Below the pieces are notes generated by a model. It made no database searches, was not told the origin of the DNA, and worked only from the letters and a program-made list of their open reading frames with translations. A program made the position numbers and the translations under genes. Shown here in pieces: positions 1-64,000 of a stretch of DNA of 64,000 nucleotides (its first letter is position 1; each line of letters opens with the position of its first letter). The stretch is from Cystobacter fuscus. GTDB taxonomy: Bacteria; Myxococcota; Myxococcia; Myxococcales; Myxococcaceae. Location of the stretch: contig NZ_CP022098.1 in assembly GCF_002305875.1 (NCBI RefSeq), forward strand, positions 11,036,001 through 11,100,000. Direction: 5' to 3'.

Positions 1-789
1 GGCGGCCAGCTGCGCTTCATCGTGTCGGGAGGCGGACCGCTGCCCGAGCGGTTGAACCACTTCTATCGCGGCGTGGGCGTGCAGGTGCTCGAGGGCTACG
101 GCATGACCGAGACGAGCCCCGTGCTCACGCTCAACGCGCCCCAGGCCGCCCGGCCCGGCACCGTGGGGCAGGCCGTGCCCGGCACCACCGTGCGCATCGC
201 CGAGGACGGGGAGATCGTCGTCAAGGGTCCGCAGGTGTTCCGGGGCTACTTCCAGAACGAGGAGGCCACACGGCGCACCGTCAGCGCGGACGGGTGGTTG
301 CAGACGGGAGACCTCGGGAGCCTGGATGCCCAGGGCTTCCTGCGCATCACCGGCCGCAAGAAGGAGATCCTCGTCACCGCGGCGGGCAAGAACGTGGCGC
401 CCGGCCCCCTGGAGGATCGCATCCGGGAGAATCCGCTCGTCAGTCAGGCCATGGTGGTGGGCGAGGGCAAGCCCTTCGTCGCCGCGCTCGTCACGCTCGA
501 CGCCGGCGCCTTCAAGCAGTGGGCGAAGAAGAACGGCAAGGAGGGCCAGACGGTGGAGGCGCTCGCGGAGGACCCCACGCTGCGCGCCGAGGTGGAGGCC
601 GCCATCGAAGCCGCCAACCGCTCGGTGTCGCGCGCGGAGTCCATCCGCAAGTTCGTCATCCTCCCCCACGACTTCACCCTGGAGCGCAACGAGCTGACGC
701 CCACCCTCAAGGTGCGGCGCCACGTCGTCAGCCAGAACTACGCCCAGGTGATTGAAGCCCTGTACGCCAAGGGCGGCGGCGGCGAGTGA
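1..789 (+). CDS. Long-chain acyl-CoA ligase (AMP-binding), C-terminal part
   Basis: This is the 3' part of an ATP-dependent long-chain fatty acyl-CoA synthetase, which activates fatty acids to acyl-CoA through an acyl-adenylate. The frame is open from base 1, so the N-terminus lies outside the window. The adenylate-forming core is visible as GYGMTETSP, followed by GWLQTGDLG and GRKKEILVTAAGKN. Near the end, LTPTLKVRR carries the usual late lysine. The insert-rich C-terminal region with a short glycine tail resembles the FadD15-type bacterial ligases. The family assignment is firm. The substrate chain length is inferred only from overall resemblance. Confidence 0.93.
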   Translation, partial: GGQLRFIVSGGGPLPERLNHFYRGVGVQVLEGYGMTETSPVLTLNAPQAARPGTVGQAVPGTTVRIAEDGEIVVKGPQVFRGYFQNEEATRRTVSADGWLQTGDLGSLDAQGFLRITGRKKEILVTAAGKNVAPGPLEDRIRENPLVSQAMVVGEGKPFVAALVTLDAGAFKQWAKKNGKEGQTVEALAEDPTLRAEVEAAIEAANRSVSRAESIRKFVILPHDFTLERNELTPTLKVRRHVVSQNYAQVIEALYAKGGGGE

Positions 790-792
790 CGG

Positions 793-1053
793 CTACGCGA
801 TGATGCCCGGAACGCCCGGGGGCTGCTTGTTCGGATCCGGCGGCTCGTGAATGCCGGGCGGTTTGATCTCCGGCTCGGGCGTGCGGCCCGGCTCGGTCAC
901 GGGCGGCTCGCGCCGGGGCGGTTCGATCTCCGGCGTCCGGGGCTTGGGCGGTTCGATCTCCGGCGGAGGCTGCACGGGCTCCTCACGTGGGGCCTTCCTG
1001 GGCTCCGGCTCCTTTACCGGGGCCCCCGGCGTGGTCGACGGCTTCTCTGGCAT
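793..1053 (-). CDS. Small proline-rich hypothetical protein
   Basis: An 86-residue protein that is almost entirely Pro, Glu, Arg and Lys, with a degenerate repeat around EIEPP (three times) and similar PPxxEP units. It has no signal peptide or membrane segment. A strong ribosome binding site (GAGGAGG, six bases before the ATG) supports translation. At DNA level, three near-copies of a GGTT-GATCTCCGGC element at about 860-965 encode the repeats. It is convergent with the acyl-CoA ligase and lies 3' of the M48 protease on the same strand. The composition suggests a disordered spacer or interaction tail. No function can be assigned. Confidence 0.6.
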   Translation of the reverse strand: MPEKPSTTPGAPVKEPEPRKAPREEPVQPPPEIEPPKPRTPEIEPPRREPPVTEPGRTPEPEIKPPGIHEPPDPNKQPPGVPGIIA

Positions 1054-1140
1054 GTACCCCTCCTCGAGAAACCAAGCTGCGCATTCCCCCCCGCGCCGGG
1101 AACGAGACGGGCGGAACGAGCGCCCGTCCGCCCGCCCGCT

Positions 1141-2952
1141 TCAGGCGTTGCTGCGCTGGATGAGCCGCGCGTACTCGAGCGAGGGCACCTCGAGCGTGAT
1201 GAGATCCGAGGCCTGCTCGTAGCGGCGGACCTTGAAGGCCTTGTGCGGCTGGAGCGCGTGCGTCTGGCAGACGGGCACCTCGATGGTGATGTCACCGTCG
1301 TCGCTCAGCACCCCGCCCACGTGGAAGCGCGTCTCCACGTGGCGGCAGATGTCGCCCCCACAGACGGCGCAACAATGCGGCAGGCCCAGGCGCGAGAAGG
1401 GAGCGCACACCGTCACCGCGTCCCCCGCGCTCTCCACCTTCACGGGCGCCAGGGGCGCCAGGGCCTCCTCGCGCTCCTCCTCCCGAACGCTCCACGCCGC
1501 GTCCCGGGCCACCGCGAGCCGCGCGAACAAGCCCTCCACCACCTCGACGCCGAGCCGTCCCTCCAACACGCCCTCCACCAGGTCCGTGGGGTCCACCGGC
1601 TCGCCCTCGCGCTCCAGCCGCAGGGGCTCTCCGGGCGAGGTCCTCCACACCATGCCGTGCTGGGCGAGGATGCTCGCCAGATACGCGCTCGCCGCGTGGC
1701 TCACCACCTCGAGCACCCGCTCGTCACGGTCCGGTGCCCGGTAGCCCACCAGCCGCGGCTGGATGGCCTCGGCGAAGGGCCCCCACGCGGCGGCGTCCTG
1801 GAGCAGGGCCACCACCCGCGCCAGACAGAAGTCCGGCACCCGGACCTGCACCCGGCTCGCCGTCTCGTTCCACAACATGCTCCAGCGCGCCCCCGCCTCC
1901 GTCCACGACATGAGCTCCACCGCGTGCGGCCACAGCCGCTGGGTGAAGCAGCGCTCCAGGGCCTCCACGTTCGACAGGAGCGAGGACGCGGGCGTCTCGT
2001 CCACGGGCACCTCCGGCAGTTCGAACCGCTCGGCGAAGGCGACGCGCTCGTCCAGGCTCGGGTGCGAGTCATACGGGCACGGGACGCGCTCGGATGCCGC
2101 GGCCGTCAACTCCCCCAGGCCCTCGCGCCAGGCGGCGCTCGCGAGGTAGCGCCGGTAGCCCTCGAAGAGGTTGTCGGGCACCACGCCCCGGTCGGCCAGG
2201 GGCCACACCTCCTGCTCGAGGAAGCGGCGGTAGCCCGCCGCGTGCAGCGCCTCCCAGCGCAGCCCCGACACATGCGCCTGTTTGCCGGCGATGCGCACGC
2301 TCCAGCCATCCGCCACCAGCTCCTGCTCCCGGCTGAGCGCCTGGGTGAGGCGCAGGAACGTCCCGCACATCCAGGCGAGGGGCCAGCGCAAGAGCGCGTG
2401 CTCGTCCCGCCCGAACAGCTCCAGGGAGCGCGCCATCGCCTGGCGCGTGGCGCACAGCAGCCCCATCAGCCGCGTGTCCCCGCCCTGGAAGTGGCCGAGC
2501 TCGTGCGCCACCGCCGCGCGCAACTGCGACACGTTGTCCACCGCGAACAGCCCCATGCCCAGACACATCACGCGCCGGCCACCGAGCCCCAACACCCCGC
2601 CCACCTGTGACACGTGGGCGTTGACGTCGGCGATGAGGTAGAGATCCTCGGGCATGCGCGCGTCCATGCGCCGGGCCACGTCGCGAATCATCGCGAACAG
2701 CCGCGGGTGCTCGGCCTCGGTGAGCAGCAGCCCCGGAGGCTCGAAGCGCTCGAGCCGCGGCACCAGGCTCCAGAGGATCGCGCCCCCGGCCGCCACGCAC
2801 AGCACGGTGAGCAGCGTGTGCAGGCGAGGGCCCACTTGCAGCACATAGGGCAGGGAGAGCAGCCCCAACGCGAGCCCGCTCATGCCCACGTAGAACAAGA
2901 GCAGCAGTCCCACGGCGAGCAAGCCGCGACCTGTGGACGAACGGATTCGCAT
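1141..2952 (-). CDS. M48-family (Ste24-like) membrane metallopeptidase
   Basis: A 603-residue zinc metallopeptidase. The start is set at 2952 because GGGGAGGA lies just upstream, although the frame is open to 3024. Two hydrophobic segments near residues 11-35 and 45-65 anchor the protein. The zinc motif HELGH is at residues 150-154, and the downstream SREQELVADGW supplies the expected third-ligand glutamate helix. The C-terminal half (from about residue 300) is not typical of plain HtpX or Ste24 proteins and may be a separate domain; it contains a Cys/His cluster near CAVCGGDICRH. The gene diverges from the 5'-nucleotidase gene with 86 bp between starts. Family: firm. Substrates: unknown. Confidence 0.88.
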   Translation of the reverse strand: MRIRSSTGRGLLAVGLLLLFYVGMSGLALGLLSLPYVLQVGPRLHTLLTVLCVAAGGAILWSLVPRLERFEPPGLLLTEAEHPRLFAMIRDVARRMDARMPEDLYLIADVNAHVSQVGGVLGLGGRRVMCLGMGLFAVDNVSQLRAAVAHELGHFQGGDTRLMGLLCATRQAMARSLELFGRDEHALLRWPLAWMCGTFLRLTQALSREQELVADGWSVRIAGKQAHVSGLRWEALHAAGYRRFLEQEVWPLADRGVVPDNLFEGYRRYLASAAWREGLGELTAAASERVPCPYDSHPSLDERVAFAERFELPEVPVDETPASSLLSNVEALERCFTQRLWPHAVELMSWTEAGARWSMLWNETASRVQVRVPDFCLARVVALLQDAAAWGPFAEAIQPRLVGYRAPDRDERVLEVVSHAASAYLASILAQHGMVWRTSPGEPLRLEREGEPVDPTDLVEGVLEGRLGVEVVEGLFARLAVARDAAWSVREEEREEALAPLAPVKVESAGDAVTVCAPFSRLGLPHCCAVCGGDICRHVETRFHVGGVLSDDGDITIEVPVCQTHALQPHKAFKVRRYEQASDLITLEVPSLEYARLIQRSNA

Positions 2953-3038
2953 GGCTTTGTCCTCCCCGGGCTCCAGTCTACAACGGCGGAACAGGAGACG
3001 TGCGCACCCACTCCGGGTCCGCACGAGAAGCCAGACTC

Positions 3039-4766
3039 ATGCGCCACATGCTCCCCCGTTCACGCCCTCGCCCCCTCGCTCCATGCGCGGCCCTGCTCGC
3101 CTCGCTCCTCTGCGCTTGTGCCCACCCGCCTGGAGGACAGCCCTCCGCCACGCGCGCGGGGAGCACCGCCCCGGGGAAGACCGTGCTCGCGCGCATCCTC
3201 GCCATCAATGACTTTCATGGAAACCTCGCGCCGCCCACGGGCTCGGCGGGGGAGGTGCGCACCGGCCGGCTCGTGGAGGGCAAACCGGAGCGGGTGGAGG
3301 CCGGAGGCGCGGCGTGGCTCGCCGCGCACCTGTCCCGCTTGCGCGCGGAGCCCTCGGCGGCCCCCCCCGTGATGGTGTCCGCGGGAGATCTCATCGGCGC
3401 CAGCCCGCTGCTCTCCGCCCTGTTCCACGACGAGCCCACCATCGAGGCGATGAACCTCATGGGGCTCGCGCTGCACGGCGTGGGCAATCACGAGTTCGAC
3501 GAGGGCACCGCCGAGCTGCTGCGCATGCGCAACGGAGGCTGTCACCCGGTGGAGGGTTGCCAGGGCCGGGAGCCCTTCGCGGGCGCGCGCTTCGAGTTCC
3601 TCGCGGCCAACGTGGTCGACGCGAAGGGCGCCACGCTCTTTCCCGCCTACGCGCTGCGGGAGTTCGAGGGCGTGAAGGTGGCCTTCATCGGCATGACGCT
3701 CCAGGGCACGCCGGAGATCGTCGACGCCGCCGGCATCCAGGGGCTGCGCTTCCTCGACGAGGCGGACACGGTCAACGCGCTCGTGCCCGAGCTGAAGAAG
3801 CAGGGCGTGCGGGCCATCGTCGTGCTGGTGCACGAAGGGGGCGTGCAGAAGGGCCCCGGCGCCTCCTACGACGGCTGCGAGGGACTCTCCGGCCCCATCG
3901 TGGACATCGTCCACCGGTTGGATCCCGAGGTGGACGCCGTCCTCAGCGCCCACACCCACCAGGCCTACAACTGCGTGCTCGACGGCAAGCGCGTCACCAG
4001 CGCGTCGTCCTACGGACGGCTCATCACCCACCTGGAGCTGGTGCTGGACGCGGCGAGCGGCGACGTGGTGGACAGCCGCGCGCACAACGTCATCGTCACC
4101 CACGAGGGAGCGCAAGACCCCGAGGTGGGGGCACTGGTGGAGCGCTATGAGCGACTGAGCGCGCCCCTGCGCGAGCGCGTGATCGGGCACGTGGCGCAGA
4201 CGCTGCGCGGACCGGATGCGCGGCAATGGCCCTCGGGAGAGTCCCCGCTGGGCAACCTGCTCGCGGACGCGGAGCTCGCGGCGACACGGGAAGCGGGCGC
4301 GCAGGTGGCGTTCATCAACCCGGGAGGCATCCGCGGTGAGTTCGCCTCGGGCGACGTCACCTATGGCGAGGCCTTCACCGTGCAACCCTTCGGCAACTCC
4401 CTGGTGACGCTCACGCTCACCGGCGAGCAACTGCGACAGCTGCTCGAGGAGCAATGGGTGGGCGACAACGTGCGCATCCTCCACCCCTCGCACGGCTTCT
4501 CCTATACATGGAAGGACTCGGCACCCGTGGGCCAGAAGGTGGACCCGGCCAGCCTCCGGCTCCACGGCGTCCCCATCGACCCGGCGGGTCACTTCCGCGT
4601 CACGGTGGTCAGCTTCCTGGCGGGGGGCGGAGACAACTTCCGCGTCTTCACCCAGGGCACCGAGCGCCAGGGGGGACCCACGGACCTGCAAGCCTTGGAG
4701 TCCTGGCTCAAGGCACAATCTCCACTTTCCGCGCCAGAGACAAACCGCATCACCCGGGTTCCCTAG
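3039..4766 (+). CDS. 5'-nucleotidase / bifunctional metallophosphatase lipoprotein
   Basis: A 575-residue exported metallophosphoesterase of the UshA/5'-nucleotidase family, which hydrolyses nucleotides or UDP-sugars outside the cytoplasm. An Arg-rich N-terminus is followed by a hydrophobic stretch ending in LLCAC, a plausible lipobox. Metal-site motifs appear in order: INDFHGN (residues 56-62), SAGDLIG, GNHEFDEG and SAHTHQAYN. The second domain carries NPGGIRG and FGNSLV, typical of the C-terminal substrate-binding domain. The start at 3039 places the signal peptide correctly; an upstream ATG at 3000 would overlap the divergent gene's leader. Family: firm. Confidence 0.92.
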   Translation: MRHMLPRSRPRPLAPCAALLASLLCACAHPPGGQPSATRAGSTAPGKTVLARILAINDFHGNLAPPTGSAGEVRTGRLVEGKPERVEAGGAAWLAAHLSRLRAEPSAAPPVMVSAGDLIGASPLLSALFHDEPTIEAMNLMGLALHGVGNHEFDEGTAELLRMRNGGCHPVEGCQGREPFAGARFEFLAANVVDAKGATLFPAYALREFEGVKVAFIGMTLQGTPEIVDAAGIQGLRFLDEADTVNALVPELKKQGVRAIVVLVHEGGVQKGPGASYDGCEGLSGPIVDIVHRLDPEVDAVLSAHTHQAYNCVLDGKRVTSASSYGRLITHLELVLDAASGDVVDSRAHNVIVTHEGAQDPEVGALVERYERLSAPLRERVIGHVAQTLRGPDARQWPSGESPLGNLLADAELAATREAGAQVAFINPGGIRGEFASGDVTYGEAFTVQPFGNSLVTLTLTGEQLRQLLEEQWVGDNVRILHPSHGFSYTWKDSAPVGQKVDPASLRLHGVPIDPAGHFRVTVVSFLAGGGDNFRVFTQGTERQGGPTDLQALESWLKAQSPLSAPETNRITRVP

Positions 4767-4854
4767 TCCACCGGACAACACCTCCGTCGAAAAAGGATGA
4801 CACTTGCTGCCTTGGCCCCAGGCACGGCCGGGGGAGAGGTGCCAGATACCGTCC

Positions 4855-5826
4855 ATGCGTTTCTCGCGTCTCGAAGTCCTTGGGTGGGCCCTCCTGTGTG
4901 CGATGGTGGTCGCATGTACCCACCATGCCTCCTCCGGCTCGTCCCAGCCGCTCGACACGGGTGAGCACCAGCAGGTCATCAATGGCGTGCGGCTGTACTA
5001 CCGCGTCGCGGGCGAGGCACCCCGTCAGCAGGCGCCGGTGCTCTTCCTGCACGGGGGCCCTGGCTACAACAGCTACAGCTTCGCGCGGCTGATGGGCGCG
5101 CGCCTGGAGAAGGGCCAGCGCATGGTGTACCTGGACCAGCGCGGCTGCGGCCGCTCCGAGCGCCCCTGGGACAACACCTACTCCCTGGAGGTGCTGCTGC
5201 GCGACCTGGAGGTGCTGCGGCAGGAGCTGGACGTGGAGCGCTGGGTGCTCATGGGCCACTCCATCGGCGCCACGCTCGCCCTGGAGTACGCGGCGCGCCA
5301 CCCCGAGCGCGTGGTGGGCGTGGTGTACGTGAGCGGCATGTCGGACGCGGCCTTCTCCTTCGCCACGTGGAAGCAGGAGCTGGAGCGGCAGCACCCCGGG
5401 CGCATCGCGGTGACGGACCCGGCGGGCAGCTCGTCCGACTATGCCCAGGTGATGAAGGCCCTGCGCGGCCTGGATGCCCAGGCCTTCTTCAACCGGCTGC
5501 AGTTCCACGACGCCGTGTACCTGCAACAGCAGGAGGCGGTGGACATGGAGAGCGGCCTGCGCAACACCGGCGAGCTGTCACGCACCCTGTTCGCCACCGA
5601 GCTCACCCAGTACCGCTTCACCCAGCCCGAGCGCGTCACCGCGCCGGTGCTCGTCATCGGCGGCCGCTACGACTCCTCCATCGGCCTGCCCAGCCTCAAG
5701 GCCCTGACAGCGTCCCTGCCCCGCGCCACCTTCCTCGAGTACGAGAAGAGCGGGCACTTCCCCTACCTGGAAGAGGCGGACCGCTTCGAGCAGGACGTGA
5801 AGGGCTTCCTGGCGTCGCTGCGGTGA
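4855..5826 (+). CDS. Alpha/beta-hydrolase lipoprotein (proline iminopeptidase-like)
   Basis: A 323-residue alpha/beta-fold hydrolase. The ATG at 4855 gives a short signal peptide ending in VVAC with the lipid-modified Cys at residue 21, so it is probably a lipoprotein. HGGPGYN (66-72) forms the oxyanion site. GHSIG holds the nucleophile Ser136. The acid is in GGRYDSS and the catalytic His in KSGHFPY. The HGGPG plus DQRGCGRS arrangement resembles prolyl aminopeptidases (family S33), but the true substrate is not evident. It follows the nucleotidase gene by 88 bp on the same strand and may be co-transcribed. Confidence 0.85.
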   Translation: MRFSRLEVLGWALLCAMVVACTHHASSGSSQPLDTGEHQQVINGVRLYYRVAGEAPRQQAPVLFLHGGPGYNSYSFARLMGARLEKGQRMVYLDQRGCGRSERPWDNTYSLEVLLRDLEVLRQELDVERWVLMGHSIGATLALEYAARHPERVVGVVYVSGMSDAAFSFATWKQELERQHPGRIAVTDPAGSSSDYAQVMKALRGLDAQAFFNRLQFHDAVYLQQQEAVDMESGLRNTGELSRTLFATELTQYRFTQPERVTAPVLVIGGRYDSSIGLPSLKALTASLPRATFLEYEKSGHFPYLEEADRFEQDVKGFLASLR

Positions 5827-5829
5827 GGC

Positions 5830-6213
5830 TCACCGGCCGGGGCCACCGCCCGTGTCGCCCGGGCCGCTGCCACCCGTGGCCGTGTTGCCCAGCTCGGTGG
5901 CGCCCACCACCCGGCGCTGCTCCGCGTCGAACGACAGATCCAACAGTCGGCCCGAGCCCCGGGGAGCGAGGCCGAAGCGGATCCGCCAGTAGTTGGGGCG
6001 CACCTGCGTGGCCTCGGCCACCTCCGACACCTCATAGCCCTGGGTGACGGCGTAGTCGCGGCTGAGCCGGACGGCATCGTCGTACCCCACCTCCTGCTGG
6101 ACGCTGTAGGGCGTGTCGGGAACCATGCGGCGCTCGGGCGTGTGCACGGCACAGCCCAGGCCCAGCAGGGTGGAGCACGACACGAGGGCGACGACGGAGC
6201 GGAGAAGGGCCAT
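5830..6213 (-). CDS. Small hypothetical lipoprotein
   Basis: A 127-residue protein with a clear lipoprotein signal (hydrophobic stretch ending LGLGC) and a short beta-rich domain (for example YWRIRFGLAP, LLDLSFDAEQRRVV). The tail is Gly/Thr/Pro-rich and probably disordered. It is convergent with the alpha/beta-hydrolase gene, with three bases between the stop codons, and lies downstream of clpP on the same strand. I do not recognise the family; proteins of this shape are common in myxobacterial envelopes. Confidence 0.7.
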   Translation of the reverse strand: MALLRSVVALVSCSTLLGLGCAVHTPERRMVPDTPYSVQQEVGYDDAVRLSRDYAVTQGYEVSEVAEATQVRPNYWRIRFGLAPRGSGRLLDLSFDAEQRRVVGATELGNTATGGSGPGDTGGGPGR

Positions 6214-6266
6214 GACCGTTCAAAGGTGGACATGGATCCGCTCGCGTCGGACCCCCTGCTCCCGCG

Positions 6267-6872
<606 letters not shown>

Positions 6873-7064
6873 GGCGCTCCAACACTAATCCGCTCCGGAG
6901 CCGGACGCCCCAGCGTTCTTCGTGGACCGTGCGCCAGCCCACGCTCGGCCCCGTCGCCTCCCGGGCCGCCCGCCGAGCGGGCAGGGTCGGACGGGGGTGG
7001 AGACTGGCCGAAACCGCCCTCCCCACCCCATTTTCCGGTTTCGGCATCCGAGGGGAGGCACCGC

Positions 7065-7811
7065 ATGGGTCTGTTGGGGGAAATGATGGGAAAAGCCGTC
7101 GGCACCTTGTGGGGGCCTCCGTTCCGAGCCATCGCCGAGCGACGTCACGCCCGCTCCCTGCATGCCGAGGGCATCTGCCTGCGCGCCGAGGTCTTCCCCC
7201 TGCTGGCCGGCCCCACCCTGCTGAGCGTGGGTCAGCGCCTGGCGGGTCCGGCCCTGGTGCGGCTGTCCACCTCCATGTGGCGCAACGGCAAGGAGTGGCC
7301 GGATATCCTCGGGGCGGCGGTGCGCTTCCTGCGCCAGAACCACATCACCGAGGACGCGATGCCCGGCGACCAGGACCTGCTCTTCAGCACCATGCGCCAC
7401 ATGTGGACGCTCGCCCCCGCGGTGCTCTCCACCCGGGTGCACGACTTCCTGGAGAACGACTACTACGGCATCGCGCCCTTCCGGGTCGAGGGCGTGGGCC
7501 GGGTGAAGCTGCGACTCACCTCGCCGCGTGACGCCGCGCCACGCCAGGGCTCGCGGGTGGAGCGGCTCCAGGAGGCCATGAGCACCGGCACCGCCGTGCT
7601 CACCTTCGAGGCCTGCTCGCTGAACTCGGGCGCGCCCCACACCTGGCGGCCCCTGGCGGAGATCTTCCTGCGCGAGGAAGTCACCCTGGACCCGGAGCGC
7701 CTGCGCTTCAGCCCCTTCCGCGACGGGCTCGGCATCACCTCCACCGGCTTCCTGCACCACATGCGCCGCTCGGCGTACAAGCAGAGCCAGGAGGGTCGCA
7801 CCGAGCACTGA
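7065..7811 (+). CDS. Hypothetical protein, possible catalase-fold relative
   Basis: A 248-residue cytoplasmic-looking protein. The start at 7065 is supported by AGGGGAGG six bases upstream. The central region (DQDLLFSTM, then HDFLENDYYG and FRVEGVGRVKLRL) resembles proteins loosely grouped with the heme-dependent catalase-like superfamily. I see no certain heme-ligand tyrosine, so catalytic activity should not be assumed. The gene diverges from clpP with about 190 bp between starts and ends at a hairpin shared with the convergent beta-helix gene. Confidence 0.65.
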   Translation: MGLLGEMMGKAVGTLWGPPFRAIAERRHARSLHAEGICLRAEVFPLLAGPTLLSVGQRLAGPALVRLSTSMWRNGKEWPDILGAAVRFLRQNHITEDAMPGDQDLLFSTMRHMWTLAPAVLSTRVHDFLENDYYGIAPFRVEGVGRVKLRLTSPRDAAPRQGSRVERLQEAMSTGTAVLTFEACSLNSGAPHTWRPLAEIFLREEVTLDPERLRFSPFRDGLGITSTGFLHHMRRSAYKQSQEGRTEH

Positions 7812-7813
7812 GG

Positions 7814-7835
7814 CTCCCTCCTGTCGAGGAGGGGG
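7814..7835. terminator. Bidirectional terminator-like hairpin
   Basis: CCCTCCT and AGGAGGG (7816-7822 and 7827-7833) form a perfect stem around a GTCG loop, extendable by two pairs. It lies between the convergent stops at 7811 and 7867. There is no U-run, so it may act as a transcript 3'-end or stability element rather than a classic intrinsic terminator. Confidence 0.45.
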
Positions 7836-7866
7836 CCGTTCACGTCGCGGGGAAGGACCGGCGGCG

Positions 7867-9174
7867 TCAGGCCTCCAGGGTGGAGTCCGCATCCAGACGC
7901 GTGAACCGCTGCCACTCGGCGAGTCCGCGCGTCTGCCCGAGGTCGCTCGCGTCGAACAGGCCCCCACTGGAGTACCGGTTGAGATTCATCTGGAGTCCCG
8001 GCCGATCCAGTCCCACCCGGACGAGCTGGGCGGCGATCATCGTGTTGCCCAGCACCTCGACGCCCCGGCTGAGGCCATCGCCGCTGTCGCCGAGCCGCAC
8101 CGCGAATCCACCCGTCCGCTCGATGGTATTGCGGAGGAGCTGCACCTCGCTGGCGTTGTTCACGCGGATGCCGACGGCGTCATTGTTCCTGGCACGCTCG
8201 AGGAGGATGTCGCGGATGGTGTTGTCGCGCACCACGACCCGGCGGGGGTCCGGCATTCCCTCGTCCTTCAAGCCGCCCACGCAGATGCCACAACCCGCCT
8301 CGGAGATGAGGTTGTGCTCGATGAGCACGTTCCAGGCCGAGTAGTGAACGAGGAGGGCATCCCCGCCGCGCCAACCACCTTCGCAGCAGCGGAAGTTCCG
8401 CATGCGGTTGCCGCGCACGACGATGTCATGGCTCGTCTTGATGCTCACCGCGCACCCCTGGGTCGACTCGAGGGTGTTGTTCTCGATGAGCACGCCCTGG
8501 GCGGGCTCCGTCCACCCGTCGTCCGGCTGGAGGAGCTGCACCGCGTCTCCCGAGATGTCGTGGATGTGGTTGCCGCGCAGGGTGATGTCCCGCGAGGTGG
8601 CGTGGATCACCACGCCGTGGCAACCCTGACCCGCCTCGTCCTGGTGGAAGTCATGGATGTGGTTGTGCTCGATGAGGACACCCACCGCCCCCTCGCGGGT
8701 GGAGATGCCGACGCCCGTTCCACCGTGCACCTCGCAGCGTGACAGACACGACCCCTGGGAGGGATGACCGAAGCTGACGGCGCAGGCACTGCTCCCGCCC
8801 ATGTCCAGCTCCAGGCCCTCGATGCGCCAGTGGGGGAGCCGCACCTGGACCAGAGGGCGCTCCGACCTGGTGGCACGCAGCTTCGGCAGGCCCTCGCCCC
8901 GCAGGAGGATGGGTGCCTCCGGGGTGCCCGCCCTGGCCAGCTCTCTGTCCAGGACGATGTGCTCCTCGTAGATGCCCGCCCGGAGCAGGATGACATCACC
9001 GGGGCTCGCGCGGCGGAGCGCCTCGCGGATGCTGGCGAAGGGACGGAAGGAGGAACCATCATTCGTGTCCGACACGCCAGGACCCTTGGGACCCACGAAC
9101 CACCTCGGAGTGGCCTCCAGCCTCTCCGTGAGGGACACCCGCTCCACGGGCTCTCGGTTGCCGCTCTTGCTCAT
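7867..9174 (-). CDS. Right-handed parallel beta-helix protein
   Basis: A 435-residue protein. The N-terminal part carries a DUF1565/NosD-like signature (DTNDGSSFRPFASIREAL, then PGDVILLRAGIYEEHI), which begins a parallel beta-helix. From about residue 110 onward, short turns with Asn ladders repeat (IEHNHIHD, LRGNHIHD, IENNTLES, VRGNRMRN, IEHNLISE, VRDNTIRD, LRNTIERT), as in PbH1 repeats. No signal peptide is visible at the chosen start, which is preceded by GAGAGGGAAGAC. Relatives include polysaccharide lyases and surface-binding proteins, but no lyase active site was recognised. Confidence 0.85.
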   Translation of the reverse strand: MSKSGNREPVERVSLTERLEATPRWFVGPKGPGVSDTNDGSSFRPFASIREALRRASPGDVILLRAGIYEEHIVLDRELARAGTPEAPILLRGEGLPKLRATRSERPLVQVRLPHWRIEGLELDMGGSSACAVSFGHPSQGSCLSRCEVHGGTGVGISTREGAVGVLIEHNHIHDFHQDEAGQGCHGVVIHATSRDITLRGNHIHDISGDAVQLLQPDDGWTEPAQGVLIENNTLESTQGCAVSIKTSHDIVVRGNRMRNFRCCEGGWRGGDALLVHYSAWNVLIEHNLISEAGCGICVGGLKDEGMPDPRRVVVRDNTIRDILLERARNNDAVGIRVNNASEVQLLRNTIERTGGFAVRLGDSGDGLSRGVEVLGNTMIAAQLVRVGLDRPGLQMNLNRYSSGGLFDASDLGQTRGLAEWQRFTRLDADSTLEA

Positions 9175-9334
9175 GTCTTCCCTCTCTGGGCATTGCCCGC
9201 CCTGCTTCGTGCATGGCGCTCTCCTGAAAGAGGGCGCCAGGCGTGGGCGTGACGGCGGTGGAGGACCCGGAGTCGGAGCCCTCCCTGCAACCCAGGCGAG
9301 AGGACGAGAGGCCGCACACGGCGCGTGGTGCCGG

Positions 9335-10732
<1,398 letters not shown>

Positions 10733-10826
10733 GGATGGCTGCCTCCTCAACGAATGCCGGTGCGATAACACCGTGGACGCGCGTGCGTGTTGCGGCGGCG
10801 CGCGCGGCGGCACAGGATTGCGGGAA

Positions 10827-11309
10827 GTGGACACTCCTTCCGGCACCATCCACGCCCTGCTGCTCGCCCAGCAGCGGGGGACCCCCATGAAGCGTGTCCC
10901 CGAGGCCCAGGCGGTGGAGGGCCGGGGCTTCGTGGGAGACCGTCACGGCAAGAAGAAGCCGAACGGCAAGCGCCAGCTCCTGCTGCTGGACGTGGCCTCC
11001 TCGCAAACCCTGCGGCTGTCGGTGGGCGAGCTGAAGGAGAACGTGGTCATCTCCGGCGTCCCCCTGGAGTCGCTGCCCGCGGGCCAGCGGCTGGCGCTCG
11101 GCGCCGAGGTGGTGGTGGAGCTGACCGAGCCGTGCGTGCCGTGCTCGAAGCTGGAGCGCATCCGCCCGGGCCTGCTCAAGGAGTCCTGGGGTCAGCGTGG
11201 CCAGCTCGCCCGGGTGCTGCGCGGAGGCACGGTGCGCGAGGGCGATGAAGTACGCCTGCTCGACATCAACCCGGACGCGCCCCGCCCCATCCGCCCCAAG
11301 CTGCCCTGA
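10827..11309 (+). CDS. MOSC-domain protein
   Basis: A protein of about 160 residues with a MOSC (molybdenum cofactor sulfurase C-terminal) fold. The N-terminal strand [18 protein letters not shown] and the segment [10 protein letters not shown] match family positions. The conserved cysteine-bearing segment is [15 protein letters not shown] proteins bind a sulfur on a conserved Cys for metal-sulfur cofactor chemistry; the specific role here is unknown. The start is uncertain: GTG at 10827 is chosen, TTG at 10818 is an alternative, and the ATG at 10731 would overlap the divergent fumC start. Confidence 0.85.
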
Positions 11310-11312
11310 GGC

Positions 11313-11876
11313 TCAGCGCGCCCAGAGCGCGCCCAGCTCCAGTTCCAAGGCCGCGAAGGGCTCCGCGCGCACCCGCACCTCGCCCACGTGCGTGCCCAGG
11401 ACGAACCAGCCTCCGTGCTCCCGCCGGTACACCTCCAGGGTCTGGAGTACCGGGTCCACGAGCCACAAGTGCCCGACGCCCTCGCGGGCATACACCGTCA
11501 TCTTCCGGGCCCGGTCCAGCGCGGCCGTGGACGGAGAGAGCACCTCACAGACCCAATCCGGCGCGAGGGTGGAGGCCGCCACCTGCGGCACCTCGGGCAT
11601 CCGCTCCCGGCGCCAGCCGGCCAGATCGGGCACCAGGACGTCCTGGCCCAAGTGCAACTCCGGCTCATCCAGGAGGACCCAGCCACCCGGTCCACCCCTC
11701 CCTCGATCAAAGGGGCCCGTCAGCTCGCTGCCCAGCAAGGATGCCGCCCGAGCGTGCGGAAAGGCCGGGCGGGGACTCACGTACAGCTCGCCGCCGACGA
11801 TCTCACCCAGGACGTTGGGTGGAAGCTTCTCCAGCTTCGCGTACAACGCCTCCCGCCATGAGGGCTCGTCCTTCAT
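11313..11876 (-). CDS. Uma2-family (DUF820) predicted endonuclease
   Basis: A 187-residue protein of the Uma2/DUF820 family, a PD-(D/E)XK nuclease-fold group abundant in cyanobacteria and myxobacteria. Visible motifs are EIVGGELYVSPRP, the core DVLVPDLAGW and VCEVLSPST, then ARKMTVYAREGVGHLWLVDP. The acidic residues in VPDLAGW and WVCEVLS stand where the metal ligands belong. The start at 11876 fits family length; the frame is open to 11963. The biological role of Uma2 proteins is largely unknown. The gene is convergent with the MOSC gene, with three bases between. Confidence 0.85.
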   Translation of the reverse strand: MKDEPSWREALYAKLEKLPPNVLGEIVGGELYVSPRPAFPHARAASLLGSELTGPFDRGRGGPGGWVLLDEPELHLGQDVLVPDLAGWRRERMPEVPQVAASTLAPDWVCEVLSPSTAALDRARKMTVYAREGVGHLWLVDPVLQTLEVYRREHGGWFVLGTHVGEVRVRAEPFAALELELGALWAR

Positions 11877-12271
11877 GAGTTCAAGATGCAATGGCTCCTC
11901 GGGGACCGCAAGCGCTCCCCTCCCCTGCCTCGCGTATTCCGGGTGCATGCGCCCATCATGCACCTGACCTCTGACGTCATGTCGTGGCCCTGGATGTGGA
12001 GCACCACGCCCTGCCCCGGCGAGGAAGCGCGTGCCCCGGGGTCCGTTTTCCGGTCAGCGGATTTACAGTTTTAATGACCGGCTTGTTGACAGCCCTACAT
12101 ATCCGTCAATTGGTTTGGGGTGGGCTTCCATTTCACTCGGGGGAGGCGCACATTCTGACGCGCTGCGCTTTTTACAACGCACCACGACAAGAGCCCTGAC
12201 TGAAGGACAGAGGGCTCCTCACCCGTGGTTTTCGCCGTCCCACCGCTCGCAGAGGAAGACAGGAGCCCGAC
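11877..12271. other. Intergenic region upstream of isocitrate lyase
   Basis: About 395 bp with no convincing gene. It separates the divergent Uma2 and isocitrate lyase starts. It has a locally AT-richer patch (about 12055-12115) with a TTGACA hexamer at 12086-12091 that could be a -35 element for aceA, but no good -10 at standard spacing was found. Confidence 0.4.
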
Positions 12272-13558
<1,287 letters not shown>

Positions 13559-13569
13559 GCCGGACTGGG

Positions 13570-13597
13570 CGGATGGGGAAAAGCACCTCCCCATCCG
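13570..13597 (+). terminator. Terminator-like hairpin after aceA
   Basis: CGGATGGGG (13570-13578) and CCCCATCCG (13589-13597) form a perfect nine-base stem, 12 bp after the aceA stop. No U-run follows. It separates aceA from the convergent NACHT gene. Confidence 0.5.
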
Positions 13598-13647
13598 TCG
13601 CGAAAGCCTTCTCGTACGTGGGGGCAAACGCACCGAAGGCAGATCCA

Positions 13648-16600
13648 TCAGGCGGGCTCATCGCGGTCTTCCTTGCCAAGACGCTCCAGTATTTTCATGA
13701 GCCGATCCCGATGCCGCTTCACTTCCCGCCGCATCTCCTCCGGGGAGGAGATGTCCAATCCTAGCGCCTGCGCCAGCTTATCGGTGGAGCCCTCCCCGCT
13801 CACGATCAAACGCAGGGTGGCCAGGTCACTCTCGTCCAGCCGCTTCGCCAGCCGGTCCACCGCATGGGATGCCTCCACGAAGTTCTCCAAGATGTCCTTC
13901 GGGGAAGGCTGCCCGAGTTCGACAACGCTCGCGAAATCATCCTCCCGCCAACTTCGCGAGGCCCTCAACTTGAGCTGATCCTGCACCCGGTGCTTCGCCG
14001 CCCTCGTGAGATAGGTGATCAGACGAGCCTTCTCGGGCTCGTACCGCTCGGGCTCCGCCAAATAGGAAAAGAACACATCGATGACGGCATCGTGAGCCGT
14101 TTCCGTGTCGCATCTCAGATCATGCCACAGAAAGCCTTCGATCCGGTTTGAGAAGGATCGGAAGAGTTCAGCCATGACCGAGGGGTCCCTTTGAAGGGCC
14201 CGGCCGTGCAACGCCTTCTCCTCATCTACTCGCGGACCCTTTTGCAGTGGGAAAGGGAGGGCAAGGATCGCGATGAACTCTTCGAGTTCTTCCGCGTGAG
14301 CGTGGGCCTCTTCCGGGAAGTGCTCGCGTGCCATGGCGAGGAGAAAAAGCGACTCCTCCCGCACTTCCTCGTCTTCATGAGAAAGGCCTGTACGGATGGC
14401 ATGCCGAATAACCCTGGATTGGGCCGCGTCGAGGGTCATTGATTGAGGGCTTCTTGCATGCAAGAACCTGATGATCTGTATGACGGCTCTCAGAACCTCT
14501 GCCCGAGAGCTGCTCAGTAACAGGTCGAGCGCCTCGTCACGTCTGTATTGATCGTGAGATGAAATAAACCCCGCCAATGCGGAACTCCGAACTATGGAAT
14601 CCTCGTCATCGACCAGCAGGGAAAGCGTTGCCCAATCCATCGGGTCGCCTCCCGTGATGATGCTCCTCACCACCTGGGCCCTGACAACACGGCTCCGCGC
14701 CTTCGCGGCCAGTTGAAGTGCATTGCGCGAGCGCTCGCCACGGAGCACGCCTAGCGCGAGAATGGCCTTCCCCTGTGCGGGGTCCTCATACGCGGAGACG
14801 TTGCTCAGCAATTCATCCAGGATCCGTTCCGAGAACTCGGTCAAGGCCAATTCACGCAGCAAAGGCAGGGCGATAGTCTCTGGCACGGATTGGTTCCACG
14901 CCACCACGGCCCTGGCGATCTCCGATTGCAAGGAGGGCGGAAGGATATCGCCAGCTTCGCTGGCCAGTAGCGCCGCGAGGTAGACCTGCTTCCTCTCGGG
15001 TTGCTGGGAGCCGCTCACCTCATGGAGCAAGACCCGACGGACGAACCGCTGCGTGGCCTGAGCCCGTTTCTGGATGAGCGCCATGTAGCCCACGCCCAAC
15101 CGAATGACCTCTTCCCAACGGGGTTCGAAAAGGTGCTCGAAGGCGACGGACTCGAAGTTCTCCGCCGAAAGCAGCCCCACGGCGGTGAAGAACTCCTGGA
15201 AGGTCAGGTGGAGAAAACCCCACTGGCCCGCTCCGCGCTCCAGCAGGATCTGCACTTCCCGGCCCGCGCGCTCCAGGAACTCCCTCGCGGAGCGTTCCGC
15301 TTCAGAGGGCTCCACTCCTGTCCGTTCCTGACTGGACTGAGAGAGGACGCGAATGACGAAGTCCTCGGGAGCCACTCCCGTGGGCCAGTCTAGATGCAGC
15401 CGCAGCGCGAGTTCCCCGAGGATGGGGATGGCCTCTTCCTCGTAACGGATGTCCCGGGTGGACGTTCCACTCGCGACGACCCGGCGGGCCTGCCCCCATG
15501 TCTCGCACAGGGTCCGCGCGAAGATCTCATATGCCTGTACCCGGTGAAGGGGCAGGCGCCCCTCGGCCCGGTGAATCAAGGCCAGGGAGGATAAGAGGAA
15601 GGGATTGCGAGCGAGTTCCCTCAAGCGGGAACTGGTGAAGAGTGCTTCCAGGAGCCGCTCCGCATCCTGGTCGGCTCCCGACTCGTCCGGCACTCCCTCG
15701 TTCTCCCACTGGCGGCAGGCACGCGCGAAGGCTCGGACATAGCGGCGGATCTGCTCGTCCTCGAAGCCGCCGAGTTCCACTTCCACGCCCTCGGGGAGAG
15801 CGAAGCCGGAGTAACCCACCCGGCGAGCGGAAACAACGAAGCGGTTGCTGGGATAGCGGACGCAGAAGGACTCGAGCCAGCGCAGGACACCACCTCGCTC
15901 CTCGCTCTGGACCTCATCGAGTCCATCGAGCAGGAGCAGGCACTCGCCCGCCTCCAGCGCTCCTTCGAGAAAGAGCCGCAGCTCCGCCTCGTCTCCCACG
16001 CCACGGTCCTGAAGGTAGACCGCGAGCGCGTCGAGGACGGAGCAATCCTCTCCCAGCCGGGAGCGGAGCTGGGCCAACCGGCCGACGCTGACCAACACGG
16101 GAAGCAGCCGCTCCGCAGTGCCCATCTGCTCGGCCCAGGAGAGCGGTCCCCCCGCGGCGAGCACCGCCAGCCAGCGCAATACCGTGGTCTTCCCCGAGCC
16201 GGGGTCTCCAAGCACCACCAGCGCCCGGTGTCTCCGCACGAGCCTCGCCAGCGATTCGAGCGGAGTGGCGACCTCTTGCCTCTCGACGTCTGGCGCTCGG
16301 GCCGCCTGGGTCCAATCCGTGCCTCGTTCAACGAGTCGCCGGGCCTCGGGTGGGATGAAGACCTCGCGAATATCCAGACTGGGGGGCTGCTTCTTCTGGA
16401 GCGGAAAGCCAACGTAGCGCAGCCGACGGACTTCCGGGCTGTCGACGTAGCGCCGGAAGGACTGCCAGCGTTTCGCATCCCCGAGGGGTTGGAAGACCCC
16501 GGGAGCCGCTTTCGTGGCCAGACTCGCGGGAAAGACATACGTGACCAGGCCATCATGGCCCCATGTACCCAGGGGAGCGAAACGCCGCCGCGCGGTGTCC

Positions 16601-17040
16601 GTCAGGGCCAGGTACACGTCTTCCGTGATGGCGATTCCCTGGGCGGGTGTGGCACGAGCCAGTTGCTCGCACCGGGAAACCTCAAGGGGTGCCAGTTTCT
16701 CCATGTCCGGGGTCCACTCGACCCAGGCGGCGTGCACCGCGAGCTGGACCGTCATCGACAAGTCCACCATGGCGCGCTCCCGGATGGCCTCCGCGGCCGA
16801 GAGCGCATTCGTGATGGCCACGTGCGGCTCGCCTGCGTGGACGAGCAACAGCACGTCGTTTTCGCGCCAGCGCAAGGGCTGGGCCGCACCGAGCTTGTCG
16901 GCGACGTACTCGACCCCCGCGATGTAGCGATCCCGCTGTTGAAGCGAGTCCTCCGCCACGTCTTCCCGCACCACCTGGACGAAGGCGAGCAGCAGAGGAG
17001 TGCCCTCGGACGTGCCCTCCCACCAGGGCGTGTCAGGCAT
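13648..17040 (-). CDS. Cyclase-like / NACHT / HEAT / ECF-sigma fusion protein
   Basis: A 1130-residue single open frame. Residues 1-175 look like a degenerate class III nucleotidyl-cyclase homology domain (RWRENDVLLLVHAG, then VSRCEQLARATPAQGIAIT). Residues 265-620 are a NACHT-type STAND NTPase: P-loop GDPGSGKTT (278-286), Walker B LLLLDGLDEV (368-377) and the characteristic FLHLTFQEFF (609-618). About 640-930 is helical HEAT-like repeat sequence. Residues 950-1125 resemble an ECF sigma factor. Region 2 runs through HDAVIDVFFSYLAEPERYEP and LITYLTRAAKHRVQDQLK. Region 4 ends in EEMRREVKRHRDRL, as in one ECF subgroup. The start at 17040 (GGGGAAGG upstream) overlaps the preceding gene's stop by eight bases, implying translational coupling. 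An NLR-like sensor that remodels transcription is inference. Confidence 0.85.
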   Translation of the reverse strand: MPDTPWWEGTSEGTPLLLAFVQVVREDVAEDSLQQRDRYIAGVEYVADKLGAAQPLRWRENDVLLLVHAGEPHVAITNALSAAEAIRERAMVDLSMTVQLAVHAAWVEWTPDMEKLAPLEVSRCEQLARATPAQGIAITEDVYLALTDTARRRFAPLGTWGHDGLVTYVFPASLATKAAPGVFQPLGDAKRWQSFRRYVDSPEVRRLRYVGFPLQKKQPPSLDIREVFIPPEARRLVERGTDWTQAARAPDVERQEVATPLESLARLVRRHRALVVLGDPGSGKTTVLRWLAVLAAGGPLSWAEQMGTAERLLPVLVSVGRLAQLRSRLGEDCSVLDALAVYLQDRGVGDEAELRLFLEGALEAGECLLLLDGLDEVQSEERGGVLRWLESFCVRYPSNRFVVSARRVGYSGFALPEGVEVELGGFEDEQIRRYVRAFARACRQWENEGVPDESGADQDAERLLEALFTSSRLRELARNPFLLSSLALIHRAEGRLPLHRVQAYEIFARTLCETWGQARRVVASGTSTRDIRYEEEAIPILGELALRLHLDWPTGVAPEDFVIRVLSQSSQERTGVEPSEAERSAREFLERAGREVQILLERGAGQWGFLHLTFQEFFTAVGLLSAENFESVAFEHLFEPRWEEVIRLGVGYMALIQKRAQATQRFVRRVLLHEVSGSQQPERKQVYLAALLASEAGDILPPSLQSEIARAVVAWNQSVPETIALPLLRELALTEFSERILDELLSNVSAYEDPAQGKAILALGVLRGERSRNALQLAAKARSRVVRAQVVRSIITGGDPMDWATLSLLVDDEDSIVRSSALAGFISSHDQYRRDEALDLLLSSSRAEVLRAVIQIIRFLHARSPQSMTLDAAQSRVIRHAIRTGLSHEDEEVREESLFLLAMAREHFPEEAHAHAEELEEFIAILALPFPLQKGPRVDEEKALHGRALQRDPSVMAELFRSFSNRIEGFLWHDLRCDTETAHDAVIDVFFSYLAEPERYEPEKARLITYLTRAAKHRVQDQLKLRASRSWREDDFASVVELGQPSPKDILENFVEASHAVDRLAKRLDESDLATLRLIVSGEGSTDKLAQALGLDISSPEEMRREVKRHRDRLMKILERLGKEDRDEPA

Positions 17041-18220
17041 GGCCGCCTTCCCCACCCAGCCGGAGCACGACACGGAAATGCCCGTCGCCCACACTGAACT
17101 CGGGGGGCGGCAGCTTGCGCGCCTTCATCTGGCGAATCATCTCCGGAACACCCATGCCCAGGTTCTCGCGGCGGCGCGCCCGGGCAAGCAGCCCCGCCAG
17201 GACGGGGTTGCGGCGCTGGCTGATGCCACCGAGCCGGATGCCATCGAGCGTGAGTTTGTTGAGCAACTCCCCCGGATTCACGATCTCCACCCGGTCGTCG
17301 AAGACGTAGATGCGCACCTGCGATGCCGCCCGGTAATCACGATGGGCCACGGCATTGAGCACGGCCTCCCGCAGGACCTTCTCGGGCAATCCCTCCTCGA
17401 TCCTCTCCAGTCCCTCCACATGCGAGGGCGAGCGCACGTTCTTCTTGAGGAAGGTCACCGCGTCCTCGACCTGGTCGAACAGCCTGCCCGTCATCTCCTT
17501 CCGATCGACGAAGTCGGACGTCAACTCCGTGCCCTTGAACAGCACCGCCGAGATGCGTGCGTCCAGGAAACTGCGCTGGGGCTCCCGTCCGAAGAGCAGC
17601 ATGCCGGTGACGGTCGGCGTTCCCGTGGCATCCAGGCACTGCAGGGCCGAGAGCAACTGCCGCCCACTCGCCTCATCGGGCTCATCGTAGAGGATGGCGA
17701 GGAAGACGCGGATCGCCTCGGGGTCCAGATCCTCGAAACGGGAGCCGGCCACGGGCTCCTCGTCGAAGTGGTAGTCAGCCGACTCGAGCAGGCGGCGCAG
17801 TTCGTCACGCCGGGCTTCCCGGGATTGGTTCGCATCGCGGACGTAGTACTTGCCCGCCGCGTGGTACGGACGCTCGGCGCTGAAACGGGGAACCTCCACG
17901 ACCAGGAGTGTTTGACCTTGGAACTCCAGCTTCTGGAAGGAGCAGGTCAGCGGAGGCTGGATGCCTTGACAGATGTTGCTCACCTGGAGCATCAGCTTGT
18001 CCACCTGTTGAGGAGTTCCGGCACCGCTCACCGTCCCGTCATCCTCCACGCCGAGGAACAGGTGACCACCCTTGGTGTTCGCCATCGCGGTGATGGCCTT
18101 GGCGATGTCCTTCGAGTCCACCTGGTAGTTGTTCACCACGGTGCTCTTGAACTCGGTGACGGTGTCTTCACCCAGTTTCAACCGCTGCTCCAGCTCCTCG
18201 AAAGTCATGGTGGGGTGCAT
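17033..18220 (-). CDS. AlbA_2 (Schlafen-type) DNA-binding / ATP-binding protein
   Basis: A 395-residue protein of the COG2865 type, often called RecG-like transcriptional regulators. The N-terminal AlbA_2 domain (about 12-125) shows TVTEFKSTV, AITAMANTKGGHLFLGVEDDG and YYVRDANQSREA. The C-terminal part (about 270-375) has a GHKL-like ATP-binding layout: LREAVLNAVAHRDY, then RVEIVNPGEL and RRRENLGMGVPEMI. A middle region of about 130 residues joins them. It is the first gene of a two-gene unit with the NACHT-sigma protein, sharing eight bases. Members are found near defence and stress loci; a regulatory or sensing role for the partner is inference. Confidence 0.88.
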   Translation of the reverse strand: MHPTMTFEELEQRLKLGEDTVTEFKSTVVNNYQVDSKDIAKAITAMANTKGGHLFLGVEDDGTVSGAGTPQQVDKLMLQVSNICQGIQPPLTCSFQKLEFQGQTLLVVEVPRFSAERPYHAAGKYYVRDANQSREARRDELRRLLESADYHFDEEPVAGSRFEDLDPEAIRVFLAILYDEPDEASGRQLLSALQCLDATGTPTVTGMLLFGREPQRSFLDARISAVLFKGTELTSDFVDRKEMTGRLFDQVEDAVTFLKKNVRSPSHVEGLERIEEGLPEKVLREAVLNAVAHRDYRAASQVRIYVFDDRVEIVNPGELLNKLTLDGIRLGGISQRRNPVLAGLLARARRRENLGMGVPEMIRQMKARKLPPPEFSVGDGHFRVVLRLGGEGGHA

Positions 18221-18310
18221 CTTGCCCTGCCCGCCTATTCGACGACAGCGCGCAGTGCAGCATCCGTCGTCCCCTTCCCACTTCCGCGTCGGCCTTCCAC
18301 GGGCCGGGCC

Positions 18311-18784
18311 TCAGTCCCCCCGGGCGGGATTCAGGCGCTCGTCATACGGCCGGGAACCAGAGGGCTCCGCCGAGACGAACGCGAGCTTCGTCCACCCCTT
18401 CCGGTTGGATTTGAGCCGGGCGATGACGCGATAGCAGGTGATGGCCGTCCGCTTGGCGAACTCCTCGCCATTCCGGGCATTCATCGCCGTGGCCGTCGCC
18501 TGGGGCACGTCCTCGACCTCGACCGTCCCGACGACGCCCGTGCGCGCGCGAATCGCCGGATCCTTGGGATCGCACGGCTCGGCGTAGATGAGGCCGGGCG
18601 AGTCCGCGAGTACTCCCGCGGGAGCCACATGCAGCTCGAAGACCCGGCCGGGCCGCGCCTTCTGGAGCTCCGTGAAGCTCTTCACCTGGACGGGGGCCTC
18701 GTCCTTCTTCGGCGCGTCGGCGCCCACCGGCGCCGCGCCCAGCAAACACACTCCCACCACCATGCAGCTCAGCAGCCTGGACAT
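18311..18784 (-). CDS. Secreted hypothetical protein
   Basis: A 157-residue protein with a classical Sec signal peptide (about 22 residues, cleaved after VGADA) and a small mixed domain with two cysteines (AEPCDPKD and AITCYRV) that could form a disulfide. AAGGAGG eight bases before the ATG is a strong ribosome binding site. It begins three bases after the stop of the membrane-protein gene and is the last gene of the octaheme cytochrome operon. A periplasmic accessory role is inferred only from position. Confidence 0.75.
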   Translation of the reverse strand: MSRLLSCMVVGVCLLGAAPVGADAPKKDEAPVQVKSFTELQKARPGRVFELHVAPAGVLADSPGLIYAEPCDPKDPAIRARTGVVGTVEVEDVPQATATAMNARNGEEFAKRTAITCYRVIARLKSNRKGWTKLAFVSAEPSGSRPYDERLNPARGD

Positions 18785-18787
18785 CTC

Positions 18788-19645
18788 TCAGACCTCCTTG
18801 GAGGCGTGGGCGAGCGAGCCTACTCCGAGCGAGCCCTGGGCGTGGGAGACACCGCGCATCAGGCCCCACATGCCAATGGCCGCGAGCACGGAGATGTCCG
18901 CGAAGAGCAGGGGCGCGAAGATGGGCGCCCCGTAGATCACCTGCTCACGCAGCGGCACGTTCGTGTGCCGCAGGTTGGCGAGCACGTGCAGCACGAAGCC
19001 GAGCACGCCCACCGCCGACTGCACCCCCATCATCCCCAGGGTGAGCCACAGGAAGCCGCGCGCCGGACGCAGCATCGCCACCAGCAGGAAGCTGGTGCCG
19101 AAGGCGGCCGTCACCACGGGCACCCACTCCGTCGCGGAGAAGAAGCCATTCTGCGCATGGTCCAGCAGCGACAGCCCCAGGTTGCCCACGCTGCCGCCCA
19201 GCGCGAGCATCACCACCCAGCTCGCCCACGCGGGGCCCGTCGGCGCCTCCATGCGGTTGAGCAGCACGAGCAGCCCCAGCCCCACGTAGGAGAGCGGGGC
19301 CACGAAGGGCGCGGTGTAGACGAGATCGTGCAGCGACTGGCGCTCGAAGAAGGCGCTGTGCAGGTGCAGGATCATCCCCGCCACCCCCACGCCGATGGAG
19401 CCCAGCGCCACGGCCACGTCCACCACCCGGGTGCGCGCCCACAGCCGCTCGGAGACCAGTCCGGGCAGCAGCAGCAGCGGCGCCACCACCGAGAAGACGA
19501 CGGGCAACCACTCCACGGGCAGGGCGAAGTCATTGGCCGCGTGCGCGAGCAGGATGTCCACGCCGAGGAAGGCCAGGTTGCCCAGGGCAAACGCACGCGC
19601 CGCGAAAAAGGGCGTCACGGCGCCGAGCCGCTCCCGGAGCGTCAT
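18788..19645 (-). CDS. Polytopic membrane protein in cytochrome operon
   Basis: A 285-residue integral membrane protein with about eight hydrophobic helices and several intramembrane His residues (LLAHAAND, ILHLHSAF, VLHVLANLRH) that could ligate heme or bind quinone. Its ATG overlaps the octaheme cytochrome stop as ATGA, so the two are translationally coupled. The family is not recognised with certainty. The pairing suggests a membrane electron-entry or exit module for the multiheme cytochrome; that is inference. The frame extends upstream to 19765, but that part is a shadow of the cytochrome gene. Confidence 0.75.
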   Translation of the reverse strand: MTLRERLGAVTPFFAARAFALGNLAFLGVDILLAHAANDFALPVEWLPVVFSVVAPLLLLPGLVSERLWARTRVVDVAVALGSIGVGVAGMILHLHSAFFERQSLHDLVYTAPFVAPLSYVGLGLLVLLNRMEAPTGPAWASWVVMLALGGSVGNLGLSLLDHAQNGFFSATEWVPVVTAAFGTSFLLVAMLRPARGFLWLTLGMMGVQSAVGVLGFVLHVLANLRHTNVPLREQVIYGAPIFAPLLFADISVLAAIGMWGLMRGVSHAQGSLGVGSLAHASKEV

Positions 19646-20922
19646 GGTCTGGCATCCCCCGGCTTCACCGGCCCGGAGCCCCCCTTGCCGCTCTTGGTGC
19701 GCAGCTCCTCGGCCATGGTGTCCAGCTCGTTGCGCAGCCGCGCCAGCTCGTAGTTGCCGTGCCACTGCACGAAGTCCGCGCCGCCCATGTAGGCACCGTG
19801 CTTGGCCGTGCGGCCGAAGTAATGCCAGAGGTCGAACTCGACGAACTTGATGGGGTGGTTGAAGGGCTTGTCGTCGAGCAGCCCATCCTTGCGCAACGCG
19901 GCCACCACGGCCTGCGCTTCCTTCACCTTCTCATTGGTGCTCAGCAGCACCTTCTCCGCGATGCCGTAGAAGTTCTCCACCTGGGTGTGCGCATGGCACT
20001 TCAGACACACCTCCTTCATCTGCAGCTCGCCCGAGTTGCCCTCGGGGCGGCGCGTGGAGACGGGCGCGAAGAGGAACCAGGACAGACGCTCGCCCGGGTT
20101 GTGCGTCACCTTCAGGCCCTCCAGTCCACTCATGTGACAGGTGGTGCAGGTGGGCGCGGGCATGTCCACCGTCGTCAACTGCTTGGGATGGGCGTTCAGG
20201 TTGAAGCGCTCTCGCTGCGCGGTGAAGATCACGCCGTGCTTGGACTCCTCGAAGATCTCGATCTGCGAGTGGTCCGGTCCCATGTGGCACTGGCCACAGG
20301 TGCGCGGCTCGCGCGCGAGCGCCACGGAGGAGGAGTGCCGGGAGTGGCACTCGGTACAGGTGCCGAAGGAGCCGTCCGCGTTGGGCTTGCCGATGTCATG
20401 GCACGCGTCGCAGCCACCGACCGTCGCCGCCTCTCCCTCCATCTCCCCCACGGGGTGGGCCGGGCGCTTGATCCACCCGGGATGGAAGCGCTCGCCCAGC
20501 GCGATCTGCTCCGGCGAGAAGCCCTGCGTTCCCCGCACCGCCGCCCAGGAGGGCCCCGCGTGCCGGCTGCGCTCGAACTGCTCGTACTCGGTGGCATGGC
20601 ACTGGGCGCAGTTCTTCGCGGTGAGGGACCGCGCCAACGTGAAGCCACGGTGCTCCATGGGATCCTGGCCCTCTACCGGCCTGTGGCAGTCCAGGCAATT
20701 GACGCCCCGCTCCGCGTGGCGACTGCGCTCGAACTGGTGCACCACGGCGGAGGTCTCCCGCGCGTGGCACTCGGCGCACTTACCCGTGGCGCGCACCAGA
20801 TCCGCGCTGGGCTGTGCCGTCTCCACCGGGGGCCGATGGGAATTCACCAACAGCGCGGCGACGATGATCGCCGTGCCCAACAACACGGCGATGAACACGG
20901 ACTTGAAGCTCACCGAGGGCAT
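19642..20922 (-). CDS. Octaheme cytochrome c, HAO-like
   Basis: A 426-residue exported multiheme cytochrome with one N-terminal membrane anchor (about 8-28). Eight CxxCH motifs are present: CAECH, CLDCH, CAQCH, CDACH, CTECH, CGQCH, CTTCH and CLKCH. The late segment DLWHYFGRTAKHGAYMGG followed by DFVQWHGNYEL is characteristic of the hydroxylamine oxidoreductase / octaheme nitrite reductase family. Whether it oxidises hydroxylamine or reduces nitrite or hydroxylamine cannot be read here; organisms lacking nitrification genes usually carry reductive versions. The start at 20922 is favoured by GGAGTG before the ATG; the frame opens at 20958. It is the first gene of a three-gene operon. Confidence 0.9.
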   Translation of the reverse strand: MPSVSFKSVFIAVLLGTAIIVAALLVNSHRPPVETAQPSADLVRATGKCAECHARETSAVVHQFERSRHAERGVNCLDCHRPVEGQDPMEHRGFTLARSLTAKNCAQCHATEYEQFERSRHAGPSWAAVRGTQGFSPEQIALGERFHPGWIKRPAHPVGEMEGEAATVGGCDACHDIGKPNADGSFGTCTECHSRHSSSVALAREPRTCGQCHMGPDHSQIEIFEESKHGVIFTAQRERFNLNAHPKQLTTVDMPAPTCTTCHMSGLEGLKVTHNPGERLSWFLFAPVSTRRPEGNSGELQMKEVCLKCHAHTQVENFYGIAEKVLLSTNEKVKEAQAVVAALRKDGLLDDKPFNHPIKFVEFDLWHYFGRTAKHGAYMGGADFVQWHGNYELARLRNELDTMAEELRTKSGKGGSGPVKPGDARP

Positions 20923-21016
20923 GTCACTCCTGCACATGAAAGGGGGGAGGCTCGCCACTCAACACAAACGACTCCCAGTTAAAGCACTCGCACATAAAGG
21001 GCAAGCCCCATCCACA

Positions 21017-21620
21017 TCACATTGGCGTGGCGGCGTCACTGAGCGGGCGCCGTTGGTGCTGCGATTGATGAGCTGGATACATGGCCACGAGGAACTCGGA
21101 CCAGCCGCCCATGCGCACGCGCAGCAGGTTGTACTTTTCCGGATCCTCGGCGGCCCCGGCGAAGGTCTCCGGATTAGCGCAGGTGATGGTCAGTATGTTG
21201 GCGCCCCGACGTCCGAGGCCAGGGGCTGTCCGAGCCGGCGTCCATCCGCCCGGCGGTGGGTTCCACCGGCTCCGTGAAGACGCCCACGCCCGCTTCCGCC
21301 ACGCGCTGGAGGATCCGGTTGCCGAAGGCGGCCAGCTCCGGGTTCTTCTCGCGGCCGTAGCGGAAGCAGCGCCAACGTCACCGCGCGCAGTTGCTGGAAG
21401 CGCTCGGCCTGGGCCTGGATGCGCACGGGCACCGAGGTGAAGGACACGCGCTGGCCACGGAAGAACATGGGGCCGGCGCTCGTCCAGCTCTTGCCCTGGT
21501 TGAGCACGGCCTCGAGTGACTCGAGAGCGCACAGGCCCCCCCAGGGTGAACCAGTTCTGGCCCACGAACTGGGGCTCGTAGCAGCCGTCGCACGCGTAGT
21601 CGCGCGCGGCAACCCCTCAC
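21017..21620 (-). pseudogene. Decayed YjjI-like glycine radical enzyme, 3' part
   Basis: Homologous blocks of a glycyl-radical enzyme occur in order but in different frames. ACDGCYEPQFVGQNWFTL (about 21545-21600) is in one frame. The block around NQGKSWTSAGPMFFRGQRVSF (about 21440-21510) is in a second. A block with NPELAAFGNRILQ and VFTEPVEPTAGRMDAG (about 21215-21350) is in a third. The C-terminus, with NILTITCANPETF and RVRMGGWSEF (21017-21215), returns to the first. The 5' two-thirds of the gene is absent. Several indels must have occurred, so no functional product is expected. Assignment to the YjjI/DUF3029 group rests on the C-terminal block and the Cys motif. Confidence 0.75.
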
Positions 21621-21992
21621 ATGGAAGGCGAGCGGAGAGACGTCTGCTCATTGTTCCGGCCCCCTCCCAGGCGAGCTGGAATGTCGGGTGCCCAGGCTTT
21701 GTACCGGTTTGTCTCCTCATGAACACAGCTGCTCCCAGGACAGCGGAGCAAAGGGAATCACGACCGGACCGAGATTCAACGAGAGCTTCAGCGCACGGGC
21801 CACGAGGAGCACTCCTGACCCCTCCACGAGAACGCCGAACGGCAGTGGGACGCGGTGATTCCATCCGCATGGAAAATTCGCCGGTGCTAATGTCAACCAC
21901 GCCACGAGGCGTTCCGCTGGACGATCCCCCAGTGGGGCGCCATCGCGTTGGGCTCACAGTCCCGCCACTGGCATCGCAGAGCGACTCCTTTC
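21621..21992. other. Intergenic region before histidine kinase gene
   Basis: About 370 bp between the decayed enzyme fragment and the kinase start. Open frames here have atypical composition and no homology I recognise. It presumably contains the promoter of the two-component pair and possibly unrecognisable remains of the decayed gene. Confidence 0.35.
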
Positions 21993-24185
21993 ATGCCGCA
22001 CATGACTTCACCCCGCGATCCCCTGGCCCGATCGGCGCTCATCAAGATGGGCGTACGCATCGCGGTGGTCATCGTCCTCTCCACGCTCTTCAGCTATCTG
22101 CACATGTTCCACACCCTGCGCACCGAGGCGCTGGAGACATTGGAGCGGCACGTGGCGGAGCGCGCCACCCGTGAGGAAGCCATCTTCCAGCTCGCCGAGG
22201 ACAACCATGCCGCCTTCAATCGGGCCCTGGCGGAGCGCATCCGCTCCCTCGCCCAGGAGGAGGCGGACGCCCGCTTCGAGCGCCTGTTCGTTCGCCACCC
22301 CGACGGCAGCATCCGCAACCGTCCCGAGAGCTTCGACGGCACGCGCCAGGTGGGGCTGTTCGTTCCCCGGTACGTTCCCGTGGACGGCTGGATGCGCCGC
22401 CGGCTCGTGGCCGGGTACGAGGTGCTCAGCCAGTACGGGCCCGCCTTCCTCGTGCGCTTCAAGGACACCTTCATCACCCTGCCCGAACAACCGGGCCTCA
22501 TCTACTGGCCCGAGCGCCCCACCTACAGCCAGGAGGCCCCGGCGGAGGCCTCGGTGGCTGACACCGAGTACTTCCTCTCCACCCTGCCCGAGAACAACCC
22601 GCGGCGGGAGACGCGCTGGACCAGCGTCTACAAAGAGCAGGTCAGCGGCAGATGGGTGACCGTGGCCACCACGCCCCTGGACATGGATGGCCGGTATGTC
22701 GCGTCCGTCAGCCACGACATCCTGCTCGAGGAGCTGATGGCCCGCACCCTCGGCGACCACCTGCCCTCCGCGTACAACGTCATCTTCCGCGAGGATGGCC
22801 AGATCATCGCCCATCCCGAGCTGGATCTGAAACGCGCCCCCGGGCAGAGCAACGCCGAGGCGCAAGAGGCCCACCTGCGCGGCATCCTCGAGCACGTGAA
22901 GAGCGCGGGGGTCAGGCAGGGCGCGTTCGCGCTGCCGGAGTATGGCGAGTATGTCGCCGTGGCACGCATGCGGGGCACCGGGTGGTTCTTCGCCACGATC
23001 CAGCCCGAGCACGTGGTGACCCAGGCCGCCCTGCGCGCGGCGCGCATCGTGCTGCTGCTCGGTGTGCTGTCGCTGATGCTCGAGCTGGCCATCGCGTACT
23101 GGGTCCTTGGCGAGCAGATCACCCGCCCCCTGCTTGGCATCACCCAGGCCACGGCGCGCATCGCGGCGGGCGAATTCAAGGTCGAGCTGGACATCCAGCG
23201 CCAGGACGAGCTGGGACAGCTCGCCCGGGCCTTCCGCGTCATGGCCGATCGCATCCAGCACCGCGAGGAGGAGCTGCGCGTGGCCAATGAAGGGCTGGAG
23301 CAGCGGGTGGACGAGCGCACCCAGGAGCTGAAGGAGGTCCACCAGCAGCTCGTCCAGACGGCACGGCGCACGGGCATGGCGGAGATCGCCACCAACGTCT
23401 TGCACAACGTGGGCAACGTGCTCAACAGCGTCTACACCTCGTCCCAGGTCGCCAAGGAGCGGGTGACGGAGATGCGCCTGGAGCAGGTGACCCGGGTCGC
23501 CACCATGCTCCAGGAGCGCCAGTCCGACCTCGCCGCCTTCCTCCAGGACGAGCGCGGACGCCACCTGCTGCCCTTCTTGAACAAGCTCGGCCAGAACCTG
23601 GTGGACGAGCGCCGGGAGGTGGTCTCCCTGCTCGATGACGTGGGCCGCTACTCCGAGCACATCGGGGAGATCGTCAAGGTCCAACAGGACTACGCCCGGC
23701 TGCCCAGGATGCAGGAGCCCGTCCTCTTGGACCAACTGGTGGAGGACTCGCTGCGCATCAACTCGGCGGGATTGTCCCGGCATCAGGTGAAGCTCGAGCG
23801 GCGGCTCGAGTCGCTGCCGCAGGTGCTCACCGACAAGCACAAGCTGCTGATGATCCTGGTCAACCTGGTCAGCAACGCCAAGTACGCCCTGGACCACGTG
23901 CCCACGAACGAACGGATCCTCCGCATCAGGCTGGAACGTGCCACCCACGACCGCGTCCGCATCGAGTTGCATGACAATGGGATTGGAATCGCCCCGGAGA
24001 TGCTCACCCGCATCTTCCAGTTCGGCTTCACTACCCGTGCGGAGGGACATGGCTTCGGGTTGCACTCCAGCGCCCTGGCGGCCCAGGAACTGGGGGGAAC
24101 CCTGACGGTCCACAGCGACGGCCCCGGCAAAGGCGCCACCTTCACGCTGGAAATCCCTTATCATCCAGTTCAGGAGGGGACATGA
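21993..24185 (+). CDS. Membrane sensor histidine kinase (dCache-HAMP-HATPase)
   Basis: A sensor kinase of about 730 residues. A transmembrane helix near residues 20-38 is followed by a large extracytoplasmic dCache-like domain (about 40-340) with VATTPLDMDGRYVASVS and AYNVIFREDGQIIAHP, a second helix, then HAMP (about 385-440) and a coiled-coil segment. The phosphoacceptor region is non-standard: EIATNVLHNVGNVLNSV instead of the usual HExxxP box. The ATPase domain is clear (NLVSNAKYALD, HDNGIGIAPE, GHGFGLHSSALAA). The stop overlaps the ATG of the response-regulator gene. The start is chosen at 21993; 22002 is equally possible. Confidence 0.9.
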   Translation: MPHMTSPRDPLARSALIKMGVRIAVVIVLSTLFSYLHMFHTLRTEALETLERHVAERATREEAIFQLAEDNHAAFNRALAERIRSLAQEEADARFERLFVRHPDGSIRNRPESFDGTRQVGLFVPRYVPVDGWMRRRLVAGYEVLSQYGPAFLVRFKDTFITLPEQPGLIYWPERPTYSQEAPAEASVADTEYFLSTLPENNPRRETRWTSVYKEQVSGRWVTVATTPLDMDGRYVASVSHDILLEELMARTLGDHLPSAYNVIFREDGQIIAHPELDLKRAPGQSNAEAQEAHLRGILEHVKSAGVRQGAFALPEYGEYVAVARMRGTGWFFATIQPEHVVTQAALRAARIVLLLGVLSLMLELAIAYWVLGEQITRPLLGITQATARIAAGEFKVELDIQRQDELGQLARAFRVMADRIQHREEELRVANEGLEQRVDERTQELKEVHQQLVQTARRTGMAEIATNVLHNVGNVLNSVYTSSQVAKERVTEMRLEQVTRVATMLQERQSDLAAFLQDERGRHLLPFLNKLGQNLVDERREVVSLLDDVGRYSEHIGEIVKVQQDYARLPRMQEPVLLDQLVEDSLRINSAGLSRHQVKLERRLESLPQVLTDKHKLLMILVNLVSNAKYALDHVPTNERILRIRLERATHDRVRIELHDNGIGIAPEMLTRIFQFGFTTRAEGHGFGLHSSALAAQELGGTLTVHSDGPGKGATFTLEIPYHPVQEGT

Positions 24186-24673
24186 GCACGCACGAGAGCA
24201 AGCGGCGGATTCTCGTCATCGACGACTCCGAGGCCATTCACCTGGATTTCCGCCGGATCCTGCAGGAAGAGCCACCCCGGAGCCGGGACGAGCTCGACCA
24301 GTTGGAAGAAGCCCTCTTCGGCGCGACGGCGGCGCACCCGCGCGACACCGACCCCGACAAGCCGATGTTCGAGGTGGATTCCGCCTTCCAGGGACAGGAG
24401 GGCCTCGCCAAGGTGAAGGAAGCCCTGGCGACCGGCCGCCCCTACGAGATGGCCTTCCTCGACTACCGGATGCCGCCCGGCTGGAATGGCGCCGAGACCC
24501 TCCGGCGCCTGCGGCAGGTGGCCCCCTCGCTGCGGGTGGTGCTCTGCTCGGCCTACTCCGACTACTCCTGGGCCCAGGTCATCCAGGAGTTCGGCGACTC
24601 CCACCTGCTCCGGGAGCTGCGCAAGCCCTTCAACCGCCAGGCGGTGCGCCACCTGGCCCTCAACGGCGCGTGA
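24182..24673 (+). CDS. Single-domain response regulator
   Basis: A 163-residue CheY-like receiver with no output domain. Acidic pair Asp14/Asp15 (LVIDDSEAIH), phosphoacceptor Asp94 (MAFLDYRMPP), Ser/Thr position in LCSAYSD and Lys148 (LRKPFN) are all in place. It contains an insertion of about 35 residues between the first helix and second strand (rich in Glu, Arg and Pro). It overlaps the kinase gene by ATGA and is preceded by CAGGAGGGG, so it is almost certainly the partner of that kinase. The output probably passes by protein-protein contact. Confidence 0.92.
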   Translation: MSTHESKRRILVIDDSEAIHLDFRRILQEEPPRSRDELDQLEEALFGATAAHPRDTDPDKPMFEVDSAFQGQEGLAKVKEALATGRPYEMAFLDYRMPPGWNGAETLRRLRQVAPSLRVVLCSAYSDYSWAQVIQEFGDSHLLRELRKPFNRQAVRHLALNGA

Positions 24674-24750
24674 AGCAGCCGCGCCCTCCCCAGGTGGGCG
24701 GCCCTCGGACAGCTCAGGACGGCCCCACCCGCACCCCGCGCGGCCACGCG

Positions 24751-26361
24751 TCAGTGGATGTGTTCCCCGTGCCCCCCGCCGTCGCCGCCCGGCATGTGCA
24801 TGTCCATGCTGCCCGGCAGCATGATCTCCATCATCTCCATCATCCCGGAATCCTCATGGTCCAGGATGTGGCAATGGACCATGAACATCCCGATGTAGCG
24901 CTCGTAGCGGGTGCGCAACTTCACGGTCTCGCCGGACTCCACGAAGATCGTATCCTTCCAGACGCGCTTCTCCTTCTCCCCGCCTACCCCCTTGAGCTTG
25001 ATGGTGCACTGGAAGGGATTGAGATGGATGTGGAAGGGATGACCCTCATCGGCGAAGCCCGAGCCGGCGGGGTGCTTTGGGGATGAGACCTCCCATTCCT
25101 CCACCGCGCCCAGCAGCAGCATGCGTGGCGGATCACTGGGATTGAAAGTCTTGCCGTTGATCATCCCCACGAGAGGCGGCGGGTCGAGTCTGAGCTCGAA
25201 CTTCGCTTCCTGGTGCCCGGTGATCTCGCCGTCCTGGATGTCCGTGAAGGGAGCCAAGGGAGCCAGCTCCTCCTCCATGGGCAACTCCATCATGACGCGA
25301 GGCCCCTTCACCACGATGCGGGCCAGCTTCCTGCTCTCCGCCTGGGCATCCTGGATCCCGTCCACGAGCCAGTAGATACCCTCCGGCAGGACCTTGCCCT
25401 GAGGGTCGGTCGCGCGCACCAGCACGTCCGCGCGGTACGCGGGATGCAGTTCGATCTCCTCCACCGGATCGATACTGCCCGTCGTGATGCCATCCAGCGC
25501 GATCAGGTACTGGGGCAGGGTCTGCTCGACGCCCGTCTTCGGGTCGCGCCTGACCAGCTTGAGTTCGAGCTTCTCGCGGAAGCCCGCGTGGATGAACCGC
25601 CAGCGCTGGACCTCGCCCGGCCGCAGTTGGAGGGTCGGCTCGACCTCTCCATTGATGGTGAAGCGCCGCTTCATCTTCTCCCAGACGCCGGGGGCGAAGA
25701 CAGGAGCGCCCTCCACCTGGTCACCAGGCTCCACCTGACCAAGCTTCGTCTGCTCGTTGATGACGTAGGGAATCTGCTGGATGACGAAGACCTGCTCCCG
25801 GGCCGCCTCGATGGCGGGAACCTCGTCGATGTCACCGCGGATGATCAAGGCACCGGACAGGCCGTTGGAGACCTGGATCGCGACCGAACCGTGCTTGTGG
25901 GGGTGATACCAATAGGTCCCCGCGGGATGGTCTCTCGGGATCTTGATCTCGTACTGGAACTGCTGGCCGGGGACCAGCTCGAGCATCACGTTGTCCGAGT
26001 TTCCAGCGGGCGAGACATGCAACCCATGCACGTGGAGGTTGGTGGTGTTGAAGCCGGGTGAGTGGTGATCCGGCCCCGGCGTATGCGGCTCCTCGGGAAG
26101 TTGGTTGTCCAGGAGGATGTTCAGCGTGTCTCCCGGACGGGCCTCGATGGTGGGTCCCACCAGCTTGCCGTTGTAGGAGCGCAGCCTGACCGTGTCGACC
26201 CCCTGGGCCTGCCCATTCACCAGGACGCTGGCGATCTGGTTGATGGCGTACTTGAGCTCCAACCGCACGTCCACCTCTCCCGAATGTTCGTGAGGATGGG
26301 GATGCTCGTGAGGATGCGGGTGTTCCGGATGCCAGCCATGCCCCGCATTGGTCTTCTCCAT
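24751..26361 (-). CDS. Multicopper oxidase
   Basis: A 536-residue three-cupredoxin oxidase of the bilirubin oxidase/CotA/laccase type, which oxidises phenolic or metal substrates and reduces oxygen to water. All four copper motifs are present: LHVHGLHVSP, WYHPHKHGS, HPFHIHLNPF and HCHILDHEDSGMM. The N-terminus has a striking His/Pro repeat (HPHPHEHPHPHEH) and the C-terminus another His/Met/Gly-rich tail; both may gather copper. No Sec or Tat signal is visible at this start, which has GGGAGAGGAC upstream. It is convergent with the response-regulator gene. Confidence 0.93.
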   Translation of the reverse strand: MEKTNAGHGWHPEHPHPHEHPHPHEHSGEVDVRLELKYAINQIASVLVNGQAQGVDTVRLRSYNGKLVGPTIEARPGDTLNILLDNQLPEEPHTPGPDHHSPGFNTTNLHVHGLHVSPAGNSDNVMLELVPGQQFQYEIKIPRDHPAGTYWYHPHKHGSVAIQVSNGLSGALIIRGDIDEVPAIEAAREQVFVIQQIPYVINEQTKLGQVEPGDQVEGAPVFAPGVWEKMKRRFTINGEVEPTLQLRPGEVQRWRFIHAGFREKLELKLVRRDPKTGVEQTLPQYLIALDGITTGSIDPVEEIELHPAYRADVLVRATDPQGKVLPEGIYWLVDGIQDAQAESRKLARIVVKGPRVMMELPMEEELAPLAPFTDIQDGEITGHQEAKFELRLDPPPLVGMINGKTFNPSDPPRMLLLGAVEEWEVSSPKHPAGSGFADEGHPFHIHLNPFQCTIKLKGVGGEKEKRVWKDTIFVESGETVKLRTRYERYIGMFMVHCHILDHEDSGMMEMMEIMLPGSMDMHMPGGDGGGHGEHIH

Positions 26362-26475
26362 GTGTCCTCTCCCATGTGATCGAGCGCACGGAGGCTCGGA
26401 AGCCGAGCAGCTCTCCGTACTCGGTGATTCACGGGATGGAGGAACCCGGAGCGGGATGTGACGGGCCGCTCCGCC

Positions 26476-27936
26476 TCAGTGCAACGCCCCCCCGGAGCCG
26501 GGCGTCCCAGCCCCCAGTCCGAGCGCCGCCCTGCACGTCTTCGTGTAGAGGTCGCGGAAGATGTTGTCCGGATCCGTGAGCTGTTTCACCGTCTGGTAGG
26601 TCTCCTTGTTCCAGAGGCTCCAGAAGGTCTGCTCGTCATAGTAGTTGTACGAGATGAGCGTCTTGGTGCCGTTGACCTCCAGCAGCTCGGCCTCGAACTC
26701 CTTGTAGATGTTGCGGCCCGGTGGCTGCTTGAGCCCGTAGACCGCGAGGTCGAGAAACAGCGGATCGTGCACGCCGGCCCACCAGCGGGGCGTGAGCCAC
26801 TCGTAGTCCCGCGTTCGCTTGTAGGGCACGCACCACACCGGGTAGTGCTTGATCTCGCGGTGGTACCAGTCCATGAACTCGGCCGTGCGCGAGAAGGGAA
26901 CGAACACGTCCACGATGACCTTCGGGCTCTTCGCCGGCAGGAAGCGGTGGAAGCGGTCCGCGGCCCTCAACACGCTGTCCGAGTGCACCAGCTTGCCGAA
27001 CAGCGCCCGGCCCACGAGGCTCTTCGGCGTGACGGAGGTGACGCCCCGGTCGTAGCGGAAGAGGTAGTCATAGACCGTGAGGTAGTCCTCGGCGCGGCGC
27101 GGAATGCTCTCACAGTAGGCCTTGAGCCAGTCGTAACGGCTCACATACGGCGCTTGCTCCGAGAAGCGGCCCACGCACAGCACGTGCCGGGTCGGGGAGA
27201 AGATCTGCCCGTCGAGATAATCCACGTTCTGGGCGGTGAAGTAGCGCCAGATGGCTTGCTGGAAGGCCTCGAGCGTCTCGTAGGTCTCATACTTCACGTG
27301 CACGTAGGGCGCGGCGCGCACGAGCCTGAAGCGCAGCTTGGACAGGACGCCGAGCGTGCCGAACGAGCCGTGGATCATCTGGAACACGAGCGGGTTCTCG
27401 TCGGGGGTACAGCGCAGCACGTCCCCCCTGGCGGTGATGACCTCATATTCGAGACAGGTGTCGTGGAAGCCGCCCCGCCGGAAGGACATGGACTCGATGG
27501 AGCACCCCGCCACGGCGCCCCCGAGAGTGATGGTCTTGTGCTCGGGGACGATGATGGGCACGAGCCCATGGCGCAGCGTCGCGTGGACCACCTCGTCGAA
27601 GGTGATCGCGGGCTCGGCCGTGCAGGTCATCGACACGGGATCGATCTCGAGAATCCGATCGAGGTCGCTCAGGTCGATCTTCTCGTCCTGGCGCCGCTGG
27701 TCGTGACGCTTGGGAACCTGGTGCGGCGGCGTCTTCTTCTTGAAGGACGCGGGCCGCGTGCTCCGGCGCCGCCGCAACTGCCGCGCGATCCGCTCGACCT
27801 TCGCCGCATGACGCGCATCGTGCCGCGCGGATGCCCCTGACCTGCGCACGCTGGGAGCCGATTCTGTCCGCACCGTGATCCTCCGCTGCGATCCTCCCTT
27901 GTAGGGTGGTGAGCCTCCAGGTGCCTGCGGAGTCAT
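26476..27936 (-). CDS. FAD-binding oxidoreductase (DHCR24/PCMH-type)
   Basis: A flavoprotein of about 486 residues with an FAD_binding_4 (PCMH) domain: AEPAITFDEVVHATLRHG, then KTITLGGAVAGCSIES and HGSFGTLGVLSKLRFRL. The C-terminal half (YDYLFRYDRGV, WYHREIKHYPVWCVPYKR, DNIFRDLYTKTCRA) resembles the delta-24-sterol reductase-like group. The N-terminal 75 residues are Arg/Lys-rich and poorly conserved, so the start (27936) is uncertain; an internal start near 27850 is possible. It lies 53 bp after the esterase gene and may share its transcript. Substrate unknown. Confidence 0.82.
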   Translation of the reverse strand: MTPQAPGGSPPYKGGSQRRITVRTESAPSVRRSGASARHDARHAAKVERIARQLRRRRSTRPASFKKKTPPHQVPKRHDQRRQDEKIDLSDLDRILEIDPVSMTCTAEPAITFDEVVHATLRHGLVPIIVPEHKTITLGGAVAGCSIESMSFRRGGFHDTCLEYEVITARGDVLRCTPDENPLVFQMIHGSFGTLGVLSKLRFRLVRAAPYVHVKYETYETLEAFQQAIWRYFTAQNVDYLDGQIFSPTRHVLCVGRFSEQAPYVSRYDWLKAYCESIPRRAEDYLTVYDYLFRYDRGVTSVTPKSLVGRALFGKLVHSDSVLRAADRFHRFLPAKSPKVIVDVFVPFSRTAEFMDWYHREIKHYPVWCVPYKRTRDYEWLTPRWWAGVHDPLFLDLAVYGLKQPPGRNIYKEFEAELLEVNGTKTLISYNYYDEQTFWSLWNKETYQTVKQLTDPDNIFRDLYTKTCRAALGLGAGTPGSGGALH

Positions 27937-27989
27937 GGACCGCCGGACCGGCCCTCGCCCGCCCGGCCGTCCAGCATGAAACCTATGCG

Positions 27990-28754
27990 TCAGTACCCGA
28001 GCCGCTCCGCCACGTAGTGGTCGAGCTGCCGGTACCAGGTGGACCAATCGTGAGGCATGTCGTGGCCCCAGATGTCCAGGTTGTGGGGGATGCCGCGCTG
28101 GTGCAACAGGTGACTCAGGTGCTCGGAGAACTCGGGGTACTCCCACGCGCCGCGGCTCGTCACCAGGTGGATGCGGCTGTGGTGCCGCAGGAGGTCCATG
28201 GCATGGCCCTCGGGCAGGTTCGGCACGTAGGAGACGGGGTTGTTGAAGTAGACGTCGTCACTCCAGTAGCCGTGGAGGAACTCCGACTGGAGATCGTAGA
28301 GGCCGCCCAGCCCGAGGAGCAGCTCGAACTGATCCGGGCGCCGGAAGAAGGCGTTGGCGGCGTGGAAGGCTCCGAAGCTGGCGCCCGCCGCGCCAATGCG
28401 CGCGTGGTCGTTGCCCAGACAGCCGCGGATGTACGGGACGACCTCCTGCTCCACGTACTCGGAGAAGCGTGCCTGGTTGTGGGCCTTCTCGTGCATGGGC
28501 ATGCCGTGGTTCATCCACGCCCAGGGATTGATGCTGTTGATGGCGAAGATCTGGAACCGGCCGGCGAACAGGTGGTGCGCGACGGCCTGGATGAGCCCCA
28601 TGCGCTCGGCCTCGAGGAAGTCACCTCCGGCGGTGGGAAAGAGCAGCAGCGCCGGGCCCCAGTGGCCGTAACGGACGACGGGCATGTCCATGCCCAGCCG
28701 GTGGCTGTACCAGCCGAAGAGTTCCCGGCGCAGGTTTGGATCGACGAATGACAT
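27990..28754 (-). CDS. Alpha/beta-hydrolase of the D-family esterase type
   Basis: A 254-residue esterase-like protein. The nucleophile elbow is GAAGASFGAFHA, with the catalytic Ser in GASFG. Late His and Asp candidates lie in LDIWGHDMPHDW. The opening DMPVVRYGHWGPALLLFPTAGGDF is typical of the esterase-D-like COG4947 group. There is no signal peptide. The ATG follows a GAGAGGAAG element at a slightly long distance. It sits upstream of the FAD oxidoreductase on the same strand. No substrate can be named. Confidence 0.85.
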   Translation of the reverse strand: MSFVDPNLRRELFGWYSHRLGMDMPVVRYGHWGPALLLFPTAGGDFLEAERMGLIQAVAHHLFAGRFQIFAINSINPWAWMNHGMPMHEKAHNQARFSEYVEQEVVPYIRGCLGNDHARIGAAGASFGAFHAANAFFRRPDQFELLLGLGGLYDLQSEFLHGYWSDDVYFNNPVSYVPNLPEGHAMDLLRHHSRIHLVTSRGAWEYPEFSEHLSHLLHQRGIPHNLDIWGHDMPHDWSTWYRQLDHYVAERLGY

Positions 28755-28885
28755 GAAGGCGGCTTCCTCTCGTGGATGGGGGCTCGCCTCCTCTTAGCAG
28801 CCTCATGGGTGACGTCCACTCCCGAGGGAAGGCCGCGAGCACCGCGCCCATCGGCCTTCCCCGGGAAGCCGTCAGCAAGACGTCA

Positions 28886-31800
28886 TCACCAGCCAGTGTT
28901 GCCCGAGACCTTGTTGAAGGTGTACCGGTTGTTGTGGTTCAGGAGACCACCTGAGGCCGCGCCCGTCACGGTGACGTTGGTGCAGGTGGCCGTCCCAAGC
29001 ACATTGAAGGTCTCCACTCCATAGGTGCCCGCGCCCTTGATGGTGACGTTTTTCAGGGTCACGGGGGAGATGGCGTAGTTGTTCACGGGGGGATTCGTGC
29101 TCGCGCCCTTTCCCCAGCTGATCTTGAGGCCCGAGAAGGTGCTGTCGTTGATCTCCACGTCCTCGACGAGGATGTGCCCCGAGATTTCCCTTCTCACCCC
29201 ATGGATCCACACGGCCCCGGCGTTCATGCTGAAGTTCACCGTCTGCTCACCACCGGTCCGGTTGAAGGTCACGCGCTTGACCTCCGTGGTGCCCAGGAAG
29301 GGCAGGTCCGCGAACCAGTCGGTGACGAGCACGCCCGAGGAGGCGTAGTGCGTGTCCGCGCCCACGCTGTCCAGGAGCTTGTTGTCCCGGCCGTTGTAGA
29401 TGGCGAAGGTGTTGGCGAGATTGGGCAGTTGCGCGGTGTCGTAGCGGAACGTGCAGTTCTCGTTGATGGAGCCATCGGACCACATGGCGAAGGCGTCATC
29501 GCCCGTGTTGCGAGCGTGGACGTGGCTGACCCTGGTGTTCTTGACGCCCGCGTGGAGGTTGATGCCGTCGGCGAAGCTGTTCCGCACCCGGCCATCGACG
29601 ATGTACAGACCATCCGTGCCGGGCCGGATCCAGTAGCCGACCTTGGCGTGCTCGATCCAGACGTTCTGGATGAGCGAGCCCGTGCCGAAGTTCTCCTCGA
29701 ACGCCGCCCTGTCGGCGCCATCGTTGCGCTCGACGACGTTGCCGAAATACGCCAGGTCCACCACCTTGACGTTGCTGCCCGTGCCGATGAAGTGCTCGCC
29801 GACATTGGTGGCCTGGACGCGCGTGTACCAGGGGCCCGCGCCGCGCAGGTGGATGTTGTCCAGCGCCACCCGGCCGTTGATGTTGAAGGCGCCCGAGGGA
29901 ATCCAGACCCCCGCCTTGCCGGTGGACTTCGCGTTGGAGATGGCATTGAGGATCGCCTGGGTGTCGTCTCCGCTGTCATCCGCGATGGCTCCGAACGACG
30001 TGATGCTCACGAAGTTCGCGGGCATGGCCTGGGGAGCCTCCACCTGCTCGAGATCGATCAGATCGATGGTGTAGTAGGCCGCGGTGTCTCCGCCGTCCTT
30101 CTGCAGCTTGACGGTGGCTCCCGCCGGAATGGACGACGGCAGCAGGAACCGGCTCTCGTCATAGAAGCGATGCGGACCCGGATCCCACTCGCCCGGCTTG
30201 GACGGCGTGCTCGGGCTGTCGCCGTAGGGGTAACCCCCGTAGACCCAGGCATGCCGGGAGGTCAGGTTCAGGGTCTGGAGCTTCGTTCCGTTGACGTACA
30301 GGCTCAGCGTCGCGTTGATGCCACTTCCGGCCGGCGCATCCGGCATGCCGTAGCGGACGACGAGCGAGTTGGCCGCCTGGGGCGCGCTCCACTGCACGTA
30401 GTGGCCCGTCTGCGTGAGCTTGACGGCCCGGCGGCCCGAGGACTCGGCCTCCACCGTGCCGGGAGTCCGGTTGGGGCCGAGCACCGTGGCGTTGGTCGTG
30501 CCCGCCTCGGCCTCCAGCTCCTGGTAGGGCAGCGTGGCGCCCCGGGCGGCCAGGGCCTTGCCATTCACGACGGTGAGGGCGTCGATGCTGACCCCTCCGG
30601 TGTTCCCCGTGTCGTACTGATAGGTGATGGTATTGAGCCCCCGACGCAGGTTCAGGGTCTCCGTCTTCCCCGACCAGGTGGAGCCCGTGGAGGCCAGGGT
30701 CGTGGTCAGGGCGAACAGGCCATTGACGTAGACGTTCAGGGTCTTGTTCGTCCCCGAGCTGTTGAGATAGCGCAGACCCACGCTCGAGGCCGCCGCCGCG
30801 TCCATGTTGACCGTGAAGATGACCCTCGCGCCAGGGGCGGAGAAGTTCCGCAGCCAGACGGACTCCCGGGCGACGCCCCCGGAGAAGAACTGCTCCTCCG
30901 CCTCATAGACGAAGCCCGAGCCCGCGGGCGGGGTGGGCGGTTCAGGAGGCGGGACGATGGGATCGCCCACGGTGATGCTGTCCAGGTTGACGTTGCCGGA
31001 GTCGGTCGCGTCGAACTTGTAGCGCAGGGTGTGGGTGCCCGCGCCCAGGCTGAGCGTCTCCGCCTTCGTGCCCCAGCTGTCCCAGCTGGCCGTCGCGTCC
31101 AGGGAGAGCTGCTTCGCCTTCACGCCATCGACGTAGAGGCTCAACGTCTGCACGACGCCCGTGCCATTGGCATAGCGCAGCGCCACCTCGTAGTTGGCCG
31201 TGGTGGACGCCGTGACGGTGAACTGGGCGGCGGCATTGCCCTTGTTCCCGTCCGTGAAGCCTCCCACGAAACCGGTGCCCGAATAGCCGGTATGGTCGGT
31301 CGCGATGACCGCACCGCCCGACAGCGTCGCCGACTCCGCTTCATAGAGAGGGCCCGAACCCGCGGGCGGAGGGGTGGCTTGTGCGCTGAGGGTGAGGTTG
31401 TCCAGGTTGACGTTGCCGGAGTCGGTCGTGTCGAACTTGTAGCGCACGGTGTGGGTGCCCGCCCCCAGGCTGAGCGTATCGGTCCTCGTGCCCCAGCTGT
31501 CCCAGTTGGCCGTTGCCCCCAGGGAGATCTGCTTCACCTTCGTGCCATCGACGTAGAGGCTCAACGTCTGCGCAGTGCCCGTCCCATTGGCATAACGCAG
31601 CGTCGCGTCGAAGTTACCCGTGGCGGACGCACTGATGGTGAATTGAGCGGCGGCATTGCCCTTGTTCCCGTCGGTGAAGCCCCCCACGAAGCCGGTGCCC
31701 GAATAGCCGGTATGGTCGGTCGCGATGACCGCACCGCCCGACAACGCCGCCGACTCCGCTTCATAGGTGGACCCGGCCGCCTGCTGCTCCGAGGCCAGTC

Positions 31801-31915
31801 CTTCCTCGACGGACGGGTCCGCTGGGGATCCACAACCCACGCCAGCGCTCAACCACGACGCCACGAGAATCCGGCCGCTCCATGTCCGCCACATGTTCTT
31901 CTTCGCTGTGCCCAT
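28886..31915 (-). CDS. GH87 alpha-1,3-glucanase-like lipoprotein with CBM repeats
   Basis: A 1009-residue secreted glycanase. A lipoprotein signal ends in GVGC (Cys28). Two near-identical CBM35/CBM6-like modules begin with YEAES at residues 51 and 191; a third divergent module begins near 330, and another beta-sandwich at about 465-640. The catalytic beta-helix domain (about 650-1009) has Asp783 (FADGINLH) and Asp806/Asp807 (NTGDDAFAMWS). Their spacing of 23 equals that reported for the catalytic Asp residues of GH87 alpha-1,3-glucanase. It probably attacks fungal or bacterial alpha-1,3-glucan, which fits a predatory myxobacterium. GGAGAGGAG precedes the ATG. Confidence 0.85.
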   Translation of the reverse strand: MGTAKKNMWRTWSGRILVASWLSAGVGCGSPADPSVEEGLASEQQAAGSTYEAESAALSGGAVIATDHTGYSGTGFVGGFTDGNKGNAAAQFTISASATGNFDATLRYANGTGTAQTLSLYVDGTKVKQISLGATANWDSWGTRTDTLSLGAGTHTVRYKFDTTDSGNVNLDNLTLSAQATPPPAGSGPLYEAESATLSGGAVIATDHTGYSGTGFVGGFTDGNKGNAAAQFTVTASTTANYEVALRYANGTGVVQTLSLYVDGVKAKQLSLDATASWDSWGTKAETLSLGAGTHTLRYKFDATDSGNVNLDSITVGDPIVPPPEPPTPPAGSGFVYEAEEQFFSGGVARESVWLRNFSAPGARVIFTVNMDAAAASSVGLRYLNSSGTNKTLNVYVNGLFALTTTLASTGSTWSGKTETLNLRRGLNTITYQYDTGNTGGVSIDALTVVNGKALAARGATLPYQELEAEAGTTNATVLGPNRTPGTVEAESSGRRAVKLTQTGHYVQWSAPQAANSLVVRYGMPDAPAGSGINATLSLYVNGTKLQTLNLTSRHAWVYGGYPYGDSPSTPSKPGEWDPGPHRFYDESRFLLPSSIPAGATVKLQKDGGDTAAYYTIDLIDLEQVEAPQAMPANFVSITSFGAIADDSGDDTQAILNAISNAKSTGKAGVWIPSGAFNINGRVALDNIHLRGAGPWYTRVQATNVGEHFIGTGSNVKVVDLAYFGNVVERNDGADRAAFEENFGTGSLIQNVWIEHAKVGYWIRPGTDGLYIVDGRVRNSFADGINLHAGVKNTRVSHVHARNTGDDAFAMWSDGSINENCTFRYDTAQLPNLANTFAIYNGRDNKLLDSVGADTHYASSGVLVTDWFADLPFLGTTEVKRVTFNRTGGEQTVNFSMNAGAVWIHGVRREISGHILVEDVEINDSTFSGLKISWGKGASTNPPVNNYAISPVTLKNVTIKGAGTYGVETFNVLGTATCTNVTVTGAASGGLLNHNNRYTFNKVSGNTGW
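30961..31800 (-). repeat. Tandem 420-bp repeat encoding two CBM modules
   Basis: Two adjacent units of exactly 420 bp (about 30961-31380 and 31381-31800) match closely over most of their length; corresponding lines of sequence align with no gap at that offset. Each encodes one 140-residue carbohydrate-binding module of the GH87 protein. The high DNA identity indicates recent duplication or gene conversion. Confidence 0.85.
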
Positions 31916-32034
31916 TGAAACTCCTCTCCATCGTCGATGGTTGAGAACGGGGAGAGTATTTTTCAGGGTTAAACAATAAATAAAGAAAGACCCATTTTCT
32001 CCGGAAGCAAAAACAGCAGTGTGCGAGAACGACC

Positions 32035-32056
32035 ATTGGCTGACGCGTCAGCCAAT
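32035..32056. promoter_or_regulatory. Perfect 22-bp palindrome
   Basis: ATTGGCTGACG followed directly by its reverse complement, with no loop. It lies 15 bp past the stop of the YhaN-like gene and about 120 bp upstream of the GH87 gene, next to an AT-rich stretch (31950-32000). It could be an operator for the GH87 gene or, as RNA, the stem of a terminator for the upstream operon. Confidence 0.5.
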
Positions 32057-32071
32057 CGGAGCCCTGGACTG

Positions 32072-35000
32072 TCAGCGGTTCACCGCCCGGCGCTCCAGCG
32101 GGGCCACTCCACCTGGGGAGTCCCACCGGGCAGGGACGGCCTCGCCGCTCGAGGGGAGCTCCACCACCCGGGCGCCCTTGTCCTCGAAGAGCTCGCGCAG
32201 CCAGGGGTGGCAGGTGAAGGCGATGACCTGATGGTGCGTGGACAACCGGGCGAGCAGCTCCAGCGTGCCGCGCGCGCGTCGGGGATCGAAGTTGACCAGG
32301 ATGTCGTCCACCATGAGCGGCAACGCGCCACGCGTCTCGCCGAAGTCCTGGATGACCGCCAGCCGGAACGCCAGGTAGAGCTGCTCCCGCGTGCCCCGTG
32401 ACAGCTCCTCGGGGCTCCAGTCCCGCCGCGCTCCAGTCACCCGCAGCTCCCGCGAGTCCCCCGCCGGAACGAACACACGGCGGTAACGGCCCTCCGTCAG
32501 CGCCGCGAAGTGCTCCGAGGCGAGCTGGATGACGCGCGGCTGCTGCTCCTGCTCGAAGCGCCGCCGCGCCCGCGCCAACAGGGCCAGCGCCAGCCGGTCC
32601 TTCGCGTAGCGCGTGGCCAGCTCCGCGGCCCGTGCCCGCAGCCGCTCCTCCTGCGTGCGCAGCCGCGCCAGCTCCTCGTCCCCCTCCCAGCGCTCGAGCT
32701 GGCTCCGGGCGGAGCCATAGTCCGTGTGCAACTGCTTGAGGCGCTCGGCGTAGGCCGGCTCCAGGATGCGCAACTGCCCCAGCCGCTCGCGCAGCCGCTC
32801 CTCGCCCCCCTGCTCCTCGATGGCCGCACGCGCCACCTCCGCCGTCAGGCCCGTGGCGGCCTCGACCCGCGAACGCAGCTCGCGCCGCTGCCCCGTGAGT
32901 TCCTCGAAGCGCTCCGCCCGCCGCGCCCCCTGGCGGAAGGACTCCTCCGAGTCCGCGCCACCCTGGGCCAGCAGCGCCTCCACGGCCCGCTCCTCGGCCT
33001 CCCACAGACGCAAGAACCGGGTCCGCTCCCCGGACAGGTCCTCCGCGCGCGCGCGCAGCTCCCGCAGCCGCGCCTCCCGCGCCTTCTGCTCCTCCAGGGC
33101 CGAGGCCACCCGCGAGGCCAGCGCCTCGACCGTGCCGCCCTCCGGAAGCCCCACCGCCCGGGCCTCCTCGTACAACCGGGCCACCACGGCCTGGCAGCCC
33201 GACTCGTCCGCGGCCAGGACCCGCTCCTCCACGTTCAGCTCCACCAGCCGCCGCCGCAGCTCGGCCGCGTCACGCCACAGCTCCAGCGCCCGCTGCGCGG
33301 AGAGGTTCGCGGGAAACCCCCGCGCATCGAGCACGAGCGACAGCTCTCCCCGGAGCGTGCGCACCTGCATCTCGGCCCGCTGCCCCGCCTTCTCCGCCAC
33401 CTGCACCTCGCGCCCCGCGGCATCCACCTCCGCCTGGCGACCCTCGCGCTCGCGGCCGAGGTGCTCCACCCGCTCGGCCTGCCGCAGCGCATCCGCCAGC
33501 GTCGCTTCCATCAAGGCGAGCCCGGCCACCGGATCATCCGCGGCCACCCCCGCCTCGCTCGCGGCCAGCGCCAGCTCCCGCTCCACCGCCACGCGCCGCC
33601 CCATGAGGGAGTCCAGCGCCGACTGCACCCGGGCCATCTCCTGCGCGTGCTGACGCTGGCGCGCGACGTGGGCCTCGGCCATGCGTTGGTGGCTCCTCAC
33701 GGCCCCCTGGTGCCCGAGGACCAGCGGCACGGCGAGCAACAGCGCGCCCAGGGTGGCCAGGGCCCCCGCCGCCGCGCCCGAGGAGACGCCCACCCCGAGG
33801 ACGAGCACCACCGCCAGTCCCACGCCGAGCCACGTCCCCAGGGGCGAGGGAGCCGGTCCGGGCTCGGGCTCGGACGTGGCTCGCAGCGACTGGAGCCGCT
33901 GCTGCAACTCGGTGCGCTGCGCCACCACCTGCTCGCGCTCCATCCGCAGCAACTTCACCCGCCCCAGCGCCACCTGCCGCTGGCGGATCTCCGCCGTGGA
34001 GACGTCCGGAAGCCGCGCCCGCTCCGCCTGGAGCCGCGCCAGCGAGGACAGGATGCGCTCACGCTCCCCCCGGGCCCGGACGAGCGCCACTTCCGCCTCG
34101 CGCCGCTCGCCCTCCACCTTGGACAGCCGCTCGGCGAGGGCCTCCAGGGCGCCACGCGCCGCCGCGCCCAGCTCCAGGGCCAACAGCCCGGTCAGGTCCA
34201 CCTCCAGGCCCAGCCCTTCCACCGCCCGCTCCACGTCCTGGTGCCGGGCATCGAGCGCCGAGCGCCGTCCGGGGAGCGCCCGCAGCAGCTCGGCCCTCGC
34301 GGTGAAGGCCCCCCACGCCGAGCGCAGGGCCTCCTCCCGCTCGCGCGCCAGCATGGCGGAGGACAACGGGCCGCGCTCCTCCTCCACTGCCCCGAGCAAC
34401 GCCTCCAACCGGGAGTGCTCCGCCCGCAACTCCTTGGCACGTCGCAGCAACGCCTCCAACCGGGGCACTCCCTCACTCGGGAAGGATGACAGGTCGGGCA
34501 GCCACGCCCATTCCTCGTCGAGCCTCGCCAGGGTGCTCAGGTCGCCCAGCGCCTCCTCCAACCGGGACAGCCGCCGCAGCTCGCGCGTGCAGCTCTCCAG
34601 CAGCCGCTGCGTCTCCTCGCGCTCCCCGCCCAGCGACAGCAGCCGCTCACGCTCCTGGAAGTAGCGCGCCGGCCGATCCTTCAGCTCGCCGAGCCGTTGA
34701 CGGACCTCCTCCAGTTGCTGGAGCACCTGGTTGAGCTCGGGGTTCTTGCCCGTCTTCTTGAAGAGCTCTCCGGCCCGCTTCTCCAGGTGCTTCTCCACCT
34801 CGGGCAGCCGGCGCGCGCCCCTCAGCCCCGCGGCGAACAGCGCCCGGGAGACCCCGTCCTCCTGGGACAGGCGCTCGAAGCTGGACAGCTCATCCAGACC
34901 GAAGGCGAAGACCTCGCAGAACAGCTCCCGGGAGACGTGCGCCAGCGCCTCGTCCAGCCGCGAGGCGCTCAGCTCGTGCCCCCGCGCATCCAACACCTTC

Positions 35001-35278
35001 ACCGTCTTCTTGATGCGCTTCACCACCAGGGAGCCCGTGGCCGCGCTCACGAACAACTCACCCGCGCGCCCTCCCACCTCGGGCTCGTACCGGGGCTCCG
35101 CGCGGCCCTTCTTGTCGAAGCCGAACAACATGCCCTGGAGGAACGCGAGCAGCGTGCTCTTGCCCGCCTCGTTGGGCCCGTACAGCAGGTTGAGACCCGG
35201 CCGTAGCTCCAGCTCGTAGTCCGAGAAGTGACCAAAGCCCTGGACGCGCAACAGCTCGACCCGCAGCCCCCCCGTCAT
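32072..35278 (-). CDS. SbcC/YhaN-like SMC-type ATPase
   Basis: A 1068-residue ABC/SMC-type ATPase. Walker A YGPNEAGKST lies at residues 33-42 and Walker B is LMVDDILVNFDP near the C-terminus, preceded by the signature-like LSRGTREQLYLAFRLA. Between them is very long Arg/Glu/Ala-rich coiled coil, interrupted near the middle by a hydrophobic stretch (WLGVGLAVVLVLGVGV onward) of two helices, as seen in YhaN proteins. Its ATG overlaps the stop of the nuclease gene as ATGA. It probably works with that nuclease on DNA ends. The frame extends 5' to 35419 as a shadow. Confidence 0.92.
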   Translation of the reverse strand: MTGGLRVELLRVQGFGHFSDYELELRPGLNLLYGPNEAGKSTLLAFLQGMLFGFDKKGRAEPRYEPEVGGRAGELFVSAATGSLVVKRIKKTVKVLDARGHELSASRLDEALAHVSRELFCEVFAFGLDELSSFERLSQEDGVSRALFAAGLRGARRLPEVEKHLEKRAGELFKKTGKNPELNQVLQQLEEVRQRLGELKDRPARYFQERERLLSLGGEREETQRLLESCTRELRRLSRLEEALGDLSTLARLDEEWAWLPDLSSFPSEGVPRLEALLRRAKELRAEHSRLEALLGAVEEERGPLSSAMLAREREEALRSAWGAFTARAELLRALPGRRSALDARHQDVERAVEGLGLEVDLTGLLALELGAAARGALEALAERLSKVEGERREAEVALVRARGERERILSSLARLQAERARLPDVSTAEIRQRQVALGRVKLLRMEREQVVAQRTELQQRLQSLRATSEPEPGPAPSPLGTWLGVGLAVVLVLGVGVSSGAAAGALATLGALLLAVPLVLGHQGAVRSHQRMAEAHVARQRQHAQEMARVQSALDSLMGRRVAVERELALAASEAGVAADDPVAGLALMEATLADALRQAERVEHLGREREGRQAEVDAAGREVQVAEKAGQRAEMQVRTLRGELSLVLDARGFPANLSAQRALELWRDAAELRRRLVELNVEERVLAADESGCQAVVARLYEEARAVGLPEGGTVEALASRVASALEEQKAREARLRELRARAEDLSGERTRFLRLWEAEERAVEALLAQGGADSEESFRQGARRAERFEELTGQRRELRSRVEAATGLTAEVARAAIEEQGGEERLRERLGQLRILEPAYAERLKQLHTDYGSARSQLERWEGDEELARLRTQEERLRARAAELATRYAKDRLALALLARARRRFEQEQQPRVIQLASEHFAALTEGRYRRVFVPAGDSRELRVTGARRDWSPEELSRGTREQLYLAFRLAVIQDFGETRGALPLMVDDILVNFDPRRARGTLELLARLSTHHQVIAFTCHPWLRELFEDKGARVVELPSSGEAVPARWDSPGGVAPLERRAVNR

Positions 35279-36531
35279 CCCGCCTCCTCCTCGTGAAGCT
35301 CCTCCACCACCCGTGTCCCCGCCTCCGCCACCCACTCCGGCCGGAGCGGCTCCAGCGCATCCACGCCCAACCGCCGCAAGCGCTGGGAGAGCGCGCGCAG
35401 CTCTTCCTCCTCCGCCCACAACGCGGCCAGGGCCTCGGGATCGGCCGTCAGCGCCTCGGCCTCGGCGAGCAGGGTGCCGGAGAAGCCTCCCGCGAGCCGC
35501 ACCGCCGCCAGGTCCAGCGCGGGCCGGCTCGCGTCACGCAGGGACTCGAGCAACACGGGCGGGTGACGCCGGGCGAGCTGCTCGCGCACTTCCGCCTCCA
35601 ACTGAGCGAGCGCGTCGGGCCGGACCAGCTCGCGATGCAGCGGCCCCCGGTCCGTGAGCGTGAGCCGCACCGCGTGGCCTTCCAGCTCCGCCGAGCAGTC
35701 CGCGTCCACCCGCTCCAGCAGGGCGGCCACGAGCGCATCGAGCGAGGCGAGCCCCGTGAGGGGAACCTCCAGCCGATGCCAGCGCACGGTGTCCACCGGG
35801 ACGAACCGGCGGCGCGTGCGTCCGTCCTCGACCTCCACCAGCACACAGCCGCGCTCGCCCGTCTCGTTGACGTGCCGGCCCTGCGGGTTGCCCGGGTAGA
35901 CGGCCACCGCGCCACCGGGGAGCGGGTACTCGGCGCGGGTGTGCACATGGCCCAGCGCCCAATAATCGAGCCCCCGCGCGGCCAGGTCCTCCAGCGTACA
36001 GGGCGCGTAGTTGGCATGGCCCTCCACGCCGCCCAGGTTCGCGTGCAGCAGGCCCACCGTGAAGTCCGGTGCCGTGCGGCCAAAGCGTGCCGAGAGGTTC
36101 TCGCGCACCTCCGCGTCTGGATAGGAGATGCCCTGTACCCGGCACACGAGCCGCCCCTCGCGGCGGACCTCGGCCTCTTCCCACCCGGCGCCGAACACCT
36201 TCACCGATTCCGGCAGGCCGAGGGCGCCCGTGTCCCCGCTCAGGGGATCATGGTTGCCATGGACGATGAAGGTCTGGATGCCCGCCACGTGCAGCCGCTC
36301 CAGCTCGCGCCGGAGTGCCAGCCGGGCGCGCACCGAGCGATCCTTCATGTCGAAGAGATCCCCGGCGAGCAGCAGGAAGGCCACGCGCTCGCGCAGGCAC
36401 AGGTCCACGATGCGGGAGAAGGCCCGGAAGGTGGCTTGCTGGAACGCGCCCAGGAGCCCCGAGTCGACGGGCACGCCCCGAAAGGGAGTATCCAGATGCA
36501 GATCGGCGGCGTGGACGAACTTGAAGTGCAT
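35275..36531 (-). CDS. SbcD/YhaO-like metallophosphoesterase DNA exonuclease
   Basis: A 418-residue calcineurin-fold nuclease of the SbcD/Mre11/YhaO type. Phosphoesterase motifs: HAADLHLDTPF, LLAGDLFDMKD, IVHGNHDPLSG, LLHANLGG and WALGHVHTRAEY. The C-terminal part after about residue 250 is the capping and ATPase-contact region. It is the first gene of a pair with the YhaN-like ATPase, sharing four bases. The start at 36531 matches the family N-terminus; the frame opens at 36567. Together they probably process broken DNA ends or hairpins. Confidence 0.92.
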   Translation of the reverse strand: MHFKFVHAADLHLDTPFRGVPVDSGLLGAFQQATFRAFSRIVDLCLRERVAFLLLAGDLFDMKDRSVRARLALRRELERLHVAGIQTFIVHGNHDPLSGDTGALGLPESVKVFGAGWEEAEVRREGRLVCRVQGISYPDAEVRENLSARFGRTAPDFTVGLLHANLGGVEGHANYAPCTLEDLAARGLDYWALGHVHTRAEYPLPGGAVAVYPGNPQGRHVNETGERGCVLVEVEDGRTRRRFVPVDTVRWHRLEVPLTGLASLDALVAALLERVDADCSAELEGHAVRLTLTDRGPLHRELVRPDALAQLEAEVREQLARRHPPVLLESLRDASRPALDLAAVRLAGGFSGTLLAEAEALTADPEALAALWAEEEELRALSQRLRRLGVDALEPLRPEWVAEAGTRVVEELHEEEAG

Positions 36532-36602
36532 CGCGAGGGCGCACAGTAGCCGCCCCTGGGAGGGCATTCACCTTCCCCGCCCCTGGATGCCTCCTCGCCG
36601 AC

Positions 36603-37883
36603 TCAGCGCCTGGGCTGACGCCTCGTGGCGATTCCATTCGCCAGGCGCACCTGCTGCTTCCAGTGGCCATACAGGCGGCCTTGCGACGCCAGGCGATCCA
36701 ACTCCCGCCGGGTCTCGTCGTCCACCGAGCCCGGGGGCGCGTCGCGGTAGGGCGTTCCCGGCAGCGGCATGAACGTATGACCATGAACCTTCGCGCCCAC
36801 GTGCGCCAGGCGCCGCATCAACTCGAGGGTCGCCCGGACATCCTCGGGAGTCTCCCCCGGCAGGCCGAGGATGAAGTCCACGTTGGGCACGAAGCCCCAC
36901 TCCACCGCCAGACTCGCCGCCCGCACCACCGTCTCCACGTCATGGCCCCGGCGCGTCTCCTGGAGGATGCGCTCGCTGCCGGACTGGCCCCCGATGATGA
37001 GGTTGTCGTTGTCCACGTAGCGCTTGAGCAGGGCCAGCGCCTCGGGCGTCACGTGCTCGGGCCGCACCTCCGAGGGGAACGTGCCATAGAACACCCGCCC
37101 CTCGGGGCCCATCGCCTCGCGCACCGCGGCGAGCATCCGCTCCACGGCTTCCAGGTTCATCGACTCGTCCTGGGTGCCGTAGGACATGGAGGTGGGAGTG
37201 ATGAAGCGCACGTCCCGCTTGCCCGCTTCGCGCAGCACACGCGTCCAGTGGGCGATGTTCTCCACGGTGCGGTGCCGGAAGCGCGCCTTGTTCAGGAAGG
37301 GCGTCTGGCAGAACCGGCACGCGTAGATGCACCCGCGCGTGATCTCGATGGCGCCGAACTTCATGTTCCTCGCCGCGAAGGGTGGGTAGTGGTCGAGCAC
37401 CACGCCCTCGCCCCGGCCCCGAGGCACCACGCGTCCCTCCACGAGCTGGGAGAAGCCCCGCGTCTGCCGGGGATCTTCCCCGCGCATCATCCGGCCGAGC
37501 AGGTCCAGGAGGATGGCCTCGCCCTCACCCACCGCCACGAGATCGAAGCCCGCCTGGAGCGTCTGTTCCGTCTCGGCGGTGGCGTGCACTCCGCCCGAGA
37601 TGCACAACACCTCGCGCCCCTCCAGCCGCTCACGCAGCCAGGCGAGTTCCTCCGCCGCCGCGGGGAAGCTCGCCGAGTAGAAGGACCACGCCACGACCAC
37701 CTGGTAGCCCTCGTCGAGGCACTCGCGCACCGAGGCCAGCAGGGAGTCCCGGTCCCGGGGGAAACGCAGGGCCACTTCCCGCCCCACCGGATCTGACTCC
37801 ACCGCACCCGCGAGGACGGTGAGGGCGTACTTGCCCGGGTACTGGTAGCTCAGGACGAGCGCGACCTTGTTCGTGGAGGACAT
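36603..37883 (-). CDS. B12-binding-domain radical SAM protein
   Basis: A 426-residue radical SAM enzyme. The first 150 residues form a cobalamin-binding-like Rossmann domain (VVVAWSFYS, CISGGVHATAE, VAVGEGE). The iron-sulfur motif is Cys185, Cys189 and Cys192 in RGCIYACRFC. The TIM-barrel continues through LIIGGQSGSERIL and VDFILGLPGETPEDV. It resembles the TIGR04013-type B12/SAM proteins, whose substrate is not known to me. The first ~60 bp of this gene are also present, shortened, at 41498-41566, next to the second immunity-gene copy. Confidence 0.88.
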   Translation of the reverse strand: MSSTNKVALVLSYQYPGKYALTVLAGAVESDPVGREVALRFPRDRDSLLASVRECLDEGYQVVVAWSFYSASFPAAAEELAWLRERLEGREVLCISGGVHATAETEQTLQAGFDLVAVGEGEAILLDLLGRMMRGEDPRQTRGFSQLVEGRVVPRGRGEGVVLDHYPPFAARNMKFGAIEITRGCIYACRFCQTPFLNKARFRHRTVENIAHWTRVLREAGKRDVRFITPTSMSYGTQDESMNLEAVERMLAAVREAMGPEGRVFYGTFPSEVRPEHVTPEALALLKRYVDNDNLIIGGQSGSERILQETRRGHDVETVVRAASLAVEWGFVPNVDFILGLPGETPEDVRATLELMRRLAHVGAKVHGHTFMPLPGTPYRDAPPGSVDDETRRELDRLASQGRLYGHWKQQVRLANGIATRRQPRR

Positions 37884-37912
37884 CGCCCACGAACCTTAAC
37901 ACGCGCTCCCGC

Positions 37913-39253
37913 TCAGGAACGGTGACGCTCGGCCACGTGGTAGAGCTGGGTGAGGGAGCAGTCCAGCAGCGACTGGCACGAGCGCATGTAGTGATGTGCC
38001 CGGACAAAGGGCAACCAGACGCGCCTGCCCACGAGCACCTGGGCCTCCTCGAGCTTCCGGCGCGGAATCCATTGGCCGCCCAGGCGGCGCACCAGCACTT
38101 CACCGAGGTAGGCGCCAATGGCGGGTACGGCGTGCGCTTCGATGTTCTGCCGCTCGAACACCCTCGGGAACTCCTCGTGCCAGAATTGGTAGTCCACGTC
38201 CGTCAGCGACTCGGGCGTCGCCTCGAAGACGGAAGGCACCTTCGTGTGCATCAACGCCACCAGGTGCTCGGCGAGGTCGCTGTAATGCTCGCGAGCCGCT
38301 TCCGGGTCGTCCACGTCCGGAGGCAGGGCGGCATCGGCGGGGCGCCACTCCACGGGCTCTGGCGGTTGGTACATGTTGAACCCGGCGATCTTCCGCTGGC
38401 GCTCATGAATGGCGACGCCATCCACCACGCGTGAGAGGAGCGGAGCCACGTCCGGATGGAAGCGGGGTTGCACGGGGGCGAGCGCGGCGCTGCGCTCGCG
38501 CAAGGTGCGCAGCACGGTGGCGTAGTCGAGGTCCGGCCGGAGATGCACATGGGCACGCGCTTGAGCCTCACGCGCCTCCTCGCTCGCGAAGTCCACGGCG
38601 GTAGGCCGGAGCACCATAAGCACGGAGCCGTTGGGGAGTTCCTCCAACCGATGTGCTGGAGTGGACAGCATGCGCTCGCGCCCAACAGCTTCCACCAGTT
38701 GGGGGCCGAAGACGTTGAGCCAGGACACCTCATAGATCTTGTCGAACCCATCCCGGATGGAGGTCTGCATATCGCGACCGTAGAGAGGAGCACCAGACAG
38801 TTGATCGTCCGCCAGACCATGGGCGGAGGCATGAGCAACCGGGTAGTGAGAGGCCCAGTGCCGCACCATCTCCACGAACTGGTGACAGCGCCCCTCCTCC
38901 TTGAAGAAGGAGAGAGGCTTCACATTGATCGCGATGTCCAGCTCGCAAGGCCGCGGTGGAAGCCAAAGCCAGAGCGACATATCCAATGCGGGCCACTCCG
39001 TCCGGTAGAGCCCGAGAGCCGTGCTGTCCCCATCGCGCCGCTCCTCCAGCGCCTTCCAGAAAGAAGGGCGGGAGTACTTGCGCCTCCGCTTGCCTTTGAC
39101 GACGTCCGGCATCCACCCATCGGCGAACTTCTCGAGGGCTTGGAGGAAGTGCTCCAGTGCTCGTTCTAGTGCCACCCGCGAGTCGAAATCACCTTTGAAC
39201 TCGAACTGTAGACCGTCCTCGCCCTTCACACCGTGAAGATCCAGCACCTTCAT
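37913..39253 (-). CDS. Immunity-type protein, copy 1 (DUF3396-like)
   Basis: A 446-residue cytoplasmic-looking protein and the first of three paralogues. The N-terminal half resembles the type VI immunity family (DUF3396): MSLWLWLPPRP, EMVRHWASHYPVAHASAHG, then YEVSWLNVFGPQLVEAVGRERM and ELPNGSVLMV. The C-terminal half (about 260-446) is a separate helical region ending VLVGRRVWLPFVRAHHYM. Its ATG overlaps the stop of toxin copy 1 as ATGA, the usual layout of toxin-immunity pairs. Neutralisation of that toxin is inferred from pairing and repetition. Confidence 0.8.
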   Translation of the reverse strand: MKVLDLHGVKGEDGLQFEFKGDFDSRVALERALEHFLQALEKFADGWMPDVVKGKRRRKYSRPSFWKALEERRDGDSTALGLYRTEWPALDMSLWLWLPPRPCELDIAINVKPLSFFKEEGRCHQFVEMVRHWASHYPVAHASAHGLADDQLSGAPLYGRDMQTSIRDGFDKIYEVSWLNVFGPQLVEAVGRERMLSTPAHRLEELPNGSVLMVLRPTAVDFASEEAREAQARAHVHLRPDLDYATVLRTLRERSAALAPVQPRFHPDVAPLLSRVVDGVAIHERQRKIAGFNMYQPPEPVEWRPADAALPPDVDDPEAAREHYSDLAEHLVALMHTKVPSVFEATPESLTDVDYQFWHEEFPRVFERQNIEAHAVPAIGAYLGEVLVRRLGGQWIPRRKLEEAQVLVGRRVWLPFVRAHHYMRSCQSLLDCSLTQLYHVAERHRS

Positions 39254-41442
39254 TGGAAGAACACCTCCACTTCCGGCACTCTCTCCTGCGTCTTGCTCAA
39301 GGCGGCCCTCATGTTTCTGACGTTCGCTGGTTTGAGTTCACCGCCCTCATAAATGAGGCGGACTCTAGGGATCAGCACCGTGCTGTCGCCACGAAGAAGG
39401 GATTGGAGGGAGTCTCGGCGGATGTCCACGGTCTCACCGTATTTTCGCAGAGCCTCCCTCGCGTCCTCTACCATCTGCGCCGTCAACGCGTCCCTGTCCA
39501 TGCCCGAGAGATCTCGGCTCTTGAAGCTGAATGTCTCGACACGAGGCGGCCGTCCAGCCGACTCGCCTTCTTCAATGACGAGCACATCCGCATAGCGCAA
39601 GCCAGGTCCCTGCTTCCACACCCCTACATTCGCCTCGACACGAGGCCTGTCGAAGTCCCCGAGAAAGCGGCGATGGGCCCGGGGCAGGAGCGCGTCCTCG
39701 CGCAGTGCCTTCACCATGAGGCGCTCGAAGGTCAGCCCCCGGGCGAACCATCCCCACATCCGCTCATAGTTCTCCCATCGCAGGGGCCCCTTGGTGCTCT
39801 TGCCCTCCTTGAGTTCCCCCAGACGTTTCTCGTAGTACTCGACGTACTCGCGCCAGCGTGGATTGCCTTGGGCCTCGGGCGGTGGGACATCGAGGGAGGG
39901 ACGTTGCCGCTCCAGCACCGTCACGTCCCTGGACAGGCGCGGGCCCGTGGCCTCCCACTCCACCCGTGCCAGTTTGGCTTCCACCACTTCCCGGGTGAGG
40001 CCCACGTGCTCGTCCACCAACGAGGCCAGGCCCCCGGCACGCACCGCACCACGCCCCACTTCCGAGGAACCCGTGGCCCCGGGCCTGGCCTTGGACATCA
40101 GCGCCTGCGCCCTGGCCACATCGCCTCGGGCCTCGCGTAGCGCCAGGGCTGCGTCCACGCCCCCCACGGCCACGAAGCGGCCCGCCTCCCGGCGGGCTCG
40201 GATGTCCCGGGCCAACTCGCGCATCCCCTCCCCACCCAGCAGCCCCTCCAAACGCCGCGCCACCGCCCCAAGGCTCCTCAACCGCAGTTCCACGGACTGA
40301 AGCCTGTTCAAAGAATGCGTCCCGCCCACCTCGATGCCACGCGCCTCGGACAGGACACGCAGGCTCCGGCCTCCCGCATACAGCGCTCCCAGCAGCATCG
40401 CGGGCGCGAGTTCGCGTGTGGCTCGCTCGTACTGGCCCTGGGAGAGCGAGGAGATGCCCTGGCCCGTGCCAGCCACCAGGTAGTAGAAGCCCAGCGGCAC
40501 ACCGAACGTCGCCGCATCGAGGCTTCCCACCGCCACGCTCCCGGGAGCGAAGTGCCTGAGCGCCAGGGCTCGCTCCACCTCGTGGAGGGCGTCCCTGTAG
40601 GGCGCGGGCAACTGCTCCCGCCGCACGGACAGCTCGGTGTAGCGGGCGCCGTCACTCGCCTGGCTGGTGGACAGGGCATCCCGGGCAGCGCGACCCAGCC
40701 CCCGCAGCACGTCACTCGCCTGCTCTCCCCTCTCCGGGTACGCCGAGAGCGACATGCCTCGCGCCTCCAACTCCTCTCGCACGGACGGCATGAGCGCCAA
40801 CGTCTCACCCAACTGTTTGTCCCGGGCCAACTGCCTCAACAACCCATCCACCTCATCGTCATGGGCCGAGTGCAGGACGAAGAGGGCGAAACCCTCGGCG
40901 TAGAAGAGGCCATAACACTCGCTGGCCGCGAGCAGGAAGGCGACACGCTTGCGGTGGAGGACTCCCGCGGCGTCTTCACGCACGGGCCCCAGGGCACCGA
41001 GGCGGACAGCGGACCAGTCATCCAACGCCTCCACCAACCGCGGCATGTCCACCCGCTGCTGCAACGCCACGAATTCGCCGGGCGAGGCACATGCCAGGAA
41101 GGGCGCCAGCAACGCCTCCGCATCGCCGGAGGACAAATCCGGCCAGCCCGGAGGCACGGGCACGCCCCCACAAGCGAGCGCGCCCCCCGCCCCGCCCTCC
41201 GCCCGCGAATCATCCGCTTCAATGGAGAGACCGCCCGCACCTCCCATCGCCCCAGTCAGGATGGGCAGAAAGGAAGAAGACCCGGCGTACAGGTCCATGC
41301 CACTCGTTAGACTCCTGGGTGATGCCCCCGTGGCACACCCCGCCAGCAACACGAGCACCGACAGGGCGAGGAGCACCGGGACGACAACTGGCGTCGTGAC
41401 AGGGCTTCTCGTGGAAATGAATGAACGGGTTCTCATCTGCAT
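39250..41442 (-). CDS. Polymorphic-toxin-like lipoprotein, copy 1
   Basis: A 730-residue lipoprotein. The start at 41442 is supported by GGAGAGG and by alignment with copy 2; the frame runs upstream to 41781 through antisense immunity sequence. The signal peptide ends LLAGC. A central Ala/Leu/Glu-rich region of about 450 residues is followed by a conserved C-terminal domain of about 190 residues, with RWREYVEYYEKRLGEL, MWGWFARGLTFERLMVK, LRYADVLVIEEGE and VETFSFKSRDLSG. The last two segments look like a restriction-nuclease core (Asp then Ser/Lys instead of Glu-x-Lys), so nuclease activity is possible but unproven. The layout fits SitA-like lipoprotein toxins shared by outer-membrane exchange in myxobacteria. 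Confidence 0.75.
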   Translation of the reverse strand: MQMRTRSFISTRSPVTTPVVVPVLLALSVLVLLAGCATGASPRSLTSGMDLYAGSSSFLPILTGAMGGAGGLSIEADDSRAEGGAGGALACGGVPVPPGWPDLSSGDAEALLAPFLACASPGEFVALQQRVDMPRLVEALDDWSAVRLGALGPVREDAAGVLHRKRVAFLLAASECYGLFYAEGFALFVLHSAHDDEVDGLLRQLARDKQLGETLALMPSVREELEARGMSLSAYPERGEQASDVLRGLGRAARDALSTSQASDGARYTELSVRREQLPAPYRDALHEVERALALRHFAPGSVAVGSLDAATFGVPLGFYYLVAGTGQGISSLSQGQYERATRELAPAMLLGALYAGGRSLRVLSEARGIEVGGTHSLNRLQSVELRLRSLGAVARRLEGLLGGEGMRELARDIRARREAGRFVAVGGVDAALALREARGDVARAQALMSKARPGATGSSEVGRGAVRAGGLASLVDEHVGLTREVVEAKLARVEWEATGPRLSRDVTVLERQRPSLDVPPPEAQGNPRWREYVEYYEKRLGELKEGKSTKGPLRWENYERMWGWFARGLTFERLMVKALREDALLPRAHRRFLGDFDRPRVEANVGVWKQGPGLRYADVLVIEEGESAGRPPRVETFSFKSRDLSGMDRDALTAQMVEDAREALRKYGETVDIRRDSLQSLLRGDSTVLIPRVRLIYEGGELKPANVRNMRAALSKTQERVPEVEVFFQ

Positions 41443-41497
41443 GACAAGCGCCTCTCCGGCGGCAGCACCCCCCGAAGAGCACGGTGAGCATGCACGC

Positions 41498-41566
41498 TGA
41501 GGGCGTACTTGCTCGGGTACTGGTAGCTCTTGTTCGTGGAGGACATCGCCCACGAACATTAACACG
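41498..41566 (-). pseudogene. Remnant of radical SAM gene 5' end at duplication junction
   Basis: Sequence matching the first codons and leader of the radical SAM gene (37824-37903), with an internal loss of about 15 bp. It lies between the start region of toxin copy 1 and the 3' end of immunity copy 2, exactly where the intact gene stands beside immunity copy 1. It marks the junction of a tandem duplication. Confidence 0.8.
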
Positions 41567-41575
41567 CGCTTCCAC

Positions 41576-42916
41576 TCAGGAGCGGTGCCGCTCGGCCACG
41601 CGGTAGAGCTGGGTGAGGGAGCAGTCCAGCAGCGACTGACACGAGCGCATGTAGTGGTGTGCCCGGACAAAGGGCAACCAGACGCGCCTGCCCACGAGCA
41701 CCTGGGCCTCCTCGAGCTTCCGGCGCGGAATCCACCGGCCGCCCAGGCGGCGCACCAGCACTTCACCGAGATAGGCGCCAATGGCGGGCACGGCGTGCGC
41801 TTCGATGTTCCGCCGCTCGAACACCCTCGGGAATTCCTCGTGCCAGAATTGGTAGTCCACGTCCGTCAGCGACTCGGGCGTTGCCTCGAAGACGGAAGGC
41901 ACCTTCGTGTGCATCAGCGCCACCAGGTGCTCGGCCAGGTTGCTGTAATGCTCGCGAGCCGCTTCCGGGTCGTCCACGTCCGGAGGCAGGGCAGCATCGG
42001 CGGGGTGCCACTCCGAGGGCGCTGGCGGTTGGTACGTGTTGAACCCGGCGATCTTCCGCTGGCGCTCATGAATGGCGACGCCATCCACCACGCGTGAGAG
42101 GAGCGGAGCCACGTCCGGGTGGAAGCGGGGTTGCACGGGGGCGAGCGCGGCGCTGCGCTCGCACAAGGTGCGCAGCACGGTGGCGTAGTCGAGGTCCGGC
42201 CGGAGATGGACGTGGGCACGCGCTTGAGCCTCACGCGCCTCCTCGCTCGCGAAGTCCGCGGCGGTAGGCCGGGTCACCAGGAGGACGGAGCCGTTGGGGA
42301 GTTCCTCGACCCGCCAGGCTGGCGTGGACAGCATGCGCTCACGACCAACGGATTCCACCAACTTCGGGCCGAAGACATTCAGCCAGAAAACCTCGTAGAT
42401 TTTATCGAACCCGTCCCGGATGGAGGTCTGCATATCGCGGCCAAAGCGGGGAGCGCCAGACAGTTGATCATCCGCCAGACCATGGGCGGAGGCATGAGTA
42501 ACCGGGTAGTGAGAGGCCCAGTGCCGCACCATCTCCACGAATTGGAGACAGCGCTCAGCCTCGGTGAAGAAAGAGAGAGGCTTCACCTTGATCGCGATGT
42601 CCAGCTCGCAAGGCCGCGGTGGAAGCCAAAGCCAGAGAAACATGTCCAATGCGGGCCACTCCGTCCGGTAGAGCCCGAGAGCCGTGCTGTTCCCGTCACG
42701 CCGCTCTTCCAGCGCCTTCCAGAAAGAGGGGCGGGAGTACTTGCGCCTCCGCTTGCCGTTGACGACGTCCGGCATCCACCCATCGGCGAACTTCTCGAGG
42801 GCTTGGAGGAAGTGCTCCAGTGCTCGTTCCAGCGCCACCCGCGAGTCGAAAGTACCTTTGAAATCGAACCGGAGGCTGTCCTCGCCCTTCACGCTGTGAA
42901 AATCCAGCACCTTCAT
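41576..42916 (-). CDS. Immunity-type protein, copy 2 (DUF3396-like)
   Basis: A 446-residue paralogue of the protein at 37913-39253, of identical length and differing at only a small fraction of residues (for example FNTYQPPAPSEWHP against FNMYQPPEPVEWRP, and YEVFWLNVFGPKLVESVG). It is coupled to toxin copy 2 by an ATGA overlap. Offset from copy 1 is exactly 3663 bp. The few differences could preserve broad cross-immunity or be the start of specificity change; the sequence cannot say which. Confidence 0.8.
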   Translation of the reverse strand: MKVLDFHSVKGEDSLRFDFKGTFDSRVALERALEHFLQALEKFADGWMPDVVNGKRRRKYSRPSFWKALEERRDGNSTALGLYRTEWPALDMFLWLWLPPRPCELDIAIKVKPLSFFTEAERCLQFVEMVRHWASHYPVTHASAHGLADDQLSGAPRFGRDMQTSIRDGFDKIYEVFWLNVFGPKLVESVGRERMLSTPAWRVEELPNGSVLLVTRPTAADFASEEAREAQARAHVHLRPDLDYATVLRTLCERSAALAPVQPRFHPDVAPLLSRVVDGVAIHERQRKIAGFNTYQPPAPSEWHPADAALPPDVDDPEAAREHYSNLAEHLVALMHTKVPSVFEATPESLTDVDYQFWHEEFPRVFERRNIEAHAVPAIGAYLGEVLVRRLGGRWIPRRKLEEAQVLVGRRVWLPFVRAHHYMRSCQSLLDCSLTQLYRVAERHRS

Positions 42917-45093
42917 TGGAAGAAGACCTCCACTCCCGGAACTTGCTCCTGAGTCTTGATCAAGGCGGCATCCATGTCTCTGACATCCGATGGTTTGAGT
43001 TCACCGCCCTCATAAATGAGGCGGACTCTTGGGACCGGCACCTTGCTGTCGCCACGAAGAAGGGACTGGAGGGAGTCTCGGCGAATGTCCACGGTCTCAC
43101 CGTATTTTCGCAGAGCCTCCCTCGCGTCCTCTACCATCTGCGCCGTCAAAGACTCTGGCCCCAGTCCCGAGAGGTCTCGGCTCTTGAAGCTGAATGTCTC
43201 GACGCGAGGCGGCCGTCCAGCGGACCCGCCCTCTTCAATGACGAGCACATCCGCATAGCGCAAGCCAGGGCCCGGCTTCCACACCCCCACATTCGCCTCG
43301 ACACGAGGCTTGTTGAAGTCCCCGAGAAAGCGGCGCTGGGCCCGAGGCAAGAGCGCGTCCTCGCGCAGCACCTTCACCATGAGGCGCTCGAAGGTCAGCC
43401 CCCGGGCGAACCATCCCCACATCCGCTCGTAGTTCTCCCATCGCAAAGGCCCCTTGGTGCTCTTGCCCTCCTTGAGTTCCCCCAGGCGTCTCTCGTAGTA
43501 GTCGACGTACTCACGCCAGCGTGGATTGCCTCGGGCCTCGGGCGGCGGGACCTCATGGGCAGGACGTTGCCGCTCCAGTACTGTCACGTCCCTGGACAGG
43601 CGCGGGCCCGTGGCCTCCAACTCCACCCGTGCCAGTTTGGCTTCCACCACTTCCCGGGTGAGGCCCACGTGCTCGTCCACCAACGAGGCCAGGCCCCCGG
43701 TACGCGCCGCACCACGCCCCACCGCCGAGGAACCCGTGGCCCCGGGCCTGGCCTTGGACATCAGCGCCTGCGCCCTCGCCACATCGCCTCGGGCCTCGTG
43801 TAGCGCCAGGGCGGCGTCCACGCCTCCCACGGCCACGAAGCGACCCGCCTCCCGGCTGGCTCGGATGTCCCGGGCCAACTCGCGCATCCCCTCCCCACCC
43901 AGCAGCCCCTCCAACCGCCGCGCCACCTCCTCGAGGCCCCTCAACCGCAGTTGCATTGCCTGAAGCCCGTGCAAACGGTGCGTCCCGCCCACCGTGGTGC
44001 CGCGCGCCTCGGACAGGACGCGCAGACTCCGACCACCCGCGTACAGCGCCCCCAGCAGCATCGCGGGCGCGAGTTCGCGTGTGGCCTGCTCGTACTGGCC
44101 CTGGGAGAGCGAGGAGAGGCCCTGGCCCGTACCGGCCACCAGGTAGTAGAAGCCCAGCGGTACACCGAACGTCGCCGCATCGAGGCTTCCCACCGCCACG
44201 CTCCCCGGAGCGAAGTGCCTCAGTGCCAGGGCTCGCTCCACCTCATGAAGGGCGTCCCTGTAGGGTGCGGGCAACTGCTCCCGCCTCGCGGAAAACCCGG
44301 TGTAGCGAGCGCCGTCACTCGCCAGGCTGGAGGACAGGGCATCCCGGGCCGCGCGACCCAGCCCCCGCAGCACGTCACTCGCCCGTTCGCCCCTCTCCGG
44401 GTACGCCGAGAGCGACAAGCCTCGCGCCTCCAATTCCTCGCGCACGGCGGGCATGAGCGCCAGCGTCTGGCCCAACTGTTTGTCCTGGGCCAACAACCGC
44501 AGCACCGCCGCTACGTCGTCGTCATGGGCCGAGTGCAGGACGAAGAGGGCGAACACCTCCGCGTAGAAGAGGCCATAACGCTCGGTGACGGCGAGCAGGA
44601 AGGAGACACGCTTGCGGTGGAGAATCGCAGCGGCATCCTCGCGCACGGGCCCCAGGGCGCCGAGGCGAACAGCGGACCAATCATCCAACGCCTCCACCAA
44701 CCGCGGCATGTCCACCCGCTGCTGCAACGCCACGTACTCGCCGGGCGAGGCACACGCCAGGAAGGGGGCCAGCAGCGCCTCTGAATCGCCGGAGGACAGG
44801 TCGGGCCAGCCCGGCGGCACGGGCACTCCCCCACAGGCGAGCGCGCCCCCCGCCGGTGAGCCATCCGTCTGCATGGAGAAACCGCCCGCCCCACCCGTCG
44901 CCCCTGTCAGGATGGGCGGAGTGGCCGACCCCAGCAGGTGCAGGTCCATGCCGCTCGTCAGGCTCCCGGGCGATGCCCCCGTGGCACACCCCTCCAGGAA
45001 CACGAGCACCGCCAGGACCAGAAGCATCGGGACGACGATGGGTGTCGAGACAGGGCTTCTCGAGGGGATGAACGAACGGGTTTTCGTCGGCAT
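42913..45093 (-). CDS. Polymorphic-toxin-like lipoprotein, copy 2
   Basis: A 726-residue paralogue of the lipoprotein at 39250-41442. The start at 45093 follows GGAGAG. The signal peptide ends FLEGC. The C-terminal domain is nearly the same as copy 1 (MWGWFARGLTFERLMVK, LRYADVLVIEEGG, VETFSFKSRDLSG), so the two copies do not differ by swapped toxin tips as classical polymorphic toxins do. Its 5' end (signal peptide and upstream region) is repeated at 61078-61506. It is coupled to immunity copy 2. Confidence 0.75.
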   Translation of the reverse strand: MPTKTRSFIPSRSPVSTPIVVPMLLVLAVLVFLEGCATGASPGSLTSGMDLHLLGSATPPILTGATGGAGGFSMQTDGSPAGGALACGGVPVPPGWPDLSSGDSEALLAPFLACASPGEYVALQQRVDMPRLVEALDDWSAVRLGALGPVREDAAAILHRKRVSFLLAVTERYGLFYAEVFALFVLHSAHDDDVAAVLRLLAQDKQLGQTLALMPAVREELEARGLSLSAYPERGERASDVLRGLGRAARDALSSSLASDGARYTGFSARREQLPAPYRDALHEVERALALRHFAPGSVAVGSLDAATFGVPLGFYYLVAGTGQGLSSLSQGQYEQATRELAPAMLLGALYAGGRSLRVLSEARGTTVGGTHRLHGLQAMQLRLRGLEEVARRLEGLLGGEGMRELARDIRASREAGRFVAVGGVDAALALHEARGDVARAQALMSKARPGATGSSAVGRGAARTGGLASLVDEHVGLTREVVEAKLARVELEATGPRLSRDVTVLERQRPAHEVPPPEARGNPRWREYVDYYERRLGELKEGKSTKGPLRWENYERMWGWFARGLTFERLMVKVLREDALLPRAQRRFLGDFNKPRVEANVGVWKPGPGLRYADVLVIEEGGSAGRPPRVETFSFKSRDLSGLGPESLTAQMVEDAREALRKYGETVDIRRDSLQSLLRGDSKVPVPRVRLIYEGGELKPSDVRDMDAALIKTQEQVPGVEVFFQ

Positions 45094-45340
45094 GACAGGA
45101 GACTCTCCGGCGGCCCTCCCGAAGAGCACGGTGAGCGCATGCACGCAAGAGCCCGCACGTACCACTTTCGGTCGATACAGCCTTCCGAGACTCGACGCGT
45201 AGGGTTCCTACACGCCCAACCGCTCTCACGGGAGAACTCCCATGCGTCTCGCCTCCCTCCTCCTTACCGCTCTTCTCGCCAGCGCCTGTGGCCCTGGTGA
45301 ACCCTCCGACCGCCCCCCGACAAACACTGTCGTCTCTCTT
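44977..45340. repeat. Direct repeat, left copy (364 bp)
   Basis: Matches 61143-61506 at a constant offset of 16166 bp with few substitutions and no gap from 45001 to 45340. It contains the signal-peptide codons of toxin copy 2, its upstream region and the first 33 codons of a small lipoprotein on the opposite strand. Confidence 0.9.
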
Positions 45341-45406
45341 CGAGGGGACCAGGCTCCGGCGGGAACGCGGGCTCCGCAGCTCCATTGCGTTGCCCAGGTG
45401 GCCTGA
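45242..45406 (+). pseudogene. Truncated copy of small lipoprotein gene
   Basis: The first 33 codons are identical to the lipoprotein gene at 61408 (signal peptide ending ASACGPG), with the same upstream region. After 45340 the sequence diverges into an unrelated 21-residue tail and a stop. The full gene encodes 156 residues, so this is a break-point fragment at the edge of the repeat. Confidence 0.8.
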
Positions 45407-45505
45407 GTGGTCGGCCTCACCAGTCCCAGGAATCAGGTCGCCTCCACCTGCCTTTTCGCGACTGTCCGGAGTTGTCGGAGGTGCCCGCTACAGTGGGAGC
45501 CCTCC

Positions 45506-46264
45506 ATGGGAGGCGCTGATGACGGCCACGCTGCCAGGCAGCGCGGGCGCTACACGCTGGCGCTCTCCGCCGTGCATGACTGGGGCATGGCCGGAGGGCG
45601 TGCGCCCCCGGTCACGCTGGCGCACCTGGACGGGACGATGGTGGTGGTGGTGCGCTCGGGTTTTGAAGCGCACGTGCTGGCGGGCTGGGGCGGACGTCCG
45701 GGCCACGGCGGCGCGTGGGGTGCGGTGGTGGGAGCAGGCGCGGATGCGGTGACGCCCACCCTCGACATGACGCTGCGGCTGGAGGTGCGGCGGCAGCACG
45801 GGGGCTTCCGCCAGGGGTACTTCGGCCCGGACTACGAATTGGCTCGCTTGCGGGCCGCGGGCCCCGAGGGCGTGCCGCTCGCCGAGGCGCTCTTCCCGGA
45901 CGGCTTCTCCCTCTACGGTGAGGCAGTGGTGGGCTGGGACTCCGTGCGCTACGGCGGACTGCAGAAGCACTTGCAGCTTTCGCTCGCCGCCGAGGCCTTC
46001 ACCTGGGGCCGCTTCGACGTGGACGGGCGCGTGGCGGTGCAGCTCTTCGGCCGCGCCCTCGAGGTGGCCGCGAAGGGCCTGGCGGTGGGCCTTGGGCAGC
46101 CGGGGGCACGCTACCTGGGCGCGGCCGAGGTGCGCTGGCGTTTCCAAGGGGGAGGCCTGTACGTGCTGGGCACGGGTGGCACGTTGCTGTTTCCGGAAGG
46201 CGAAGGCGCGCTGCGCCCGGGCGCCTTCGCTTCCATGGGCCTGGGGGTGGACAATGCGCGCTGA
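45506..46264 (+). CDS. Accessory protein upstream of toxin (SitB-position)
   Basis: A 252-residue protein lying 18 bp upstream of the SitA-like toxin gene, the place held by sitB in Myxococcus sitBAI cassettes. No signal peptide is evident from the chosen ATG at 45506; the frame is open from 45407, so the N-terminus is uncertain and may be truncated. Alternating hydrophobic strands (YTLALSAVHDW, LTLRLEVRRQ-like, VRWRFQGGGLYVLGTGGTLLF) suggest a beta-barrel or beta-sandwich. Its last 55 residues recur in the remnant at 49470-49679, ahead of another toxin gene. Homology to SitB itself is not confirmed. Confidence 0.6.
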   Translation: MGGADDGHAARQRGRYTLALSAVHDWGMAGGRAPPVTLAHLDGTMVVVVRSGFEAHVLAGWGGRPGHGGAWGAVVGAGADAVTPTLDMTLRLEVRRQHGGFRQGYFGPDYELARLRAAGPEGVPLAEALFPDGFSLYGEAVVGWDSVRYGGLQKHLQLSLAAEAFTWGRFDVDGRVAVQLFGRALEVAAKGLAVGLGQPGARYLGAAEVRWRFQGGGLYVLGTGGTLLFPEGEGALRPGAFASMGLGVDNAR

Positions 46265-46282
46265 GCTGCCAGGGGCAAGGGA

Positions 46283-47803
46283 ATGGGGCTGTTGCTCGCC
46301 CTGGCCCTGCTGTCCAGCGCCTGTGCCTCGCTGAGGCCACCGCCCGGCCTGGGGATGAGCCTGCACTACACGCCGCATGAGGCCACGAGGCCCGCGGTGG
46401 CCGGAGGGCCTGACGAGGGGTCTCCGCTCGCCCTCGCCGCCCTGCCCCTCTCCCCTCCAGAGCCCGAGGCACCGGAGCGGCTGCACCGGCGCCGCGACTC
46501 GCGGGAGGCCGTGACGGCGGCGGGCCCTGGCAGGGTTGAGGAGAATGCGTGGCTGAGCGCCCTCGCGGCCCACGTGGCATTTCTCGGTGCAGTGGACGAG
46601 GTGTCCACCTCCTCGCGCCGCCTTTCCAGCGAGTTCTCCAGGCGCAGGGCCAGCAGCCACCTGGGCGTCGCCAGCGTGGGCAACAGCATCTTCGTCCGCT
46701 ACGTCGACTCCGGCGAACGTCAGCTGCGGTGGATTGACGCCGAGCTCGCCGCCACCACCCGGCTGGCCACTGCCGCCTCGGAGATGGAGGACCCGGACAT
46801 GCAGCTCGCCCTGCTGCGCCTGGCCGGCCCACGCCTGGAGGCCGCCATGATGGGCTCCATTCTCCTGTCCGGATGGGTTGATTTCCTCAACCTCAGCGAC
46901 GTCGCGCTCTCCCGGCACCTCTATGGCGTGGAGACGCTGTTCGTGAAGATGGACTCCATCCAGAAGATGCTCGAGCCCACCATGACGGCACTCTCCTCGT
47001 TGGAGCCGGAGCAGGTGGAGGCAGCGGCGCAAAACGTCCCTGCCCTGGTGGGCCACCTCACCAGCGAGTTCGCCGCACTCCGTGAGGCCATGCGCAAGGG
47101 GGCGGAAGTCCTCCAGAAGGCGCTGGCACTGAAGGATGCCATGGAGGCACTCACCACGCTGTCGGGGCTGAGGTACTCCCTGCCCCGGCTGCTGCCGCGA
47201 GCCGGTCCCGCCACGATTGGCGTGGGACTCATGGTGGGCTCCAACGGCGTGATGATGGGCACGCGGATTGTCGTCTCCGCCGAGTGGGTGGAGATGATGC
47301 GCCAGTTGGTGCGGGCGGGTGTCCTCTCCGTGCCCGCCGTCAGCGCCGCCGTGCGGATTCAGGCCGGCCAGGTGCTGATGGCCGAGGCGCACGGCGAGTT
47401 ACCCAGGGGCGTGCGCGAGGCGCTGGGCGACAGCCCCGAGGTGCGGGGCATGCGCGTGACGGGCAAAGCGGGGGCCGGCATGGCCGAGCCCCCTCGGCAC
47501 CACGTCATGCCCAAGGAGTTCCGGCAGTGGTTCGAGAAGCGCGGCTTCACCGGCGAGATGGACATCGACCAGTTCTGCGTCAGGCTGGAGCAGGCGCACC
47601 ACGAGGCCATTCACGGTGGTGGAAACTGGAAGCTGGGCCGCACGTGGGCCGGCGAGTGGAACCGGCTGATCATGGAGGCGCTGTACGAAGCTGAGACCAG
47701 GGCTGGTCGGATGTTGACGCGGAATGCCATCCTGAACATCGTCGCGAAGCGTATGAAGGACTACTACATTTCAATGAACTTCGTCCGGTGGAGAGGACCA
47801 TGA
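46283..47803 (+). CDS. SitA-like polymorphic toxin lipoprotein (TIGR02269/DUF2380 type)
   Basis: A 506-residue lipoprotein with the lipid Cys at residue 14 (LSSAC). The central part is helical. The C-terminal domain resembles the DUF2380/TIGR02269 toxin tip: PRHHVMPKEFRQWF with His406/His407, then MDIDQFCVRLEQAHHEAIHGG and WNRLIMEAL, a His-rich nuclease-like arrangement. SitA toxins in Myxococcus are lipoproteins handed between siblings by TraA/B outer-membrane exchange; that mechanism is carried over by inference. The n-region lacks positive charge; adding one G in the run near 46284-46287 would join it to MRAELPGARE from 46254, matching toxin copy 3. It overlaps the first immunity gene by ATGA. 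Confidence 0.78.
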   Translation: MGLLLALALLSSACASLRPPPGLGMSLHYTPHEATRPAVAGGPDEGSPLALAALPLSPPEPEAPERLHRRRDSREAVTAAGPGRVEENAWLSALAAHVAFLGAVDEVSTSSRRLSSEFSRRRASSHLGVASVGNSIFVRYVDSGERQLRWIDAELAATTRLATAASEMEDPDMQLALLRLAGPRLEAAMMGSILLSGWVDFLNLSDVALSRHLYGVETLFVKMDSIQKMLEPTMTALSSLEPEQVEAAAQNVPALVGHLTSEFAALREAMRKGAEVLQKALALKDAMEALTTLSGLRYSLPRLLPRAGPATIGVGLMVGSNGVMMGTRIVVSAEWVEMMRQLVRAGVLSVPAVSAAVRIQAGQVLMAEAHGELPRGVREALGDSPEVRGMRVTGKAGAGMAEPPRHHVMPKEFRQWFEKRGFTGEMDIDQFCVRLEQAHHEAIHGGGNWKLGRTWAGEWNRLIMEALYEAETRAGRMLTRNAILNIVAKRMKDYYISMNFVRWRGP

Positions 47804-48270
47804 GCGGCGGACGTGCGTGGCAGGGCAACGTGAAAGCGCGCCTGTATGAGCGGGTCCGCGAGCGAGGTTACGACTCGCTCACCGCCTTCGCTGAGGCGCG
47901 CCCCACCGTCCCTTTACACTTGCTGGCTGAGGAATTAGGCAGGGACGACGTTGCCGGGGTTCAGGTCTTGAGTGGGCTGCTCGCCGAGGCGGAGAGGCGT
48001 AAGCAGGTCACGCGGTTTGTACGCGACGTTTTCACGCGCCTGTGGTCCGAGAGCGTTCCCGACGGTTGGCCGACAGTGATGGACGACGACAACCGTTTCA
48101 AAGTTGCTGAGGCACTCGGTTCGTGGATTGCCTACACCCCAGAAACCCATAAGAACCGCGCCAGGAAGGTCAGCGATGCGCTTCTCGCTACGCCACCGCC
48201 GCCCGGCTGGGTCCCTCGCGGGCCAGACGACGAGCTGCTGCTCACGCTCCTACCCGACGAGGAAGTCTGA
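47800..48270 (+). CDS. Tandem immunity-type protein 1
   Basis: A 156-residue soluble protein coupled to the SitA-like toxin gene by an ATGA overlap (GGAGAGGACC upstream), so it is the likely cognate immunity protein. The N-terminal segment, through RLYERVRERGYDSLTAFAEARPT, is shared with the next two genes and even identical in DNA to the third. The middle (about 65-115) is the most variable part. It ends GWVPRGPDDELLLTLLPDEEV. The family is not recognised beyond this array. Confidence 0.78.
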   Translation: MSGGRAWQGNVKARLYERVRERGYDSLTAFAEARPTVPLHLLAEELGRDDVAGVQVLSGLLAEAERRKQVTRFVRDVFTRLWSESVPDGWPTVMDDDNRFKVAEALGSWIAYTPETHKNRARKVSDALLATPPPPGWVPRGPDDELLLTLLPDEEV

Positions 48271-48291
48271 AGTTCCCTCTTGGAGATCGGG

Positions 48292-48762
48292 ATGACTGAC
48301 GGACGCTCCTGGGACGGCAACTGGAAGGTGCGCCTGTACGAGCGGGTCCGCGAGCGAGGCTACGACTCGCTCACCGCCTTCGCCGAGGCGCGCCCCACTG
48401 TCTCGCTGGTGGCGCTGGCCGAGGAGCTTGGCCCGGACGACATCGCGGGAGTGCAGGTGTTCAGCGGGTTGCTTGCCGAGGCGGAGCGAAGCCGCCGGAT
48501 CACGCGCCTCATGCGCGGCCTGCTCGTGCGAGAACTGTGGTCGTGTCTCCCAAACGGTTGGCCAGCCGTGCTCGACGATGCAAACCGCTTCAAGGTCGCG
48601 AAGGCACTCGGCGTGTGGGAAGCCTTAACCCCAGAAACTCATGAGCAGCGCGTCGACAAGGCCGGCGATGCACTCCTCGCCACGCCACCGCCTTCCGGAT
48701 GGCTCCCGCGTGGACCTGACGACGAACTACTGATCACGCTCCTGCCCGACGAGGAAGTCTGA
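48292..48762 (+). CDS. Tandem immunity-type protein 2
   Basis: A 156-residue paralogue of the gene 22 bp upstream. It shares the N-terminal block RLYERVRERGYDSLTAFAEA and the C-terminal block GPDDELLITLLPDEEV. Its centre differs (RITRLMRGLLVRELWSCLPNG). The start at 48292 is supported by TTGGAGATCGGG. It has no toxin of its own here, so it may protect against a toxin carried by other strains. Confidence 0.75.
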   Translation: MTDGRSWDGNWKVRLYERVRERGYDSLTAFAEARPTVSLVALAEELGPDDIAGVQVFSGLLAEAERSRRITRLMRGLLVRELWSCLPNGWPAVLDDANRFKVAKALGVWEALTPETHEQRVDKAGDALLATPPPSGWLPRGPDDELLITLLPDEEV

Positions 48763-48784
48763 GCTTCACCTCCTGGAGGGGACC

Positions 48785-49255
48785 ATGAGCGGCGGACGTG
48801 CGTGGCAGGGCAACGTGAAAGCGCGCCTGTATGAGCGGGTCCGCGAGCGAGGTTACGACTCGCTCACCGCCTTCGCCGAGGCGCGCCCCACCTCTTCGCT
48901 GGTGGAGCTGGCGGACGAGCTTGGTACTGATGACATCGCGGCAGTGCAGGTGTTCAGCGGGTTGGTGGCCGAGGCGGAGCGAAGCCGCAAAGTCACACGT
49001 TTGGTACGCGGGCAACTCGTGCGCGAACTCGCTGAGGCACTCCCCAACGGCTGGCCGGCCGTAATGGACGACGAAGCCCGCCTGGAAGTTGCTATGGCGC
49101 TCGGCTCCTGGTTTGGCTTCACTCCAGTGACTCATCAGGAGCGCGTCGATCGGGTCAGCAATGCGCTCCTCGCCACGCCACCACCGCCCGGCTGGCGCCC
49201 GCTCGGCCCCGACGACGAGCTGCTACTCACGCTCCTGCCTGACAAGGAAGTCTGA
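48785..49255 (+). CDS. Tandem immunity-type protein 3
   Basis: A 156-residue third member of the array, 22 bp after the second. The first 40 codons are the same as in copy 1 apart from a single base, whereas the middle resembles copy 2 (VFSGLVAEAERSRKVTRLVRG), so it looks like a recombinant of the two. CTGGAGGGGACC precedes the ATG. Confidence 0.75.
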   Translation: MSGGRAWQGNVKARLYERVRERGYDSLTAFAEARPTSSLVELADELGTDDIAAVQVFSGLVAEAERSRKVTRLVRGQLVRELAEALPNGWPAVMDDEARLEVAMALGSWFGFTPVTHQERVDRVSNALLATPPPPGWRPLGPDDELLLTLLPDKEV

Positions 49256-49318
49256 GCTTTCCCCTGCCCAACGAGACAAGGCACGGGCGAGCCCTGCAGT
49301 CCCGACAGGCGACCTCTA

Positions 49319-49385
49319 CTAAGGAAACATCACGTTGCCGAAGGTGACGATACTCTGGCGCTCCTCATCCCACTGAGTGACTTTT
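49319..49385 (-). pseudogene. 3' remnant of a DUF2381-type gene
   Basis: Read on the minus strand this gives QWDEERQSIVTFGNVMFP and a stop, matching the last residues of the intact DUF2381 protein at 54499-55437 (LWDAERQRTVTLGNVTFP). Nothing upstream continues the homology. It is a scar left by loss of a second DUF2381 gene. Confidence 0.7.
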
Positions 49386-49469
49386 CAAGTTTGCATGTCC
49401 GGAGCTGCCCTGCCTGTCCTGATTTTTCTGCTCGCCTGCTAGAGTAGGAGCCCTCTGCCTGGGGGTTTC

Positions 49470-49679
49470 ATGACGTTCACAGTGGCCCTGAGTGGGCTGG
49501 CGCTGGGGCTGGGCCAACCGGGGGCACGCCACCTGTACTCGGGCCAGGTGCGCTGGCGCTTCGGCCACAAGCTGTACGCGTTGGCCGAGGGCGGTACCCT
49601 GCTGTACCCGAATGCGGACGGGGCATTGCGCCCGGGTGCCTACGCCTCCCTGGGACTAGGAGTGGACAATGCGCGCTGA
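49470..49679 (+). pseudogene. Truncated SitB-position gene
   Basis: A 69-residue open frame whose last 55 residues (LGLGQPGARH onward, ending LGLGVDNAR) align with the end of the 252-residue protein at 45506-46264. The upstream sequences are also related (TGTCCGGAG, GGAGCCCTC), so an internal deletion removed roughly 180 codons. It may still be translated and help initiate toxin copy 3, whose ATG it overlaps. Confidence 0.7.
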
Positions 49680-51987
49680 GGCCCGAGCGAACAGGTGGGC
49701 CGCGCTGCTGGTGGCCGTGCTGCTCTCCACCGGCTGCGTCACGCTGGCACCACGACAGGGTGGCAGCACCGCCGAGGGCCCGCGCTCCCTCTCCACGTGG
49801 CGAGAGACGGGGGCCGGTATGCCCCCGCTCGAGGCGCCCGCCCCTCTTGCTCTCCCAGAGGCGAGCGAGCACGCATTCTCTGGCAATCCAGGCGGACAGG
49901 AGAGGCTGCACCGCCGCCGCAGCGCCCGCGGACTGGGCCCGGACGCTGCCCTGGCCAACTCGGGCGAGGCGCCCGTGTACGAGGTGGCCAGCGCGGCCGC
50001 CCCCGAGGAGCCGCCCTCGTGCGGAGGGCAGGCCGTGCCCCCGGGCTGGCCCGACTTCTCCTCCAGCCGAGAGGCGCTGCTGGCTCCCTTCCTCAGCTGC
50101 ACCTCGCCCGGGGAAGTCCTCGCCCTCCAGGAGCGGGTGGACATGCCCCGGCTGCTGGAGGTGCTGGACGACTGGAGCGCCGTGCGACTCGGCGCCCTGG
50201 GCCCACCGCGCGAGGACATTGCCCGCCAGCTCAACGAGAAGCGCAAGTCCCTCCTCGTGAAGGCCCCCGCGGCCTATGGGCGCCTCAACGCGCAGGTGCT
50301 CGCCGTCTACAGCGTCGACTCCGCCTATGACGATGACCTGAGGGAGATTCTGTTCCTGCTGGCCCAGGACAAGCGGCTGGCGGAAACCCTCGCGCTGCTG
50401 CCCGCGTTCCAGGTGGCATTGGAGAAGCGGGGTCTGAAACCCACGGCCCGCGTGGACCGGGACTCCGAGCTCGGAGACCTGGGCCGGGGCCTGGTGCGAG
50501 CTGGGAAGGACGTGCTCTCCAGCTCACTCATGGCCGGGGGCGGACGGGACTTCGCCTTCCTTCCCATACGACTCCAACTGCCGCCGGAATACCAGGAGGC
50601 ACTCGCCACGGCCGAGCAGGAGTTAATGCGCAACGCCGCGGCGGACAGCATGGCGGTGAGTGCTTTTGACGAGCTCACCTTTGGTGTGCCGCTGGGCGCC
50701 TACCACTCTGTCGCCACCACCCTCCATGGCGGGAAGCTGCTTTGGAAGGGAGAGCTCGAGGAGGGCACGCGCGAGGTGGCTCCGGCACTGGTGCTGGGCC
50801 TCATCGCGGGTGGCAAGGGTCTGCGCAACCTCTCCAAGGGAGAAGGCGCCGCGGGTATGCGCTTGCGCATCGTTTCCGGGGTGGAGGTCGCGCAAGCGCG
50901 CCTGCGGGCCCTGACAGAGACGGCACGGCAGTTCAAAGGGGCGATGAGCCTGGAGGGCCTGCGGGAGTTGGTGCGGGAGGTGCGAGCGAGCCGGGAGGCA
51001 GGCCGCTTCGTCGCCGTGGGCGGGGCCGACGCCGCGTTGGCGCTGCATGAGGCAGGGGGAGATGTGGCCAGGGCTCGGCCGCTCATGTCCAGGGCGAAGC
51101 CTGGGGCTACGGGCTCCCAGCCCCTGAAGGCTGGCGCGGAGAACGGTGCCGGGGAGGCCGCACGCCCCTCCGCGACGAAGGCCGGTGCCGAGGGGCGCCT
51201 GGGCACACTGGCCTCGCTCGTGGACGAGGGAGTCGGCCACACGCCGGCAGTGGTGGAGGCGAAGCTCGCGGCCGTGGAGCTCGAGGCCACGGGCCCGCGT
51301 CTTCCCAGGGACATGGGCGTGCTGGAGAAGCACCGCCCCTCCCTCGCCGCCCCGCCGTCCGAGGCCCGGGGCAACCCGCGCTGGCGCGAGTACGTCGACT
51401 ACTACGAGAAGCGCCAGCGGGAGGTGGAGAAGGGCACGGCCACCGAGGGCCCCCTCAGGTGGGAGCCCTACGAGCGGATGCGCGCGTGGTTTGCCCGGGG
51501 GATGGCCTTCGAGGCCGACATGGTGAAGCTGCTGCGAGAGGACGCGACGAGGCCTCGGTTACAGCGCCGCTTCCTCGGAGATTTCGACAAGCCCCGTGTT
51601 GAAGTGCAGGTGGGCGTGAGGAAGCCGGGCCCCGGCCTGCGCTACGCGGATGTGCTCGTCATCGAAGAGGGCGAACTCGGCGGACGGCCACGGCGCGTGG
51701 AGACGTTCAGCTTCAAGAGTAGGGATCTTTCTCGGTTGGACCCAGATGCGTTGACAGCGCAGGTGATTGAGGACGCGAGGGAAGCTCTGCAAAAGTACGG
51801 AGAGCGGCTGGACATCCGCCGTGAGTCTCTCCATTCGCTGTTCCCGGACGGCAGGAAGGTGCAGGTTTCGAGAGTTCGCCTCATCTATGAGGGCGGTGAA
51901 CTCAAGCCCATGAAAATAGATGACCTGGATTCAGTCGTGACTGCGGCCGAGCAGGCAGTTCCGGGAGTGGAGGTACTGTTTCAATGA
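49669..51987 (+). CDS. Polymorphic-toxin-like lipoprotein, copy 3
   Basis: A 772-residue lipoprotein on the plus strand. The signal peptide (MRAEARANRW then LLVAVLLSTGC) has a good basic n-region and lipobox. The central region and C-terminal domain are homologous to toxin copies 1 and 2 (PGWPDFSSSREALLAPF, DMPRLLEVLDDWSAVRLG, LRYADVLVIEEGE, VETFSFKSRDLSR) but clearly more diverged, and the N-terminal ~90 residues are different. It overlaps the preceding truncated gene by 11 bases and the following immunity gene by ATGA. Confidence 0.78.
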   Translation: MRAEARANRWAALLVAVLLSTGCVTLAPRQGGSTAEGPRSLSTWRETGAGMPPLEAPAPLALPEASEHAFSGNPGGQERLHRRRSARGLGPDAALANSGEAPVYEVASAAAPEEPPSCGGQAVPPGWPDFSSSREALLAPFLSCTSPGEVLALQERVDMPRLLEVLDDWSAVRLGALGPPREDIARQLNEKRKSLLVKAPAAYGRLNAQVLAVYSVDSAYDDDLREILFLLAQDKRLAETLALLPAFQVALEKRGLKPTARVDRDSELGDLGRGLVRAGKDVLSSSLMAGGGRDFAFLPIRLQLPPEYQEALATAEQELMRNAAADSMAVSAFDELTFGVPLGAYHSVATTLHGGKLLWKGELEEGTREVAPALVLGLIAGGKGLRNLSKGEGAAGMRLRIVSGVEVAQARLRALTETARQFKGAMSLEGLRELVREVRASREAGRFVAVGGADAALALHEAGGDVARARPLMSRAKPGATGSQPLKAGAENGAGEAARPSATKAGAEGRLGTLASLVDEGVGHTPAVVEAKLAAVELEATGPRLPRDMGVLEKHRPSLAAPPSEARGNPRWREYVDYYEKRQREVEKGTATEGPLRWEPYERMRAWFARGMAFEADMVKLLREDATRPRLQRRFLGDFDKPRVEVQVGVRKPGPGLRYADVLVIEEGELGGRPRRVETFSFKSRDLSRLDPDALTAQVIEDAREALQKYGERLDIRRESLHSLFPDGRKVQVSRVRLIYEGGELKPMKIDDLDSVVTAAEQAVPGVEVLFQ

Positions 51988-53324
51988 AGGTGATGGAAGG
52001 TTACGACGCGAGCGAGGATGACAGCCTTCGCTTGGATTTCAAAGGCTCCTTCGACTCGCAGGCAGCACGGCAGAGCGAGCTTGAGGTCTTTCTTCAGGTG
52101 CTTGAGGCACACGCCGGTGAGTGGATGCCGGATGTCGTCAAAGGCAAGCGGCAACGCGAGTACACTCGCGATGCCGTCTTGAGGGCGCTAGAAGAGCGGG
52201 GCAGCCAAAGATACACGCATTGTGGGCTCTATCATGCACGATGGCCCGCGGTGGACATGCTGCTCGGTCTCTACCTGCCGCCCCTTCTGCCCATGCTGGA
52301 TGTCGTGGTCAAGGTCAAGGCACTCTCCTTCTTCGCGAAAGAGGAGCGCTGTCTCCACATCGTAGAGATGGTGCGCGCCTGGGCTTGCCGCTATCCAGTC
52401 ACACATGCTCGGGCTCACAGCGCCGATGACGCGGAGTTGGCGGGCTCTCCCCGCTTCGGACGCGACGAGAAGACTTCGCGGCAGAACGGTTTCGACAAGG
52501 TTTACGAGGTGTTCTGGCTCAACGTCTTCGGCCCCAAGTTGGTGGAGACCGTGGGCCGCGAGCGCATGCTGTCCACGCCGGCCCACCGCGTGGAGGAACT
52601 CCCCAACGGCTCCATCCTCCTGGTGACCTGGCCCACGGTTGCGGACTTCGCCAGCAAGGAAGCCCGGCTCGCCCAGGCCCGCGCCCACGCCCACCTTCGG
52701 CCGGACCTCGACTTCGACACCGTGCTACGCACCTTGCATGAGCGCAGTGCCAGGCTCACCCCCGTGGAGCCTCGCTTCCACCCAGACATGGCCACACTCC
52801 TCTCGCGTGTGGTGGACCGCGCCGCCAGCCACGAGCGCCAGCAGCGGATTGCCGAGCTCAACGCCTGGCAACCTGCCGAGCCCGAGGAGTGGCGCCCCGC
52901 CAACTCTGCCCTCCCCCCGGACGTGGAGAACGTCGAGCGTGCGCTCCAGCAGTACAGTCTCTACGCCGAGCACCTCGTGGCACTGCTGCACTCGCAGGTG
53001 CCCTCCGTCTTCAAGGCAACCCCCGAGTCGCTCACGGACGCCGACTTCTACTTCTGGCGGGAGGAATTCCCGAAGCGCCGCCTGCGGGAAGTCATTGACG
53101 AGCACGCGGTCCCCGCCATTGGCGCATACCTGGGCGAAGTGCTGGTGCGCAACCTCGGCGGCAGGTGGATTCCGCGCCAGAAACTCGAGGAGGCACAGGT
53201 GCTGGTGGGCAACCGCGTCTGGTTGCCCTTCCTTCGGGCTCGGCGCTACATGGCCTCGCGACAGGCGCTACTCGACCATTCGCTCACCCAGCTCTACCGC
53301 GCGGCCGAGCGGCACCAAAGTTGA
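51984..53324 (+). CDS. Immunity-type protein, copy 3 (DUF3396-like)
   Basis: A 446-residue paralogue of the proteins at 37913 and 41576, equal in length but diverged, especially in the first 150 residues (DAVLRALEERGSQRYTHCG). The block with YEVFWLNVFGPKLVETVGRERM and LPNGSILLVTWPTVADF is conserved. It is translationally coupled to toxin copy 3. Divergence of this pair from copies 1 and 2 fits separate specificity, which is inference. Confidence 0.8.
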   Translation: MKVMEGYDASEDDSLRLDFKGSFDSQAARQSELEVFLQVLEAHAGEWMPDVVKGKRQREYTRDAVLRALEERGSQRYTHCGLYHARWPAVDMLLGLYLPPLLPMLDVVVKVKALSFFAKEERCLHIVEMVRAWACRYPVTHARAHSADDAELAGSPRFGRDEKTSRQNGFDKVYEVFWLNVFGPKLVETVGRERMLSTPAHRVEELPNGSILLVTWPTVADFASKEARLAQARAHAHLRPDLDFDTVLRTLHERSARLTPVEPRFHPDMATLLSRVVDRAASHERQQRIAELNAWQPAEPEEWRPANSALPPDVENVERALQQYSLYAEHLVALLHSQVPSVFKATPESLTDADFYFWREEFPKRRLREVIDEHAVPAIGAYLGEVLVRNLGGRWIPRQKLEEAQVLVGNRVWLPFLRARRYMASRQALLDHSLTQLYRAAERHQS

Positions 53325-53459
53325 CATACACCCGAAGTGGTGCGGCGCTGCGCTGCCACCGGTCTTACAGAACTCTGGAGTGCTGACGGTTCGAGAGACG
53401 CAGACTCAGGAACCGCATGCGTCTAGTTCCACCTCTGGCGCTCGAAATGCAAGGGGCGT

Positions 53460-54239
53460 TCAAAAGCAATTCCGGCGAGATTCGAGCCGCATTTGCACCT
53501 CGCGGAGTATCCGGAGAGTGAGGAATACAGCAATGAGGGCGCACGTCCAGAAACCAATCTCGACTAGGAGCTTTGTGGTTACGAGCAGCGAGACCAAGAC
53601 AGGGCGCATTAGAGATTGGAGAACGCCGTACAGGATCCGCGAGAGGAGCAATGCCCCCCACCAAACGCGCAGTTTCAGCGCGGCGACCAACCCGCGGCCC
53701 CCCAATTCCTCAACAATTCTCCGCACAATCATAAGCGGCTTGATGAGATTCACAAAGGGTACGAACCAGCAAACCACGGCCCATGTTGGCGTTGCCCCCA
53801 CGTTGGCACCCCACACATTCATCTGCCGGACGACGGCGTGCACCCACATCAAACAGGCAACAGCCGTGAGCGACAAGAGCACATAAAACGCACCTGCCAC
53901 AAACCACACGGTCGGCACGTAAATGTCCACATATCTGGAGTCTGGGCGACTAGGCAGAACCACATCCCACAGGATGACCCCCCAGACATTGACGATCAGT
54001 TTGAACATCCCCAATGCCGCCAAGATACGCAGGGACAACACAGCACGCTTGGCGCGATTTTTCGAGGAAGGGCTTGCCTCCATGTAGTGGAGGAGGCACT
54101 CCTGGCAGCGCCCACCACTGCTTACGCAATGAGCACAGAAGTAGCTCCCACAGCGCTCGCACGCTTTCACTTCGAGCGTTTCGGGGTGAGCAGGACACAA
54201 AGGCCGAAGCTCGGGTGAAGCGTTGGAGACACTTGTCAT
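53460..54239 (-). CDS. Zinc-finger / DUF4328-like membrane protein
   Basis: A 259-residue protein. The N-terminus has a B-box-like zinc finger (CPAHPETLEVKACERCGSYFCAHC, then CQECLLHYME). The rest has about five hydrophobic helices with the DUF4328 hallmark WAVVCWFVPFVNLIKPL followed by MIVRRIVEEL. Its base composition is visibly less GC-rich than its neighbours, suggesting recent acquisition. The start is chosen at 54239; 54257 is also possible. It is convergent with immunity copy 3. Function unknown. Confidence 0.78.
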   Translation of the reverse strand: MTSVSNASPELRPLCPAHPETLEVKACERCGSYFCAHCVSSGGRCQECLLHYMEASPSSKNRAKRAVLSLRILAALGMFKLIVNVWGVILWDVVLPSRPDSRYVDIYVPTVWFVAGAFYVLLSLTAVACLMWVHAVVRQMNVWGANVGATPTWAVVCWFVPFVNLIKPLMIVRRIVEELGGRGLVAALKLRVWWGALLLSRILYGVLQSLMRPVLVSLLVTTKLLVEIGFWTCALIAVFLTLRILREVQMRLESRRNCF

Positions 54240-54498
54240 GATAGTGGATTCGAGCATTCAGAATGCAGGACCAATTGGCGTGTAGATGGCTCGGCAACGT
54301 CACTGGTAGATCTAGGATACCGACGTTTGCGGTAAGCCCGCAACCTCGGAATCCTCTGGACCAACATCGCCTGGCGGATAGCGAAGACGAGATTCAAGCT
54401 TGGGCTAGCGCCGATTCCATGGTGCTTCTGTATGACCAATTTGTACTCGGTGCGACAGACCACATCGGCGTGAGCCAAGACAGGTGTGGTTGCGGTCT
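54240..54498. other. AT-richer intergenic stretch
   Basis: About 260 bp of lower GC between two minus-strand genes. An 80-codon open frame on the minus strand (54236-54478) has no recognisable features or ribosome binding site. It probably holds the promoter of the zinc-finger gene. Confidence 0.35.
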
Positions 54499-55437
54499 CT
54501 ACGGGAACGTCACGTTGCCGAGAGTGACCGTGCGCTGTCGCTCCGCATCCCAGAGGATGAGCGTGTACGTGCCCTGGGCCTCCTTCTCCGTGGCCAGTAC
54601 CTCCACCACGACGCGGCCCCGCTTGAGCTCCTCTCCTGGGGTGGCAGGAAGAACGGGCTCGGGCGGCCAGAGTGGGAGCGGCTTCAACACCTCGCCCTTG
54701 GCGCTACGCAGCACCGCACCCGCCGCCGTCCAAGGCATCGTGCCCAGATTCGTGAGGTACACCTCCACCGCGACCCGCTCCTTGGCGCGGTAACTCGTCA
54801 CGGTGCGATGGATAAGAGCGTTGCCCTCTTTCTCCTTCACGTCCCACGTCAGGTCCTTGACGGCAACACCCCTGTCGCCATCCACCAGGCCGGAGGCGAG
54901 GGCGCCTCTTAATCCGTCCGGCACGCTACGTTCAGAACGAAGTTGCTGTACCTCTGCCCGAAGCTGCTGAACCTCATCCTGGGCTTCATCCGCCATCTGC
55001 TGGAAGTAGGCCACCGAGCGTGCCTGACGCAGCACCTTCACCTCCTGCATGCCGAGGCCGGGATGCACGAGGAGCACGAGGGTGGTGCATGGCGGTGCGG
55101 CATCGTCCGCAAAGCACACCGTCACGTCGGTCCGTCTTCCAGCAACCAGGTTGTCGCGGGGAACCAGCGTGACGGTCTGCTGTCCCACTGCCCAGTCCAG
55201 GAACCAGCCCCGGTCCTCGAGCTTCAGGGACTCCCGCTGGAGGGGCGCGTCAAAGCGGAAGTTGATGGTCAAGCCCGAGCCGATGCACACCACGGGAGAC
55301 TTGGCGGAGGGGAAGGCGGATAACTCGATGCGCGGGCTCTGTGACTCACACTCATCCACGGCCGTAGCCGCGGACACGTCGGCAGGAGTGGACGCGAGCG
55401 CCAGCGCCAGGAGGCCGACAGGAGAGGCGGGGAGCAC
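54499..55437 (-). CDS. DUF2381-family protein (TIGR02268 type)
   Basis: A 312-residue exported protein of a family expanded in Myxococcales. It starts with GTG at 55437 (GGAGG upstream) and a signal peptide ending near VSAAT. Two beta-rich regions flank a short coiled coil (about 140-170, QLRAEVQQLRSERS). Family positions include PVVCIGSGLTINFRFDAPL and WFLDWAVGQQTVTLVPRDNL. Members commonly sit beside Ser/Thr kinase genes, as here, where the kinase's C-terminal part lies 111 bp upstream. The molecular role is unknown. Confidence 0.85.
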   Translation of the reverse strand: MLPASPVGLLALALASTPADVSAATAVDECESQSPRIELSAFPSAKSPVVCIGSGLTINFRFDAPLQRESLKLEDRGWFLDWAVGQQTVTLVPRDNLVAGRRTDVTVCFADDAAPPCTTLVLLVHPGLGMQEVKVLRQARSVAYFQQMADEAQDEVQQLRAEVQQLRSERSVPDGLRGALASGLVDGDRGVAVKDLTWDVKEKEGNALIHRTVTSYRAKERVAVEVYLTNLGTMPWTAAGAVLRSAKGEVLKPLPLWPPEPVLPATPGEELKRGRVVVEVLATEKEAQGTYTLILWDAERQRTVTLGNVTFP

Positions 55438-55548
55438 GGACGGTCAACCTCCAGGAGGGCGCGGGGACTCGCCCTGGGAGCAGGGGCCTCTACCACACAT
55501 CCCTGCTCGAAGTGCCCGGCCCGCGGCCCGCCAAGCCCACGTACTTCT

Positions 55549-56470
55549 CTATTCGAAGCGGTCCACCGCATGGACGTCCGCCGTGGAGCCGATCACAGGC
55601 GAGCTGGGCCCGCTGTCACGCATATACCCGGTGCCCCGTGTCCCTCGGTAATAAAGCTCGAAGCAGACGGGCCAGGTCTCCCCACGATAACGAGCCTGCG
55701 TGAAGCGCCCGTAGACGCGGCTTTCCCCAAAAATGAGGCGGCCGGAAAGTACAGTGCCCGCCTTCAACTTCCCCAGGTCGTCCTCCAGCGCGAACGTGGT
55801 GGACTCCTGCACGGAAACGGGCTTGGCACTTCCGACGACGGGGAAGGTGCCACCGGCCTTGTCGTCAATGTCGATGTCCAGCTCCTTCATGGTGGCCAGA
55901 GCCTTGGAGAAGCACGCCTCGGGCTCGGGCGTGGGGCGCACGGGCGCCCCGGTGCAGGCGCCGAAGACGGCGCAGCAGGCCGCGCCGACGCACTTCTCCA
56001 TGAAACGGGCGCGCATGGCCTTGCGCTGCGACTGAGGAGCGGGCGTCTCTTCGGGCCTCGAGCGGGAGTCTTCCTTGCGAAGCATGGTGGCGAATCCGGG
56101 CGCGGGGGTGGGGGGCAGGTAGAAGGCCGCGCCCACCCCAGCTTCAGGCCACTCCTTGAAACTCGCCACTTCACGGACGGCACAGGCCTGGGCAGTAGGG
56201 CTCTGCCGCAGAGACTCGACAAGTGGTGAAGCCGAAGCCACCGACCGCGCCGTGGAAGGCGAGCCGGGCGCCGGGCGCGTATGCACCCCCCACACGCTGG
56301 CGCTCGCCAGGGCCAGCGCACCCACCACCAAGAGGAGCGCGGCGAGAGGGAGGGACGCCATCGCCGGGGTGCGCACCGGAAGCATGCCGAGGCTCGTGGA
56401 GAAGACGCGCGCGAGTGCCCGCCGGAGGGGGCCACGCGCCTTCCGCGGAGGCGCGGGTTGCGTGGGGGGG
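55549..56470 (-). pseudogene. Frameshifted C-terminal part of Ser/Thr kinase
   Basis: This frame continues the kinase at 56171-57751 after a frame change in a run of seven C (plus strand G, 56464-56470). It gives a Pro/Arg linker, one transmembrane helix (LAALLLVVGALALASAS), and an extracytoplasmic domain ending FGESRVYGRFTQARYRGETW and DVHAVDRFE, as in other myxobacterial kinases of this class. Without a shift it is not connected to the kinase domain, so the gene is either broken, phase-variable or affected by a sequencing error. Confidence 0.7.
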
Positions 56471-57751
56471 CAGGGCCTGCCGTGGAGCTGGTGCCGCCCG
56501 GGCCACAGCCGCTGGCGGTGCAGACGGAAGGGCGGACTCGGGCACCGGCGGCGGCAGGCCTTCCCAGGCGTGTTGCGGCGCCACTTCGGCCAACACCGCC
56601 ACGAGGGCCTCGGCGGGCGAGGCCGCGGCCTGCGCCACCTTCGCGGGGGCCGCAGGCTCGGCCACCTTCGCCGGTAGGGGGGCGAAGACGGCCGGGGTGC
56701 CGTCGCTCTCGAGCACAGGTTGCAGCTTCTGAGCGGCCTTGCGCCCACGCCGAGGGCGGTCCGCCTTCCACACGAGGCCCGCCTGCTCCTCCCCTGCCGG
56801 GGGCCCCATGCCGGGCACCTTCACCGTGGGCGTCGCGTCCGGCGCGTCCGGGTCCATCAGCGGCACGTCCCAGCGCTCGTCCTTCTGCGCCGCGACGAGG
56901 GCGGCGTCCAATGCGCCGCAGAGCGCCACGTAGTCGGGAAAGCGCGCCGCCCTCCCCTTCTCCAACATGCGCATGCACATGACGCCGAGTGCCGGGGGCA
57001 CGCGCGGGTTGCGCTCGTGAGGCGCGGGCGGCGTCTGGGTGAGAATCCTGTCGTAGAGGCCCCCTTCAGCGCGGTGGCCAAAGGGCAGCACGTCGGTGAG
57101 GAGCCAGTAGAGGGTGACGCCGAGGGCCCACAGCTCGTCGCCCACGTCGGGCCTATAGCCCACCTTGCCCTTGGAGGTGTCCTGCTCATGGCGGACGAAT
57201 TCGGGCGTGCGGTACTCGTCCGTCCCCGGCAGGTAGCGCTCGCCGGTAATGGTGGGCTCGCCCGCCAGGTAGCCAATGCCGAAGTCCACGAGGACAGGCC
57301 GCCCGTCCGAGTCCCGAATGAGGATGTTCTCCCGCTTCAAGTCCCGGTGCAGCACTCCCTGCTTGAAAATGTCCGCGAGCGCGAGCGCCACCTCGAGGAG
57401 AATGCGCACCACCTGGCGCGCCGTGGGGTTCTCCTCCAGCGCCCATTGCTCGAGCGTCCGGCCCACGACGAGGTCCATGATGAAGCACAGGTAACCATGG
57501 TCCGGGTCCGGCCACCTGTCACACGCCCGGAAGCGGACGACGTTCTCGTGCACCACGTACCGGAGGATGGTGATTTCCCGCTGGCCCCAGCTCTCCAACT
57601 CGCGGGCGCGGATGACTTTCATGGCGAAGTAACGGCCCGCGCGCTCCACCTTGTAGACGAAGCCGAAGCCACCGTCGCCCAGCTTCTCCTCCACACGGTA
57701 GTTCCCCACCATGTCACCGTACTCAGGGGGCTTGAAGGGCGGGGCTTGCAT
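56171..57751 (-). CDS. Ser/Thr protein kinase (frameshifted after kinase domain)
   Basis: The frame encodes 526 residues from the ATG at 57751. The kinase domain is complete: glycine loop GDGGFGFVY (25-33), Lys45 in FAMKV, catalytic loop HRDLKREN (135-142), DFG (156-158) and GTDEYRTPEF. A long Ala/Pro linker follows from about residue 320. After the C-run near 56465 this frame turns into Arg/Gly/Ala-rich shadow sequence, while the true membrane and sensor part continues in another frame. Members of this class are membrane-anchored eukaryotic-like kinases. Confidence 0.82.
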   Translation of the reverse strand: MQAPPFKPPEYGDMVGNYRVEEKLGDGGFGFVYKVERAGRYFAMKVIRARELESWGQREITILRYVVHENVVRFRACDRWPDPDHGYLCFIMDLVVGRTLEQWALEENPTARQVVRILLEVALALADIFKQGVLHRDLKRENILIRDSDGRPVLVDFGIGYLAGEPTITGERYLPGTDEYRTPEFVRHEQDTSKGKVGYRPDVGDELWALGVTLYWLLTDVLPFGHRAEGGLYDRILTQTPPAPHERNPRVPPALGVMCMRMLEKGRAARFPDYVALCGALDAALVAAQKDERWDVPLMDPDAPDATPTVKVPGMGPPAGEEQAGLVWKADRPRRGRKAAQKLQPVLESDGTPAVFAPLPAKVAEPAAPAKVAQAAASPAEALVAVLAEVAPQHAWEGLPPPVPESALPSAPPAAVARAAPAPRQALPPHATRASAEGAWPPPAGTRARLLHEPRHASGAHPGDGVPPSRRAPLGGGCAGPGERQRVGGAYAPGARLAFHGAVGGFGFTTCRVSAAEPYCPGLCRP

Positions 57752-57943
57752 GGGAGTGGGGCGTCCTCCTGACTCGGAAAGCCAGCACGGCATGGGAGGC
57801 GCCATGCCGCCGCAGGAGGCCGCGGACGTGCGGCGTCTCCCCTCTTGGACTTGTCGCCGGAGCCAGGGGTAGCACACACCGGAACCCCTCCAGAACGGGT
57901 GCGGCTCGTGCCCCTGGCCCCGGCTCCAACTCGTGAGGCGCGG

Positions 57944-58318
57944 CTACTCGTCGGGCGGGCCCTCCAGCACCTTCGCCACGCGCATCAACCGCTTCACCTC
58001 GCCGGGGCTCCACCCGCGCAGCATGCGCACGAGCTGCCGCAACTCCTGAGAGAGGCTGCCCTCGGGGGTTGGTGCCGCCAGGGAGGGCGCCACGTCGGCC
58101 CGGCTCAACTCCAGCAGCACGTCCGCGGAGATGCCGAGGGCAACGGCCAGCTTCCGCAGCGTGGGGACGGACGGCATCATGCCGCCACGCTCAATCCGGC
58201 CATAGACGTTGGGAGCGAGGCAGGCCTGCTTCGCCACCTGGGCCTGGGTGAGCCGCAGCCGCTCGCGTGCCACGCGGCACACGCCGCCGAGGGACTTCTG
58301 GAGTTCTTGAGGTTCCAT
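57944..58318 (-). CDS. XRE-family helix-turn-helix regulator 1
   Basis: A 124-residue DNA-binding protein. The HTH_3 domain covers about residues 8-70 (ARERLRLTQAQVAKQACLAP, then YGRIERGGMMPSVPTLRKLA). The short C-terminus (VRMLRGWSPGEVKRLMRVAK) resembles that of the two neighbouring regulators. It lies 192 bp upstream of the frameshifted kinase on the same strand and may control it, which is inference from position. Confidence 0.85.
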   Translation of the reverse strand: MEPQELQKSLGGVCRVARERLRLTQAQVAKQACLAPNVYGRIERGGMMPSVPTLRKLAVALGISADVLLELSRADVAPSLAAPTPEGSLSQELRQLVRMLRGWSPGEVKRLMRVAKVLEGPPDE

Positions 58319-58327
58319 GGGCCGCCT

Positions 58328-58657
58328 CTATGAATCTTCCGTGCCCTGCGGCTCACCTGGGTCCCGTGTTTCAGGGGTGGGAAGCATGCAGTCGGCCAGG
58401 TTGGCGAGCGCGAGCACCTGTTGCCGCGGCAAGCGCTGCAACAACGGACGGAGCCTGGAGACAGCGGGCCGCGCGTGGGCAGGTGCTGGCTCCGACACAA
58501 GCCAGGGCAGCGGTGTCGAGGAGGTAAACCCCAGCAGCGCGTTGGCATCCAGCTCGAGGACTGCACACAGCCGCATGAGCGAGAGCAAGCTGGGCGTCAT
58601 GTACCCCCGCTCGATGCGGCCGTAGACAGCCGTGGCGAGGCCCATGCAGCTTGCCAC
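58328..58657 (-). pseudogene. XRE regulator 2, missing its N-terminus
   Basis: The frame begins inside a helix-turn-helix domain: VASCMGLATAVYGRIERGYMTP is helix 2 onward, with helix 1 absent. The C-terminal part is intact (LLQRLPRQQVLALANLAD). The missing part was lost in a deletion that also removed the C-terminus of the upstream regulator; the join lies near 58665-58685. A shortened, probably non-binding product could still be made from the GTG at 58657. Confidence 0.7.
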
Positions 58658-59040
58658 CTGGGCCTGGGCACCATGGCCTGGGCGGCATTGCCGAGCACGG
58701 TGAGCTGTTTGGGCGTCAACAGGCGCGCCGTGCGGAGGAGCCGTCGGAGGGCTGGTGGCTCACTCGAAGCCGGAGGGGATTCCACGAGCCAGGCGGGGGG
58801 CTTCTCGGTGGAAAAGCCCAGCAGGGTGTTGGCGTCCACCCGCAGCACGCGGCACAACCGCAGCAGCGAAGGAAGGCTTGGAAGCATGAGGCCGCGCTCC
58901 AGGCGCCCATACACTTCCGTCGCGAGCTCGGCCCGCTCGGCCAGCTCTTCCTGAGTCAACCCGGCGCGCAAGCGCGCTTCGCGTGCAGCCGTCCCCACTT
59001 GGGTGGCAAGCGGCGCCTTCTTCTTGTTGGCGTGGGCCAC
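58597..59040 (-). CDS. XRE-family helix-turn-helix regulator 3
   Basis: A 147-residue protein from a GTG start at 59040, eight bases after the pseudokinase stop. The HTH domain is complete (AREARLRAGLTQEELAERAE, then YGRLERGLMLPSLPSLLRLC). The middle is homologous to regulator 2 (DANTLLGFSTEKPPAWLVES). After LTVLGNAAQAM the frame runs into sequence that, in another frame, is regulator 2, so its natural C-terminus is lost and replaced by about 28 unrelated residues. Confidence 0.75.
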   Translation of the reverse strand: MAHANKKKAPLATQVGTAAREARLRAGLTQEELAERAELATEVYGRLERGLMLPSLPSLLRLCRVLRVDANTLLGFSTEKPPAWLVESPPASSEPPALRRLLRTARLLTPKQLTVLGNAAQAMVPRPRWQAAWASPRLSTAASSGGT

Positions 59041-59048
59041 GGTGCGCC

Positions 59049-60149
59049 TCAGTGGACTCCGCCGGGCTCGTCGGACTTGAGGTCCGGGGGCTCGGGAAGG
59101 ACGCCTTGCTCCACGTCCGGGTGGGCCGCCAGCTTGCGCAGATCAGAAACCACCTTCCGCAGGGGCCCGGGCAGCTCCTTGGCCGCGCACTCCACCTCGT
59201 CCGGGCCGAAGTGCAGCACGCGGTTGGCGAGCGTCTCCAGCGGCAGCAGCGTGGAGCGCTCGGCGCGCACCTCGGATGGGAAGCGCTCCTCGAGGTCCTC
59301 CCACAGCTTGTCGGGAGGGTCCAACGGGTAGCGGGAGAGCAGCATCTCCAGCAGCACCAGGCCGAGAGAGAAGATGTCGGCCCGGCCATCCAACTTCCGG
59401 GGCGTGAGTGGGTCTCTCTGGCGAGCCTCCGGCTTGACGAAGCCGAGGAGGATTTCCGGGGCGATGTAGGCCGGGTCTCCCCGGAGCAGCCCCCGCCGGG
59501 TGGGAATGCGGCCGAGCAACTCCGAGTAGGCGGCACCGAAGTTGGTGAGCTTGACGCGGCCATTGTCCCCCAAGCGGATGCGCATGGGCCCCACGGCGCG
59601 GTGGACGAGCTTGAGGGGGTGGCCTTCGTCGTCCTCGCAGCGGTGCGCGTAGTCGAGCGCGTCCGCCACCTCCGCGGCGACGTACGCCGCGAAATCGGGA
59701 CTCAGCCTGCGCCCCACCAACCAGGCCGCGTCCATGAGGGTGAGGAGGAAGCAGCCACGCAGGTGCTCCATGACGATGTAGGGCAGCTCGTCGTGCACCA
59801 CATACCCGTACACGGTGGCGATGTTGGGGTGGCGCAAGGCCTTGGAGAGGCTCACCTCCTCCAAGGCTCGGTGTCGGGCCTCACGCCCATGCTCCATGAC
59901 GATGGGCTTGAGGACGACGAGTTTCACCGAGCCGCCTTGGAGCGGCTCTCTCGTGGCGAGCAGGAGGGTGTCGTAGTCGGGGTGGACGACGAGGGGGCGC
60001 ACCGCCTCGTAGCGGAAGTCGCCCACCTGGAAGGGCTTGTGCGGCTTGAGTCCGCCGGCCGTCAGGCCGCAGCACCACGAGGGGCTGGAACTCCTGGACG
60101 CGGCGGCTGAGCTCCGACCGAGGGACGGCCTCATTCTTGAGCGCCACAT
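59049..60149 (-). CDS. Protein pseudokinase
   Basis: A kinase-fold protein whose recognisable part starts near GDFRYEAVRP (about 60029). The catalytic loop reads HRAVGPMRI instead of HRDLKxxN, and the magnesium motif is TNFG instead of DFG, so both catalytic aspartates are missing; the glycine loop is also absent. Structural motifs remain (IVMEHLRG, GDPAYIAPEILLG, DIFSLGLVLLEML). It is therefore expected to bind or regulate rather than phosphorylate. The N-terminal ~40 residues are Arg/Ser-rich and come from overlap with the lipoprotein fragment upstream, so the true start is unclear. Confidence 0.72.
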   Translation of the reverse strand: MWRSRMRPSLGRSSAAASRSSSPSWCCGLTAGGLKPHKPFQVGDFRYEAVRPLVVHPDYDTLLLATREPLQGGSVKLVVLKPIVMEHGREARHRALEEVSLSKALRHPNIATVYGYVVHDELPYIVMEHLRGCFLLTLMDAAWLVGRRLSPDFAAYVAAEVADALDYAHRCEDDEGHPLKLVHRAVGPMRIRLGDNGRVKLTNFGAAYSELLGRIPTRRGLLRGDPAYIAPEILLGFVKPEARQRDPLTPRKLDGRADIFSLGLVLLEMLLSRYPLDPPDKLWEDLEERFPSEVRAERSTLLPLETLANRVLHFGPDEVECAAKELPGPLRKVVSDLRKLAAHPDVEQGVLPEPPDLKSDEPGGVH

Positions 60150-60421
60150 CGAGCAGCAGGACGTCCGCCACCAGTGACGGGGCGTATTCCGAGGCCTTGG
60201 GCGGGAAGAGGTGGAAGTGCAGCCGGAGCTGCGTGGCGTTCTCCGGGGACAAGTCCCGGCCCGTGGGCAGCAACTCCGTGGGCAGCCCAGCCTTCACCAA
60301 CAGGGCACCGAACTCGTCCAAGTCCGCGAGCGCATCTCGCGTGGAGGCATACGCCGGGGGCTTCGTGTTGCTGGCACACGCCAGGAGGCACAACACAAGG
60401 AAGAGAGCGGGCGGAACTCAT
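60065..60421 (-). pseudogene. Broken lipoprotein gene upstream of pseudokinase
   Basis: The frame from the GTG at 60396 reads LCLLACASNTKPP, a lipobox, then about 100 residues of plausible protein (LLPTGRDLSPENATQLRLHF, VADVLLLDVALKNEAV, FQPLVVLRPDG) before becoming shadow sequence. An in-phase basic start (MSSARS) exists at 60421 but is one base out of frame. The 3' end is fused to the pseudokinase frame. Both ends suggest decay or deletion; a shortened product from 60396 is possible. Confidence 0.55.
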
Positions 60422-60922
60422 GGACAGACGGATCCCCTTCCGGTGCGAATGAAATTCGCTCGGCACGATGGCACCTCCAGAGCACCAATGACTTTGGTTT
60501 GGCTGACGACCAAACAGGTAGCACAGCCCAACGAAAGTGGGAAGCCCCGTCCGACCAAAAAAGTCACACAACCGGGCCTACCAGTCAGAGCGTCAGAGAC
60601 CTGTTTTTACGAGAGACGCGCCAGCCTCGGCGGTTTGGAATTGATAAGTAAGGACGGGGTGCTGAACCCAACAAGTTGGGATCTTCGGTACGTCGATTGG
60701 GCAGGGCCGAGGACTGGGGTTCAAGGGAGTGCGGAGCCGAGCGATGGCCATGGGACTCAAGTCCCCGCGAGAGTTCGAGGCACGAATGAGACAGGGGCAC
60801 GACCTGGGGTGCCAGAAAGCCACGGCTGTGCCTGACAGAGCGCCTGGGCTCCGCTGCCCTGCTGGCCGGGTTGCAGTCGAATCTGTCGGCGCTCCAGGGC
60901 TCGGTCCCCAGCCGCCTGCATC
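60422..60922. other. Non-coding or unrecognised stretch
   Basis: About 500 bp with mixed, locally lower GC and no frame with convincing codon use on either strand. I see no mobile-element ends. It may contain the promoter of the broken lipoprotein gene. Confidence 0.35.
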
Positions 60923-61077
60923 TACCGCGAGGGGCTACGCCGCTACTGGCAATGGCGAAGTGAACTCCATGCCCCGCGGCACAGCAGTCTCATCGCCCTG
61001 AATGCCTTGGGATTGCGGAAGCCATGGGCGCGGCGGATGAGGTTCGCCAGCCTCGCGAAGGGGCGAGCCTGGCGTGG
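60923..61077 (+). pseudogene. Unidentified coding-like fragment
   Basis: One plus-strand frame reads like the C-terminal part of a real protein (YREGLRRYWQWRSELHAP, then LIALNALGLRKPWARRMRF) but has no start and ends at the join with the toxin remnant at about 61078. The parent family is not recognised. Confidence 0.3.
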
Positions 61078-61259
61078 CATCCAACGCCTCCACCAACCGG
61101 GGCATGTCCACCCTGCTGCAACGCCACGAACTCGCCGGATACCCCCGTGGAACACCCCACTGGGGACACGAGCACCGCCAGGACCAGAAGCATCGGGACG
61201 ACGATGGGTGTCGAGACAGAGCTTCTCGCGGGGATGAACAAACGGGTTTTCGTCGGCAT
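61078..61259 (-). pseudogene. Deleted toxin-lipoprotein remnant
   Basis: It begins with MPTKTRLFIPARSS and a signal peptide like toxin copy 2, then jumps after STGVS directly to GEFVALQQ, a segment that lies more than 100 residues further on in the intact toxins. A two-base loss then shifts the frame. No product with a toxin domain is possible. Confidence 0.82.
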
Positions 61260-61506
61260 GACAGGAGCCTCTCCGGCGGCCCCCCCGAAGAGCACGGTGA
61301 GCGCATGCACGCAAGAGCCCGCACGTACCACTTTCGGTCGATACAGCCTTCCGAGACTCGACGCGTAGGGTTCCTACACGCCCAACCGCTCTCACGGGAG
61401 AACTCCCATGCGTCTCGCCTCCCTCCTCCTTACCGCTCTTCTCGCCAGCGCCTGTGGCCCTGGTGAACCCTCCGACCGCCCCCCGACAAACACTGTCGTC
61501 TCTCTT
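61143..61506. repeat. Direct repeat, right copy (364 bp)
   Basis: Partner of 44977-45340, same orientation. It carries the signal-peptide region of the deleted toxin remnant, the intergenic region and the start of the intact small lipoprotein gene. The two copies bracket about 16 kb that includes the SitA-like cassette, toxin copy 3 and the kinase cluster. Confidence 0.9.
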
Positions 61507-61878
61507 CAAGAGAGCCCATCCAAGGCCGCCGCCGCCCTCACATTGACGCGGACCTACGACTGTCTCCTGTTCGTCCACACTGGCATGACGAGCTTCAGCA
61601 TCCAGCACCTCGTGAACGTCATGTCGGACGGAAGCGTGATCTCCACTTGTCACCTGGATGGTGCGCTCCAGGGAAGTGGCTCCAGCGTGTTCCAAGGCGA
61701 TCATCCCGAGGCCGAAAAAGGTCAATGCGTCGTCCATGCGTCCGCCAATGGGACCGCCACTGGCGAGAGCTGGACGCTGAACCTCTATCCCCACCTTCTG
61801 TCCAGCGAGGGCACCTACCATAAACAGAACAGCGCGCAGGATGGACTCAGGTACCGGCTGGCCTGCAACGTGCGTTAG
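61408..61878 (+). CDS. Small hypothetical lipoprotein
   Basis: A 156-residue lipoprotein with a signal peptide ending ASAC (Cys16) and ACGGGAG before the ATG. The mature part is beta-rich with four further cysteines (YDCLLF, STCHLDG, GQCVVHA, LACNVR), which could form two disulfides. It is the intact version of the fragment at 45242-45406 and lies just outside the repeat-bounded segment, convergent with the glycosylase gene. The family is not recognised. Confidence 0.75.
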   Translation: MRLASLLLTALLASACGPGEPSDRPPTNTVVSLQESPSKAAAALTLTRTYDCLLFVHTGMTSFSIQHLVNVMSDGSVISTCHLDGALQGSGSSVFQGDHPEAEKGQCVVHASANGTATGESWTLNLYPHLLSSEGTYHKQNSAQDGLRYRLACNVR

Positions 61879-62390
61879 CCGCCCGCCGCCACCGCCAGAC
61901 GCAGCTCGCGGAACATCCGCGCCAGGTCCGCGGGGCGGTAGTGCGCGTTGAGTCCGCTCGGATTGGGAAGCACCCAGACGCGGGTGCCCGCCAGCAGCTC
62001 CGATTGCAATCCCAGCAGGGCCTTCGGCTTGCCGAACGCCGTGCGCCACGCGCCAATGCCCAGCACCGCCAGGTAGCGCGGTTGGTAGCGCCGCACCTTG
62101 GCCTCCAGCTTCCGACCGCCCTCGGCGTAGTCCCGCGCCGTCAGCGAGTCCGCCGCGACCGACGCCTCCTCCACCACGTTGGTGATGCCGTAGCCACGCA
62201 CGAGCAACTCCCCCTGCTCGTGGGGGGAGAGCAACCGGTCCGTGAAGCCCGAGGCGTACAGCGCCGGCCAGAAGCGGTTGCCCGGCCTCGCGAAGTGGTG
62301 GCGCACGACGGCCGAGTACACGCTCGGGTTGATGCCGCAGAAGAGGACCTTCAGGCCGGGAGCGATGACGTCCTGCATCTTCGCTCCCAC
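61875..62390 (-). CDS. mug: Mismatch-specific (G:U/T) DNA glycosylase, Mug-like
   Basis: A 171-residue glycosylase of the MUG/TDG branch of the uracil-DNA glycosylase superfamily. Active-site motif LFCGINPSVYSA and the second motif VLPNPSGLNAHY are both clear. GITNVVEEAS and YLAVLGIGAWR are typical. The start codon is GTG at 62390; homologous-looking sequence (REELLAAVGAK) begins a little upstream but has no standard start before a stop. It removes uracil or thymine from G mismatches in base-excision repair. Confidence 0.88.
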   Translation of the reverse strand: MGAKMQDVIAPGLKVLFCGINPSVYSAVVRHHFARPGNRFWPALYASGFTDRLLSPHEQGELLVRGYGITNVVEEASVAADSLTARDYAEGGRKLEAKVRRYQPRYLAVLGIGAWRTAFGKPKALLGLQSELLAGTRVWVLPNPSGLNAHYRPADLARMFRELRLAVAAGG

Positions 62391-62479
62391 CGCGGCCAGC
62401 AGCTCCTCCCTCGTGGGTCTGTGAGTCGACTTCAGGCGTTCCTCCCGGTGACTCGACCTCTACCGTCGGGCGCGCCCCG

Positions 62480-64000
62480 CTATTCCCCACTCCCCGCGAG
62501 CGCCACGAGCCGCTCCCAGACCGCGCGCACATGCCGCTCCTCGGTGCGCACCGCGCCGATGGCCAGGCGCAACACATAGCGCGCCGGCGCCCCGTCCACG
62601 CCGGGCAGCACCGTATGGGAAAGGAACGCCTGGCCGCTCGCGTTGAGCCGCTCCAGCAGCAGGCGGTTGCGCGTGTCCGTGTCCCCCGGCACCTCGCCCG
62701 GCCGGGGCTTGAGCCGGAAGCACACCAGGGCGAGCGAGCGGGGCACGGCCAGCTCGAAGCGCGCGTCCTCCTCGACCCACGCGGCGAAGCGCTCCGCCAG
62801 CCGGATGTGCTCGCGCAGGTACGTGCGCAGCCCCCGGGCCCCATAGTGGCGCAGCACGAACCACAGCTTCAGCGCGCGGAAGCGGCGGCCGAGCGGCACC
62901 TGCCAGTCCCGGTAGTCGATGACCGCGCCGCTCGCGCTGGCCGCGTTGCGCAGGTACTCGGGCGTCACGCTCAGCGCGTCGACCAGGGCCTTGCGATCCC
63001 TCGTGTAGAAGGCGTTGCAGTCGAAGTTGGTGAGCAGCCACTTGTGCGGGTTGAAGGCAAAGGAGTCCGCCACGTCCAGCCCGTCACGCAGGGCCGCGTA
63101 CTCGGGGCACACCAGCGCCGAGCCCGCCCACGCCGCGTCCACGTGCAGCCACCCGCCCGAGGCGCGCACCCCGGTGCGCTCCCACACCTCGCCCACGGCG
63201 CGCACCGGATCCATCGCTCCGGAGGACGTCGTCCCCAGGGACGCGCACACGAAGAGGGGCTGGCGGCCCGCGGCCAGATCCTCGCGCACCGCCTTCTCCA
63301 GCAGGTCCGGGCGCAGGGCGTAGCCGGCATCCGTGTCGATCTGCCGCACGTGCACGCTGTCCTGCGCTCCGTTCGCCACGCCCGCGAGCATGGCCGCCTT
63401 GAGCACGGAGGAGTGCGTCTGGGTGGAGGTATAGGCCACCCACTCCGCCTCGCGGCCGAGCGCGCGCCGCGCCCGCTCGCGCGCCGCCACCAACGCCACG
63501 AGCGCGGCCTCGCTGGCGGTGCCCTGGATGACACTTCCCCCCGTGCCCGAGCTCGAGAGGAAGGTGGCGGGCAGGCCGAGCAGCTCGCCCAGCCAGTCCA
63601 GCACACGCGTCTCCAGCTCGGTGGCGGCGGGGCTGGTGGACCAGAGCATGCCCTGCACGCCCAGGCCCGCGGACAGCAGCTCGCCGAGCACCGCGGGCCC
63701 CGAGGCATTGGACGGGAAGTAGGCGAAGAAAGAAGGGGACTGCCAGTGGGTGAGGCCCGGCAGCACCACGTCCTCCAGGTCGCGGAAGATGGCCTCCCAG
63801 CCCTCGGCGCCCTCGAGGCCCTCCTCGGGCGCATGCGCGGGCAGCTTCGCCGCCACCTCGCCCGGCGCCACCGCCGCGCGCACGGGGAAGGACTCCAGCC
63901 GCGCCCAGTAGTCGGCGATCCAATCCACCATCCGGTGACCCAGTCGCCGGAACTCCTCCGGGCTCAGGTGGGGCACCGCCTTCTCACGCGCATCGCTCAT
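62480..64000 (-). CDS. Group II PLP-dependent amino acid decarboxylase
   Basis: A 506-residue aromatic-L-amino-acid decarboxylase-type enzyme. The PLP lysine is Lys320 in SFAFNPHKWLL. His196 in TQTHSS stacks on the cofactor and HVDAAWAGS carries its aspartate. SPSFFAYFPSNAS and SSSGTGGSVIQGTASEA match the family. Substrates of this group include DOPA, tryptophan, tyrosine and phenylalanine; the specific one cannot be read. The ATG occupies the last three bases of the window, so the upstream control region is not visible, and a still earlier start cannot be excluded. Confidence 0.93.
   Translation of the reverse strand: MSDAREKAVPHLSPEEFRRLGHRMVDWIADYWARLESFPVRAAVAPGEVAAKLPAHAPEEGLEGAEGWEAIFRDLEDVVLPGLTHWQSPSFFAYFPSNASGPAVLGELLSAGLGVQGMLWSTSPAATELETRVLDWLGELLGLPATFLSSSGTGGSVIQGTASEAALVALVAARERARRALGREAEWVAYTSTQTHSSVLKAAMLAGVANGAQDSVHVRQIDTDAGYALRPDLLEKAVREDLAAGRQPLFVCASLGTTSSGAMDPVRAVGEVWERTGVRASGGWLHVDAAWAGSALVCPEYAALRDGLDVADSFAFNPHKWLLTNFDCNAFYTRDRKALVDALSVTPEYLRNAASASGAVIDYRDWQVPLGRRFRALKLWFVLRHYGARGLRTYLREHIRLAERFAAWVEEDARFELAVPRSLALVCFRLKPRPGEVPGDTDTRNRLLLERLNASGQAFLSHTVLPGVDGAPARYVLRLAIGAVRTEERHVRAVWERLVALAGSGE

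What the first reader, a model, noticed from the sequence alone, without database searches (positions are those of the whole stretch)
13648..17040. NACHT NTPase fused to an ECF sigma-factor-like C-terminus
A single 1130-residue frame combines a cyclase-like N-terminus, a complete NACHT domain (P-loop 278-286, Walker B 368-377, FLHLTFQEFF), HEAT-like repeats, and a C-terminal ~175 residues that read as ECF sigma regions 2 and 4. Bacterial NACHT/STAND proteins usually carry nuclease, protease or membrane-disrupting effectors. A sigma factor as the output would mean that NTP-driven oligomerisation or release reprograms transcription. I know of no described system of this design. The domain calls come from motif recognition only.
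Basis: partly seen in the sequence, partly recalled or inferred. Interest (0 to 1): 0.88.

Follow-up and report, generated by a model that had tools for sequence, protein, structure and literature searches.

The report
Immune-type NTPase carrying a sigma factor
A myxobacterial gene encodes an NLR-like (NACHT) receptor with a complete sigma-factor module fused to its tail, taken from a resident defence-type gene set, so that a bacterial immune receptor may switch on genes directly or use the sigma factor as bait for phages.

Summary
One frame on the minus strand (17040..13648, 1130 aa) encodes a class III cyclase-like fold without catalytic aspartates, a NACHT NTPase, HEAT repeats and a C-terminal module. 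That module is a genuine two-domain sigma factor (sigma2 plus sigma4) by Pfam, PDB sequence search and AlphaFold/Foldseek. A second species has the same fusion (87% identical) at the same locus, so it is not an artefact.

- The sigma module belongs to a Myxococcaceae family, normally the first gene of a conserved cassette: sigma, small HTH protein, ImmA/IrrE peptidase, 390-aa protein, HerA ATPase.
- All 48 cassette upstream regions examined carry an ECF-type promoter-like element, GTCG(A/C)ACT-N14/15-CGAA. A second copy lies inside the sigma coding sequence and is conserved at DNA level.
- Six NACHT relatives lack sigma; the module was appended in one genus, from its own cassette.
- The same module was fused, always C-terminally, into at least two other conflict-type loci.

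Most likely, NTP-driven activation frees the sigma domain to transcribe cassette promoters in trans (about 0.5). The main rival is an integrated decoy at the sensor end (about 0.28). No function was tested.

The parts
13648..17040 (-). Gene for the NACHT-HEAT-sigma fusion protein (1130 aa, P0001); ATG 17040, stop codon ends at 13648
   Evidence: orthologous fusion L043 6808-10215, 87% identical
16528..16998 (-). Residues 15-171: class III nucleotide cyclase-like fold, both metal-binding Asp apparently missing (pseudocyclase)
   Evidence: AlphaFold on 7 orthologues, Foldseek to PDB best E 1.5e-8; missing Asp read from sequence
15724..16224 (-). Residues 273-439: NACHT NTPase domain, P-loop GDPGSGKT, Walker B LLLLDGLDE
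   Evidence: Pfam PF05729 E 3.5e-13
14251..14820 (-). Residues 741-930: HEAT-like repeat region
   Evidence: Pfam HEAT_2 743-823, E 1.3e-4, below cut-off; strong HEAT_2 hits in the same region of orthologue P0002
13651..14253 (-). Residues 930-1130: complete ECF-like sigma module
   Evidence: 53-sequence family alignment A1
13942..14229 (-). Sigma domain 2 (residues about 938-1033)
   Evidence: AlphaFold pLDDT about 90; Foldseek to sigmaE region 2 (5or5) TM 0.79, 1.8 A
13669..13887 (-). Sigma domain 4 HTH (residues about 1052-1124), recognition helix with VKRHRDRLMK
   Evidence: AlphaFold helices; conserved positions in A1
13898..13923 (-). Internal GTCGAACT-N14-CGAA element inside the sigma coding region, inherited from the cassette sigma gene
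   Evidence: DNA-level conservation across the family
17033..18220 (-). Co-operonic gene: SLFN AlbA_2 plus HATPase_c_4 (RecG-C-like) protein, 395 aa; its end overlaps the start of the NACHT gene by 8 nt
   Evidence: Pfam E 1.1e-24 and 3.1e-23; sequence; same pair without sigma in L036/L120, L118, L119, L122, L123
18221..18310 (-). 90-nt leader before the AlbA_2 gene, the same in the second species; lacks the cassette promoter motif

Best explanation
A STAND/NLR-type receptor (pseudocyclase-NACHT-HEAT, translated together with an AlbA_2 partner) has had an intact ECF-type sigma factor appended to its C-terminus. In the resting, closed state the sigma domain is presumably masked. On activation, NTP-driven opening or oligomerisation exposes it, it joins core RNA polymerase, and it starts transcription at promoters of the form GTCGAACT-N14-CGAA, that is, at the resident sigma/HTH/ImmA/HerA cassette, in trans. 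Shown by sequence, structure prediction and comparative genomics: the fusion, the sigma fold, the origin from the cassette sigma of its own genus, the conserved promoter-like element, and intact conserved sigma residues. Inferred: masking, release, RNA polymerase binding, promoter use and a defence role.
For: Sigma2 and sigma4 are both present, and nearly all good Foldseek hits are sigma factors. The fused module keeps conserved family residues as well as standalone ones do (3 of 48 positions changed; standalone mostly 0-7), including the HTH recognition helix, which has one K-to-R change in the second species. The family has an ECF-type promoter-like element in 48/48 cassette upstream regions, 14 nt spacer in 46 and 15 in 2, at 81-92 nt before the start codon, also upstream of the divergent acyltransferase gene and of an extra HTH copy. 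In the window's genome the exact element occurs 7 times; 2 are the upstream sites of the two resident cassettes and 3 are internal sites of the three sigma genes, leaving 2 others. The tree nests the fused module among the same genus's cassette sigmas (100/93). The NACHT gene has no HTH/ImmA genes beside it, so the NTPase could have replaced that control. C-terminal DNA-binding output is established for other STAND regulators such as MalT (own knowledge). Further C-terminal fusions of the module retain its conserved residues (TIR-STAND: 4, 0 and 4 of 42 changed; L080: 9 of 47).
Against: Six NACHT relatives, five of them with the AlbA_2 partner, lack the sigma module, so the core system does not need it. 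The C-terminus is the sensor end in bNACHT proteins (PMC12169576). A TIR-like domain, a possible effector, is already present in the TIR-STAND fusions. The fused module evolves faster than the same genus's standalone one (77% against 89% identity; dN/dS 0.47 against 0.35). No cassette motif lies upstream of the AlbA_2-NACHT operon. No biochemical data.
Confidence: 0.5

Rival explanations
1. Integrated decoy: the appended sigma domain is bait. A phage protein that targets the cassette's sigma factor, or sigma/RNA polymerase in general (such as an anti-sigma), binds the copy on the receptor, and this activates the ancestral NACHT/AlbA_2 output. This is the logic of integrated domains in plant NLRs such as RRS1-WRKY.
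For: The module sits at the C-terminal, sensor side and is absent from orthologues that presumably work without it. Its closest relative is a standalone protein of the same genome. The HEAT and sigma parts diverge fastest between the two species (78% and 77% identity, against 94-95% for NACHT and the following region). Two other conflict-type loci took up the same module at a C-terminus. The donor cassette has defence features: HerA, ImmA/IrrE. Kaur et al. predicted RNA polymerase-engaging GreA/B-C domains in conflict proteins (PMC8195603).
Against: A bait would not need to keep the promoter-reading HTH, yet conserved sigma4 residues are kept even in old fusions. dN/dS stays well below 1, with no sign of diversifying selection. 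No phage protein that targets this sigma is known.
Confidence: 0.28
2. RNA polymerase or DNA tether: the sigma domain only places the receptor at RNA polymerase or promoters to monitor transcription takeover by phage, without starting transcription itself.
For: The module keeps the sigma fold and conserved surfaces; RNA polymerase-targeting conflict proteins have been predicted (PMC8195603).
Against: No feature separates it from a transcription-competent sigma; it explains nothing that the other two models do not.
Confidence: 0.12
3. Incidental fusion: a chance read-through joining that is tolerated, with no role for the sigma part.
For: Present in only two species of one genus, and faster evolving there.
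Against: The frame and conserved residues are kept in both species and dN/dS is 0.47. Other conflict-type loci carry the same module at a C-terminus.
Confidence: 0.07

Closest known systems
bNACHT antiphage proteins (for example bNACHT25, PMC12169576)
   Same: Central NACHT NTPase and tripartite layout with a C-terminal repeat/sensor region
   Different: Pseudocyclase-like N-terminus instead of a recognised effector; a complete sigma factor at the C-terminus; AlbA_2 partner gene; antiphage activity untested
ECF-like HTH domains fused to TRADD-N conflict proteins, and ECF sigma genes beside EACC2/caspase systems (Kaur et al. 2021, PMC8195603)
   Same: Sigma-type domain tied to an NTPase/conflict system, proposed as transcriptional output
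   Different: There it is N-terminal and in TRADD-N proteins; here a sigma2-sigma4 module is C-terminal in a NACHT protein, from a myxobacterial cassette family
Calp: CalpL/CalpT/CalpS, type III CRISPR ancillary system (PMC12751052)
   Same: A sigma factor as the output of a defence pathway
   Different: There the sigma is separate and freed when a protease cleaves an anti-sigma; here it is covalently part of the NTPase receptor
STAND transcription regulators with C-terminal DNA-binding domain (MalT; cyclase-STAND-LuxR proteins; own knowledge)
   Same: STAND NTPase with C-terminal DNA-reading output; some also have an N-terminal cyclase-like domain
   Different: LuxR-type HTH there, whole sigma factor here; NACHT with HEAT repeats rather than an AP-ATPase type with TPR
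Plant NLRs with integrated domains (RRS1-WRKY; own knowledge)
   Same: A transcription-factor domain appended to some members of an NLR lineage, related to a standalone host protein
   Different: Different kingdom and NTPase clade; the decoy role is unproven here

Membership tests
ECF-type sigma-70 factors | Sigma region 2 domain | tested here: met
   Sigma70_r2 27.5 bits (cut-off 24) as a fragment; 44 of 53 family members match; sigma2 fold 1.8 A to 5or5
ECF-type sigma-70 factors | Sigma region 4 HTH | tested here: inconclusive
   Pfam region 4 matches only 1-2 of 53 members; the AlphaFold model shows a helical HTH at the expected place and whole-length Foldseek hits are ECF sigmas
ECF-type sigma-70 factors | Curated superfamily score (NCBIfam TIGR02937) | tested here: not met
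   34.7 bits against a cut-off of 42.9, E 1.3e-8; a divergent member at best by this measure
ECF-type sigma-70 factors | Own-promoter element with ECF spacing (AAC near -35, CG near -10) | tested here: met
   48/48 standalone genes have GTCG(A/C)ACT-N14/15-CGAA; not present upstream of the fusion operon
ECF-type sigma-70 factors | Binding to core RNA polymerase and promoter-specific initiation | not testable with these tools
   Needs biochemistry
NACHT STAND NTPases | NACHT domain with Walker A and B | tested here: met
   PF05729 50.1 bits, cut-off 26.7; motifs
bNACHT antiphage proteins | Recognisable N-terminal effector | tested here: not met
   N-terminus is a cyclase-like fold apparently without the catalytic Asp (sequence); no effector hit. 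Some accepted bNACHT clades also lack a discernible effector (PMC12169576)
bNACHT antiphage proteins | Protection against phage | not testable with these tools
   PADLOC gives only weak P-loop hits
TRADD-N conflict proteins with ECF-like HTH (Kaur 2021) | TRADD-N domain in the chain | tested here: not met
   No TRADD-N among the Pfam matches of P0001 up to E 1
Calp system | Lon-SAVED protease and anti-sigma encoded with the sigma | tested here: not met
   Neighbours are AlbA_2, a cytochrome-type operon and isocitrate lyase

The most novel reading that the evidence does not exclude
One defence-cassette sigma factor has become a portable plug-in of bacterial NLR-type systems. Fused to the C-terminus of at least three unrelated conflict-type proteins, it either makes the immune receptor itself a transcription initiation factor that turns on a second, HerA-based cassette, or serves as an integrated decoy of the kind known from plant NLRs.
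Probability: 0.5. Interest if true: 0.88.

Novelty: new variant of a known kind. Interest (0 to 1): 0.76.

Why it matters
Bacterial NLR-type proteins are thought to act by killing or damaging (nuclease, NADase, protease, pore). A receptor that carries a whole sigma factor would connect infection sensing to a programmed transcriptional response in a single molecule, closer to eukaryotic innate immunity. If the sigma is bait instead, it would be an integrated decoy in a bacterial NLR, a mechanism known from plants. The two readings make opposite predictions about sigma4 mutants and about phage anti-sigma proteins, and the promoter element found here makes the first one directly testable with a reporter.

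Tried and rejected
Misassembly or lost stop codon: rejected, the same fusion sits at the same locus in a second species. Non-sigma helical family: rejected by Pfam, PDB profile search and fold search. Degenerate sigma domain: rejected, conserved positions are kept as in standalone members. Autoregulation of the NACHT operon by the cassette promoter: no motif at up to one mismatch upstream of AlbA_2 or NACHT, nor of the TIR-STAND genes. NurA identity of the 390-aa HerA partner: suspected from operon position, but Pfam and PDB profile searches gave no support, so it stays unassigned. Homology between the N-terminal part of the L080 sigma fusion and that of its CHAT neighbour: no significant match. 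A phage source of the sigma: one IMG/VR contig holds only a truncated piece of a cassette, and no match was found in named phage records. Relaxed motif counts genome-wide (one mismatch) are hardly above the reversed control (176 against 145), so I claim no wider regulon. The whole genome could not be loaded as a file.
Full report
OBSERVATION. The frame lies on the minus strand, ATG at 17040 and stop ending at 13648, 1130 residues with no internal stop. NACHT is well above Pfam's cut-off (50.1 bits, residues 273-439), HEAT_2 matches at 743-823 below cut-off, and Sigma70_r2 at 960-1025 (23.4 bits in the full chain, 27.5 as a 200-aa fragment, cut-off 24). NCBIfam's sigma70-ECF model gives E 1.3e-8 but stays under its curated cut-off, and phmmer against the PDB finds RpoE 2q1z at 3.5e-6. 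PADLOC shows only weak P-loop hits.

THE SIGMA MODULE IS A SIGMA FACTOR. A profile of 53 relatives finds ECF sigmas 2q1z (9.7e-7), SigK 4nqw (1.3e-4) and SigW 5wuq (0.006) in the PDB, and 44 of the 53 members match Sigma70_r2. AlphaFold gives a confident sigma2 (pLDDT about 90), a loose linker and a helical sigma4. Foldseek's best hit is ECF SigK (E 4.3e-3, probability 1.0), nearly all the good hits are sigma factors, and sigma2 alone superposes on sigmaE region 2 at 1.8 A, TM 0.79. No hit passes E 0.001, probably because the two domains are flexibly joined. The mean pLDDT is 75, and sigma4 is less certain than sigma2. Curated region-4 profiles match only 1-2 members, so sigma4 rests on the model and on the strongly conserved STxxLA...VKRHRDRLMK stretch.

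THE N-TERMINUS. The model of residues 1-200 matches class III nucleotide cyclases (best E 1.5e-8, CyaC). The usual metal-binding aspartates do not appear to be there (the FxD position reads F-V-Q, the GDG loop reads E-N-D), so I read it as a pseudocyclase. That last step is sequence reading, not a test.

THE NEIGHBOUR. Directly upstream and overlapping by 8 nt is a 395-aa SLFN AlbA_2 plus HATPase_c_4 protein. The same AlbA_2-NACHT pair, 46-53% identical in the NACHT protein, occurs in Corallococcus sicarius, C. praedator, C. llansteffanensis, Corallococcus sp. CA053C and a Myxococcaceae MAG; a Planctomycetota MAG has a NACHT relative without a detected AlbA_2 gene. None of the six has a sigma module; the end is HEAT repeats by Pfam in the one scanned and looks the same in the others. 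The ancestral protein therefore most likely had no sigma, and the module was appended.

WHERE THE MODULE COMES FROM. The own genome has two standalone paralogues, 68% and 55% identical. Across the 195 phylum genomes searched, close relatives occur only in the same family. They are almost always the first gene of a cassette: sigma, ~125-aa HTH-like protein, ImmA/IrrE (M78) peptidase, ~390-aa protein of unknown family, HerA-type ATPase. In the tree the NACHT-borne modules sit inside the same genus's cassette sigmas (100/93, then 99/96 and 97/92), so the donor was the resident cassette.

A PROMOTER-LIKE ELEMENT. In 48 of 48 cassette upstream regions there is GTCG(A/C)ACT, a spacer of 14 nt (46 cases) or 15 (2), then CGAA, 81-92 nt before the start codon. 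AAC and CG separated by 15-16 nt is the usual layout of ECF promoters (own knowledge). The element, with up to one mismatch, also precedes the divergent acyltransferase-like gene and extra copies of the HTH gene. A second copy with the same spacing lies inside the sigma coding sequence (exact in 36 of 47 standalone genes, at most one mismatch in 43), and here codon choice is constrained: the glutamate is always GAA in standalone genes where family usage is about 32% GAA, CGAA is kept even when P changes to A or S, and six of the ten most codon-constrained columns fall at module residues 111-119, the other four lying near the two gene ends. The sequences are related, so these counts are not independent. 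The copy is kept in the two NACHT fusions and lost in the TIR-STAND fusions and in L080. In the own genome the exact element occurs seven times; five are the two cassette upstream sites and the three sigma genes' internal sites, and two are elsewhere. At one mismatch the genome count (176) is hardly above the reversed control (145), so I claim no wider regulon.

MORE THAN ONE FUSION. The same module ends a TIR-like/STAND/TPR protein of about 1240-1250 aa in three other species (L034, L072, L073), next to a TIR protein and a MoxR-like ATPase. It also ends a 379-399-aa protein beside a CHAT peptidase gene and a MoxR-like ATPase gene (L080). The tree does not join the TIR-STAND modules to the NACHT ones, so there are at least two independent fusions and probably three. 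All are C-terminal. All six genomes with a fusion also hold a standalone copy, as either main model expects.

SELECTION. Between the two species with the NACHT fusion, identity is 94-95% over NACHT and the following region but 78% over HEAT and 77% over sigma; dN/dS for the sigma part is 0.47, against 0.35 for the standalone sigma of the same genus (89% identical). dS is also higher at the C-terminal end, so recombination may contribute. Conserved family positions are nevertheless kept in the fused modules as in standalone ones.

INTERPRETATION. I favour transcriptional output (0.5). The module is whole, the DNA-reading helix is kept even in old fusions, a matching promoter-like element exists in the same genome, and C-terminal DNA-binding output is known for STAND regulators such as MalT (own knowledge). 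Against it, the C-terminus is the sensor end in bNACHT proteins (PMC12169576), orthologues do without the module, and it evolves fast; this is the pattern of integrated decoys in plant NLRs, which I rate 0.28. A tether without initiation (0.12) and an incidental fusion (0.07) are less likely. That the system is antiviral is itself an inference from NACHT, HerA, ImmA and TIR associations; nothing here tests it.

LITERATURE. The papers searched gave ECF-like HTH domains in TRADD-N conflict proteins (PMC8195603), the Calp sigma pathway (PMC12751052) and MoxR-vWA ternary systems without mention of sigma (PMC7159879). I found no NACHT-sigma fusion described; the library lacks most subscription papers.

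Noticed in passing
L041 3430-8660 (own genome), L037, L039, L040, L044-L053, L074-L079, L082-L091: Conserved cassette of sigma, small HTH protein, ImmA/IrrE peptidase, 390-aa protein and HerA ATPase across the family, often beside a divergent acyltransferase-like gene; defence-like, and I found no description of it.
   Followed up: partly
Sigma genes of the family, module residues 111-119; window 13898-13923: A copy of the upstream promoter-like element is embedded in the sigma coding sequence and conserved at DNA level, perhaps an internal promoter or operator for the downstream HTH/ImmA genes.
   Followed up: partly
L042 5741-8681 and L079 5006-7190: Decayed cassettes: the HTH gene is joined to parts of the HerA or 390-aa gene, and ImmA is lost.
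   Followed up: no
L124 4011-4900: A contig classed as viral (IMG/VR) holds a truncated cassette: the end of the sigma gene with its internal motif, an intact HTH gene and a truncated ImmA gene.
   Followed up: partly
L080 1941-7293: MoxR-like ATPase, a 631-aa protein, a CHAT-peptidase protein and a sigma fusion protein in a row: a further uptake of the same sigma module.
   Followed up: partly
window 37913-53324: Related 446-aa proteins (37913-39253, 41576-42916, 51984-53324) alternate with large proteins, and three similar 156-aa genes lie at 47800-49255; looks like a repeated secreted-protein or immunity-type array.
   Followed up: no
window 57944-59040: Three small HTH regulator genes in tandem, similar to each other.
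   Followed up: no
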